Shown one piece after another: positions 1 through 64,000 of a DNA stretch of 64,000 nucleotides. The notes under the pieces are model-generated. The model had not been told where the DNA came from and searched no databases. It saw only the letters and a list, made by a program, of their open reading frames with translations. Both the position numbers and the translations under genes were made by a program. Source of the stretch: Panopea generosa (taxonomy: Eukaryota; Mollusca; Bivalvia; Adapedonta; Hiatellidae); contig CM055901.1 of assembly GCA_029582155.1 (NCBI GenBank), positions 20,129,597 through 20,193,596 of the forward strand. Direction: 5' to 3'. Within the stretch, counting starts at the first letter, position 1. The number at the start of each line of letters is the position of its first letter.

Positions 1-12
1 CCGTCCGGGCGG

Positions 13-192
13 ACAAATGGGTATTTAAGTGTCTAGGGTTTAGGGTTAGTAATTTTTATGGACAGTTGAATAGCTGTTGAAAAAACATTAAGTGGCTGTT
101 CTAGACACTTAAAAAACAGCTCTTAGGTGGCTTTTTTTCTCTTACGTGGCTAAAATTTAGCACGTAAAGAAGCCACTTAAATACCCATTTGT
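13..192. repeat. Inverted-repeat (foldback/MITE-like) element
   Basis: The 19-nt arm at 13-31 (acaaatgggtatttaagtg) recurs as an exact reverse complement at 174-192. The interior holds further short self-complementary pieces such as gtggc/gccac. The size (about 180 bp) fits a small non-autonomous DNA transposon or foldback repeat. No target duplication could be resolved because the left flank is at the window edge. Confidence 0.55.
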
Positions 193-198
193 GAGAAC

Positions 199-251
199 GT
201 CCGTCCGTCCATCCGTCCGTCCGTACGTCCGTCCGTCCGTCCGTCCGTCCA

Positions 252-284
<33 letters not shown>
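199..284. repeat. CCGT / TCTG tetranucleotide microsatellite
   Basis: Imperfect (CCGT)n passes into (TCTG)n over about 85 nt. A similar GTCG/GTCT run sits at the start of the element at 26.5 kb, so such runs seem to be part of dispersed repeats in this genome. Confidence 0.85.
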
Positions 285-285
<1 letters not shown>

Positions 286-289
286 ACTC

Positions 290-835
290 TTTTGTTTCTG
301 TGCAATAACTTAAGAATGCCTAAATCAAATCTTTTGAAATTCTAATACAATGTTTATAATGACAAAACACAGGCTAAGTTCAATTTTTGTGACTGTTGGC
401 ATGGTAGAGTTGTGCCCCTTTAATTTGTGAAAAATCATCACACTTTGGTTTCCATGCAATAACTTAAGAATGCCTTAATCAAATCTTTTAAATTTTTTAT
501 AAAATGTATATAATGACAAAATACAGGCTTAGTTTGATTTTCAGGGTTGTAACTTTTGGCATTGTAGAGTTGTGCCCTTTAATTTGTGAAAAATTGTAAT
601 TTCCATCTGTCAAATTTTTGGGGGTTTTGTGTAATAACTTAAGAATGCCTGAATTAAATCTTTTGAAATTTAATACAATGTTTATAATGATAAACCACAG
701 TCTAAGTTCAATCTATGGGTTGTGGCATTTGGCATTCTACAGTTATGCCCCTTTAATTTGTGAAAAATCATTGTGTTTTTTTTTTGTTTCCATGCAATAA
801 CTTAAGAATGCCTGAATCAAATATTTTGAAAAAAA
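290..835. repeat. About 160-bp dispersed tandem repeat, 3-4 units
   Basis: Units start with gcaataacttaagaatgcc, seen near 302, 455, 630 and 793, and contain a 'tgccccttTAATTTGTGAAAAATC' type segment. The last unit ends about 45 nt before the acceptor of the Ig-like exon. The unit type resembles the other 'ttatggcccttt' dispersed repeats in this window. No coding content. Confidence 0.7.
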
Positions 836-881
836 GTGGGGGACATAAACTCACTGAATTTGCTTGTTATATTTTTTTCAG

Positions 882-1187
882 CAAATGCTTCTTTGACTGG
901 ATATCTTGGTCCACCTGATGCGATGGCTTGTGCAACACAAAACGTTACTTTGAACTGCACCCTGACTAAAACAGACACATACACGTCATCAGATTTGGAG
1001 CTCAAAATTATGTCTGCTGGCATTTCTACCATTATTAAAAACAGTAACATGACAATTGTCAATAATAGGACAGTTACATATACCATGGAACATTTAACTC
1101 TGGAAGACCACCATACAAATATAGATTGTTTTATTACTGGTTCCAAATATCAGTATGTTGGAGAACTTCTATTACTGCAAGTTTATG
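882..1187 (+). CDS. gp130-like cytokine receptor: Ig-like domain exon (exon A)
   Basis: The exon is bounded by a good acceptor (tatatttttttcag, AG at 880-881) and a GTAAGT donor at 1188. It is 306 nt and phase 1 at both ends, the classic symmetric Ig-domain exon. The peptide runs from about NASLTGYLGPPDAMACATQN to ELLLLQVYG. Cysteines in NCT and NIDCF would form the B-F strand disulfide, with an L-x-x-E-D...C pattern typical of Ig folds. Five N-glycosylation sequons (NAS, NVT, NCT, NMT, NRT) mark it as secreted or extracellular. In gp130, LIFR and G-CSFR an Ig domain comes before the cytokine-binding module, which is the order here. The signal-peptide exon must lie upstream, outside the window. 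Family placement rests on domain order; the Ig call alone would be less certain. Confidence 0.85.
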
Positions 1188-1231
1188 GTAAGTATTTCAT
1201 CATAAACAGTCAAACGTGTGCAAGAAGTCAC

Positions 1232-1520
1232 CTCAATTAAGCAGCCACTTATCTTAAACAGCTTTATTGGTTAATTCCCATGTCTATGCTTTCAGAGCAA
1301 ATTGACCTGTATTAAGCAACAACCTGTCTTATAGGCCACTTTTGCCCCATCCCTTGAATGGCTGCTTAAGACAGATTTCACTGTATAGGTGTATGTGGTA
1401 TAAAGTAATAACTGTCATAAACAGCCAGTCATGGGAATTAGAAAAAGTGGCCAATAAGACAGTTGTTGCTTAATACAGGCTAACTGCAAATGTGGCTGCT
1501 TATTAGAGTTGTTTGCTCAC
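1232..1520. repeat. Two degraded copies of the TACAGTCAAACCTGT MITE family
   Basis: 1232-1392 matches the forward unit (attaagcagccacttatctt ... gcttaagacagatttcactgta). 1403-1515 matches it in reverse (gtggccaataagacag, ggctgcttattagag). Better copies sit at 14553-14731, 46722-46904, 47023-47205 and about 56919-57097. The ends are worn, so target duplications are not clear here. Confidence 0.7.
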
Positions 1521-1894
1521 ACAAGTTGTTTGTATTTGGTATTTATCACATAACCTCTGGTGCATGAATGTAATGAGATATTTTCGGTATTAACGTAGTA
1601 TTATATCACAACCGATTCATCACTCGGCATTTTTCAGTTCTCATATGTTAAATGCCGAGCTTCTTTCTGACTTGCCAGAACATATGAAAAACGTTTTGAG
1701 AGGTTACGTCATACGACTAAAACTATTATGCCCTTTTTATTCTTATTTCTTATGCTCTGTTAAATAAATGGTAAATGTACCATTTTCTTGAGTTATGTGG
1801 TGAAAAGAAACTTACATTCATTCTCATTCATTAGATCTACTATTCGGAGCATAAAGAGAGCTATTCTTCTCACCCTAGCATCGGCCTGGGCGCC

Positions 1895-3697
1895 GGTGTC
1901 GTATAGTTTTATGACCCCCGCGGGTCATTTTACCGCTATTGTAAAATGACCCGCCCCATAGTAAAATGACCCCCCCCCTATTTCTTTCATCTTATACAAT
2001 AATTCAGTGCACAATAAACTGTTTGGAAACAGAATATAGTGTGACCAGTTAATTATGATGAACTTCAACACTCCTCAAATTTTTTTTTATTAGTACATGT
2101 ATTATTATTATCATTCACCTATAAGACTGAATATTAATTCAACAAAGTTTATTATTGACTTCGTAAATATAAAAAAAAACAATGAAATTATTTAAGATGA
2201 TAAAAAATAGGGGGGTCATTTTACTATGGCCATGGTAAAGTGACCCCCTCCCAATTTTCTTTCTTATTTTTATTATTATTCACTGAAAAGACTAAATTTT
2301 AAATCAAAACAGTTTATTATTGACTTAGTAATATAAAAAAAATACAATGAACATGTATGAAAAGAAAAAAATAAGGGGGGTCATTTTACTATGGCCATGG
2401 TAAAGTGACCCCCCCCTTCTCTCAAAATTTTCTTCATTATCATTATTATTATTCACGTAAAGGACTGAATTGTAAATCAATACAGTTTATTATTTACTTA
2501 GTAAATATAAAAAATACAATGAAATTGTATCAGATGAAAAAAAAATAGGGGGGTCATTTTACTATGGCCATGGTAAAATGACCCCCGACCCCTCCCAATT
2601 TTTTTTATTATTATTATTAATAATCATTGATAAGATTAAAGTTTAAATCAATACAGGTTATTATGTACTTAGTAAATATAAAAAAATACAATGAACTTGT
2701 ATAAAATGAAAAAAATAGGGGGTCATTTTACTATTGCCATGGTAAAATGACCCCCCATCCCTCCCAATTTTCTTTATTATTATTATTATTATTATTAATC
2801 ACTGATAAGAATGCATTTTGAATCAATACAGTTTATTATTTACTTAGTAAATATAAAAAATATAATGAACTTGTATTAAATGAATTTACTATGGCCATGG
2901 TAAAGTGACCCCCTACCCCCTCCCAATTTTCTTTTTTTTATTATAATTATTCACTGATAAGACTGAATTTTAAATTAATAAAACTTATTATTTACTTAGT
3001 TAATATAAAAAATATAATGAACTTATTTAAGATGAAAAAAAATAGGGGGGTCATGTTACTATGGCCATGGTAAAGTGACCCCCTACCCCCTCCCAATTTT
3101 CTTTTTTTTATTATAATTATTCACCGATAAGACTGAATTTTAAATCAATACAGTTTATTATATACTTAGTAAATACATGTATAAAAAAATACAATGAAAT
3201 TGTAGAAGATGAAAAAAAGTATTGGGATCATTTTACTATGGCCATGGTAATTGCAACGGTAAAGTGACTCCCCCCACTTCCTTTTTTTTAGTATAAAATA
3301 TATTTTTATGATTAGAATCAATTTTAAATCAATACAGTTTATTATTGACTTTCATTATGAATAGTACAATGACAGGGTATTAAATTAAAAAAATAGGGGA
3401 GTCATTTTACAATGCCCATGGTAATGTGACCCACCTTGACACCCTCAATCATCTTTTTTATATTTGATCATAATTCATTGGTAAGACTAATTTTTTTTTT
3501 TTATATCATCTGTTATGCTGTTATAATTGAAAACAAAACAATAAAAAAGGATTCCGATGAAAATTTTAAGGGGGGGTCATTTTACAATGGGGGGGGTCAT
3601 TTTACTATAGCGGTAAAATGACCCCCGGGTCACTTTACTATATAGTAAAATGACCCCCGGGTCATTCTACAGGGGGGTCAAAATAATATATGACACC
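1895..3697. mobile_element. Non-autonomous element with internal palindrome satellite
   Basis: The ends are inverted: ggtgtcgtata at 1895 and the complement of ggtgtcatata ending at 3697, each followed inward by a gaccccc run. Inside are about nine units of 165-185 bp. Each carries a near-perfect palindrome of about 36 nt: ggggtcattttac, then tatggccatg, then gtaaaatgacccc. The spacers are AT-rich (ttattattattattcac, agtttattatttacttagta). No ORF of note. This looks like a TIR-bearing non-autonomous DNA element whose interior became a satellite. The superfamily is not assignable by eye. Confidence 0.6.
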
Positions 3698-6350
3698 TGT
3701 ATCACACCTTGGTTAAAGTTTTTCATGCAAGTCCCTGCCTCAGTAACCTTTGCATGTATTGCCTTGAAACTTCACACAAACTTTCCCAGTCATCAGCCCT
3801 ACTACAAAAACTAAGTAAGATAGTTCTTGGATGAATATAATGCAAATTATTGCCCTTGTTTGACTTAAAAATTCTGGTTAAAGTTTTGCGTGCAAGTACC
3901 ATCAAGTCCATATCTTAACAAGAGCTGTCTGAGGGACTTTTCGAATATTTGTCACTAAAGTACAAATTTGATTGAGACTGATGACAAATCAAAGCAAATA
4001 AGAGTTATCTAACTTATAAAATCAACAAAATTGAGTATGTCTTATAACTGCAATATCTTGTATGATGTTTCAATCAAATACTTGCAGTGACTGCTTAGTT
4101 ATAAAATTTCTATGTCAAACAAAGGCCCTAATTTGCAAAAAAATCTGGCAAGAGTTATCTGACTTGATTCATTTAGTTGGTTTCATGACTACAAAGCCAT
4201 ATGTAAAGTTTCATTCAAATACATTGAGATGTTGGTGTAAAATGGACTTGACGGTACTTGCATGCAAAACTTTAACCAAAATTCTAAGTCAAAGAAGGGC
4301 AATAATTTGCATTATAGTCATGCAAAAGTTATCTAACTTAGCTATGATAGTAGAGTTGATGACTGGCAAGGCTTGTGTAAAGTTTCAATAAAATACATTG
4401 AGTGATTGGTGTGATATAGACTTGATGGTACTTGCACACAAAACTTCAACCAGATTTTCTTAGTCAAACAAGGGCAATAATTTGCATTATATTAATGCAA
4501 GAGTTATCTTACTTTTTGTAGTAAGATTGATGCCTTGATGGTACTTTCACGCAAAACTTTAAATAGAACTCCTAAGTCAAACAAGGGCAATAATTTCCAT
4601 TATATCCATGCAAGAGTTATCCGACTTGATTAATTTAGTTGGTTTCATGACTACAAAGCCGTCTGTAAAGTTTCAATCAAATACATTGAGTGGTTGGTGT
4701 AATATGGACTTGATGGTACTTGCATGCAAAACCTTAACCAAATTTCTAAGTCAAAGAAGGGCAGTTATTTGCATTATATTCATCTAAATTAGTTACTATT
4801 GTAGAGTTGATGGCTAAGCAAGCTTGCGTAAAGTTTCAATCAGTTACATCAAGTGGTTGGTGTAATATGGACTTGACGGTACTTGCACGCAAAACTTTAA
4901 CCAAAAATGGGCAATAATTTGCATAATATTCATGCAAAAGTTATCTTACTTAGTTATTATAGTAAAGGTGATGACTGGCAAGGCTTGTGTAAAGTTTCAA
5001 CCAAATACATTGAGTGGTTACTGAGATATGGACTTGATGGTACTAGCATGTGAAGCTTTAACCAGAATTCCTAAGTCAAACAAGGACAATAATTTGCATA
5101 ATATTCATGCAAGAGTTATCTTACTTTATTATTGTATTAGGGTTAATGACTAGGAAGGCTTGTGTTAAGTTTCAAGTCAATACATGCGATTGTTACTGAG
5201 ATATGGACTTGATGGTACTTGCATGCAAAACTCTAACCAGATTTTCTAAATAAAACTAGGGCAATAATTTGCATCATATTCATGCAAGAGTTATCTAACT
5301 TAGTTATTGTAGTGCGGTTGATGATTAGGAAGATTTGTGTAAAGTTTTTTTGTAGTAAGATTGATGCCTTGATGGTACTTTCACGCAAAACTTTAAATAG
5401 AACTCCTAAGTCAAACAAGGGCAATAATTTCCATTATATCCATGCAAGAGTTATCCGACTTGATTAATTTAGTTGGTTTCATGACTACAAAGCCGTCTGT
5501 AAAGTTTCAATCAAATACATTGAGTGGTTGGTGTAATATGGACTTGATGGTACTTGCATGCAAAACCTTAACCAAATTTCTAAGTCAAAGAAGGGCAGTT
5601 ATTTGCATTATATTCATCTAAATTAGTTACTATTGTAGAGTTGATGGCTAAGCAAGCTTGCGTAAAGTTTCAATCAGTTACATCAAGTGGTTGGTGTAAT
5701 ATGGACTTGACGGTACTTGCACGCAAAACTTTAACCAAAAATGGGCAATAATTTGCATAATATTCATGCAAAAGTTATCTTACTTAGTTATTATAGTAAA
5801 GGTGATGACTGGCAAGGCTTGTGTAAAGTTTCAACCAAATACATTGAGTGGTTACTGAGATATGGACTTGATGGTACTAGCATGTGAAGCTTTAACCAGA
5901 ATTCCTAAGTCAAACAAGGACAATAATTTGCATAATATTCATGCAAGAGTTATCTTACTTTATTATTGTACTAGGGTTAATGACAAGGAAGGCTTGTGTT
6001 AAGTTTCAAGTCAATACATGCGATTGTTACTGAGATATGGACTTGATGGTACTTGCATGCAAAACTCTAACCAGATTTTCTAAATAAAACTAGGGCAATA
6101 ATTTGCATCATATTCATGCAAGAGTTATCTAACTTAGTTATTGTAGTGCGGTTGATGATTAGGAAGATTTGTGTAAAGTTTCAAGTCAATACATGTAATG
6201 GTTACTGAGATATGGACTTGATGGTACTTACATGAAAAAGTTAAACCAGATTTTCTAAGTAAAACAAGGGCAATAATTTGGATTATATTCATGCAAGAGT
6301 TATCTAGCTTAGTTATTGTAGTAGGGTTGATAACTAAGAAAGCGCGAATG
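3698..6350. repeat. About 170-bp tandem repeat array with an 834-bp duplication
   Basis: Units share tggacttgatggtacttgca, gggcaataatttgcat and gtgtaaagtttcaa, repeated about 14 times. The segment starting tgtagtaagattgatgcc at 4517 returns at 5351, and about 830 nt after each start are nearly identical. Short ORFs here are by-products of the repeat and have no recognisable domain. Confidence 0.8.
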
Positions 6351-6524
6351 TAAGATTCTCTATTAATGATCCATAAGCAACGGGTTGAAGTTCAAATAAA
6401 GACGTTTGTCACTCTGTTTGGAGTAAAAGAGTTTTGATGTTTACATGGAAAAACTGATACTAGTAATTCTCCTTTTCTCATCTATAAGTTCTTCATAATG
6501 CTTATTCTATTGAACACTGCAGTG

Positions 6525-6830
6525 GTTATTTAGGGGTGCTCGAGGTAGCAGGTTCGATCACTGGTTGGGTTATACCATGCAAAATCTTGAAAAATGGTAC
6601 TAGAAGCTTCCTTGCCTGATGCTCAGCATTAAGAGGAAAGTTCTAGGTCTAGTTGGTCTGGTGTCAGTATAATGTGAGTGGGATTGGGGTGGGGGTGGTG
6701 GTGAGGGGGGGGGGGGGGTATATGTGTCTGCTACATGTTACTCTAGTGAAGCAGTGCTCAAAATACTGTCTCAAGTAGATGCCGTCTCAAAATAACTAAA
6801 ACATTACTAAACACCATGAAACAACACCAT
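6525..6830 (+). repeat. tRNA-derived SINE, family 1 (degraded copy)
   Basis: A tRNA-like head with a B-box-like ggttcgatcactgg is followed by the body shared with copies at 35203, 41610, 60965 and 62677 (aatggtactagaagcttcc, gtcagtataatgtg, aatactgtctcaagtagat). It ends in an aaacaccatgaaacaacacc tail. The body is interrupted by a G-rich run of about 50 nt at 6676-6718. Confidence 0.75.
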
Positions 6831-8199
6831 CTATTGAAAATTTGAAAAGAAGTTAAAAGTTCAATTTAATTTTTCCTCCATAACTTGAGAATATAAATAT
6901 AGAATACAGTATCGTAAATATAAATTATTGTAATATAACATAGTAAACAATGGCAAAACATAATTACATAACTTTACAAACATTCATGTTGATATTAGGG
7001 TTTAACAAATGAAATATGCAGACGATATATTAGGAAAGTCAAAAAAAGAGACTGAAGAGAGAGAAGAGAAAATAAGAAAGAAGAACAGAAAGAAGCATAT
7101 ATAGCAGATCGACAGTTACGAGTTATTAATTCATTAATACATATGGTATCAAATATTACACACCTCCAAATATTTAGTATTCTATCCTAACACGTCATCA
7201 CTACCATAAGATTTTTATTTCTGTAACATCTTTCGGATAGTATAAGAGAATGTGTCAAGACAAGCACTGGCAAACTGTGGTCGTACTACACAGTTGAATT
7301 TTGTTATTTGTTCTGTTAAAAATAAGGTCTAGAATTTCCACAGTAAAAATAAAAAATTCCTCATAGAATTCTTTTTAAAGTATTTTTTTTTTCATAGCAG
7401 GAATGTATACCCACATAAAAATACACAATAACTGGTAGGTTGACCAAAGGGGGCGCAACTGTGAAGTGAGATAACTAGTCCAAGATGAGAAAAATTGTAT
7501 ATGTGCTTCCTCGTCAATAGATATTGGGAGACACTGATTTAGATTATAGACATGTGCTGTGAGTTGGTTGGTATTTCATCATGGGATGTTTTGTGTCTTA
7601 TATATTCTTAGGTGATAATAAATAATTTGTTAGATTATGATCACCTTCCACCCCCTTCCACCCCCTTCCACCCCCTTATTTTCATGCCAGCCAACCCTTT
7701 TTATTTTCATTGAAAAAATAAAAAGAAATAAAAATAAATAATAAAATTTACTCCTCCCTAATTCCCCCTTTCCCTTTACTCCATAGATACGTGTTTTCCC
7801 GCACCAATCACAGAAGGCCTTTGAAAACAGTGCAGTGTAACGAGCAATCTGAACACTTCCTGCACTGTTTTCCACTCTGTTGGTTAATATAAACATAATT
7901 CACCCATTGCTGATACGTAGCGAATTAATGCTTTCAATATTAGAGGTGTCGAAAGGCGTCTATATGAAGTAAAGGGTTAAGAAAATTTGAATGATATTCT
8001 AGCAATTAATTTATGATGGCCTTATATATGGTGTATGGAGAGTATTTCATTATCCAATCAGTTTAGGTTTTTATTTAACCTTACACTTTGGTCATTTTGG
8101 TAAGCAGATTTCATTATCCAATATTTTTCATTTGTTATATAAAAGATTTAGTGTGTGCAAAGTGTAATGCTGTGAAAAATTTCATATTTTATATTTCAG

Positions 8200-8308
8200 A
8201 GTTTCCAAAAGAAGTTGAAAATTTCAGCTGTGTTGTCCACGACTATGACAAAGATATGAACTGTTCCTGGACAGTTCCAATGAAGTATCCCAATGTTACC
8301 ACACTATG
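8200..8308 (+). CDS. gp130-like receptor: D1 of cytokine-binding module, first half (exon B)
   Basis: The acceptor atatttcag ends at 8199 and the donor GTATGT begins at 8309. It is 109 nt, phase 1 in and phase 2 out. The first codon joins exon A as G+AG (Glu). The peptide carries NFSCVVHDYDKDMNCSWTV, that is C-x10-C-x-W, the hallmark of the first disulfide of class I cytokine receptors. Sequons NFS, NCS and NVT. The last codon is TG plus one base from the next exon, and both candidate next exons supply G, giving Trp. Its last 15 nt and first 18 intronic nt are the seed sequence of the large array at 9308-13304. Confidence in the exon is high. Confidence 0.9.
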
Positions 8309-8326
8309 GTATGTTGTATGTCTAAC

Positions 8327-9307
8327 CAGGCCTTCTAAAATTCCAAAATGCAAATCGATCCAGGTTTTTTACTACCGTAAGAATCGCACTTAGTTTTAAA
8401 AAAATCACTAAAATTGCCTTACATTATGCCATTACATATATGCATACCCCACCCACCATGTCAACTGCATCGTGTATTTCTCCGTTTATTTATTAATAGG
8501 AAACGATTTCAAGTTTATTTGTGTATTATTTATAATATACTTTATCACAATGTGTACATTTTAATGACTGACATTATGTTTCCCCTTTACTGAATAATTT
8601 TCATTACATTAAAAATGTTCCATCGAACCGGAAGTGATGCAAGTTCCGGAAGCTGCGTGAAATAATCACCGTGGAAACCAATGTAATGGTTCAACCACCA
8701 AAATAAATCATTCAGAACCTGTCCCACATCAAAACAAAATCGGTCCGGGTTCTATCACTTTCATTAATTAATGTCATTAATTTTATAATTAAAGTTATTT
8801 TTTTAAAAAAATGAAACAAACAAGTAACACTGGATGTTTTATCAAATATTTTAATGACGCAAACAATATTTGGTCCGATCGTTTTAGCTTTGGCTAGCGG
8901 TATATCAAAGAAATATTGAACGCAAACACAGTCTTTTGATGAACCGACAGAACGCGTCACTGATCACACATCGAAGGCATGCTACATAGCGATAGACTCT
9001 TCCAATAAATTCCCCTAATACCGTCAATGGATTAGTCGAAATTGACATCATTTCGCACAGCAGGTGACAAAACAAACGGATTATTGGGTCAAATGATATT
9101 GCCGCAAGGCTTATTTCGCAGGTCAGTATGGCATGGTAAGAGCAATTTATGAGATTTTATACGACCGATAGAAAATATCTGGACCGATTTTTTATTGAAC
9201 TTTGAAAATATCTGGACCGATTTTTTATTAAACTTTGAAACGAAAACCGGTTTTGAACTTCAGAAATCGGTCCAAAAACCGAAAAACCGGCAATTTTAGA
9301 AGGCCTG
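8327..9307. mobile_element. hAT-type non-autonomous DNA transposon
   Basis: A perfect 16-bp terminal inverted repeat CAGGCCTTCTAAAATT (8327-8342) is matched at 9292-9307. An exact 8-bp target duplication TGTCTAAC lies at 8319-8326 and 9308-9315. The 8-bp duplication and CAG-starting ends are typical of hAT elements (established knowledge). The 981-bp interior has no transposase ORF. It is inserted 18 nt inside the intron after exon B, splitting the first unit of the donor-like minisatellite from the rest. Confidence 0.85.
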
Positions 9308-12300
9308 TGTCTAACACTACCACACTATGGTATGTTGTATGTCTAACACTACCACACTATGGTATGTTGTATGTCTAACACTACCACATTATGGTATGTT
9401 GTATGTCTAACACTACCACACAATGGTATGTTGTATGTCTATCATTGTTACCACACAATGGTATGTTGTATGTCTATCATTGTTACCACACTATGGTATG
9501 TTGTATGTCTAACACTACCACATTATGGTATGTTGTATGTCTAACACTACCACACTATGGTATGTTGTATGTCTAACACTACCTCACTATGGTATGTTGT
9601 ATGTCTAACACTACTACACTATGGTATGTTGTATGTCTAACACTACCACATTGTGGTATGTTGTATGTCTAACACTACCACACAATGGTATGTTGTATGT
9701 CTAACACTACCACACAATGGTATGTTGTATGTCTATCATTGTTACCCAACAATGGTATGTTGTATGTCTAATACTACCACATTATGGTATGTTGTATGTC
9801 TAACACTACCACACTGTGGTATGTTGTATGTCTAACACTACCACACAATGGTATGTTGTATGTCTATCATTGTTACCACACTATCATATGTTGTATGTTT
9901 ATCACTGTTACCACACAATGGTATGTTGTATGTCTTTCATTGTTACCACATGATGGTATGTTGTTTGTCTATCACTGTTACCACACGATGGTATATTTTA
10001 TGTATATCACTGTTACCACACAATGGTATGTTGTATGTCTTTCATTGTTACCACATGATGGTATGTTGTATGTCTGTCACTGTTACCACATGATGGTATG
10101 TTGTATGTGTATCATTGTTACCACACAATGGTATGTTGTATGTCTATCACTGTTACCACACGATGGTATGTTGTATATCTATCACTGTTACCACACGATG
10201 TTATGTTGTATGTCTTTCATTGTTACCACACTATGGTATGTTGTATGTCTTTCATTGTTACCACATTATGGTATGTTGTATGTCTATCATTGTTACCACA
10301 CTATGGTATGTTGTATGTCTATCACTGTTACCACACAATGGTATGTTGTATGTCTTTCATTGTTACCACACAATGGTAAGTTGTATGTTTTTCATTGTTA
10401 CCACATAATGGTATGTTGTATGTCTATTATTGTTACCACACTATGGTATGTTGTATGTCTATCACTGTTACCACACAATGGTATGTTGTATGTCTATCAC
10501 TGTTACCACACAATGGTATGTTGTATGTCTTTCATTGTTAACACACAATGGTATGTTGTATGTCTTTCATTGTTCCCACAAAATGGTAAGTTGTATGTCT
10601 AACATTGTTACCACACTATGGTATGTTGTATGTCTTTCATTGTTACCACAAAATGGTAAGTTGTATGTCTAACATTGTTACCACACAATGGTATGTTGTA
10701 TGTCTATCATTGTTACCACACAATGGTATGTTGTATGTCTATCACTGTTATCACACGATGGTATGTTGTATGTCTTTCATTGTTACCACACGATGGTAAG
10801 TTGTATGTCTATCATTGTTACCACACGATGGTATGTTGTATGTCTATCACTGTTACCACAGGATGGTATGTTGTATGTCTATCACTGTTACCACACGATG
10901 GTATGTTGTATGTCTATCACTGTTACCACACGATGGTATGTTGTATGTCTGTCACTATTACCACATGATGGTATGTTGTATGTCTATCACTGTTACCACA
11001 CAATGGTAAGTTGTATGTCTATCACTGTTACCACACAATGGTTTGTTGCATGTCTATCACTGTTACCACACGATGGTATGTTGTATGTCTATCACTGTAA
11101 CTACACTATGGTATGTTGTATGTCTATCACTGTTACCACAGGATGGTATGTTGTATGTCTATCACTGTTACCACACGATGGTATGTTGTATGTCTATCAC
11201 TGTTACCACACGATGGTATGTTGTATGTCTGTCACTATTACCACATGATGGTAGTTGTATGTCTTTCATTGTTACCACACAATGGTAAGTTGTATGTCTA
11301 TCACTGTTACCACACAATGGTTTGTTGCATGTCTATCACTGTTACCACACGATGGTATGTTGTATGTCTATCACTGTAACTACACTATGGTATGTTGTAT
11401 GTCTATCACTGTTACCACACAATGGTAAGTTGTATGTCTTTTATTGTTACCACACAATGGTATGTTGTATGTCTATCATTGTTACCACACTATGGTATGT
11501 TGTATGTCTATCACTGTTACCACACGATGGTATGTTGTATGTCTATCATTGTTACCACACAATGGTATGTTGTATGTCTATCATTGTTACCACACAATGG
11601 TATGTTGTATGTCTATCATTGTTACCACACTATGGTATGTTGTATGTCTATCACTGTTACCACACAATGGTATGTTGTATGTCTATCATTGTTACCACAC
11701 AATGTAAGTTGTATGTCTATCACTGTTACCACACTATGGTATGTTGTATGTCTATCATTGTTACCACACTATGGTATGTTGTATGTCTATCACTGTTACC
11801 ACACGATGGTATGTTGTATGTCTATCACTGTTACCACACAATGGTATGTTGTATGTCTATCATTGTTACTACACAATGGTATGTTGCATGTCTATCACTG
11901 TTATGACACGATGGTATGTTGTATGTCTATCATTGTTACCACACGATGGTATGTTGTATGTCCATCACTGTTACCACACAATGGTATGTTGTATGTCTAT
12001 CACTGTTACCACACGATGGTATGTTGTATGTCTATCATTGTTACCACACTATGGTATGTTGTATGTTTATCACTGTTACCACACAATGGTATGTTGTATG
12101 TCTATCATTGTTACCACATGATAGTATGTTGTATGTCTATCATTGTTACCACACTATGGTATGTTGTATGTCTATCACTGTTACCACATAATGGTATGTT
12201 GTATGTCTATCATTGTTACCACACAATGGTAAGTTGTATGTCTTTCATTGTTACCACACAATGGTAAGTTGTATGTCTATCATTGTTACCTCACGATGGT

Positions 12301-13304
12301 AAGTTGTATGTCTATCACTGTTACCACATGATGGTATGTTGTATGTTTTTCACTGTTACCACACAATGGTAAGTTGTATGTCTTTCATTGTTACCACACA
12401 ATGGTAAGTTGTATGTCTATCATTGTTACCACATGATGGTAAGTTGTATGTCTATCACTGTTACCACATGATGGTATGTTGTATGTCTATCACTGTTACC
12501 ACACTATGGTATGGTGTATGTCTATCATTGTTACCACATGATGGTATGTTGTATGTCTATCACTGTTACCACACGATGGTATGTTGTATGTCTATCACTG
12601 TTACCACACAATGGTATGTTGTATGTCTTTCATTGTTACCACACAATGGTAAGTTGTATGTCTATCATTGTTACCACATGATGGTAAGTTGTATGTCTAT
12701 CACTGTAACTACACTATGGTATGTTGTATGTCTATCACTGTTACCACAGGATGGTATGTTGTATGTCTATCACTGTTACCACATGATGGTATGTTGTATG
12801 TCTATCACTGTTACCACACTATGGTATGGTGTATGTCTATCATTGTTACCACAGGATGGTATGTTGTATGTCTATCACTGTTACCACACGATGGTATGTT
12901 GCATGTCTATCATTGTTACCACACAATGGTAAGTTGTATGTCTATCACTGTTACCACATGATGGTATGTTGTATGTCTATCACTGTTACCACATGATGGT
13001 ATGTTGTATGTCTATCACTGTTACCACACTATGGTATGGTGTATGTCTATCATTGTTACCACATGATGGTAAGTTGTATGTCTATCACTGTTACCACACG
13101 ATGGTATGTTGTATGTTTTTCACTGTTACCACACGATGGTATGTTGTATGTCTTTCATTGTTACCACACAATGGTAAGTTGTATGTCTATCATTGTTACC
13201 ACATGATGGTAAGTTGTATGTCTATCACTGTTACCACATGATGGTATGTTGTATGTCTATCACTGTTACCACACGATGGTATGCTGTATGTCTTTCATTG
13301 TTAC
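9308..13304 (+). repeat. Minisatellite of about 115 units copying the exon B 5' splice site
   Basis: The unit is 32 nt at the left (to about 9850) and 35 nt after that. The core is accacactatg|gtatgttgtatgtctaac. The bar marks the position of the exon B donor, whose authentic intron start is GTATGTTGTATGTCTAAC (8309-8326). Many units carry gtaagt instead of gtatgt. All three forward frames are open over long spans (up to about 290 codons) because neither unit length is a multiple of 3 and no stop occurs in the unit; these ORFs are artefacts of the repeat. Confidence 0.95.
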
Positions 13305-13575
13305 AGATAGACACTGTTTATGTCAGGTTAGATTGATATGGACACTGTTTGTGTCAGGTTAGATTGATATGGACACTGTTTATGTAATGTTAGATTGATA
13401 TAGACACTGTTTATGTCAGGTTAGATTGATGTGGACACTGTTTATGTCAGATTAGATTGATAGCGACACTGTTTATGTCAGGTTAGATTGATAAGAACAC
13501 TGTTTAAGTCAAGTTAGATTGATATGGACACTGTTTATGTCAGATTAGATTGATATGGACACTGTTTATGTCAGG
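13305..13575. repeat. 31-nt tandem repeat, about 9 units
   Basis: The unit is aggttagattgatatggaca followed by ctgtttatgtc. It starts directly where the 35-nt array ends and seems unrelated to it. Confidence 0.9.
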
Positions 13576-14340
13576 AAATATGTCTGCAAATGAAAACAAA
13601 TAAATAGGAATAAATAATGTAACATTAATAATAATTTAATCAAACATTCATCATTTAGAATTAAACATTTTGCATGAAGAGTTTTTGAACTTGTTGATTT
13701 TCCATACATTTGCAATGAGTCCTTGCCTCTCATATGACAATGTGATTTGACAGTCAAAAAAAAGCATATGAGAAATAACACTTAAACACAAAAAGATACA
13801 AAAAAAGATATACATGTAATACTAAAACACATGAGATGCAAAAACGTATATGAGAAATAATACTTAAAACACATGAGATGCAAAAAAGAGATATAATACT
13901 TATATATATGAAATTGAAAAAAAAACACTATCAGATACAGAAAAACACATGAGATACAAAATAATCCCAGTAGGGATACCAAAACACAAGGTATGATAGT
14001 GAAACACATTTTCAAAAATGTGGGTGTATTAGAGTCCAAACAAAAATCTTTTTTTTAAAGAATTACACAAAAGTATTGTTTATTAAATGTTTCCCCAAGA
14101 AAATACACCCAACAAGTAATTTTCTTTTTACTGATAAAACAATATTTTTAAGGTCAAATTTGTTTGGTGGGTGAGGGTAGGAGTGCGGGGGAAATTATTA
14201 AGAAAGGAGCATTTATGTGAGGGAATACAGTATTTAAACACCTAAAAGATACATTAGTAAACACATTTTTATTTTAATTTTCCCTATGAGACTGCAATGG
14301 TGAAAGTGTACTTAAATAAGAAAATGTTTGACCACTGCAG
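13576..14340 (+). other. Intron end without recognised features
   Basis: AT-rich, with a few loosely repeated aaacacatgagatgcaaaa pieces at 13800-13970. It ends in the acceptor ttgaccactgcag of exon C. No other exon or RNA gene is visible. Confidence 0.6.
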
Positions 14341-14519
14341 GAAAATCACAAATTACAGCCTATGGACTGAGTTCAGTTCTAGTGAAAAGACATTCTCATA
14401 CATTGGATCAACTAATGATGGTTATTTCTCCATGAGGGACCTACAAATTAGAGTGACAGTGGCATCTGAATGTGAACGTAAAGTGATGTCCATTTATGAC
14501 GTCAATACAAGGAAAATAG
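14341..14519 (+). CDS. gp130-like receptor: D1 second half, alternative exon C
   Basis: The acceptor is gaccactgcag and the donor GTAATA follows 14519. It is 179 nt, phase 2 in and phase 1 out. The peptide starts KITNYSLWTE and ends YDVNTRKI (59 residues), completing the D1 beta-sandwich (MRDLQIRVTV as an F-like strand). It has one sequon (NYS) and a single cysteine (SEC). The canonical second Cys pair of cytokine-receptor D1 is absent; FSSSEKTFSY stands where exon D has a Cys pair. The next exon D has the same length and phases. Adding both would shift the frame, so C and D are predicted to be alternatives. Confidence 0.8.
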
Positions 14520-14552
14520 GTAATACTAAGTCTAACTGTATTTAATATAATA

Positions 14553-14731
14553 TACAGTCAACCCTGTCTTAAGCCAGTCAAGGGAATGAGCAAAAGTGGC
14601 CTTTTAAGACAGGTTGTTGCTTAATACAGGTAAACCTGCTCTGAAAACATAGAAATATGAAATAACAAATGTGGCGACTTAAAACAAGTGGCTGCTTAAT
14701 AGAGGTGACCGCTTGCACAGGTTTGACTGTA
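14553..14731. mobile_element. TA-flanked MITE in the intron between exons C and D
   Basis: Terminal inverted repeats TACAGTCAA ... TTGACTGTA with inner ccctgtctta/acaggtttga; 179 bp. TA ends suggest a Tc1/mariner-type MITE. It makes up two thirds of the 268-nt intron between the alternative exons. Without it the intron would be about 90 nt. Confidence 0.85.
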
Positions 14732-14787
14732 TAACAAAAATAATATGAAATTTTAATGTTTTGGTGTTGTTTTTTTCAATTTTTTAG

Positions 14788-14966
14788 GAGGATTACAAAC
14801 TTAAGCGGCAATAAATGGAGTAAATGTCCACAAGCTGGCGTAAACTTCTGTTTCTGGAATCAGAATGAAACAGGATTTACTCGTAAATACATAGAACTTG
14901 AGGTAAAGGTCAGAACCAAATGTGCACTTATAACCAGGCATTACTCCATCAATACACGGGATATAG
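14788..14966 (+). CDS. gp130-like receptor: D1 second half, alternative exon D
   Basis: The acceptor is caattttttag (AG 14786-14787) and the donor GTAACT follows 14966. It is 179 nt, phase 2 in and phase 1 out, identical to exon C. The peptide starts RITNLSGNKW and ends HYSINTRDI (59 residues). The shared ITN-x-S start and Y-x-x-NTR-x-I end show that C and D are duplicates of one ancestral exon. D keeps SKCPQAGVNFCFW, a C-x7-C pair like the second D1 disulfide of gp130-type receptors, and a third Cys (TKCAL). Sequons NLS and NET. D is the more canonical version; C has diverged. Joined to exon E the end reads DIVKPNP. Confidence 0.8.
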
Positions 14967-16837
14967 GTAACTAAATTGTGGATAAACCCGCCACACATCC
15001 CTCGTTGTGAAGCAATGTTATCCTCAGCAAAATCACTTTTAAACCCTTTTTACACCCAATGTAATCTACAACACAGTCTTGCTATCTACCCTATGTGAAA
15101 TAAAAAATAAGTATTTTTGTTAGTTTAAACTTATTTATTTTACTTTCGATTGTGAAACAAATTATTACAACTGATACAAATCACACTTGAAGTCTTACTG
15201 GATAGTACCAGTAATAAGCATATGTGGACAAAGTGTCTTGCTCAGACACCAGACATGGCCATGGTGGTGGATCGAATCCATGATCCTCCCATCTTGGATT
15301 CAATACTTTACCACCAGACCACGTGCTCCACAAGTTTTTTTGTGAGCACTACCAATCAACCAACAGCAAATATCTATGCTATCCCTTGTGAAATAGAACC
15401 ACAACCTTGATTATAATGCCTTTAAAAAGCTATTCTATCCTACAAGAATAATGCTAATGTATTATTATAATATAGCCAGCGTTTTTCCTCTCGCTTTGAA
15501 ATTGGGAGATGGGAGTCATTTGTCCCCATATTGGCATATTGGAGAATTTTAAGGATCATTTGATTAAATAATGTTACAACAATGCAAAAATGCCAACTTC
15601 AAAATTTGAGTGCAAATGATAAACCCTCTACAGGGGCAGATCCAGGATTTCATTTTAGAAGATGGGATTGCAACAATAGAATATTGGGTGATTATTGGGG
15701 CATGCACCATTTTAATTTAAAGATTAGGTCTGCCATTTGTTTTACAGAGTTTGTTCAGTTCAAATCATGACAAAATTAGTAAACAATACTCGGCACAACT
15801 AGACTATCCCATGTAAACTGATAAATGCCAGCATGTTTATATTGCCAGGCAAGCACTATATACAGCTACAAATATACTATCCTTTGAGATTTAATAACAA
15901 CACCATGTTATAAAATTAAAAGCATAGACTCATGATCCTTTACCAAGTTTTATCAAATTATGGCTAAATTAGTTTATAACAGGAAGCATAATTATGCTAT
16001 CCTATGTGAGATGAAAAATACCAGCTTGTTTTTATTGCGAGATGGCTATGCTATCTTTACAGAAATAATAATATCGCCTTGTTATACATAGAGCATAGAT
16101 CTATGGTTCTCTACCAACTTTGATGAAATTATGACAAAATTAGTTTAAAATATTAATAGTGATATATATATATATATATATATATTATAGCACAGGGGCA
16201 TAGACACAAATTGTATATTGGACTAAATATTTTACAAAACTTGTAATTTTGTAGACTTCAAAATGAGCAGCAACAGTGGTGGTGGTAGTCCAAAAATGCC
16301 ATCTTTGTCCAAATTTAAGATAATTATAAAATGAGGGAAAAATGGAAAATATTGGTGCAGCATACAAAATAAATTTTAAAAAAGTGGAAAGTAGCTAAAT
16401 ATTTAGAAAGAAATTGGAATTATTGGTGGGGCATGCTGCACGAATGCTGCACCATGATGCAGTATCCATGTCTACGCTGATGTAGCACAGATCCATGGTT
16501 AATCAAATTATGACAAAATTAGTTTATCCTGTGTGAGATGAAAAATACCAGCTTGTTTATATTGCCAGCTGAGCACTACAAACAGCTATGCTATCCTATG
16601 TGACACAACAGGCAACATGTTGACAATACTGGAATACGGAACTGAAAAACAACTTTGTGTTTGTTTACATTTCTTGTTTTCACAGGTCAACAAGTTTACA
16701 GAGCACTGGCTTACCCAGCATGCATTATGAGATGAGGTGATAACTAAAACAAAAGTACATCTGCCCCTTGACCTCTGTTTGCGCTTTTTTGTGTGTGCTT
16801 GTAATGAAACACGGCAATTTACTGTATTGTTATTTAG
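14967..16837 (+). other. Intron D-E, first part: SINE fragment, degenerate repeats, TA run
   Basis: 15215-15340 is a minus-strand tRNA-like SINE head: on the minus strand A-box-like tggtctggtggta and B-box-like ggattcgatcc. At 15430-16590 a loose repeat of about 270-500 bp recurs (tatgctatcctatgtgagat, ataccagcttgtttatattg). A (TA)n microsatellite lies at 16163-16185. No exon seen. Confidence 0.6.
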
Positions 16838-17372
16838 TACTGTAGAATCTGGTAAATTAGCACATAATTGAATATACACCAAAAGTAAGCACATAGAGCC
16901 TGACCATTATTCTGTATTGTCATAAGTGCATGTCAAGTTATTACCTTAATCAGGACTTATATAGAGAAGGAAAAGCAACTGGTTGAGATGTTATGAACAC
17001 GTGTATTCACACAAAATCTCGTTTTCGAATATCTTAACTTCCATTCATCTCAGGAATACTAATTAAAATTCATTCTTTGCACAATAGAATTCTCACAAAA
17101 TGAGACCATTCCCATCGAGTACTTATGGGTCCAAAATGTGTATACTGCAATTAAAAAATCAAGGAAAGTACTTGAAATTTTACCTCAGACTACAATATTT
17201 TATATTTTAAATTAAAAATCATTTTGTGTGTTTAAAGCATAATAAAACATCTAAGGTTACATTCACTTTACATTCACTTTACATTATTATGAAAAAGAAA
17301 CTTGAATGATTAATTATTCAGTAGAGAGATACAAGTTTCCTATCCTTCTTTATAAGTCTTTGCCTTAATTAA

Positions 17373-19300
17373 CCAGCTTTTTCAAAGTTGAAGATTGGCG
17401 AAGTTGGCGGGCGGGTGGGCGTATGGGCGGCGTCAAGTTTTTCGTTTCCATTCAGTTACTAGAATATTTTTAACCGGAACTGAAATAAACTTACACAAAG
17501 TGTGTACCTCTATAAAATCTAGGCCAAGTTTGAAAACCAGCCAATATGGACTATTATCTTCAGAGTTATGGTCCTTTAATTAGTCAAAAATGCTAAAATT
17601 GTCCATTTCTGCTCAATAACTAGAGTATTTTTTATCAGAACTGAAGCAAACTAATACAAAGTGTGAATGTCTATAAAATCTAGGCCAGGTTCAATAACAA
17701 GCCCTTTAAAGCAACACATCCACGTTTGAACTTTTAAAAAAAAAATTTAATTGAGTTATGAGCACATTTCCCATACAAACATATGATCAATTAGCTGTAT
17801 ATGAGCATATAAACACAATCCGAAACAAAATGACGCCCAAATTATGATGCGTGACTAACACTTTATAAAACAAGAGTGTAACTCACCTGAGTCAAAAAAA
17901 ATTGTCAAAATGATTTTCAAAGCAGGTAAAGTACACTACGCACTAAAACGTGAAGTTTTTTAATACGACTCGCATAATTCAATTTGAAGCCAAGTAGGAA
18001 TCCTCGGCAATTTAAAAATAATTTATAAAGGGTTTGTCACGCTTTATAATTTGGACATCTTTTTTATAATTCTAAAGCGTTCTGGATAGTGTTTGTTAGC
18101 ACATATACAGCTCACTAACCATATATTTATGTATGGAAAATGTGCTCACAACTCAAATGAAAAACTTTTTGAAAAAGTTTAAGTGTGGATGTGTTGCTTT
18201 AATTAGTAAAAAATGCTAAAATTGCCTGTTTCTGCTTAATATCTAGAGTATTCTTTATCAGAACTGAAGCAAACTTACACAAAGTGTGCATTTCAATAAA
18301 ATCTAGTTCAAGTTTGATAACAAGCCAATACGGACCATTATCTTCAGAGTTATGGCCCTTTAATTAGTCAGAAATGCTAAAATTGCCCGTTTCTGCTTAA
18401 TAACTAAAGTATTCTTTATCAGAACTCAAGCAAACTTACACAAAATGTGCATTTCAATAAAATCTAGTCCAAGTTTGATAACAAGCCAATACGGACCATT
18501 ATCTTCAGAGTTATGGCCCTTTAATTAGTCAAAAATGCTATAATTGCCCATTTCTGCCTAATAACTAGAGTATTCTTTATCAGAACTGTAGCAATCTTAC
18601 ACAACGTGTGCATTTCTATAAAATCTAGGCCAGGTTCGATAACCAGCCAATACAGACCATTATCTTTGGAATTATGGCCATTTAATTAGTCAAAAATGGT
18701 AAAATTGTCCGTTTCTGTTCAATTACTAGAGTATTCTTTATTAGAACTGAAGCAAACTTACACAAAGTGTGAATGTCTATAAAATCTAGGCTAAGTTCAA
18801 TAACCAGCCAATTCAGACTATTTTCTTTAGAGTTATGAACCTTTAATTAGTCAAAAATGCTAAAATTTACCATTTCCGCTCAATAACTAGAGTATTCTTT
18901 ATCTGAACTGATGCCAAGTTACACAAAGTGTGTATCTATAAAATCAGAGCCAAGTTCGATAACCAACCAATTCTGACCATTATCTTCAGAGTTATCATCA
19001 TGCATGGCCCTTTAATTAGTCAAAAATGCTAAAATTGATTGTTTCCACAACCAAACTTTTACAAATTTTTTAGCAGTAAAGTAAAATTAATCTTTTTCTT
19101 TTGTTATTTTGATGAAGATACTAAAAAAGTTTTGATTAATGTATTGGTATATATTTAAATGAAACTCCATTAACATGCACATTTTTATCTTGAAAATGGT
19201 TTGCTGTGCCTTTGCTAAATTGATAGCCATGAGGCAAAAAATATTATAAAAAATACAAATGATTTATTAGAGAAATGCACCGGTCTGTTTAAATTTTTTA
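17373..19300. repeat. Dispersed 'ttatggccctttaattagtc' repeat element, copy 1
   Basis: It opens with gattggcgaagttggcgggc, then about eight units of 150-165 bp (agagtattctttatcagaac, gcaaacttacacaaagtgtg, gagttatggccctttaatta). It closes with a unique tail (gaagatactaaaaaagtttt, gatagccatgaggcaaaaa). The same head, units and tail recur at 51085-52200, so this is a defined mobile or amplified family and not a simple satellite. Confidence 0.75.
17710..18198. mobile_element. TTAA-flanked MITE (piggyBac-like) nested in the repeat
   Basis: AGCAACACATCCAC at 17710 and its complement GTGGATGTGTTGCT ending at 18198 form inverted ends. TTAA flanks both sides (17706-17709 and 18199-18202). The host unit 'gccctttaattagt' is restored when the insert is removed. 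TTAA duplication is the piggyBac hallmark. There is no ORF. Confidence 0.75.
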
Positions 19301-20649
19301 CAACACAGCTGAATTTCTCAAAATGTTTGATGCATTTGTAATATATTTGTAGAATCAAACATCGTGTTTAAGAAATTGTTTCTATCAGTTGAGCATGAGT
19401 GACTTACATCCTATCGGTGGGCACTGGAAACAATATTGCTACTTAAGCCTCAATGCAAAATGTGAAAATATTGATGTATTATTTTTATGCATGTTTGTTT
19501 CCGAGTATAATCACATTATATTTTTCATAATGTGAATTACGGAAGTAATATTTTAGCCAAACAACCAGGGAATAGCACAGAAACAAGAGAAAAACTTTAT
19601 TTTATGCTTTTTTAACAAAACTATTGCATCTATGTTTTACAATTAAAAAAACAAAATTTGAATTGTATGCTTTTTAATTTTCTGCTTCAATGTACATAAA
19701 ATTCTGGCATGAAATAGAGTTATAGTTACAGAATAGCTAAAATGTTTGAAAAACATAGTTTTCAGGGAATTTCCACGTTTCTTGTTTTGTCTCAAAATAA
19801 GGCACATATCCGAATGCAGGTATATACAAACAATTTAAAAGAGCAGCTACAAACTCATTAATGATCTTCATTAATACCATGATAATTGGTTATTGCAAAT
19901 AACAGATGCTTTGATGCTAGTAATTAATAACAGTAATTTCACTTTTTTGTGATCATCCAGTTTGCATCACACATGGAAAAAACTCCTTTTAAATAGAAAT
20001 CCTGATCCAGATAACGAAAAAATAGAAATTATACAAAAATTGTTGAAACCAGGAAAGAATATGTAAAAACTGCACATCAGTATTGTTACTTTTGTTTTCT
20101 CGACCAAGGTAAATTTTGTACAAATTGTCAAAAATAGACAGATATGGCTTATGTTTAAACATAACTGTATATTAAATATGAGCGCATAGTTTAGGATTAT
20201 AGAAAAATAAGGGCATAAAAGTGTCCCAAAAATTAAACATAAACACATACCCTTATTTACCAGATTCTACAGTATTTGAACCCATTAGAGCATCAGTGTG
20301 CTATGTGCCTGTATGTGTCATATCTACTTAGTGTCTTTATACTCCAAGAAGTCAACTTAGTTATTTATTTTCAGTTAATCTGTTATTGAACTGTTACTTT
20401 ATCTTTGATTAATACAAGATTATTACAATTACATGTATTGCATAAAGCTTTGAAAATACACTTACACAAAAAAAATAAATTCTTATCTGACAAAAACATT
20501 GTAAAATTAAAGGTCGTACACAAATGTCAAACGTTTTGCATTATTAATGTGGAGTTATTGTTCATTACAGTCAACATTTTGTTTAATAGATATACATATT
20601 GCTCTTTTCTTGGAATTTTTCGAAAATCCCTCTTATTGGATAACAGATA
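19301..20649 (+). other. Intron D-E, AT-rich stretch
   Basis: Apart from the right inverted end at 20252-20274 nothing is recognisable. Short ORFs on both strands have no domain signature. Confidence 0.5.
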
Positions 20650-23600
20650 TTGGTTATTGCAGTGACACTGTGCCATAACATTTATTTGTTATTGCAGTGA
20701 AGCTGTACTGTGACATTTATTTGTTACTGCATTGAAGCTGTACTGTGACATTTGTTATTGCAGTGAAGCTGTACTATGGCATTTGTTATTGCAGTGAAGC
20801 TGTACTGTGACATTTGTTACTGCAGTGAAGCTGTACTGTTACATATGTTATTGCAGTGAAGCTGTACTATGATATTTGTTATTGTAGTGAAGCTGTTCTA
20901 TGACATTTATTTGTTACTGCAGTGAAGCTGTACTATGACATTTGTTACTGCAGTGAAGCTGTACTGTGACATTTGTTATTGCAGTGAAGCTATATTATGA
21001 CATTTGTTATTGCAGTGAAGCTGTACTATGACATTTATTTGTTACTGCAGTGAAGCTGTACTATGACATTTGTGCCTGCAGTGAAGTTGTACTATGACAT
21101 TTGTTATTGCTGTGAAGCTGTTCTATGACATCTATTTGTTGTTGCAGTGACACTGTATTGTGACATTTGTTATTGCAGTGAAGCTTTACTATGATATTTA
21201 TTATTGCATTGAAGCTGTACTATGACATTAATTTGTTTTTGCAGTTAAGCTTTACTGTGACATTTATTTGTTATTGCAATGAAACTATACTATGACATTT
21301 ATTGGTTATTGCAGTGAAGCTGTACTATGACATTTATTTGTTATTGCAGTGAAGCTGTACTGTGACATTTATTTGTTGTTGCAGTGAAGCTGTACTGTGA
21401 CATTTGCTATTACAGTGAAGCTATATTATGACATTTGCTATTGCATTGAAGCTGTACTATTACAATTGTTATTGCAGTGAAGCTGTACTATGACATTTTA
21501 TTTGTTACTGCAGTGAAGCTGTACTATGACATTTGTGACTGCAGTGAAGCTGTACTATGACATTTTTTATTGCAGTGAAGCTGTTCTGTGACATTTGATA
21601 TTGCAGTGAAGCTGTACTGTGACATTTGTTGTTACAGTGAAGCTATACTTTGACATTTGTTATTGCAGTGAAGCTGTACTGTGACATTTGTTATTGCAGT
21701 GAAGCTGTACTGTGATATTTGTTATTGCAGTGAAGCTTTACTATGACATTTATTATTGCAGTGAAGCTGTACTATGACATTTATTTGTTATTGCAGTGAA
21801 GCTGTACTGTGACATTTGCTATTACAGTGAAGCTATATTATGACATTTGCTATTGCATTGAAGCTGTACTATTACAATTGTTATTGCAGTGAAGCTGTAC
21901 TATGACATTTTATTTGTTACTGCAGTGAAGCTGTACTATGACATTTGTGACTGCAGTGAAGCTGTACTATGACATTTTTTATTGCAGTGAAGCTGTTCTG
22001 TGACATTTGATATTGCAGTGAAGCTGTACTGTGACATTTGTTGTTACAGTGAAGCTATACTTTGACATTTGTTATTGCAGTGAAGCTGTACTGTGACATT
22101 TGTTATTGCAGTGAAGCTGTACTGTGATATTTGTTATTGCAGTGAAGCTTTACTATGACATTTATTATTGCAGTGAAGCTGTACTATGACATTTATTTGT
22201 TATTGCAGTGAAGCTGTACTATGACATTTATTTGTTTTTGCAGTGAAGCTGTACTGTGACATTTATTTGTTATCACAGTGATGCTGCACTATGAGATTTA
22301 TTTGTTATTGCAGTGAAGCTGTACTGTGACATTTATTTGTTGTTGCAGTGAAGCTGTACTATGACATTTACTTATTTATTATTGCAGTGAAGCTGTACTA
22401 TGACATTTTTTTGTTATTGCAGTGAAGCTGTACTGTGATATTAATTTGTTATTGCAGTGAAGCTGTACTGTGACATTTATTTGTTATTGCAGTGAAGCTG
22501 TGCTATGACATTTATTTGTTATTGCAATGAAGCTGTACTATGACATTTTTGACTGCAGTGAAGCTGTACTATGACATTTTTTATTACAGTGAAGCTGTAC
22601 TATGACATTTGTGACTGCAGTGAAGCTGTACTATGACATTTGTTATTACAGTGAAGCTGTACTATGACATTTGTTATTGCAGTGAAGCTGTACTGTGACA
22701 TTTATTTGTTATTGCAGTGAAGCGGTACTATGACATTTATTTGTTATTACAGTGAAGCTGTACTATGACATATATTTGTTATTTCAGTGAAGCTGTACTG
22801 TGACATGTTTTTGTAATTGCAATGAAGCTGTACTATGACATTTATTTGTTATTGCAGTGAAACTGTACTGTGACATTTATTTGTTATTGCAGTGAAGCTG
22901 TACTATGACATTTATTTGTCATTGCAGTGAAGCTGTACTGTGACATTTGTTATTGCAGTGAAGCTGTACTATGATATTTATTTGTTATTGCAGTTAAGCT
23001 GTTCTATGACATTTATTTGTTATTGCAGTGAAGCTGAACTGTGACATTTGTTATTACAGAGAAGCTGTACTATGACATTTATTTGTTACTGCAGTGAAGT
23101 TGTACTTTGACATTTGTTTTTGCAGTGAAGCTGTACTATGGCATTTGTTATTGCAGTGAAGCTGTACTATGACATTTGTTATTGCAGTGAATTTGTACTA
23201 CAACATTTATTTGTTATTGCAGTGAAGCAGTTCTGTGACATCTATTTGTTATTGCAGTGAAGCTGTACTGTGACATTTGTTATTGCAGTGAAGCTGTACT
23301 ATGACATTGATTTGTTATTGCAGTAAAACGGTACTGTGACATTTATTTGTTATTGCAGTAAAGCTGTACTGTGACATTTGTTATGACAGTGAAGCTGTAC
23401 TATGACATTGATTTGTTATTGCAGTAAAGTGGTACTGTGACATTTGTTATGCAGTAAAGCTGTACTGTGACATTTGTCATTGCAGTGAAGCTGTACTGTG
23501 ACATTTGTTATTGCAGAGAAGCTGTACTGTGACATTTATTTGTTATTGCAGTGAAGCTGTAATATAACATTTGTTATTGCAGTGAAGCTGTACTGTGACA

Positions 23601-26600
23601 TTTATTTGTTAGTGCAGTGAAGCTGTACTGTGACATTTTTTATTGCAGTGATGCTGTACTATGACATTTGTTATTGCAGTGAAGCTGTACTGTGACATTT
23701 ATTTGTTATTGCAGTGAAGCTGTACTGTGACATTTATTTGTTATTGAAATGAAGCTGTACTATGACATTTGTTATTGCAGTGAAGCTGTACTATGACATT
23801 TATTTGTTATTGCAGTGAAGCTGTAATATAACATTTGTGACTGCAGTGAAGCTGTACTATGACATTTGTGACTGCAGTGAAGCTGTACTATGACATTTGT
23901 TATTGTAGTGAAGCTGTACTATGACATTTGCTATTGCAGTGAAGCTGTACTGTGATATTTGTTATTGCAGTGAAGCTATACTGTGACATTTATTTGTTAT
24001 TGCAGTGAAGCTGTACTATGACATTTGTTATTGCAGTGAAGCTGTTCTATGACATTTGTTATTGCAGTGAAGCTGTACTATGACATTTGTAATTGCAGTG
24101 AAGCTGTACTGTGACATCTGTTATTGCATTGAAGCTGTACTTTGACATTTGTTATTGCAGTGCAGCTGTACTATGACATTGGTTATTGCAGTGAAGCTGT
24201 ACTGTGACATTTATTTGTTATCGAAATGAAGTTGTACTGTGATATTTGTTATTGCAGTGAAGCTGTACTATGACATTTATTTGTTTTTACAGTGAAGCTG
24301 TACTGTGACATTTGTTATTGCAGTGAAGCTGTACTGTGACATTTGTTATTGCAGAGAAGCTGTACTGTGACATTTATTTGTTATTGCAGTGAAGCTGTAC
24401 TATGACATTTGTTATTGCAGTGAAGCTGTACTGTGACATTTATTTGTTAGTGCAGTGAAGCTGTACTGTGACATTTGTTATTGCAGTGATGCTGTACTAT
24501 GACATTTGTTATTGCAGTGAAGCTGTACTGTGACATTTATTTGTTATTGCAGTGAAGCTGTATTGTGACATTTGTTATTGCACAGAAGCTGTACTGTGAC
24601 ATTTGTTATTGCAGTGAAGCTGTACTATGACATTTGTTATTGCAGTGAAGCTGTACTATGACATTTAATTGCTATTGCAGTGAATCTGTACTATGACATT
24701 TGTGACTGCGGTGAAGCTGTACTATGACATTTGTTATTGTAGTGAAGCTGTACTATGACATTTGTTATTGCAGTGAAGCTGTACTGTGATATTTGTTATT
24801 GCAGTGAAGCTGTACTGTGACATTTATTTGTTATTGCAGTGAAGCTGTACTATGACATTTGTTATTGCAGTGAAGCTGTTCTATGATATTTGTTATTGCA
24901 GTGAAGCTGTACTATGACATTTGTAATTGCAGTGAAGCTGTACTGTGCCATTTGTTATTGCAGTGAAGCTGTACTTTGACAATTGTTATTGCAGTGCAGC
25001 TGTACTATGACATTTATTTGTTATTGCAGTGACGCTGTACTGTGACATTTATTTGTTATTGAAATGAAGTTGTACTGTGACATTTGTTATTGCAGTGAAG
25101 CTGTACTATGACATTTATTTGTTATTGCAATGAAGCTGTACTATGACATCTATTTGTTATTGCAGTGAAGCTGTACTGTGACATGTATTTGTAATTGCAA
25201 TGAAGCTGTACTATGACATTTATTTGTTATTGCAGTGAAGCTGTACTGTGACATTTATTTGTTATAGCAGTGAAGCTGTACTAAGACATTTGTTATTGCA
25301 GTGAAGCTGTACTATGACATTTATTTGTTTTTGCAGTGAAGCTGTTCTATGGCATTTATTTTTTATTGCAGTGAAGCTGTACTATGACATTTGTTACTGT
25401 ATTGAAGCTGTACTATGACATTTATTCATTACTGCAGCAAAGCTGTACTGACATTTATTTGTAATTGCAGTGAGCTGTACGCTGTACTTTGACACTTATT
25501 TGTTATTGCAGTGAAGCTGTCCTATGACATTTATAAGTTATTGCAGTGAAGCTATGCTGTGACATTTGTTGTTGCAGTGAAGCTGTACTATGGCATTTGT
25601 TATTGCAGTTAAGCTGTACTTTGTTATTGCAGTGAAGCTGTACTGTGACATTAATTTGTTATTGCAGTGAAGCTGTACTATGACATGTATTTGTTATTGC
25701 AGTGAAGCTGAACTGTGACATTTGTTATTACAGTGAAGCTGTACTATGAAATTTGTTATTGCAGTGGAACTGTACTATGATATTTATTTGTTATTGCAGT
25801 GAAGCTGTACTATGACATTGATTTGTTATTGTAGTGAAGCTGTACTATGATATTTATTTTTTATTGCAGTGAAGCTGAACTGTGACATTTGTTATTAAAG
25901 TGAAGCTGTACTATGGCATTTATTTGTTATTGTAATGAAGCTGTACTATGACATTTGTTATTATGGTGAAGCTGTACTATGACATTTATTTGTTATTGCA
26001 GTGAAGATGTACTATGACATTTATTTTTATTGCAGTGAAGCTGAACTGTGCCATTTGTTATTACAGTAAAGCTGTACTATGACATTTATTTGTTATTGCA
26101 GTGAAACTGTACTGTGACATTTATTTGTTATTGTAGTGAAGCTGAACTTTGACATTTGTTATAACAGGGAAGCTGTACTATGACATTTATTTGTTATTGC
26201 AGTGAAGCTGTACTATGACATTTATTTGTTATTGCAGTGAAGCTGTTCTATGACATTTATTTGTTATTGCAGTAAATCTTTACTATGACCTTTGTTATTG
26301 CAGTGAAGCTGTACTATGATATTTATTTGTTATTGCAGCGAAGCTGTTCTATGGCATTTATTTGTTATTGCAGTGAAGCTGTACTATGACATTTGTTACT
26401 GTATTGAAGTTGTACTTTGACATTTATTTGTTATTGCAGAGAAGCTGTACTGACATTTATTTATTATTGCAGTGAAGCTGTACTATGACATTTATTATAT
26501 CCCTGACAAACGAAGTTTGAGGGGGTATATTGGAGTCACCCTGTGGTCGGTCTGTCGGTCTGTCTGTCGGTCGGTCGGTCGGTCGGTCTATCCGTTGCAA

Positions 26601-28170
26601 TTTTCCTTGTCTGGAGCATCACTTGAAAAGTACTAGATGGAATTTCATCAAACGTCATACAATGGTAGAATATAATGAGAGGAAGTGCAGTGTACAAGAA
26701 ACATAACTCTATTCTTGCTAATTACAGAATTATTGCCCTTTGATATTTTTTCTTGTCCGGAGCATGACTTTAAAAGTACCTGATGGAATTTCATCAAGCT
26801 TCATACAATGGTAGAATATAACGAGAGGAAGTGCAGTGTACAGGAAACATAACTCTATTCTTGCTAATTACAGAGTTATTGCCTTTTGATATATTTACCT
26901 TGTCCGGAGCATTACTTTTAAAGTACTGGATGGAATTTCATCAAACTTCATACAATGGTAGAATATAATGAGAGGAAGTGCAGTGTACAGGAAACATGAC
27001 TCTATTCTTGCTAATTACAGAGTTATTGCCCTTTGATATATTTCCCTTGTCCGGAGCATTACTTTTAAAGTACTGGATGGAATTTCATCAAACTTCATAC
27101 AATGGTAGAATATAATGACAGGAAGTGCAGTGTACAGGAAACATAACTTTATTCTTGCTAATTACAGAGTTATTGCCCTTTGATATATTTCCCTTGTCTG
27201 GAGCATTACTTTAAAACTGTTGGATATAATTTAATAAAACTTCATACAATGGTAAACCATTTTCTGTCATGGAGGCGTTCGGGGGGTATTCATCACCTTC
27301 AGTGATAGCTCTAGTTTGTTATTGCAGTGAAGCTGTATTATGATATTTATTTGTTATTGCAGTGAAGCTGAACTTTGACATTTGTTATTGTAGTTAAGCT
27401 GTACTATGGTATTTGTTGTTGCAGTGAAGCTGTACTATGACATTTGTTATTGCAGTGAAGCTGTACTGTGACATTTATTTATTAGTGCAGTGAAGCTGTA
27501 CTATGACATTTATTTGTTATTGCAGTGAAGCTTTACTTTGACATTTGTTATTGCAGTGAAGCTGTACTGTGACATTTATTTGTAAGTGCAGTGAAGCTGT
27601 ACTATGACATTTATTTGTTATTGCAGTGAAGCTTTACTTTGACATTTGTTATTGCAGTGAAGCTGTACTGTGACATTAATTTGTTAGTGCAGTGAAGCTG
27701 TACTATGACATTTATTTGTTATTGCAGTGAAGCTTTACTTTGACATTTGTTATTGCAGTGAAGCTGTACTGTGACATTTATTTGTTAGTGCAGTGAAGCT
27801 TTACTTTGACATTTGTTATTGCAGTGAAGCTGTACTGTGACATTTATTTGTTAGTGCATTGAAGCTTTACTTTGGCATTTGTTATTGCAGTGAAGCTGTA
27901 CTATGATATTTGTTAGTGCAGTGAAGCTGTATGATAACATATAGTTGTTTATGCAGTGAATTTGTACTACAACATTTATTTGTTATTGCAGTGAAGCTTT
28001 ACTTTGATATTTGTTATTGCAGTGAAGCTGTACTGTGACATTTATTTGTTAGTGCAGTGAAGCTTTACTTTGACATTTGTTAGTGCAGTGAAGCTGTATG
28101 ATAACATATAGTTGTTTATGCAGTGAATTTGTACTACAACATTTATTTGTTATTGCAGTGAAGTTGTACT
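20650..28170 (+). repeat. Minisatellite of about 200 units copying a 3' splice site
   Basis: Units of 31 or 35 nt read ttgttattgcag|tgaagctgtactatgacatt with or without an extra attt. Each unit has a T-rich stretch, CAG, then TGAAGC. TGAAGC is also the first six bases of exon E (28823), whose acceptor is ttggttattatag. Long sub-blocks recur, for example about 21400-21760 again at 21800-22180, showing segmental growth. The array is interrupted by an unrelated insertion at 26496-27312. Confidence 0.95.
26496..27312. mobile_element. Insertion with five 120-bp internal repeats, Helitron-like ends
   Basis: It starts tatccctgacaaacgaagtt, then a GTCG/GTCT run, then about five units of 120 bp (cttgtccggagcattac, atggaatttcatcaaactt, aggaagtgcagtgtacagga). 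It ends gatagctctagtt. A TC start and CTAGT end with a nearby hairpin are Helitron-like, but exact host junctions are ambiguous in the repeat. The class is inference; the insertion itself is clear. Confidence 0.6.
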
Positions 28171-28822
28171 AATTTATATATTGGTTATTACCGTGAAGTT
28201 GTACTATATTATATATTGGTTATTACAGTGAAATTGTACTATATTATATATTGGTTATTATGGTGAAGTTGTACTATATTATATATTGGTCATAACAGCA
28301 AAGTTGTATTATATTATATACATGTTATTACAGTGAAGTTGTACTGTATTATATATTGGTTATTACAGCGAAGTTGTTTTATATTATATATGGGTTATTA
28401 CATTGAAGTTGTACTTTATTATCTATTGGTTATTACAGTGAAATCATACTATAAATATATTGGTTATTACATTGAAATCATACTCTATTATCTATTGGTT
28501 ATTACAGTGAAATCATACTCTATTATCTTTTGGTTATTACAGTGAAATTGTACTATATATATATTGGTTATTACATTGAAATCATACTATATAGATATAT
28601 ATTGTTTATTACAGTGAAATTGTACTAAATATATATTGTTTATTACAGTGAAATCATACTTTATATATATTGTTTATTACAGTGAAATCATACTCTATTA
28701 TCTTTTGGTTATTACAGTGGAATTGTTCTATATATATATATTGGTTATTACAGTGATTCATACTATATTATCTATTGGGTTTTACATTGAAATCATACTT
28801 TATTATAAATTGGTTATTATAG
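28171..28822 (+). repeat. Diverged acceptor-like units leading into exon E
   Basis: About 18 units of 36-40 nt read tatattggttattacag|tgaaattgtactatat, grading from the main array into the real acceptor of exon E (attggttattatag, ending 28822). Some upstream CAGs are in the same phase as the real one: predicted exon starts at 28649, 28718 and 28754 stay open through exon E. Confidence 0.85.
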
Positions 28823-28959
28823 TGAAGCCAAATCCTGTTGATGACCTACGAAGCAACACAATCAATAGTACATGTGTACTGGTCACATGGAAACCCAATG
28901 CGAAGCAGTATAAAAAAAGATACCATATTTCTTATACCAGTAAATGGGGTGATCCCGAG
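28823..28959 (+). CDS. gp130-like receptor: D2 of cytokine-binding module, first half (exon E)
   Basis: The acceptor ends in tag at 28822 and the donor GTAAGA follows 28959. It is 137 nt, phase 1 in and phase 0 out. The peptide begins VKPNPVDDLRS, matching the VKPNP linker that opens the second domain of gp130-family binding modules. It continues with an FN3 B-strand CVLVTWKP and C-strand KRYHISYTS. One sequon (NST). The Val codon is completed by the G from exon C or D. The two-exon coding of this FN3 domain (phase 1-0-1) is repeated in the next two FN3 domains. Confidence 0.9.
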
Positions 28960-30989
28960 GTAAGAGGTTATGAATTTCTTAGATGGGGTTCTTGTATTGC
29001 ACAGAAGGGAGACTGTATCTGAGCACTGACTTTAACTCTACTTATTTATACTTATTTATTTTTACTTGATTGCAAATTGTGTTTATAAAATTAAAAAACC
29101 ATTTTGTCTGATGCAAGCCCCCTGAACAATAATTTGAGGTTCAGTCATTGTATCATATATAGTATGAGTCGGTCATATAGGCGGCATGTTGATGCCATAT
29201 TGTTTGCTTGTTTGTCCATATCACTAGGATTGGTTTCATATCAATCTCTTTATATAAAAGGTAAATAGGAAACTGATTACTATTAACTGATTCTCATTAA
29301 ACTTTGTTTCAGAAGTAGCTAGGAAACTGTTTTGCAAATATATGTCTTATTAATCTATGTTTGAAAAATAGCTTGAAAACTGTTACACAAATGTTTCACA
29401 AATCTGTTTCAAAAGAAGCTAGGAAGTGAAACTGTTAGGTAACTTGTTATATAAATCTCTGTTTCAGAAATAACTAAGAAACTGTTAGGCAACATTTTAT
29501 ATAAATCTCTGTTTCAGAAGTAGCTAAGAAACTGTTAGGCAACATGTTATATGAATCTCTGTTTCAGAAGTAACTAAGAAACTGTTAGGCAACATGTTAT
29601 ATAAATCTCTGTTTCAGAAGTAGCTAGAAAACTGTTAGGCAACATGTTATATAAATTTCTATTTCAGAAGAAACTGTTTGGCAACATGTTATATAAATCT
29701 CTGTTTCAGAAGTAACTAAGAAACTTTTAGGCAACATGTTATATAAATCTCTGTTTCAGAAGTAACTAGGAAACTGTTAGGCAACATGTTATATAAATTT
29801 CTATTTCAGAAGTAACTAAGAAACTTTTAGGCAACATGTTATATAAATCTCTGTTTCAGAAGTAACTAGGAAACTGTTAGGCAACATGTTATATAAATAT
29901 CTGTTTCAGAAGTAACTAAGAATTTGTTAGATCTCTATTTCAGAAGTTACTAAGAAACTGTTAGGCAACATGTTATATAAATCTCTGTTTCAGAAGTAAC
30001 TAAGAAACTGTTAGGCAACATGTTATATAAATCTCTGTTTCAGTAGTAGCTAAGAAACTGTTAGGCAACATGTTATATAAATCTCTGTTTCAGAAGTAAC
30101 TAAGAGTTTGTTAGATAACATGTTATATAAATCTCTATTTCAGAAGTTGCTAAGAAACTGTTAGGCAACATGTTATATAAATCTCTGTTTCAGAAGTAAC
30201 TAAGAGTTTGTTAGATAACATGTTATATAAATCTCTATTTCAGAAGTTGCTAAGAAACTGTTAGGCAACATGTTATATAAATCTTTATTTCAGAAGTAGC
30301 TAAGAAACTGTTAGGCAACATGTTCAATATTTGTAAACAAACCTCACTTGTATCGGAAGCATTGTTTTATCATATATTTTTCTTTGCATTCAATGACCAC
30401 GTGGATACTGTTTGTAAATATTGCCAATTGTGCAGTAAGTTGAAATATGCGTGCTGGATATTCGTAATTATGGGAAGTGATCGATTTCAGGTGATGCTTG
30501 AAAACAGGTTACGGCACCATATATATACAATCTCAGAAACTGCTTAGCAAATGTCTATTTAGCTTTGTTTTAGAAGTAGTTAAGAAGCTTTTTGGCAAAC
30601 AATTTAGAAATCTCTGTTTAAGAAGTAACTGGGAAACACTTCGACAAATATTGTAAAATCTAGTAAAGAAACTTATGTGCTTATATTAGTTTTAGTGACA
30701 CTTACATGTGCTTATTATTGGTTAACACCTAACTATGCACCTATATTTGATATGGGCTAATACATGAGCCCTATGTGCCTATTTTTGACACTTTTATTAC
30801 AAAAGTAAAATACTAGTATTAACAGCCATGTGTTGGCACTACTTCCATTTATTTTATTTCTGCTTTCACAAATATTATTATATCAAATGTAGACATTTTA
30901 ACATGAATTAGTCAGTAAGTTCAACACAGTTTTTTATATATTTTTATATTTGAAATATATATTAATAATGTCAAACTTACATTGGACAG
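28960..30989 (+). other. Intron E-F
   Basis: It contains the 50-nt array (29280-30315). 30320-30500 is similar to 53410-53550 (tttgcattcaatgaccacgt, actgtttgtaaatattgcca), a dispersed repeat. 30540-30989 has a few diverged cagaagtag pieces and no other feature. Confidence 0.7.
29280..30315. repeat. 50-nt minisatellite, about 20 units
   Basis: The unit is gaagtaactaagaaactgtt + aggcaacatgttatataaat + ctctgtttca. Each unit has a T/C-rich stretch ending CAG (ctctgtttcag), another acceptor-like motif. It does not match the acceptor of exon F. Confidence 0.95.
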
Positions 30990-31155
30990 CTCAAGACACT
31001 CATTGACACCAAGGAAACCAAGCTTGAAAACAAAAATATAACAGTGTGTGACTTGGTGCCTTATACACAATACACGTTTACAGTGAAGGTACATCCATAC
31101 CGTGAGGGATATTGGAGTGACGAGAGACAGACAACAGCAACAACGAGTGAGAGCA
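30990..31155 (+). CDS. gp130-like receptor: D2 second half with WSXWS-like motif (exon F)
   Basis: The acceptor is acattggacag (weak pyrimidine tract) and the donor GTGAGT follows 31155. It is 166 nt, phase 0 in and phase 1 out. The peptide runs LKTLIDTKETK ... NITVCDLVPYTQYTFTVKV ... REGYWSDERQTTATTSES. LVPYTQYTFTVKV is the FN3 E-F strand signature. EGYWSDE aligns with the GYWSDWS form of the WSXWS motif in gp130-type receptors, with the second WS replaced by ER. This motif normally closes the cytokine-binding module. The last 117 nt or so are the source of the tandem copies downstream. Confidence 0.88.
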
Positions 31156-31225
31156 GTGAGTAGCATATCTTGTTGACCTTAGACTCATGGGGGTGGTGAT
31201 GGGGTGGGGGGTGAAAGTATTACAG

Positions 31226-31336
31226 TGTGTGACTTGGTGCCTTATACCCAGTACACATTCACAGTGAAGGTACATCCATACCATGAGGGGTATTGGAGTG
31301 ATGAGAGACAGACAACAGCAACAACCAGTGAGAGCA
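31226..31336 (+). CDS. Candidate cassette exon F2 (tandem copy of exon F 3' part)
   Basis: The acceptor is agtattacag and the donor GTGAGT follows. It is 111 nt and phase 1 at both ends, so it can be added between exons F and G without shifting the frame. It encodes CDLVPYTQYTFTVKV through EGYWSDERQ to TSES with no stop. It lacks the first 16 or so codons of exon F. Splicing is not proven; it could be unexpressed repeat DNA. Confidence 0.45.
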
Positions 31337-31406
31337 GTGAGTAGCATATCTTGTTGACCTTAGACTCATGGGGGTGGTGATGGGGTGTGGGGTGAAAGTA
31401 TTACAG

Positions 31407-31517
31407 TGTGTGACTTGGTGCCTTATACACAGTGCACATTCACAGTGAAGGTACATCCATACCACGAGGGGTATTGGAGTGACGAGAGACAGACAACAGC
31501 AACAGCCAGTGAGAGCA
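31407..31517 (+). CDS. Candidate cassette exon F3
   Basis: 111 nt, phase 1-1, acceptor ttacag and donor GTGAGT. Open, with QCTFTV in place of QYTFTV and TATASES near the end. Confidence 0.45.
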
Positions 31518-31600
31518 GTGAGTAGCATATCTTGTTGACCTAAGACTCATGGGGGTGGTGATGAAGTGGGGGGGGTGGGTGGGAGGTTAGAGTATTACAG

Positions 31601-31711
31601 TGTGTGATTTGGTGCCTTATACACAATACACGTTCACAGTGAAGGTACATCCATACCATGAGGGATATTGGAGTGACGAGAGACAGACAACAGCAACAAC
31701 TTGTGAGAGCA
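31601..31711 (+). CDS. Candidate cassette exon F4
   Basis: 111 nt, phase 1-1, acceptor agtattacag and donor GTGAGT. Open, ending TTCES. Confidence 0.45.
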
Positions 31712-31781
31712 GTGAGTAGCATATCTTGTTGACCTTAGACTCATGGGGGTGGTGATGGGGTGGGGGGTGAGAGTATTACAA

Positions 31782-31851
31782 CGTGTGACTTGGTGCCTTA
31801 TACACAGTGCACATTCACAGTGAGAGAGTACACGTTCTTGAGAGAGGTGAG
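31782..31851 (+). pseudogene. Broken cassette copy F5
   Basis: The acceptor AG is lost (ttacaac). About 60 nt including the WSD motif are deleted, leaving cacagtgagagagtacacgt before gtgagt. Confidence 0.7.
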
Positions 31852-31916
31852 TACCATATCTTGTTGACCTTAGACTCATGGGGGTGGTGATTGGGTGGGG
31901 GTTGAGAGTATTACAG

Positions 31917-32027
31917 TGTGTGACTTGATGCCTTATACACAGTACACATTCACAGTGAAGGTACATCCATACCATGAGGGATATTGGAGTGACGAGAGAC
32001 AGACAACAGCAACAACCAGTGAGAGCA
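31917..32027 (+). CDS. Candidate cassette exon F6
   Basis: 111 nt, phase 1-1, acceptor ttacag and donor GTGAGT. Open, with CDLMPYT in place of CDLVPYT. Confidence 0.45.
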
Positions 32028-32097
32028 GTGAGTAGCATATCTTGTTGACCTAAGACTCATGAGGGTGGTGATGGGGTGGGGGGTGAGAGTATTACAG

Positions 32098-32208
32098 TGT
32101 GTGACTTGGTGCATTATACCCAGTACACATTCACAGTGAAGGTACATCCATACCACAAGGGATATTGGAGTGACGAGAGACAGACAACAGCAACAACCAG
32201 TGAGAGCA
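32098..32208 (+). CDS. Candidate cassette exon F7
   Basis: 111 nt, phase 1-1, acceptor ttacag and donor GTGGGT. Open, with CDLVHYT and HKGYWSDE. Confidence 0.4.
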
Positions 32209-32278
32209 GTGGGTAGCATATCTTGTTGACCTAAGACTCATGAGGGTGGTGATGGGGTGGGGGGTGAGAGTATTACAG

Positions 32279-32388
32279 TGTGTGACTTGGTGCATTTACC
32301 CAGTACACATTCACAGTGAAGGTACATCCATACCACAAGGGATATTGGAGTGACGAGAGACAGACAACAGCAACAACTAGAGAGAGCA
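32279..32388 (+). pseudogene. Broken cassette copy F8 (1-nt deletion)
   Basis: 110 nt: tgcatttaccc stands where copy F7 has tgcattataccc. The frame is lost though the splice sites remain. Confidence 0.7.
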
Positions 32389-32457
32389 GTGGGTAGCATA
32401 TCTTGTTGACCTAAGACTCATGGGGGTGGTGATGGGGTGGGGGTGAGAGTATTACAG

Positions 32458-32568
32458 TGTGTGACTTGGTGCCTTATACACAATACACGTTCACAGTAAA
32501 GGTACATCCATACCATGAGGGATATTGGAGTGATGAGAGAGAGACAACAGCAACAACTAGTGAGAGAG
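32458..32568 (+). CDS. Candidate cassette exon F9 (weak donor)
   Basis: 111 nt, phase 1-1, open, with ERETTATT in place of ERQTTATT. The donor is GTTAGT, weaker than in the other copies. Confidence 0.35.
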
Positions 32569-32655
32569 GTTAGTAGCATATCTTGTTGACCTAAGACTCA
32601 TGGGAGTGGTGATGAGGTGGGGTGGGGTGGGGGGGGAGGGGTGAGAGTATTACAG

Positions 32656-33128
32656 TGTGTGACTTGGTGCCTTATACATAGTGCACATTCACAGTGAAGA
32701 TACATCCATACCATGATGGTTATTGGAGTGATGAGAGAGAGACAACAGCAACAACTAGTGAGAGAGATTAGTAACATATCTTGTTGACCTTAGACTTATG
32801 GGGGTGGTGATGGGGTTGGGGGTGAGAGTATTACAACGTGTGATTTGGTGCCTTATACACAATACACGTTCACAGTGAAGGTACATCCATACCACAAGGG
32901 ATATTGGAGTGACGAGAGACAGACAAAAGCATCAACTTGTGAAAGCAGTGAGTAGTTTATCTTGTTGACCTTAGACTCATTGGGGTGGTGATGGGGTGGG
33001 GGTTGAGAGTAATACAGTGTGTGACTTGGTGTCTTATACCTAGTATGCGTTAACAGTGAAGGTAATTCCATACCACAAGGGATATTGGAGTGACGAGAGA
33101 CAGACAACAGCAACATCTCGTGAGAGAG
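32656..33128 (+). pseudogene. Three broken cassette copies F10-F12
   Basis: F10 (32656-32766) has an in-frame TAG (atacatagtgc) and no donor GT. F11 (32837-32947) has lost the acceptor AG (ttacaacgtg). F12 (33018-33128) has an in-frame TAG (ataccTAGtatg). All keep the 111-nt length. The spacing of all copies is about 180-200 nt, and the intron parts (cttgttgacctaagactcat, gggtggtgatggggtgggg) are also repeated. Confidence 0.7.
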
Positions 33129-34202
33129 GTGAGTAGCATATTTTTGTGACCTTTAACTCATTGGGATGGTGACGGTGGAGAGTGGAGTGTAATTTTAATA
33201 TCCTGACCTAGGTTTGAAATTGAGCGCACTATTTGAGTTTAAGTAAAATAACAGACCTAATTATTTATTTAAAACAGGGACCTGGTATACATCGACCACA
33301 CTGAATAAATTCATGCTTTGATCTTAGACTAATAATTGTCAGGTTTATGGCCCTTTGGGTGTAACAAAAAATCGGAATGGACACATATTTTTCAGTAGAA
33401 ATACAGTGGATTTTCATAAAATATGGGAGTTAAGTGGGGTCCTATTTATCATTTAACAAGCACCTTATCTTGCCAAATTTATTTTTGTATCCATATGCTT
33501 TTATTGGTAAGTGGAACATTGGAAAGTCATGCATATTTTGTGTACCCTCTACCCCCTCTCCCCCCCACCCCTGCAGTTATAACACATTACTTTCCTTTGT
33601 TATTTGTTCAGTACATGATGCAATTAAGCTGATACGAGAATGGCATAGCTCCGCCCACTAGCCATGTGGCATTGATTGGCCAAGTAAATACAATAAAGTG
33701 TTAACTTAGACATTGTTTGACTAAGGAAAATGGTGAAATATGAGGTTCAAGATACAAAATTTTATTTAGAGTTGGCATGAGATGTAACACAATAAACATT
33801 AGCTATGGATAGCTGTTGACCGACATTATAGGCATAGCAACCAATATCTATCGCTAATTGGATAATCAACTTGTTTGATTGACAGGTCGCGTCAGGTAGG
33901 TCAATTGTAAGAAATGTAATGCTTTCCTTCATTATAAACTTAAATAAAAAGTAAACATACAGAGGTTTTTGTGCAATATTAAGGTTACATCAAACATGCA
34001 ATAAATATTATCATTGTTTGAATATTAATATAAAGTATGATTGTAATATTTCAGTAGCATTTTTGAAACTGTAGAACACTTAGCACGAAAATAATATTTC
34101 CTTGTACACAGTTACTACATGGCTATTTACACAGTGGTTCATGTTTAAAACGTTCCCTAACTATCACTTTACACAAATGGACTACTTTTATTATACATAG
34201 CC

Positions 34203-34460
34203 AGGCCCTATTAATTCAGTCGGTTACACGTCTGACTATCAATCCAGGAGTCATGAGTTCGAATCCCCCGCCCGGCAATAGTCTCCGTGATGATTGATAT
34301 ACGACATTGTGTCTCATTATCATTCGTCTCTCACCACTGATTCAAGTGGGAAAATTATCAGTTACTTGTGAAGATTGGGTGTGCTCGAGTACTGGTTAAT
34401 CGTCTGTTAGCCCTCGATGGTATAAAAATGACGCTAAATATTCAATCAATCAATCAATCA
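34203..34460 (+). repeat. tRNA-derived SINE, family 2
   Basis: The head has A-box-like attcagtcggttac and B-box-like gagttcgaatcccccgcccgg. The body has ctcattatcattcgtctctc, gggaaaattatcagttactt and ctcgagtactggtta. The tail is aaatattcaatcaatcaatc. Related pieces are at 36930-37010, 43925-44170, 55590-55690 and (minus strand tail) 42625-42660. Confidence 0.8.
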
Positions 34461-34610
34461 TTGATATACATGTATTGAAATGTGAAAAAATAATGCCACG
34501 GCTACCAGTATGCCAAAGTTTGATTGTTTTTTATTTGAAATCCATGTGAGTAAACATAGCTGTGCATTTCTTTTTTATTTAACTATATTTTATAATGAGT
34601 ACATACAGTT

Positions 34611-34787
34611 GTAACATGTTACCATCTTTCATTATATGTTCAGTGCATGCATTTGTAACATGTTGCATTTTTTTCATTATATGTTCAGTACATGCTATTG
34701 TAACATGTTACCTTTCTTCATTATATGTTCAGTACATGCTATTGTAACATGTTACCTTTCTTCATTATATGTTTATTGTTTCCTTGT
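34611..34787. repeat. 44-nt repeat, four units, next to the exon G acceptor
   Basis: Starts of gtaacatgttac lie at 34611, 34655, 34700 and 34744. The first three units contain cattatatgttcag, an acceptor-like end; the last runs into the real acceptor tttccttgtcaacag. Confidence 0.85.
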
Positions 34788-34793
34788 CAACAG

Positions 34794-34891
34794 TTCCAAT
34801 GAGTCCTGAGGTAACAAAAGGTGGATACAGATTGAAGGACCCGCAGCAATGTAAGAGTGATAAATACAGGGATGTAGTCGTGTACTGGAAG
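34794..34891 (+). CDS. gp130-like receptor: first membrane-proximal FN3 domain, part 1 (exon G)
   Basis: The acceptor tttccttgtcaacag ends at 34793 and the donor GTAATG follows 34891. It is 98 nt, phase 1 in and phase 0 out. The peptide is IPMSPEVTKGGYRLKD ... KYRDVVVYWK, with a B-strand V-V-V-x-W typical of FN3. The phase matches both exon F and each intact cassette. Confidence 0.85.
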
Positions 34892-34894
34892 GTA

Positions 34895-35000
34895 ATGGTT
34901 TTAATCTGAGTGGTGGTGTAGTAGATAGAGTGTTGACCACTTACACAAGAGTTGTGGGTTCAATCCCCAGCTAAACTGGATGCCTAAAAAACAACACTTA
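34895..35000 (+). repeat. tRNA-like SINE head fragment
   Basis: A-box-like tggtgtagtagatagag and B-box-like gggttcaatccccagctaaa, starting 3 nt after the exon G donor. Confidence 0.6.
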
Positions 35001-35202
35001 GTACTTAATCTACCTAGGAAATGGCTGCGAGAGCGGTACATATAAGCTTGAGCTGAAACAAATTATTATGATTACCCGGTAATGGTTTATTCAACTGTTA
35101 CACATACGCGATATTCATGTGAATTGTAATGAAAATAATTGGCAGCCCACCTTGAGGGTCTATGATGCCGTCTCAAGATTACTTTCCTCTCATGAACCTG
35201 AC

Positions 35203-35508
35203 ATGGTCTAGTGGTAGAGCGTCCGCCTGGCATGCGGAAAGTCGTGGGTTCAATCCCCAGCCGGGTCATACCAAAGACTTTAAAAATGGTACTAGAAGCT
35301 TCCTCGCTTGACGTTCAGCATTTAGAGGAGAGTTCTAGGTCTGGTCGGCCCATTGTCAGTATAATGTGATTGGGTGAGGTATCATACCATGTGTCTGCGC
35401 CATGATACTCCAGTGTGACAGCCCTTACAATACTGTCTTAAGTAGACACCGTTGTGATATGACTGAAAAATTGTTGAAAGAATTGCTAAACACCATACAA
35501 CAACGACT
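35203..35508 (+). repeat. tRNA-derived SINE, family 1 (best copy)
   Basis: The head atggtctagtggtagagcgt ... gtgggttcaatccccagccg folds as a tRNA-like cloverleaf with anticodon-loop-like ctggcat. The body is aatggtactagaagcttcct, tctaggtctggtcggcc, gtcagtataatgtgattggg, aatactgtcttaagtagac. The tail is gctaaacaccatacaacaac. This is a retroposon, not a working tRNA. Confidence 0.85.
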
Positions 35509-35705
35509 TTCCTCTCACTGCTAAGGTCATAGGTTCGAGTCCCGCTCGCTCCAAAAACTTTATGTGGGAATGTTTCCAGTTACTTGCAGAAGGACGGTGG
35601 TTCTACTCAGTCCAACAAAGTCTGAAGTCTTCCTCCACCAGTAAAACTGGATATGTTATATATAACCTGATGTGTTGAAAATGGAGTTCAATCCCCATTG
35701 ACAGT
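35509..35705 (+). repeat. tRNA-derived SINE, family 3
   Basis: ctctcactgctaaggtcat, B-box-like aggttcgagtcccgctcgct, then cagttacttgcagaaggacg and cttcctccaccagtaaaact. Related copies: 60190-60360 and a tail at 45722-45805. Confidence 0.75.
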
Positions 35706-36929
35706 CCACCGTGAGGAAGACTTCATCTCACCTCAGCTTTTTCTGTAGTCAGATCTCTATTGCTATTTTTTTCATCAATTCCTTTAGTTTATGCTAATTT
35801 ATTCTAGCTCAACTGCAATAAGAGCTCAGAGCTTCACTTTTGAGTTGGCTTCCTGAGTAAAACAAGTACTGAGTATTGTCTTCTGAGGGGTCGAGCTGGC
35901 GTGAGCGGTCAACACTCTAGTCAGTTTCTTTAAATGAATCTTTTTAACTTCTAAATAGATTTTTTTACTTGCTTACTATGTCCCTTTTAGTTTGGTATTT
36001 TTCTTCTGCATCTTATAATTCAATATGGCTACTGTTTCTAAAAATAGCTTAAAATTTTAAACATTTTGAAAATTAGTTCCCTCTGAAAGTCCTTATCCAA
36101 TGTTGACATACTTAATCTACATGGTCCTTGTGTCAGCATCTCAGATTTGCCTGCTAGCAGAAGTATATAGGAATTGCTGATCCACTGATGTTTCTGTACA
36201 CTTTGGAATGTCTAAATTGTAATATGCACAAGGGTTGTTTCAAAAGTTAGTGGACTTTAGCTATAATTTACGTATAATAGTAATAGTATATAATTGTTTT
36301 AACTGTACAAATATATATATATATCAAATACAAAAATGAAATAAATTTGATAATTTTAAGCTCTACACAATTATGCAGCAAGCATTTCCATGGCAATGCA
36401 TGTATTGCTACCTGGAGCATGTTGAATTTATCTTTAAAAATCTAGACAAAAGGCATTGTTTAAACATAAATAACAAGCTTTAGGATTATTTATTTTTACA
36501 TGATTTCATCTGCTGCATAATTAAAACCATGACATCCTTTTCATTAAATTTGAATTGTATAACAGAATCCAACAAGAAGTTTAGAAGTGTTGCTATTGAA
36601 AATTAAAGAATTCAGGAAAATGGCCTTCATTTGCAACGTTGGAACAAGAGCGGTCATCAAGTATTGTGTTGGATTCGGCAAAACACTGACCAAAACAATG
36701 AAAAATAATTAAAACCCGAATGCATAAATGCAGTCGTTTATTAGTGTATAAATGCATGATTGATTTCGGAATGGACAGGATTCTATCGAGGATGACTTCG
36801 TTACCATGAAACGTTAGACATGTTATATATTAAGACAGGTGATTAACTGTTAGAGATCTTTTAGTGAAGTTTGATGTTTCTGTTTCAACAAAACACAGAA
36901 TTTTTAAAGAAAACTTGAACATGAATACC

Positions 36930-37010
36930 CGGGCCTGATTAGCTCAGTCTGTCATGCGTCTGTCAGAGTATTAATCCAGGGGTCATGAGCTTGAATCCCT
37001 GCCTGGCAGA
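36930..37010 (+). repeat. SINE family 2 head only
   Basis: gggcctgattagctcagtc with B-box-like gagcttgaatccctgcctgg, matching the head at 34203. The body is missing. Confidence 0.7.
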
Positions 37011-37189
37011 AAACACATGTTTGTGTTCTATGATTATAATCCTTAAAGACCAGATACTAGAGAACTATAAATGTAGATTACTATGTAAAGTTATCAAGTT
37101 GAAAAAAAAGTTTAGTTCAATATTATTAACAAAAACATATAAAAATTAAATAAATATTTCAAATAAATATATGTGGAATACCTCAAAAA

Positions 37190-39835
37190 GAAAAAAGAGC
37201 CATTGTTGGCATGCTCTGGGTAGCCGTTGTTGACATGCTCCAAGTAGCCGTTGTTGGCATGCTCTGGGTAGCTGTTGTTGACATGCTCATGGTAGCTGTT
37301 GCTTACATGCTTCGGGCAGCCATTGTAAACATGCGCCATGTAGCCGTTGTTGTCATGCTCCAGGTATCCATTGTTGTCATGCTCTAGGTAGCCATTGTTG
37401 GCATGCTCCAGGTAGCCGTTGTTGTCATGCTCCGGGTAGCTGTTGTTGGCATGCTCTGGGTAGCCCTTGTTTACATGCTCCGGGTAGCGGTTGATGGCAT
37501 GCTAGGCCTAGCCATTGTTTACATGCACCCTGTAGCCATTGTTAACATGCTCCAGGTAGCTGTTGTTGTCATGCTCGGGGTAGCCGTTGTTGGCATGCTC
37601 CGGGTAGCCATTGTTGGCAAGCTCTGGGTAACTGTTGTTGTCAGCCCCGGGTAGCCATTGTTGACATGCTATGGGTAGCCGTTGTTGACATGCTCTAGGT
37701 AGTCGTTGTTTACATGCTCTGGGTAGCTGTTGTTGACATGCTTCTGGAAGCTGTTGTTGACATGCTCCTGGTAGCCATTGTTGCCATGCTCTGGGTAGCC
37801 TTTGTTGACATGCCCCAGGGAGCCTTTGTTGGCATGCTCTGGGTAGCTGTTGTTTGCATGACCCGGGTAGCCATTATTGTCATGCCCAGTATAGCCATTG
37901 TTGTCATGCCTCAGGTAGCTATTGTTGACATGCTCCGGGTAGCCGTTGTTGACATGCTCTGGGTAGCCATTGTTAGCATACTCTTGGTTGCCATGGTCAT
38001 GCTCCAGGTAGCCGTTGTCATGCTCTGGGTAGTCATTGTTGACATGTTCCATGTAGTCATTGTTTACATGCTCAGGGTGGCCGTTGTTGACATGCTCGGG
38101 TAGCCATTGTTGTCATGCTCGAGGTAGCCGTTGTTGTCATACTCTGGGTAGCCGTTGTTGACATGCTCCGGGTAGTAGTTTTTTACATGCTCAGGGAAGC
38201 TGTTGTTGACATGCTTCTGGTAGCCGTTGTTGACATGCTCCTGGTAGCCATTGTTGCCATGCTCTGGGTAGCCGTTGTTGACATGCCCCAGGTAGCCTTT
38301 GTTGGCATGCTCTCAGATAGCCGTGTTTTCATGATATGGGTAGCCATTGATGGCATGCTCCAGGTAGCTGTTGTTGACATGCTCTGGGTAAGTGTGATGA
38401 CATGCTGTGAGTAGCGGTTTCGGACATGCTCCTGGTAGCTATTATTGTGATGCCCCGGGTAGCCGCTGTTGTGATGCTCTGGGTAGCCATTGTTTGCATG
38501 CTCCAGGTAGCTGTTGTTGTTAAGCTCCGGGTAGGCGTTGTTGACATGCCCCGGGTAGCTGTTGTTGACATGCCCTGGGTAGCCTTTGTTTTCATGCTCC
38601 ACATAGCCTTTGTTGGCATGCTCCAGGTAGCTGTTGTTGACATGCTCCAGGTAGCCATTGTTTACATGCGTCCGTAGTTGTTATCATGCTCCAGGTAGCA
38701 GTTGTTGTCATGCTCCAGGTAGCCATTGTTGGCATGCTCTGGGTAGCTGTTGTTATCATACCCCAGGTAGCCATTGTTGCCATGCTCCGGGTAGCTGTTG
38801 TCAACATGCCCAAGGAAGCCTTTGTTTGCATGCTCTGGGTAGCTGTTGTTTGCATGACCCGGGTAGCCATTGTTGTCATGCCTAGGGTAGCCGTGTTGTC
38901 ATGCCCCAGGTAGCCATTGTTGACATGCTCCGGGTAGCCGTTGTTGACATGCTCTGGGTAGCCGTTGTTGACATGCTCAGGTAGCCATGGTCATGCTCCA
39001 GGTAGCTGTTGCCATGCTCCGGGTAGCATTTATTGGCATGTTCCCAGTAACCTTTGTTGACATGTCCCAGAAAGCTGTGTTGTCAAAATCTGGGTAGCCA
39101 TTGTTGGCATGCTCTAGGTAGCTGTTGTTGACATGCTCCGGGTAGGTATGATGACATGCTGTGGGTAGCGGTTTCCGACATGCTCCTTGTAGCTGTTGTT
39201 GTGATGCCCCAGGTCGCCGTTGTTGTGATGCTCTGTTTAGTCTTTGTTGGCATGCTCTGGGTAGCCGCTGTTGGCATGCTCTAGGTAGCTCTTGTTGACA
39301 TGCTCTGGGTAGCCGTTGTTATCATACTCAGGGTAGCTGTTGTTGATATGGCCCGGGTAGCCATTGTTGGCATGCTTCTGGTTGCCTTTGTTGACATGCC
39401 CCAGGCAGACGTTTTTTTACATGCCCTGGGTAGCCTTTGTTGTCATGCTCCAGATAGCCTTTGTTGGCGTGCTCCAGGTAGCTGTTGTTGACATGCTCCA
39501 GGTAGCCATTGTTGGCATGCTTCTGGTAGCCTTTGTTGACATGCCCCAGGTAGCCGTTTTTGACATGCCCTGGGTAGGCTTTGTTGTCATGCTCCAGATA
39601 GCCTTTGTTGACATGCCCCAGGCAGCCGTTTTTGACATGCCCTGGGTAGCCTTTGTTGTCATGCTCCAGATAGCCTTTGTTGACATGCCCCAGGTAGCCG
39701 TTTTTGACATGCCCTGGGTAGCCTTTGTTGTCATGCTCTAGATAACCTTTGTTGACATGCCCCAGGTAGCCATTTTTGACATGCCCTGGGTAGCCTTTGT
39801 TGACATACTCCAGGTAGCCGTTGTTGACTGTAGAA
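37190..39835. repeat. 24-bp minisatellite, about 110 units
   Basis: The unit is gttgttgacatgctccgggtagcc with many substitutions. Because 24 is a multiple of 3, frames stay open on both strands. The + strand gives an 8-residue MLRVAVVD-like period, the - strand NNGYPEHV- and ATQSMSTT-like periods, with ORFs up to about 140 codons. They have no start context, splice sites or domain, so no gene is called. Confidence 0.95.
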
Positions 39836-40144
39836 TATTTACTACTGAGGTTTTACTGTTTTATGTATCAAACTATAAATTTCTGTATTTAGGAGAGAAC
39901 TGAAAACACTTTCAAGATATATACAAGGCTATTATAAATTAATTGCTATATTATTATCCAAATTTTTTCTTAAAAACGGGGAGTGCAGGAGGGTTGTTTT
40001 TTTTTAATAAAAAGGGTTGGGGTGGCATGAAAATTAAGGGGTGGGCTGGGATGAAAACCTAACAATTAATTTATAATGGCCTAATTGTTTCTTTCTTATT
40101 CAAAAAGTCTCTTCTTATTAAAACTTATCGAACAACCCTTGTAT

Positions 40145-40395
40145 AATGTAAGAGACTTCCCCTTTACAGGAAGTTTGTATTGCAGGATGCACAAACTTTA
40201 GAATGTCAAATGAAACAGACTTCTTTTTTACCGGAAGTTTGTATTGCAAGATGCACAAACTTTAAAATGTGAAATGAAACAGACTTCCCCTTTACGGGAA
40301 GTTTGTATTGCAAGATGCACAAACTTAAAATTGTCATATGAAACAGACTTCCCCTTTACAGTTTGTATTGTAAGATACATAAACTTTCCTAAAAA
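40145..40395. repeat. About 65-nt repeat, four units, before exon H
   Basis: The unit contains gacttcccctttacaggaag, tttgtattgcaagatgcaca and aactttaaaatgtgaaatga. It ends about 20 nt before the exon H acceptor. Confidence 0.85.
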
Positions 40396-40414
40396 AACAA
40401 ATGTCTATTTCCAG

Positions 40415-40637
40415 GCACTAGATGACATCAATAAGAATGGAAAAATTACCAGTATACAGGTCACTTACAACTCTACCTATGCCACTGATATTAGCTCGGT
40501 AGGAAGTGATGCCACCCATACCTCTGAAATGTTACTGTGTAACACAGCATATAGTGTCTCCGTACAAGCAAAAAATAATGCTGGTTTTTCTGAAGTCGAA
40601 TCTACTATCGACATACCTGCTGTATCAGCAGATGGAA
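40415..40637 (+). CDS. gp130-like receptor: first FN3 domain, part 2 (exon H)
   Basis: The acceptor is gtctatttccag and the donor GTAAGT follows 40637. It is 223 nt, phase 0 in and phase 1 out. It encodes ALDDINKNGKITSIQVTYNS ... TAYSVSVQAKNNAGFSEVES ... IDIPAVSADG. NTAYSVSVQAKNNAG is a textbook FN3 F-strand/FG-loop, followed by a G-strand ending IDIPAV. One sequon (NST). A dispersed repeat shared with 16940-17110 starts about 45 nt after the donor. Confidence 0.92.
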
Positions 40638-41918
40638 GTAAGTCATTTTATTATGCCACCTGTGTGACATCACACTTGCCATCAAGGACTTATGCAGAGA
40701 AGGAAAAGCAACTGATTGAGATGTTATGAACGCTGTAGTTACCATGCAAAATCTCCTAAAAAATTGTTTTCAAATATCCTGACTTTCATTCATCTCAGAA
40801 ATACGAATCAAAATTCTTTCTTTGCAAATGGAATTCACTTACAAACGATACTATTTCCAGCAAATTGTGTTAACAATTTTTGATATGCTTATGATAACAA
40901 AATGTGTATATATAAAACATCTAAGGTTACATATATCTTACATGTTATGTAAAATAATTCAATTGCCTTTGCAATCTGAATGATTAATTTGTCATGTTAT
41001 TAATTCTTGGTGTGTTATTTTATCAATAGAGATGCAAGTCAGATGAGATGCAAGTCAGATGATTTATGTCAGGGTATAAGCATCTTACATGGGTTGGAGG
41101 TATGGATAAAAAATTCCATCCTGAGCGAATTGTTTTTTCAAGGAGATCCCACGAAAACAATTATCCATATGGATGGAATTTTCAATCTGAACTGAAAAGG
41201 CCATATAAGAAATGTTTTCTGGCATACCAAACACATTGACTATTTTAGATTATTATTAAATACATGTTTTAATTTGTTAAGTCATAAATTGTTCCAACAT
41301 TACAGCAGAGTAGGGTGAGCACATGCATGATGAAAATTCCATACCCGGTAAAAAACCGCAGAAATCCTTGTCTGATATGCAAGAATTATGTTTCTGGAGT
41401 TATCAATAATTCTACCATTCAGCTTTGTACGCAGTCTGGCTCGCACATTCTTTGACTCTTTTCCAACTCCAAGTGTGAAGTCAAAACTGTGTAAATTATC
41501 ACCTTTATTATGAAGCCATATTTGCTTTTTCTCGTTTATTTTCTTTCAGAGCAAATTTACATTTATCAAGCAGCTACTCATCACAAAGGTCATCTCAGAT
41601 CCTTCCCTTGGTGTTGTTGTTGCATGGTGTTTAGCATTTCTTTCTCATGGGAAGGTGTCCGCACTGGAGTATCATGCTGCATGATACCCCACCTAGTCAC
41701 ATTATACAGACACCGGGCCTACCAGACCTGGAACTGTCCTCTAAATGCTAAGCGCCAAGCGAGAAAGCTTCTAGTACCATTTTTTAATTCTTTGGTTTGA
41801 CCCGACTGGGGATCAAACCCATGACATTCCGCATGCCAGATGGAAGCTATACCCCTAGACAACCGCTGCCGCAGATATATATTTACATCTCAAGTTTTGG
41901 TATATAACTTTATTTCAG
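40638..41918 (+). other. Intron H-I
   Basis: 40680-40860 is a dispersed repeat (gagaaggaaaagcaactg, gagatgttatgaac, tttcattcatctcag) also present near 16945-17110. 40870-41600 has no clear feature. A minus-strand SINE family 1 copy lies at 41610-41880, ending about 40 nt before exon I. Confidence 0.65.
41610..41880 (-). repeat. tRNA-derived SINE, family 1
   Basis: On + it reads tgttgttgcatggtgtttag ... ctagtcacattatacagaca ... gaaagcttctagtaccattt ... ggggatcaaacccatgac. That is the reverse of the copy at 35203. Confidence 0.8.
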
Positions 41919-42070
41919 ATTTTGCTCTACCATATGTTTTTGTGGAGATGTACCAGAATGACAGCCAGAAAGAGGACGTGTATATAGAGTGGAAACCACC
42001 GGCAACAGCAGACGTCAACTATACATCTAGTACTGTCTTCTGGTGTGATAAAGAACAAGGAGAGTGCCTG
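41919..42070 (+). CDS. gp130-like receptor: second FN3 domain, part 1 (exon I)
   Basis: The acceptor is aactttatttcag and the donor GTAGGT follows 42070. It is 152 nt, phase 1 in and phase 0 out. It encodes FALPYVFVEMYQNDSQKED, then VYIEWKPPATADVNYTSSTV and FWCDKEQGECL. The B-strand V-x-I-E-W-K-P-P is a strong FN3 mark. Two sequons (NDS, NYT). Confidence 0.9.
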
Positions 42071-42350
42071 GTAGGTGAAATGAAAATTGTAGCTCCATGG
42101 TAATTTTATCAGTGTGTTTGATTAATAAAAGAATTCTTGGTTTCTGTTAATACTTTACTTTACACGACTTGAAGAAAATATCTGGACCGGAATGATATGG
42201 AATTTTGGAATGAAATTCTGATTGGAACAAACAAATTTGATTTTTAGAAGCTCAGGTCATTTCTGAACATTATATACATATGATACCAATCACAATGTCA
42301 TCTATTGAATATCTGCTTTATCTAATATAAAGTGTCAATTTGTCTGATAG

Positions 42351-42507
42351 TATGGTACGCTAAACTGGATGACGGTTCTTGGAACTAACACTACACTTAC
42401 GATGAAAATGGAGCGGGCGGAGTACAAACTCTATGGTGTTTCCATGGAAACAGCTGATGGTAGCAATGGGTTGTCATGGACAGCATGCATATATACAAAA
42501 GAAGCTA
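42351..42507 (+). CDS. gp130-like receptor: second FN3 domain, part 2 (exon J)
   Basis: The acceptor is aatttgtctgatag and the donor GTAAGA follows 42507. It is 157 nt, phase 0 in and phase 1 out. It encodes YGTLNWMTVLGTNTTLTMKM, then YKLYGVSMETADGSNGLSW and TACIYTKEA. YKLYGVSMETADGSNG is the F-strand and FG-loop. The intron before it is only 280 nt. Confidence 0.88.
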
Positions 42508-44431
42508 GTAAGAAAGTTGTTATTTTAGCAATAATATCTGATAATGGTAACCATGGTAACACAGAACACTTCCAAGAAAGCAAAATGGCAGATTCATGAG
42601 TTCTCCCGATGAATTAAGATGATTGATTGATTGATTGATTGATTGAATATTTAGCGTCATTGAATTTTGATGAATATATCGCAATAATTTTCAGTGTTTT
42701 GTTGGCCGTTTTTATGCACTCCCAAAGGGGGAAGCATATAGTCGCCGCTTCGTCCGTGCGTGTGTCCGCCCTTCTGTCCCTGAGTTTCGGGCTATTTCTC
42801 TGCAACCTTTGGTTGGAATTTTATGAAACTTGCTAGGATGCATCATTACCAAGTGCAGATGTGCATATTGTCTTTGTGTTCCAATTCCATGATTTTTCAC
42901 AGAGTTATGGCCCTTTGATTATGTCTGTGACTAAATTCTTGTCCGCGCTATTTCTCTACAACCCCATGTTGGAATTTTATGAAACTTGCTAGGATGCATC
43001 ACTACCAAGTTTGATGATTTTTCATGGAGTTATGGCCCTTTAATTAAGTATGTGACCAAATTCTTGTCTGCCCTATTTCTCTACAACATCAGGTTGGAAT
43101 TTTATGAACTTGCTAGGATGCATCATTACCAAGTGCAGATGTGCATTTTGTCTTTGTGTTCCAGTTCGATGGTTTTTCACAGAGTTATGGCCCTTTGATT
43201 CTGTCTGTGACCAAATTCTTGTCCCCGCTATTTCTCTACAACCCCATGTTGGAATTTTATGAAACATGCTAGGAAGCATCATAAAGAAATGTATGTCGTA
43301 CAATGTATTATATCACGAAATAAAAAATAATGTATTGACTTCTCTTTAGAACTCTCACAGCTACTTCCCCCCATTCAATATCATAACCATATGGTACAGA
43401 GTCAAACACTCTCTTTGGGGAGCATCCATTGGTTCGACCGGTATTTTCTTGTTTTAGTTTGGGCCTAATTTAAACTTATTCCCCTCTCAAAAACATGTTT
43501 TTATCCCCCTGATTTATGAGAAAAAAATCTCAATTCAATTTATATATTTGTTTAATTCTTAATGTTTTTTAATTAGATATAATATCAGTTTATCAGTTTA
43601 AAACAACGAAGATCAGGACAGATGACCTGTAAACTGTTTTAAATACATACTGGGTACTTACGATTTTCATTGTTGTTTTTTTCCCCTCATTTTTGTCATT
43701 GCAATTTTCCCATATAGAAGGGACTGCCACTCATTACCCCAAAAATAAAAAAACATAAAAAAAACAACACTGATTTATTACAGCCTAAGCGTCACTCTAT
43801 GAATAATACATGTAGATAAGTTCTTAAATGATATAAGTGTATTTGAATATAAAAAAACAGTTTGGCTTCTTTACTTGTTCATCCAGTTCCTATAATAATT
43901 GTTTTGTTTGTGTTTTTCATTCAATTTCATGAGTTTGAATCCCCGCTCAGCCACAATCTCTGTGATGTTTGATATACAACTTTACGTCTCATTATCATTC
44001 GTCTCTCACCGTTGATTAAAGTGGGAAAGTTATCAGTTACTTGCAGTGATGCCGTGTGCTCGAGTACTAGTTAACCTTCCAGGATCCCAGGAAACAGTGT
44101 TTAGGTTAACTGATTGTCTGTTAGCCCTCGATGTCATAAAATTACTCTAAATATTCAATAAATTCATTAATTCTCTCAGATATCAATCTTTTTTATTTTA
44201 ATATATAAAGAAATTTACTAAGAATTTAATTTTATCAGGTCAATGCATTCATTTCTGCTGATAAACTGCCTGGCTGATATACATAGGTTTATCACATCAA
44301 TACAAGTTTATTAGGCACATATGACATCATTATGTATAATTATATGTTTTGATCTGGACGGAATCTCAAGAGGTAGAAATAAAGTTGCTGATATCAGACA
44401 CTAACATGGTATTCTCTATATCTGTACACAG
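42508..44431 (+). other. Intron J-K
   Basis: 42625-42660 is a (GATT)n SINE tail on the minus strand. 42690-43290 is a dispersed element with a gtccgtgcgtgtgtccgcc head and three or four 145-bp units (ggaattttatgaaacttgct, gagttatggccctttgatt). 43300-43920 and 44170-44431 show nothing recognisable. 43925-44170 is a family 2 SINE. Confidence 0.65.
43925..44170 (+). repeat. tRNA-derived SINE, family 2 (5' truncated)
   Basis: It starts inside the B-box-like gagtttgaatccccgctcag. The body matches 34203-34460, with an extra ttccaggatcccaggaaaca segment also seen at 55600. Confidence 0.8.
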
Positions 44432-44581
44432 ATCCTACCAAAGCCCCGACAAACCTGAATGTGAAAGAAGGCAGTGAAGACAACACGCTGTCTGTCACAT
44501 GGAACAAAATAGAATGTCAGTCAGGACAACCGTTCATTGCCTCCTACAATGTCACTTTCTATGATATCACAAAGGGGAAAG
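44432..44581 (+). CDS. gp130-like receptor: third FN3 domain, part 1 (exon K)
   Basis: The acceptor is tatctgtacacag; the donor GTCAGA follows 44581 (weaker, but the only one that keeps phase). It is 150 nt, phase 1 in and phase 1 out. It encodes NPTKAPTNLNVKEGSED, TLSVTWNKIEC and FIASYNVTFYDITKGK. P-T-x-L-x-V and L-S-V-T-W are FN3 A and B strands. The domain's internal intron is phase 1 here, unlike the phase 0 of the other two FN3 domains. Confidence 0.87.
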
Positions 44582-46721
44582 GTCAGACACAATCTACTAA
44601 TATCTTCAATTTTACTATTACTCTCAAGGGAATATATTGGGAGTTTTCAAAATTGTACCATAACTTTATAAACCGGCTGACCCCATTTTGCGAAAATAAT
44701 ACTTATTTAAACATGCCCAAAATAACATATTGGAAAGGGATTTCCATACTAAGTTAGAGTAAACTAGATTTTCTACTGATCAGTGCATCATTTATTGTAA
44801 CATATTAAATGATCAAGTCATGTGATTTTATTTTGGTTTCAATTTGATCCGTTATACAGGTTTACATGCATTTCAAATTGTTTAATCCTAGAAAGAGTCC
44901 GAATGATGATGCGAAGGTTGCCAAGTAGCATTTAAGTGTGTCTATTTCTAGAATGGGAAATTTGTTTCAAGTTTACTACTCTGCTTTATTTTAGTGGATT
45001 TGACATACCAAACCATTCAGATTTAATTATTAATGATAATGACATTTTTATCCACTTTAATAATTTTATATTAAGAGATTTATAGCGTTTTTTCCTGATA
45101 TAACTCGTTATAAGAATAGACAGCACTTAAATAATATTTGAGTTCATTAGGACTCTAAAATGAAACAATATTTACTTTGTTAAGCCTGTATTAATGGTGG
45201 ATCTACTCTACCAATTCCCTCCACTCCCAACCCCACAAACACACACACACTTACAAACTTCTATATCTTATTAAAATTCACTATATTTCTACTGAAAAAC
45301 ATCAGTGCCAGTTCAGATTTTGTGTTGTGTTCCTCTAATCTGAAATCCTGGTTCTGCCCCTGTGCATAACCGATCAAATGAAGTTGTGTGACTCATTTAA
45401 TACGTCACAAAATATGTTGCATCTATTTTAGTCTAACCCATGCGCATAGCCCAAGTTAGGGAATCCCTTTTTAATATATTATTTGGCATGTTTAGATAGA
45501 TATCCTTTTAGAAATGAAGGGTCAGTAAGTGTATATAGGACTTCTATATTGGAAAAACGTGTTTAAACCAGTTTCAAATGTTTGAAAAATCCTAATAAAT
45601 TCCCTATAATGAGTGTTGAATATAAAACATTGATTGTTTGTCTGCAGTATTTGAATATTGATCTGGGGTCAAAACAGGAATTGCATGCAACACCATATAA
45701 CTTCAACATTTTAGTTATCTGTTGACTTCCTCCACCAGTAAAATTAGATATGCCATATATAACCTGAAATGTGTTGAAAATGGTGTTAAACCCCATTCAA
45801 ACAAAATATCTATTGAACTGAGATCAAAACAGGAATTGCATGTATCATATTATTGATTTGAGGTCAAAACAGGAATTGCATGTATCATAATATTGAACTG
45901 AGGTCAAAACAGGAATTGCATGTATCATATTATTGACCTGAGATCAAAACAAGAATTGCATGTATCATACTACTGAACTTAGGTCAAAACAGGAATTACA
46001 TATATCATATTATTGGACTGAGGTCAAAACAGACATTACATGTATCAAAATATTAATCTGAGGTCAAAACAGGAATTGCATGTATCATATTATTGGTCTG
46101 AGGTCAAAACAGGAATTGCATGTATTATATTATTTATCTGAGGTCAAAACAGGAATTGCATGTATCATATTATTGATCTGAGGTCAAAACAGGAATTGCA
46201 TGTATTATATTATTTATCTGAGGTCATAACAAGAATTGCATGTATTATATTATTTATCTGAGGTCAAAATAGAAATTACATGTATCAAGATATTAATCTG
46301 AGGTCAAAACAGGAATTGCATGTATCATATTATTGATCTGAGGTCAAAACAGGAATTGCATGTATTATATTATTTATCTGAGGTCAAAACAAGAATTGCA
46401 TGTATTATATTATTCATCTGAGGTCAAAAAAGGAATTGCATGTATCATATTATTGGTCTGAGGTCAAAACAGGAATTGCATGTATTATATTATTGGTCTG
46501 AGGTCAAAAAAGGAATTGCATGTATCATATTATTGGTCTGAGGTCAAAACAGGAATTGCATGTATTATATTATTCATCTGAGGTCAAAAAAGGAATTGCA
46601 TGTATCATATTATTGGTCTGAGGTCAAAACAGGAATTGCATGTATTATATTATTGGTCTGAGGTCAAAACAGGAATTGCATGTATCATAATATTGAACTG
46701 AGTTCAAACAGGAATTGCATA

Positions 46722-46904
46722 TACAGTCAAACCTGTATCAGCAGCCACCTTTATTAAGCAGCCACTTGTCTTAAACAGCCACATTTGCCAATTCCCATTT
46801 CAAGGCATTCAGAGCAAATTAAACCTATATTAAGCAACAACCTGTCTTAAAAGGCCACTTTTATGCACTCCCTTTACTGACTGCTTAAGACAGGTTTAAC
46901 TGTA
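46722..46904. mobile_element. TACAGTCAAACCTGT MITE in the 40-nt array, copy 1
   Basis: Ends are TACAGTCAAACCTGT and acaggtttaactgta; about 183 bp. The inner sequence has ttaagcagccacttgtctta. Inserted at the TA of a tgtatcatat unit. Confidence 0.9.
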
Positions 46905-47022
46905 TCATATTATTGATCTGAGGTCAAACCAGGAATTGCATGTATCATATTATTGAACTGAGGTCAAAACAGGAATTGCATGTATCATATTATTGATCTG
47001 AGATCAAAACAGGATTTTCATG

Positions 47023-47205
47023 TACAGTCAAACCTGTATTAGCGGCCACCTCCATTTAGCAGCCACTTGTCTTAAACAGCCATATCTGCCAATTCCCATT
47101 TCAAGGCTTTCAGAGCAAATTAAACCTATATTAAGCAACAACCTGTCTTAAAAGGCCACTTTTACACATTCCCTTGACTGGCTGCTAAAGATAGGTTTAA
47201 CTGTA
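47023..47205. mobile_element. TACAGTCAAACCTGT MITE in the 40-nt array, copy 2
   Basis: Same family, same orientation and same TA within the array unit as the copy at 46722. It probably spread by array duplication and not by a second insertion. Confidence 0.9.
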
Positions 47206-47990
47206 TCATATTATTGAGCTGAGGTCAAAACAGAAATCGCATGTATCATATTATTGATCTGAGGTCAAAACAGGAATAACATGTATCCTAATATTGATCT
47301 GAGATCAAAAACAGGAATTGCATGTATCATATTATTGATCTGAGGTCAAAACAGGAATTGCATGTATCCTAATATTGATCTGAGATCAAAACAGGACTTG
47401 CATGTATCCTAATATTGATCTGAGGTCCAAACAGGAATTGAATGTATCATAATATTGAACTGAGTTCAAACAGGAGTTGCATGTATCATATTATTGAACT
47501 GAGGTCAAACAGGAATTGCATGTATCATATTATTGATCTGAGGTCAAAACAGGAATTGCATGTATCATATTATTTAAATATTGCTCTGAGGTCAAAACAA
47601 GAATTGCATGTATCATATTATTTAAATATTGCACTGAGATCATAACAGGAATTGCATGCAGTATTTCATATTACTTGAACATATTAAATATCTATAGACA
47701 GTCCAAAAAATCATCTCTATGACAAAAATTGGGCATATTAGTTTTCGTCAACATAATTTTTTATGATGTAGTGTCTCAAACTAACATTATTTCAGCCTGA
47801 CAATTCAACGTCATTGATATGTTCAGGCAAGTTGGAATAAAAAACAGCGTTTTACGCATGAGAGCTGAGTTACAATGAAAACACCAAACGAGGAATCGGA
47901 AGTGATATTAAGCTAGCTTAATATGATATGTTGATAGTTTATTATGTAATAAACAATAACTATTCAGTAATTCTCTTATATATAAAATAG

Positions 47991-48152
47991 ATGACATGAT
48001 GACAGTTAGAGATATCCCGTCAGACGTCAATACAGCTACCCTGACAGATCTGAATGCTGATATGAAATATGCTGTTCAGGTACAAGGTGTAACAAGATCA
48101 GGAAGTGTTGGACCCCCTAGTGAACCAAAGTATGGAATACCCGTCGATAACA
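47991..48152 (+). CDS. gp130-like receptor: third FN3 domain, part 2 (exon L)
   Basis: The acceptor is cttatatataaaatag and the donor GTCAGT follows 48152. It is 162 nt, phase 1 at both ends; exon K supplies G to make GAT. It encodes DDMMTVRDIPSDVNTATLTD, LNADMKYAVQVQGVT and SGSVGPPSEPKYGIPVDN. MKYAVQVQGVTRSGSVGPPS is an FN3 F-strand, FG-loop and G-strand. It should be the last extracellular exon before the membrane segment. A dispersed repeat begins about 20 nt after the donor. Confidence 0.88.
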
Positions 48153-49489
48153 GTCAGTGCCAATTCAATATTTTTATTATGCATCTGTGCCAAAGGCACA
48201 GAGTGAGCATTTGTGACCATGCGGTGTCCGTTCATTAACTTCTTCTCTGAAACTGCATGACATATTTTCACCAAATTTGGTGTGAACATGCTCATGCGAA
48301 GTTCTCTCAAAACCCCTTAAGTCATGATGCTTAGATTTGGGTCATGTTCGACTCCATCCAAGGGGTGTATCAATTTGTTTTAAATTTCTATTTTTTCTTA
48401 AAAACTACAAGGCCAGGCGCTTTGATATTTTGAATCTAGTATCACCTTATGATATTCTCCAAGAATTGTTCAAGCCATGATCCTAGGGTCAAAGTTAGCC
48501 TCTTACTGGAATCTTAACAGTTTAATAGAACTGACCAGCAAAATTTGATCATATTTGATATATATGATCCCTTTGATTTCTACATAGAAATGCTATCAGA
48601 AAGCAGTAAATTCTCTTTATGGATATTAAATACTCTTTAAAAGTCTCCGTCTCAACGGTTTTAACTAGATCATGCTACAGACTTCAAGCATTTTTTAGTC
48701 ATAGCAGTTAAGACTGGATCCTTCAAAGAGATTTAATATCCCATTTGTTAAAATAAAGGAAATACTAGGACACAGTAAGGAGACATTGATACAATGGGAA
48801 AACAGTAAAAAATCTCATCCAGTATTTACTCAAAACAGTTGAGTCTGTGGCCTTTAAAGGGGATTTAATATCCATTAGGGGCCAGCAGGGGCCTAGAAAG
48901 TGATGAAATCGTGAACTTTTAGAAATCTTTCGTTGCCATGGCCTGCACTTTTCCCTAAGAAATTGATATAATTATGCTTTACATAGAAAAAATACACACA
49001 AAACCCCTGATAATGCACCATTGGTCATTTACATTTACATATGGTGGAGTACTTTCACCCTTGCAACACACACACCACCTACTCACATTTGCAGTCGGGA
49101 GGGGAGTGGAGGGGCACTCTCCACTATGTCTCGGCTCGTAGTACTGGAAGTGAAATTCGATTGAGGTTCACTTTTTTATACATCTTATGGTTTAGTCTAA
49201 GTTTCTTTTTATGTAGAGGTTCTCCGTATCCCAGTAGCAGGAGAGGGACACCATTCCCACACACTACCCCCAGGTTGTCTCTCCTCAATAAGTTACTCAA
49301 AAAGGCAAATCATTCCTTTTAAAAGGAAAATTTACTTTTTCTAAATTCACAATTCAGACATGACAATGCTTTCAAAATACATAAATAAAGCCAAAATAAA
49401 GCAAATAAAAGTAGAAAGCACATTAAAATAAAGAAAATGTATTTTTAAAAGAAGAAAAACAAGGATTATTTATAACTGCCATTATGTGT
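48153..49489 (+). other. Sequence after exon L
   Basis: 48165-48520 is a dispersed repeat (gcatctgtgccaaaggcaca, ccatgcggtgtccgttc). 48520-49040 shows nothing. A + ORF at 49041-49322 has no recognisable domain and is not called. 49330-49470 is an AT-rich segment duplicated near 56580-56720. Confidence 0.5.
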
Positions 49490-49900
49490 CTACTGCACAG
49501 ATGGTATGGTCATTTTACCACACTTGTGATTCTCCCCTCTAAACTGCTCTATGCAAAAGTTGTTATGATGTAAAAGCAGACAACAACGAGAAGGTATCAA
49601 CTGTTTCCTCACTCTTGCTTTGTTGTCAGCGTTATTCATTTTGTAATCATCGTAACACACTTCGACAATATCGTCTGGTTTTCCTTCATGAATCTGTTGC
49701 GGTGCGATGCAGTATTCGTTATTCCGAAGAACCAGTCCATTGTGCCTCATAGTTAGTTCATTAACGAGAATGGTCACCGCCTCTATGTTCAGTTCCACAG
49801 AATTGCAATAATACAGTTTTGTTATATATTTGTGTATGTGTAATTTTTTGTGGCGCTTCCTGGATGTCCGAACATGGGTATGAGACTCACTATCTGACAT
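49490..49900 (-). CDS. Hypothetical protein or gene fragment, unrecognised
   Basis: Minus-strand ORF of 136 codons if it starts at the ATG at 49900; an open frame extends a little further upstream. The start is MSDSESHTHVRTSRKRHKK, rich in S, H, K and R. The middle has ELNIEAVTILVNELTMRHNG and the end several Cys and His (RCCLLLHHNNFCIEQF, ENHKCGKM). No signal peptide or membrane segment. I do not recognise it. The length and mixed composition are better than the background ORFs here. The 3' flank recurs near 56.6 kb without the ORF, so it may be part of a mobile element or a partial gene copy. Confidence 0.35.
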   Translation of the reverse strand: MSDSESHTHVRTSRKRHKKLHIHKYITKLYYCNSVELNIEAVTILVNELTMRHNGLVLRNNEYCIAPQQIHEGKPDDIVEVCYDDYKMNNADNKARVRKQLIPSRCCLLLHHNNFCIEQFRGENHKCGKMTIPSVQ

Positions 49901-49930
49901 ACTTCTGGATAGCAATTTCTGTTCGAACAA

Positions 49931-51060
49931 AGTAAAATCTTCATATGAATGTTGTTTGCATTAAACAATACGTTTCTCCATTTCGATATTGTTGGCAAGC
50001 ATTTTCTAGTTTAAGTTAGAAAATATCTTGGATTTATATTATGTACATTTAATATTAACTGAACCATCAATTCCTGATTGCATGTATTGCGTGTATTAAT
50101 TTGTTTACATGTAGTTACCATAAATACATTAAAGCTGGTGCCCAGATATTGCAAATGTTACGTAGATTGTTATTTTAATATCTCCGGTTGTCATAGTTCG
50201 ACATGTGAACATTTCTCTTTAAAACTGTACAATGTTTGTGGGGAGGGGTGGGGGGGCAATCCATTCAAACTTGTATCTGTCGTTGCCATCCAACTCAGTG
50301 AACAGTGAGAGCCCTATGTTTACTAGTGCGTTGTTCAATGATGTAAGTCGGATGAGTACTGATACAGCAGCATAGTACCATTGCTTAGTAATGCATACGT
50401 ATGATCAGTTAATTTGCCAAACCATTCTATCAGGACATAGAAATGGCGGACGTCTACCCTGTTGGTTTAAACAAGATACAATGTTATGATATACAAAATA
50501 TTTGTGACATCATGTCTGTTAATTTAACTTCATTAATATATATTGTTCTTTTGATGTTTAATACAGTGTCCTGTTGTGGGCCATGTGGAATATTTATTAA
50601 GTTCAGTAAATTAAAAAAAAAAAGGAAACAACGATGGTAGTTTACACTGCCGTCTTATAAAATATGCAGAGTATACCTGTTGAAGACTATAGAAGGTCTT
50701 AAGAGATTGGATTTATATTGCAAACGTGTACATGTACGTGTATGTGTACGTGTTACAGCTCTGAGAGACTACTTTGAAGTAAAAATTAATTAGCTTATGC
50801 ATGAAGAAATATAAGCATTGTAAAAAAATCTGATTGTCTCTCATACCGTGAAAAAAAAGGCGCAACTATGTAATGACGTAAACTATCAGACTCTTCAGTA
50901 AATTTATAATATTTATTATTGTATCAGAACATTGTACCAAACCATCGAACTTGTGACAATGTTTACACATTTAATATTTGGAATTGTAATAGGTCGTGGT
51001 GCTTAACTATCAGACTAGAACATTTACATTTTTAACCAGATTTTTCAAAATTAATACACC
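49931..51060. other. AT-rich stretch with one possible membrane-spanning ORF
   Basis: An open frame at 50441-50640 ends in a hydrophobic run (LTSLIYIVLLMFNTVSC) and a basic tail (KLKKKRKQRW). A cag before tgtcctgttg at 50568 or tag at 50440 would be in phase 1 with exon L. There is no box 1 motif, and similarity to known receptor tails is not visible, so this is only a weak candidate for a membrane exon. Confidence 0.15.
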
Positions 51061-51084
51061 TGATTATTAGATTGGCGAAGTTGG

Positions 51085-52200
51085 CGGGCAGGCAGGCAAG
51101 TGGACGAGCGGATGGGTGGGCGGATGGTCAGCATCAAATTTTTCGTTTCTGTTCAATAACTAGTGTATTTTTTCATCAGAACTGAACCAAACTTACACAA
51201 AATGTGTACCTCTATAAAATCTAGGCCAAGTTCGGTAACCAGCCAATACGGACCATTATCTTTAGAGTTATGGCCCTTTAATTAAACAAAAATGCTAAAA
51301 TTGCCCGTTTCTGCTTAATAACTTGAGTATTTTTTTATCACAACTGAAGTAAACTTACACAAAGTGTACATCTCTATAAAATCTAGGCCAAGTTGAATAA
51401 CCAGCCAATTCAAACTATTATCTTAAGAGTTATGGCCCTTTAATTTGTCAAAAATGCTAAAACTTACTGTTTCTGCTCAAATACTAAATTATTCTTTATT
51501 AGAACTGAAGCAAACTTACACAAAGTGTGCATCTCTATAAAATCTAGTCCAAGTTTGATAACCAGCCAAAACGGACCATTATCTAATGAGTAATGGCCCT
51601 TTGATTAGTCAAAAATGCTAAAATTGCCTGTTTCCGTTCAATAACTAGAGTATTTTTTATCAGAACTAAAGCAAACTTACACAAAGTGTGAATCTCTATA
51701 AAATCTAGGCTAAGTGCAATAACCAGCCAATTCAGACTATTATATTTAGAGTTATGGCCCTTTAATTAGTCAAAAATGCTAAAATTAAATGTTTCCACTC
51801 AATAACTAGAGTATTCTTTATTTGAACTGAAGCCAACTTACACAAAGTGTATATCTCTATAAAATCTGAGCCAAGTTCAATAACAAGCCAATTCTGACCA
51901 TTATCTTTAGAGTTATGGCCCTTTAATTAGTAAAAAATGCTAAAATTTATTGTTTCCGCAACCAAATTTATACAATTTTTCTAGCGATAAAGTAAAAATA
52001 ATTTTCTTTTGTTATTTTGATGAAGATACTAAAAATGTTTGGCTTGATGTATTGGTATATATTAGAATAAAACTCCATTAATGTGCACATTTTTATCTTG
52101 AAAAAGGTTTGCGGTACCCTGGCTCAGTTGATAGCCATGAGGCAAAAATATTATAAAAAAGACAAATGATTTATTAGAAAAATGTACAGGTCTGTTTAAA
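51085..52200. repeat. Dispersed 'ttatggccctttaattagtc' repeat element, copy 2
   Basis: Same head (gattggcgaagttggcgggc), about six units and same tail (tttgttattttgatgaagat, gatagccatgaggcaaaaat) as 17373-19300. A further shared piece (acagaatagctaaaatgttt) is at 52398, matching 19727. Confidence 0.75.
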
Positions 52201-53700
52201 GTTGTTTGCATGCAGTTCATTTGCTTTGTTTATAAATTGTATATGTTTACCTGTTATTTAGTTGCTTTGTTTATCTTTCTTTGCATGCAAATGTGTTGTT
52301 TTATTTATGCTTGTTTACATGCAATAATGTTTTTGTTTATAATTGTAATAATCCTGCATAACATATTTTGACCTGATTTCGTCATCCTTGAACTAAGTTA
52401 CAGAATAGCTAAAATGTTTGAAAAACATGGTTTTTGGGTAATTTGCATGTCTCTTGTTAATATTTGTAATTGTATTAGAATATGGCACCAGATCATGAAC
52501 CATTCACACTTTTAATTGTGTATTTGTAAATATATTTACATAAATTCAAACTTGTATCAGCTATATTCCCCATGTATCGGTTATTAAAATAAATACAAAG
52601 AGCTGTTTCAACAATTAGTATGATGGTGTTACCAGTTTTCGATCATTTAAGAATCACTGTTAAATATTTCAATGCACAATGCAGGAATATAATGTTTAAA
52701 TAACCATAAAATAATATTTTTCTACCCAAAAGATTACAAATATGACTTTTATGCTCATTGCCTTCACAGTCACTTTAGATCACAGTGACCCCAATATTTG
52801 TCCAACAAAGTGGAGACACCTGAAATCGATCACATGACTGGATGACGCAATGTGTTAAACTGAAATGACATTGGGCTGCTAAAGTGCTAATAAATGAAAG
52901 CAGATAAAACTGTGCTTACCTTTCACTTGAATAAATATTACTGAATGGGTTTATTCCATAACAATATCAAATCACTGAACAGCATGAGGTTTTTTAAATT
53001 TTCTAAAAAAAGTGTTTTTTTTAAAAAATCAATGTAACAAAATAAAAACACTGAGTTTAATAAAATATATATTTTATTTTGGTTTTATACTTTATTTATG
53101 CATCTTTATATATCCACCTCCTCTTATCCACTGCGTATAACAAACATTTTCAGGTATTACCTAATTGTTTTTCTACATTTAACATTTAGTCCTGTGCTAA
53201 TTTCAAACTTATTTTTAAAAAAGAATCTATAAGAAGGTCACTCATCCAGAACCTCTATAAATTCTGACATGCACAAGTGAAATATTTTTTACCTTGACCT
53301 GTAATGCATCAGTTTTCAGCAGACGTGTTTGAAATCGATACTTAGCTTTTGTGGAGATTTTATATAAACTGAAAAATGGACATAGTGAGAATCTCATTTT
53401 TTCAGGTCTGTATAATAAAATAACCTTCTTACTTGTAGCGGAAGCATTATTTTTTTATATTTTTCATTGCATTCAATGACCACGTGTTTACTGTTTGTAA
53501 ATATTGCCAATTGTGCAGGAAGTGATTGAATTTAGGTCATGAATTAAGCATTTTAGGTCACCTATGGATGGCAGATAGAAATCATATCGTCCTTCCTAAA
53601 TTTCCTGTCCAGTCCAGAACATTGTTTTACACGGAGGGTTTTAGAAATAACTTGGCACACATTATCAAGTGTCGTAGCTCAAATGGCAATGTGACTACCA
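52201..53700. other. AT-rich stretch, mostly without features
   Basis: 53410-53550 matches the dispersed repeat at 30320-30500. No exon, RNA gene or other element was recognised. Confidence 0.5.
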
Positions 53701-55590
53701 AGGTTTAACATTAACAATATATGTGACTACAAATGTTTAACATTACTATTATACATGATAACCTAGATTTAACATTAACAGTATATGTGATTACCAAGGT
53801 TTAACATATTACCAAGGTTTAACATTAACAATATATGTGATTACCAAGTTTTAACGTTAACAATATATGTGATTACCAAGGTTTAACATTAACAATGTAT
53901 GTGATTACCAAGTTTTAACATTAACAATATAATTTATTATGTGATTACCAAGGTTTAACATTAACATTGTACATGATTACCAAGGTTTAACATTAACAAT
54001 AATCGTGGTTACCAAGGTATAACATTTACAATACATGTGATTACCAAGGTTTAACATTAATATTATACATGATTACCAAGGTTTAATATTAACAATATTC
54101 AGTAGAACTTCAAACTTCTGGAACACCACCGATCGCTCGGACAACTTACCCAGTCCCTGCCAAATTCCTATTAAATTTCTATTGTTCTACCACCGATGGC
54201 TAGAACACAGATAGGTGGAACAGTCGAACTAGAAATTAGATCCCACCAACACACTTACCTGTGTTTTTCGCACCTTTCGGTCGAACAGCTGATCAAAGAT
54301 AAAGAAAACCTGAGAAGTTTGCCATATTTGTTCACGAATTCAAAGGTGTGAAGTAATTTCTATACGTCATAATATTCCCCCTGTCTTAAAAAGCGAGAAG
54401 TTTGTTATGATAATTTGGCAAGTGTGTTTATAATTGGTTACATGTTTGCTTTAATTGTATACTGATGATGCATTAATTTAGTAAATTGGTTCCTAATTTG
54501 ATGTTAACTGGTAATTTAAAATCAAAATAAAACCAGTTTATATTGCAAACATTGAAAAGTAAATAGTGTCACATATAATTTTACCCTATAAATCTTAGAC
54601 ATCGGAAGTTCATTGCACAATGTCGCATTTAACAACACATTTACCTGAAGAAGAAACAGCTGAGCAACTTAGTGATGGACCCAGTAACTGGGGGATAACT
54701 AAGTCAGCCGAGCAACTTGGTGAATTTACATTCTCACTCACACTGAAAGCTAAATATAACTATTTATACATGAATATATAAGATTACTATGATAAAAGGT
54801 AAATTAGGTAATTATAGTATAATACAATTAATTATATTTAGAAGTTATCATTGTATTTTCTACATAAACAAGAAAAATACATCAGTAACATCGGATTCAT
54901 CTATTGCACCTGTTCAAAGCATACACATGGGATTCAATAACACGTTCATAAACGTACTTATACACGATGTACATGTACGATGAATGGTGTAGCTTGACTG
55001 GAACAACTGCTGACTCAAACTATTTTGTCCAGTCCCATCGAGTTTGAGTGGTTGAAGTTCTACTGTATGTGATTACCTAGGTTTAACATTAACAATATAT
55101 GTGATTACCAAGGTTTAACATTAACAATATATGTGATTACCAAGGTTTAACATTAATATCATACATGATTACCAAGGTTTAACATGAACAATAATAGTGG
55201 TTACCAAGGTTTAACATTTACAATACATGTGATTACCAAGGTTTAACGTTAATATTATACATGATTACCAAGGTTTAATATTTACAATACATGTGATTAC
55301 CAAGGTTTAACATTAATGTTATACATGATGACCAAGATTTAACATTAACAATATATGTGATTACCAAGGTTTAACATATTACCAAGGTTTAACATTAACA
55401 ATATACATGGTTACCAAGGTTTAACATTAACAATACATGTGATTACCAAGGTTTAACATTAATATTATACATGATTACCAAGGTTTAACATTAACAATAC
55501 ATGTGATTACCAAGGTTTAATATTAATATTATACATGATTACCAAGGTTTAACATTAACAATATATGTGATTACCTAGATTTAACATTAA
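53700..55590. repeat. 32-nt minisatellite in two blocks
   Basis: The unit is gtgattaccaaggtttaaca + ttaacaatatat. The blocks 53700-54099 and 55068-55590 are separated by the pogo-like insertion. The right block ends in a SINE family 2 tail (55590-55690). Confidence 0.95.
54100..55065. mobile_element. pogo-like TIR element inside the 32-nt array
   Basis: CAGTAGAACTTCAAAC at 54100 and gttgaagttctactg ending at 55065 are inverted ends, with TA on the right and a decayed TT on the left. Ends of the CAGTAGAAC type are seen in pogo/Tigger-like elements (established knowledge). The 966-bp interior has no transposase-length ORF. Confidence 0.7.
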
Positions 55591-55689
55591 CTGGTTAACC
55601 ATCCAGGATCCCAGGAAACAGTGGTTAGGTTAACTGATCGTCTGTTAGTCATAGATGGCATAAAAATTACATTAAATATTCATTCATTC

Positions 55690-57290
55690 AAATCAAAGAA
55701 ATTTAAAAGGTTTTGTTATTTAATTTATGATAACAAATGTCTTCAGATTCTATAAACTATTAACTCTTTCTCGTCTCACACAGCAATTAATTTTGTACTG
55801 TTCTACATTTAGAGAAATGCAATTCTGGAACATTAGATACATTACCAATGTTCTAAAAGTGCCATGTTCCCATAGACAGTCCTCTGTTGGTCCAATTATG
55901 CAGAAAAAAAACATTTTATTGACCAGGTTGCTTTTTCACAATTTTGATGGTTTAATGGCACCCCTTCATTTTTGACAATTCTGCCCATTTGTTGCAGTGT
56001 ATCACTGCATATCTTTAAACTGTTATAGCTTCATCAAACAGTTACCAATATTATCCAAACTTGGCAGAAATTATAAAAATGTTCCAATGTTTTTTAATTT
56101 TTATGTACAAAGAAATATGATCATTTTATGCATTTTCAACAAAAATAGTGCCCAACCTCCTTACACAGCTCTAATTTCTTGGGTGTAAGAATCTTGCTAC
56201 CATCATGTAAGGAGGTTATTGGAAAGTGACACCTGAAACACCTCTTAAACAAGATACAAAAATAAGAAAACTCATATATTCTGGGGCATTGGACAAATGT
56301 TGTTTAAGGCACATTGAAAGGTGTAACCCCACCATTGATTTTTGTTCTTAATTCTATAATAAATAATAAAAGTTTGAAGGCTTGTCATTCATAGAGAGAT
56401 CCAAATGGAAGAAGTGAAAACTACATTTTACTGTTTGTCAACCTATGCACTATCAAAATATGATGAGAAAAGTAGAGTCTTGTGTCATATAAGAGATTTT
56501 TTCCTGCTCAGTGTGTATGCTGTTGACTAGTGAAAGTAGACTTTCGAAATCATGTATTCATATCCCGATATCCAAGCATAAATCTTTTTCTAAATTCGCA
56601 ATTCACAATTCAAACATGACAATGCTTTCAAAATGTTCAAAATATATAGCGATAATGCCATTCAAATGAAAAATTGAGCATTTAAATAAGGAAAATGCGT
56701 TTTTAAAGATGAACAAACAAGGATTATTTATAACCGCCGCAATGCAACTACGTCCCATGGAAGCACTTCCTTTTTCAAATTGTGGTACTATGCTTAAAAT
56801 TCACAGCAGGGCATCGAAATATTGGAAATATAATATAGCCAGAGGTATGAAAACAAAAAGTCCATAATTAGGGCCCCTGTTATAATATTAATGACATTTC
56901 AAAAACATATACATGTAAAGTAAAACCTGTTTTAGCGGTCACCTCTATTAAGCAGCCACTTGTCTTAAGCAGACATATTTGCTTTTTCCCATTTCTATGC
57001 TTTCAGAGCAAATTCACCTGTATTAAGCAACAACCTGTCATAAAAGGTCACTTTTCTTCCATTGATTGACTGCTTAAGACAAGTTTGACTGTAGTGTACT
57101 ATGTGTAGTATGACTCACAAAAAGAAGTGCAATCAACAAATAGAGATAATAATGGCATTTGACACAATTAAATAAAAACGTATTTCCAAAATGTTCATTC
57201 ATTACAATTTTGTATTGAGCATTGCCGGGCTAAATCATTTATCTGTAATATTACATAACATAATTAACAGCATTTAAAAAATTAGTATTA
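55690..57290. other. Mostly unrecognised sequence
   Basis: 56575-56760 repeats the flank of the ORF at 49490 (ctttttctaaattcgcaatt, acatgacaatgctttcaaaa, aacaaggattatttataac). 56919-57097 is a TACAGTCAAACCTGT-type MITE with worn left end. The rest shows no feature. Confidence 0.5.
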
Positions 57291-57354
57291 TTTATTTACC
57301 GTTAAGATGTCTTTTTGACTGATAATTAATGTACGTTTGCCTAAAATAATTGTG

Positions 57355-58980
57355 TTCACACTGTACAAAACACCTGTGCCTCAAACAATGATAACCTGCC
57401 ACCAACCATACAAAACACCTGTGCCTCAAACAATGATAACCCGCCCAGTTTCTGTACAAAACACCTGTGCCTAAAACAATGATAACCTGTCCAGCTATGG
57501 TACAAAACACCTGTGCCTCAAACAATGATAACCCACCCAGATTCTGTACAAAACACATATGCCTCAAACAATGATAACATTTCCAGCTACTGTACAAAAC
57601 ACCTGTGCCTCAAACAATGATAACCCGCCTAGCTACGTACAAAACACCTGTGCCTCAAACAATGATAACCTCTCCAGCTACCGTACAAAACACCTGTGTC
57701 TCAAACAATGATAACCCGTCCAGCTACGTACAAAACACCTGTGCCTCAAACAATGATAACCTGCCAAGCTACAATACAAAACACCTGTGCCTAAAACAAT
57801 AATAACCTGCCCAGCTACTGTACAAAACACCTGTGCCTCAAAAAATGATAACCAGCCCAGCTACTGTACAAAACACCTGTGCCTCAAACAATGATAACCA
57901 GCCCAGCTACCGTACAAACCACCTGTGCCTCAAACAATGATAAACCACACAGCTACGTACAAAACACCTGCGCCTAAAACAGTGATAACCAGCCCAGCTA
58001 CCGTACAAAACACCTGTGCCGCAAACAATGATAACCAACCTAGCTACCATACAAAACACCTGTGCCTCAAACAGTGATAATGCTCCCAGCTACCGTACAA
58101 AACACCTGTGCCTCAAACAGTGATAACCCGCCCAGCATCTGTACAAAACACCTGTGCCTCAAACAATGATAACCTGCCCAGCTATTGTACAAAACGCTTG
58201 TGTCTCAAACAATGATAACCAGCCCAGCTGTTACGGTACAAAACACCTAAGCCTCAAATAATGATAACCAGCCCAGCTACCATACAAAATACCTGTGCCT
58301 CAAACAGTGATAACCCACCCAGCTACGGTACAAAACACCTGTGCCTCAAACAATGATAACCAGCCCAGCTACTGTACAAAACACCTGTGCCTCAAACAAG
58401 GATAAACAGCCCAGCTACTGTACAAAACACCTGTGCTACAAACAGTGATAACCAGTCCAGCTACTGTACAAAACACATGTGCCTAAAACAATGATAACCA
58501 GCCCAGCTACAGCAAAAAACACCTTTGCCTCAAACAATGATAACCCACCCAGTTACCGTACAAAACACCTGTGCCTCAAACAATGATAACCAGCCCAGCT
58601 CATGTACAAAACACCTGTGCCTCAAACAATGATAACCAGTCCAGTAACCATACAAAAACCTGTGCCTCAAACAGTGAAAACCAGCCCAGCTACTGTACAA
58701 AACACCTGTGCCTCAAACAATGATAACCAGCCCAGCGACCATACAGAAACCTGTGCCTCAAACAATGATAACCAAACCAGCTACTGTACAAAACACCTGT
58801 GCCTCAAACAATGATAACCAGCCCAGTTCCTGTACAAAACACCTGTGCCTCAAACAATGATAACCAGCCCGCAACCATACAAAAACCTGTGCCTCAAACA
58901 ATGATAAACCAATCAGCTACTGTACAAAACACCTGTGCCTCAAACAATGATAACCAGCCCAGCTACCATACAAAACACCT
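57355..58980. repeat. 46-nt minisatellite, about 36 units
   Basis: The unit is gtacaaaacacctgtgcctc + aaacaatgataaccagccca + gctacc. Two units reappear in reverse orientation at 60386-60500. Short ORFs in the array have no meaning. Confidence 0.95.
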
Positions 58981-60395
58981 GGCCCCGGTTTCATGAAAAT
59001 ACTTAACTATCTACTTAAGCTCAAACTCAAAATATGACTTAAGTCTCATATTCTACTCAGTTGAGATTGATTCTTGAATGGAGTTCACGAAACGACTTAA
59101 GTAGCTACTCAGTTTTTACGTTACTTAAACGTTTATGAGGCCCAACATAGAAACTCTTCTTTGAGAAGGAAGTAATCAATAAAAAGTTTGGGAAAATGAC
59201 ATAGATGTTAACAGACTCTAAGCTGCCGAACGTCAAACAAACTGTCTGGGTCTGAAAATGGAAAAGAAACGGCCGCAAAACAGGACCGAGCCCTAAAGGA
59301 TGTCAGCTGTTGAAATCATCCTTCAACACGCGAACATCCTTTACTGCAAGTTTAAAGGGGCAACTTCACGGGCGAAAAAGAAGGAGACGAAGTGAGAGGA
59401 CATAGCCACAGAGCTGAATTCGTGAGTAGTCAATAAGATAATTGTTGTTTATTGTCAGTGAACTTTTACCGAATCTATTATAGACAATAGTAAAATAAAT
59501 ATTCATTTTTCTGTATCATTGATAGCATCTTTATTTCAACGTTTACTGGCTAAATGTTGGTCTAAAAGATAACTGCAGCAATAGTATTATGATCTAAAAA
59601 TAGCCACAATAGGTTTTCCAATACAGTATAAACATAATGTCCAGGAGAGGGTGGGAGGGGTAAAAAACTGTATTGTTTTTTTTAAGCAATATCCTTACAT
59701 TTTAAAGAGGCGTTGGACATATTATCAATACTTCTGCTTCTTAGAAATTATATCTGTTTACATATTAATTTCTATATTCCAGTATGGGTAAAACAAATGT
59801 GAAAAGGACAGTTGGTGAATTAAAAAAGATGTTCACAAATGGAAAGACAAGAGGTAAATAAGTTTTTTATCCATCAACCATTTTTATAGCCAAAAAATAA
59901 TGTATGTGCATTTCAGGTTACCCATTCAAAATATTGAGGTAGGTATGTTGGTAATTAGATTTTTCTATATTCATTTTATGTAATGTGGATCTATATAGAA
60001 CTCGCTGTTGGACTTTTATTGTACTTATATGATAAAATTAGTCCTAAAAAACTTAAGCATAACAAGATAGTCTGATATGTTTTCCTGTCCTGAAACGTTA
60101 TAGCCATATATTTCTATTTTGCCTAAATTGATTTGCTTAATTAAAAATAATAGAACTTTCATACCCAATATTTATACACTAAAAGTATAGTCCTCTTTGG
60201 ACAAATGGTCTAAGGTGCCAGCTCAAGAGCACTAACCTCTCACTGCTAAAGTCGTAGGTTCGAGTCTGATTCACTCCAAAAACTTTTTGTGAGAAAATTT
60301 ACCAGTTACTTGCGGAAAGGCAGTGCCTGTACTCAGATTCAATCTGAGGTCTACCATCACCAATAGTATTTTCGTGAATGCAGGGCCAGGTGTTT
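58981..60395. mobile_element. Possible Harbinger-like element with array units in its inverted repeats
   Basis: ggccccggtttcatgaaaat (58981) faces attttcgtgaatgcagggcc (60371-60390). The match continues outward into the 46-nt array unit (ccatacaaaacacct facing aggtgttttgtatgg). GGGCC-type ends are common in PIF/Harbinger elements. It overlaps the first half of the Myb/SANT-like pseudogene. Boundaries are tentative because two exons lie outside. Confidence 0.4.
60190..60360 (+). repeat. tRNA-derived SINE, family 3
   Basis: tctcactgctaaagtcgtag, B-box-like aggttcgagtctgattcact, cagttacttgcggaaaggca. Matches 35509-35705. Confidence 0.75.
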
Positions 60396-60500
60396 TGTAT
60401 GGTAGCTGGGCTGGTTATCATTGTTTGAGTCATTGTTTGAGGCACAGGTGTTTTGTACGGTAGCTGGGCTGGTAATCATTGTTTGAGACACAGGTGTTTT
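60386..60500. repeat. Inverted fragment of the 46-nt array
   Basis: aggtgttttgtatggtagct and ggctggttatcattgtttga are the reverse complement of the units at 57355-58980. Confidence 0.9.
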
Positions 60501-60964
60501 GTCAAAAATCCAAGTTCATTAATTATTTTTTTGCTTTATTCACTGTTAAGCGTAATTACAAAGAAATAATCATTATCTGTTTTAGCTAACGAAAAACATG
60601 CGTCTAATAAGAAACTTGGAGGGGGGCAAAATAAATGCCCCCTTCTCTCCAACAGAAGAAATTATCATAGATTATTTGATAGACAGGCCACAGCTGGAGG
60701 GAGTTGTACATGTAGGTGGCATGGACTCGTACAAGCCTTCAAGTAAGTCAGATTTTTCTTATTTAAATAAGTGTCTCAAGTTGGCATAAGGATATAAAAA
60801 ATAATTTGATAAAGATAGATGTACTGTCTGCTGGTATTTCTTAAATGTATTGAGGAGTTGCAATATTAAGAGTACAACTTGCAATCTAACCTGAATGAAT
60901 ATAAACATTTGATATAAATTGGGAAAAAATAATCAAACATGAATACTCCTGGTTTTGATGATGT

Positions 60965-61276
60965 TGTTGTATGGTGTATGATGTCGCTTTCAACATTTTT
61001 ACGGTCGTATCGCAACGGTGTGTACTTGAGACAGTATTTTGAGCGCTGTCACACTGGAGTATCATGCCACAGACACATGGTATGATACCCCACCCAGTCA
61101 CATTATACTGACACCGGACCGACCAGACCTAGAACTCTCCTCTTAATGCTGAGTGTCAAGTGAGGAAGCTTCTAGTACCATTTTTGTTTAAAGTCTTCGG
61201 TATGACCTGGTCGGGCTCAGTCGAACCCATGACCTTCCGCATGCGATGCGGACGCTCTACCACTAGACCATGCTGC
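60965..61276 (-). repeat. tRNA-derived SINE, family 1
   Basis: On + it reads ttgttgtatggtgtatgatg ... cttgagacagtattttgagc ... cacattatactgacaccgg ... accttccgcatgcgatgcgg. It sits in intron 3 of the Myb/SANT-like pseudogene. Confidence 0.85.
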
Positions 61277-61415
61277 AGTCTTGGTTTTGATGAAACTTTA
61301 GTAAGAAATGTTGCCTAAACTATAATATTTAATTTCATATTTTGTCAACACTCTTTCAGGTCCAACAGTTGATGATGAAAATAATGATGACTCATGTGAT
61401 GAGAACAGTGGTTAA

Positions 61416-62310
61416 ACAATATTTCCTTTACTATATAAATTATTTTTGAAATTTCACTGCTGAAAATGCCTGTAACAAATAGTTACATTGTTGTGGTCTA
61501 ATTTAGTATTGTCAGCTTGTACATGTCTATTGGAATGATATTGGCTATATTTAGAACAGGTAGCATGGAATTGTTAAAACGTATCGATAGCTTGATAGGA
61601 GTAACGTTTTTAAGATCTTTTTACATATTCATTCTTTGAATAAAGAATAAATCATTTTGACAGATTTTTTTTATCAAATTCCATTAAGTATTTGGAAAGT
61701 TAGAATAATCAAATGGGTTTAATATTCAAAATACTAATTCAAGTTTACATTGGGCCTTATAGCATAAAAGCTGCATCGTACCATATCAAACGATATTTGA
61801 AAGTTTGTTTCAATTTGCATGAAATTCACTAAGGTATGTGGACTGTTTTGCTATATAACGTTTAATCTCTTATTAACGCCCCAGGGGCGTTACATTTAAC
61901 AAGGTTGTGGCATTAATTAAAGATAAAAAAGCAAATTTAACAACAACTAAAATTACAATAAAACCAATCAAGCCCTGGCAAAAAAAACGAAAAAGTGGTT
62001 CAGAATTATTTGAGATTAAATGAAATAATCTACATAGGATGAAAAAAAACTGAATATCTGTATGAAATTACTAGTCTGCGTACTGGAATATCCAAATTTA
62101 TGGTCAGTGTACTCTTCACTTTAAATCACTTGGACACTTGCTCTTATCAACATAGAACAATGAGCTTTCAGCATACACAGACTAACCCCATTTTCCGACG
62201 TTTTGTAATGTTTTAATTGATAGACGGCATTTTTACTAGTTTTAAACGGCAAATATAGGGAAGTGTTTATTCAACCAAAAGTAGTTAAGTGGTCACCCAA
62301 GATATAAACA
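61416..62310. other. AT-rich stretch without recognised features
   Basis: No exon or element seen. A short gcgttaa/ccccaggggc palindrome at 61876-61891 is noted only. Confidence 0.4.
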
Positions 62311-62314
62311 ATGG

Positions 62315-62527
62315 GTGAGAAAGTTCAAAGGTGATAAACACTCCGCTAATTGTTGTCTGTGTAACAAAATAATCAATCTGGGAAAGATGGGAGAATACAC
62401 ACTCAACTCGCATATACGTTTTATTTCCAGAAAAATAGGGGGGGTTAATAAGGGAATATATAGTATGTCTGACAGTATTATGGAAGCACTGTCCAGTATA
62501 GCAAAAACATCTTTGGAGTTGTTGTGA
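62315..62527 (+). pseudogene. BED-type zinc-finger-like fragment
   Basis: The frame reads KFKGDKHSANCCLCNKIINL, then KMGEYTLNSHIRFISRK, ending at a stop at 62527. The C-x2-C followed by MGE-x-x-L-x-SH is like the BED fingers carried by hAT transposases and their host-gene relatives. The final His of the finger is missing (RFISRK) and there is no start in good context, so it is treated as a remnant. Confidence 0.5.
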
Positions 62528-62676
62528 CAAGAAAGATTGAGCATGTTACTGTTCCAGTACATAACGGCAGATGGGTATGTGAATTTTATATTACGTTGTA
62601 TTTAAATGTCTTATAATTATATTTTGACATAATCAGATCTAAGTAAAGTGGTATAAATTGTTCATATCTATTCAGT

Positions 62677-62985
62677 TGTATGGTGTTTAGCAGTGCTTTC
62701 AACAATTTTTCAGTCATATCGCGATGGTGTCTACTTGAGACAGTATTCTAAGCGCTGTCACACTGGAGCATCATGCAACAGACACACGGTATGATACTCC
62801 ACACAGTCACATTATACTGACACCAGGCTGACCAGACCTAGAACTCTTCTCTACATGCTGAGCATCAAGTGAGGAAGCTTCTAGTACCATTTTTAAAGTC
62901 TTTGGTATGACCCCGGCCGGGGATTGAACCTACGACCTTCCGCATGCGAGGCGGATGCTCTTCCACTAGACCACGCCGCGGTCTA
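62677..62985 (-). repeat. tRNA-derived SINE, family 1
   Basis: On + it reads gttgtatggtgtttagcagt ... cttgagacagtattctaagc ... ggggattgaacctacgacct ... gaggcggatgctcttccact. Same orientation as the copy at 60965. Confidence 0.85.
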
Positions 62986-63295
62986 TATCTATTCCGATGA
63001 GAATGTCTGTAATTTAATTTCACATTCGCAATATTGAGTCATTTTGTTAGAATATGGGCCGAGGAATCTGAGATTTTTTAATTTTGAGCTGTTAATATCA
63101 TGTTTGTGATGAAGAATTGAAATTCATCATGTTAGAATTGATTGATAGGTGTAATTAAATTTTGTGGATGCTTATTCTGATATTCACAAAGTGAATAGAT
63201 ACAGAATTGGTCTGTCACTGTTTATATTATAAATGAGAGATATAATTGCTACTTTGAGATTGACGGAAGGTCATATTATGAGATGTTGTTTAAGC

Positions 63296-63690
63296 TACCA
63301 TGAACTGCAGATAGTAAGAATTGAATGCACTGTTATCATATATTGATAAATCTACCATGAAACTGTTAGATGGTAATGATTGGATGCACTGTTATAATAT
63401 GTTGATAAATCTACCATGAAACTGTTAAATGGTAAGAAATGAATGCACTGTTATAATATGTTGATTAATCTACCATGAAACTGTTAGATGGTAAGAATTG
63501 AATCACTCTTATAGTATATTGATAACTATACCATGAAACTGTTAGATGGTAAGAATTGAATGCACTGTTAACATAAATTGATAAATCTACAATGAAACTG
63601 TTAGATGGTAAGAATTGAATGCACAGATATAATATATTGATAAAAATACCATTAAATTGACAGATGGTAAGTAATAGACGCCATGTCATT
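63296..63690. repeat. 59-nt minisatellite, about 6-7 units
   Basis: The unit is ataatatgttgataaatcta + ccatgaaactgttagatggt + aagaattgaatgcactgtt. The final 300 nt of the window show no feature. Confidence 0.9.
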
Positions 63691-64000
63691 ACGTATTGAG
63701 TAAATTTTAAATCTGAGTTTATATATTTATATTGTAGCCATTTTTAAATGTACATGAGGCATGTATCCGCTACGTTAACGATGTGTAGACGTGACAGGAA
63801 GTCAGCTGGTGATAGTACCATCATAATGACAGTTACCCACAAACTCATTATATGGATGACTTGACGATCCTGGCTTCGGTGTATTGTCGGTACAAGACGA
63901 CGTAAAGCCAGATAGCTTATATATAGAGTTCTAGGGAAGATAACCCAGTTTATAAAGCCATCACCATGAGGGACGATTGACGCTAAATCTACGATAATCC

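Follow-up and report, generated by a model that had tools for sequence, protein, structure and literature searches.

The two longest tandem arrays in the window (the whole stretch of 64,000 nucleotides that was analysed) flank an alternative exon pair in a receptor gene, each touching a constant exon, and each is built from copies of the exon border that it touches. We put at roughly 0.6 the probability that these arrays are tolerated passengers bypassed via exon definition, and we use the name junction-seeded minisatellites for arrays that copy exon borders in this way. The order of exon B, donor array, exons C and D, acceptor array and exon E, put forward in the sequence-only reading, was confirmed on the + strand by the exon model, as was its statement that the two largest splice-site-like arrays flank the pair, each on the side of the constant exon. 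That reading did not contain two points: each array has been copied from the border next to it, and a 981-bp insert splits the donor array from exon B.

Receptor gene and alternative exon pair

Exons A to L (882-48152, + strand) can be joined into a single open frame that spans 11 exons (A, B, C or D, and E to L). Exon ends were placed by eye at AG and GT and retained where they were consistent with the frame and with homology, the ends of exon L being the least certain of the model (scores -3.7 and 3.3). The receptor protein contains fibronectin type III domains (Pfam fn3, E 1e-27; three stretches), and comparison with solved structures matched both the A-B-C-E-F product (E 3.2e-9) and the B-D-E-F product (E 8.9e-9) to domains D1-D3 of gp130. 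Judged by its sequence, the gene is a homologue of gp130/IL6ST, the likeness consisting of the D1-D3 match together with the fibronectin type III domains, and its host would be an animal. It differs from gp130/IL6ST in having two alternative second halves of domain D2 and in the motif of exon F, which reads GYWSDERQ, with WSDER replacing WSXWS. Because of this replacement we term the protein a gp130 homologue and avoid calling it a class I receptor in the strict sense. Downstream of exon L the window yielded no convincing membrane segment; one transmembrane candidate, at 52262-52344, is weak and was not accepted, and the gene may extend beyond the window end. A combined-term search of the open-licence literature found no paper on a bivalve gp130.

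Exon B (8200..8308, + strand, 109 nt) encodes the first half of the cytokine-receptor domain D2 and ends ATG/GTATGT in phase 2 (the slash marking the border), while exon E (28823..28959, + strand, 137 nt) starts in phase 1 with the beginning of domain D3 (VKPNP...). Between them lie the alternative exons C (14341..14519) and D (14788..14966), both on the + strand, both 179 nt long and both running from phase 2 to phase 1; they are neighbouring homologous exons of compatible phase, a mark of exclusive pairs. Their proteins align with a BLOSUM62 score of 53, compared with at most 13 in 500 shuffles, and are identical in 16 of 61 columns; identity of the ungapped DNA is 62/179, so the duplication looks old. 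In a frame check the B-E and B-C-D-E joins both ran into stops, and since both or neither of the two would break the frame, exactly one would have to be chosen. The pair is therefore predicted from the reading frame to be mutually exclusive, and the earlier proposal of exclusivity is supported by the equal phases, by these stops and by the homology of C and D. No third copy was seen among the matches listed in the window search; of those listed, the best further match to exon D had E 1.0, and the best one to exon C, at E 0.02, lay antisense within the acceptor array. The antisense likeness between the acceptor array and exon C is weak and was taken as chance.

In the structure-match alignments, the stretch encoded by C or D corresponds to the second half of domain D2 in gp130. 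Residue 169, counted along the A-B-C-E-F alignment chain, is a phenylalanine within this stretch, and the available text of PMC10920896 places F169 (murine numbering) in the D2-D3 hinge groove that takes an IL-11 side chain. It is plausible that a C/D swap would change ligand binding. That the pair offers no live choice, one exon being a relic, seems very unlikely, for C and D are both open, equal in length and phase, and each fits the gp130 match, even if the donor of C is weak (score 3.5, from general base frequencies) and C is without the cysteine pair present in the matching stretch of D.

Exons Ab and 3 of U2AF1 resemble the C/D pair in being homologous neighbours that give stop codons when both or neither are joined; in the available part of PMC5224494 such transcripts are degraded and the exon choice is attributed to branch points, the polypyrimidine tract and a stem loop. 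Splice-site arrays, which flank the pair here, are absent from the U2AF1 mechanism as that part describes it. With regard to a possible steric block between closely spaced exons, the C-D intron is now 268 nt long and would measure 91 nt without a TA-flanked 175-bp insert with inverted ends (14555-14729). With regard to competing RNA pairing of the docking-site and selector type, 25 of 27 inverted pairs were listed for positions 13300-20640, and the ends of this insert form one of them.

Arrays copied from exon borders

The donor array (9309..13304, + strand, about 4 kb) comprises 115 full units of about 32-35 bp. Its 35-bp unit is a copy of the exon B border, made up of the last 15 coding bases and the 5' splice site, and exon B's own copy (8294..8326, + strand) correspondingly holds the exon's last 15 nt and the intron's first 18 nt. 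The consensus is identical to this border (TGTTACCACACTATG/GTATGTTGTATGTCTA with a few preceding bases) at 32 of 34 positions and scores 58 against it, compared with 38 for the best of 1500 random segments and 16 for the next best of 24 borders. GGT is intact in 111 of the 115 units (GTATGT in 85, GTAAGT in 20), and among the 113 units scored, 82 equal the exon B site, 21 are stronger and 10 are weaker.

Exon B is parted from the rest of the array by the 981-bp insert (8327..9307), which sits 18 bases past the exon B splice site, carries 16-bp terminal inverted repeats and an 8-bp target duplication (TGTCTAAC), and which we take to be hAT-like. With the insert removed, the exon B copy, for which there are four exact array matches over 30 bases, continues directly into the array units. 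Identity of the array to this copy is 0.90 throughout, with no gradient over distance. When exon B is extended into the intron, the frame stays open for 28 codons and then reaches a stop that lies within the insert. Adjoining the donor array is a separate 31-bp array (13310-13575) whose consensus holds TTTATGTCAG/GTTAGA, an AG/GT arrangement that presumably resembles recursive splice sites.

The acceptor array (20648..28828, + strand, about 8 kb) holds 221 full units of about 31-35 bp (TTATTGCAG/TGAAGC). The last of them is exon E's own acceptor, the array being in register up to exon E, with an interruption at about 26497-27314 by other sequence that contains a 147-bp repeat. Consensus and exon E border are identical at 17 of 20 positions, six exon bases included, and the resulting score of 25, for which the border compared was the adjacent one, has a p of 0.0007 (the best random segment likewise reaching 25, and the next best of the 24 borders 17). 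The block adjoining exon E is the most diverged, with a mean unit identity of 0.71 versus 0.87-0.90 elsewhere, and the exon E copy shares more identity with its 12 neighbouring units (0.74) than with those farther away (0.63).

Distinct units number 60 of 115 in the donor array and 158 of 221 in the acceptor array, which opposes a simple false expansion. Tandem arrays of 4 and 8 kb are hard to assemble, and the lengths may still be wrong; that they are largely an assembly artefact is nonetheless scarcely credible in view of this diversity. In exact searches, the motifs of both arrays had 0 matches in viral contigs, and the acceptor motif also had 0 matches in prokaryote genomes.

AG is present in 194 of the 221 acceptor units, and 191 of the 220 other units score higher than the acceptor of exon E itself (exon E 1.4, median 5.5, from general base frequencies), which makes tolerance of the array less obvious. 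Among the 193 AG sites other than that of exon E, 190 give a stop before the end of exon E, and the three that stay open (28648, 28717, 28753) are near the exon. Such numbers would suit a splicing burden, in which splicing at array sites would introduce stops into some transcripts and lead to their degradation; array length would then tune the amount of receptor and not its isoform. The minisatellite of the human 6-16 gene, which is said to provide multiple splice donors, would be a precedent. We regard this burden as unlikely, given that exon definition should favour the exon-proximal copies.

A third junction-seeded array (31043..33172, + strand) repeats the exon F tail, WSDER motif included, and its 5' splice site in a 181-bp unit, of which there are exon F's own and 11 extra copies. 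This unit scores 115 against its own border and random segments at most 110; exon F does not face C/D. Nine of the 11 extra copies are 111 nt long (phase 1 to 1), seven of these nine are open and six of the seven keep AG, but mini-exons derived from them are unlikely to be in use, with acceptor scores of at most 1.4 (general base frequencies). For the other 15 of the 18 unit types, best border scores had p between 0.014 and 0.27 when left uncorrected for the 24 borders. As this p sets the highest of 24 border scores against individual random segments, values of about 0.02 for these arrays are meaningless.

Several further repeats were observed in the window. In the E-F intron, a 50-bp array (29428-30324) has a consensus with an acceptor-like CTCTGTTTCAG and no close match to the borders of the gene. 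Two short arrays lie just upstream of exons: the one at 34598-34773 stops 20 bases short of the exon G acceptor, and the one at 40145-40387 stops 27 bases short of the exon H acceptor. A 59-bp array outside the receptor exons (63276-63671) carries a donor-like ATG/GTAAGA (p 0.046 among random segments). Stretches resembling tRNA-Ala at 35196-35267 and 62909-62981, the second on the minus strand, are probably heads of a dispersed repeat.

Placement of the arrays

The chance that three amplified ends out of 24 exon ends include both of those facing C/D is 1.1%, a figure calculated post hoc on one gene. The sequence-only reading had allowed either for chance or for a part of the arrays in splice choice. 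The match of both arrays to their own borders exceeds chance by the scores given above; the placement argument for a function is weak.

Whether arrays in general prefer exon edges depends on how they are counted. In a list of 18 arrays that was merged and trimmed by hand, with short rows left out, three had an edge that fell within an exon (1.05 on average at random, P 0.083) and four ended within 30 nt of an exon edge (random 0.32, P<0.001). The raw rows gave a weaker signal: of 29 merged rows, three lay within 30 nt (random 0.54, P 0.019) and one within 20 nt (P 0.35). Across the distance limits, which were chosen after inspection of the data, P ranged from 0.0006 to 0.054 for the edited list and from 0.019 to 0.35 for the raw rows.

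Tests for array function

If the sites within the arrays were under selection, GT and AG should vary least, and they do not stand out. In the donor array, GT shows no conservation beyond that of the remaining unit positions (permutation p 0.24, and p 0.19 for a wider core). G+1 is lost in 2 and T+2 in 0 of 115 units, and the test has low power here since the units vary so little. Likewise, the acceptor AG is no more conserved than other unit positions (permutation p 0.43), its two positions varying in 2.3% and 10% of the 221 units versus a mean of 7.1%. As splice-like sequence, the donor and acceptor units are not exceptional among random segments (p 0.05 and p 0.15, respectively), and our claim is based on descent from the borders. 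Splice-site scores throughout used general base frequencies not fitted to this species.

Folding was unremarkable relative to shuffled-unit arrays, a control that used a home-made dinucleotide shuffle (fraction as stable 0.98 for the donor and 0.12 for the acceptor array); against plain shuffles, the fractions were 0.84 and 0.06. One 281-nt piece per array had given z +3.92 (donor) and -4.68 (acceptor) against ordinary shuffles, and self-masking hairpins were dropped as an explanation because these shuffles destroy the repeat and the repeat-aware control was unremarkable. Set against 228 other windows, pairing of the arrays with C, D or their intron did not stand out (lowest fractions 0.066 and 0.079), and array pairing with C or D was dropped as falling within the range of these windows. 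As an observation in its own right, the donor unit (8294-13304) is predicted to pair with exon F (30990-31155) more strongly than with any of the 228 windows.

The suggestion that the arrays take part in splice choice can be put as follows: the donor array would hold U1 close to exon B, the acceptor array would hold U2AF ahead of exon E and delay pairing, and array length would set the C:D ratio. It draws on the presence of arrays at both constant borders that face the pair, on the complete sites in most units of both arrays and on the donor units that are stronger than exon B's or equal to it. However, the GT and AG are not conserved above background, structure and pairing are nothing special, and a like array lies at exon F, outside the pair-facing borders, so that we consider control of C/D choice by the arrays quite unlikely. 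No sign of array function was found in these tests, and a possible role in splice choice is unsupported.

Discussion

We favour the reading that the arrays are tolerated passengers, since their units equal the borders, the exon B copy runs into the donor array once the insert is removed, and the exon E acceptor is in register with its array and closer to the nearest 12 units than to distant ones. The array of similar make-up at exon F, whose borders do not face the pair, the absence of extra conservation of GT and AG, and the fact that splicing at array sites would usually disrupt the message point the same way. Other observations speak against the passenger reading: two long arrays facing the one alternative pair are a notable coincidence (1.1%), arrays end near exon edges more often than random in some tests, and the donor array has no gradient away from exon B.

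As passengers, the arrays may have arisen when short tandem duplications formed across the exon/intron border of exon B and the intron/exon border of exon E. Each duplication would have kept an intact copy beside the exon and so would not have been harmful at once, and slippage or unequal exchange could then have expanded the arrays into the introns, to about 4 and 8 kb. The splice motifs in the arrays are present by descent, as the border match shows, and not through selection for many sites. Under exon definition, the spliceosome would pair the nearest sites on either side of exon B (109 nt) and of exon E (137 nt), and the extra splice-site copies would mostly be ignored. Selection of C or D would proceed by other means, with nonsense-mediated decay presumably clearing the transcripts that contain both or neither, as their frame suggests.

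The nearest precedent is the donor minisatellite of human 6-16 (IFI6/G1P3), reportedly described by Turri, Cuin and Porter in 1995 as providing multiple splice donors and said to be one donor array with a short unit. The likeness is that 5' splice sites recur in the units of a tandem array at the border of an exon; the difference is that here arrays of both kinds, donor and acceptor, each several kb long, enclose an alternative exon pair. In human segmental-duplication genes, according to the available text of PMC2812944, minisatellites with units of 30 bp on average can sit at an exon-intron border and alter gene structure, such internal tandem repeats averaging 4 copies and lengthening exons or introns or creating novel introns. 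In contrast to the repeats described in that text, the arrays here have >100 copies, are intronic and retain one copy on the exon side. In the open-licence literature, judged by titles and the openings of abstracts, we found no description of donor and acceptor arrays on both sides of an exclusive pair.

A length-variable rheostat, in which individuals with longer arrays would differ in the balance of C and D or make less receptor overall, and a ligand-binding module would be tuned by unstable DNA, is in our view improbable; if the arrays were functional, their length would act as an inherited control on a cytokine-type receptor. If they are only tolerated, they would provide a natural test of how the spliceosome picks the true acceptor after about 190 stronger-scoring copies spread over 8 kb, and they suggest that exon borders may act as seeds of minisatellites.
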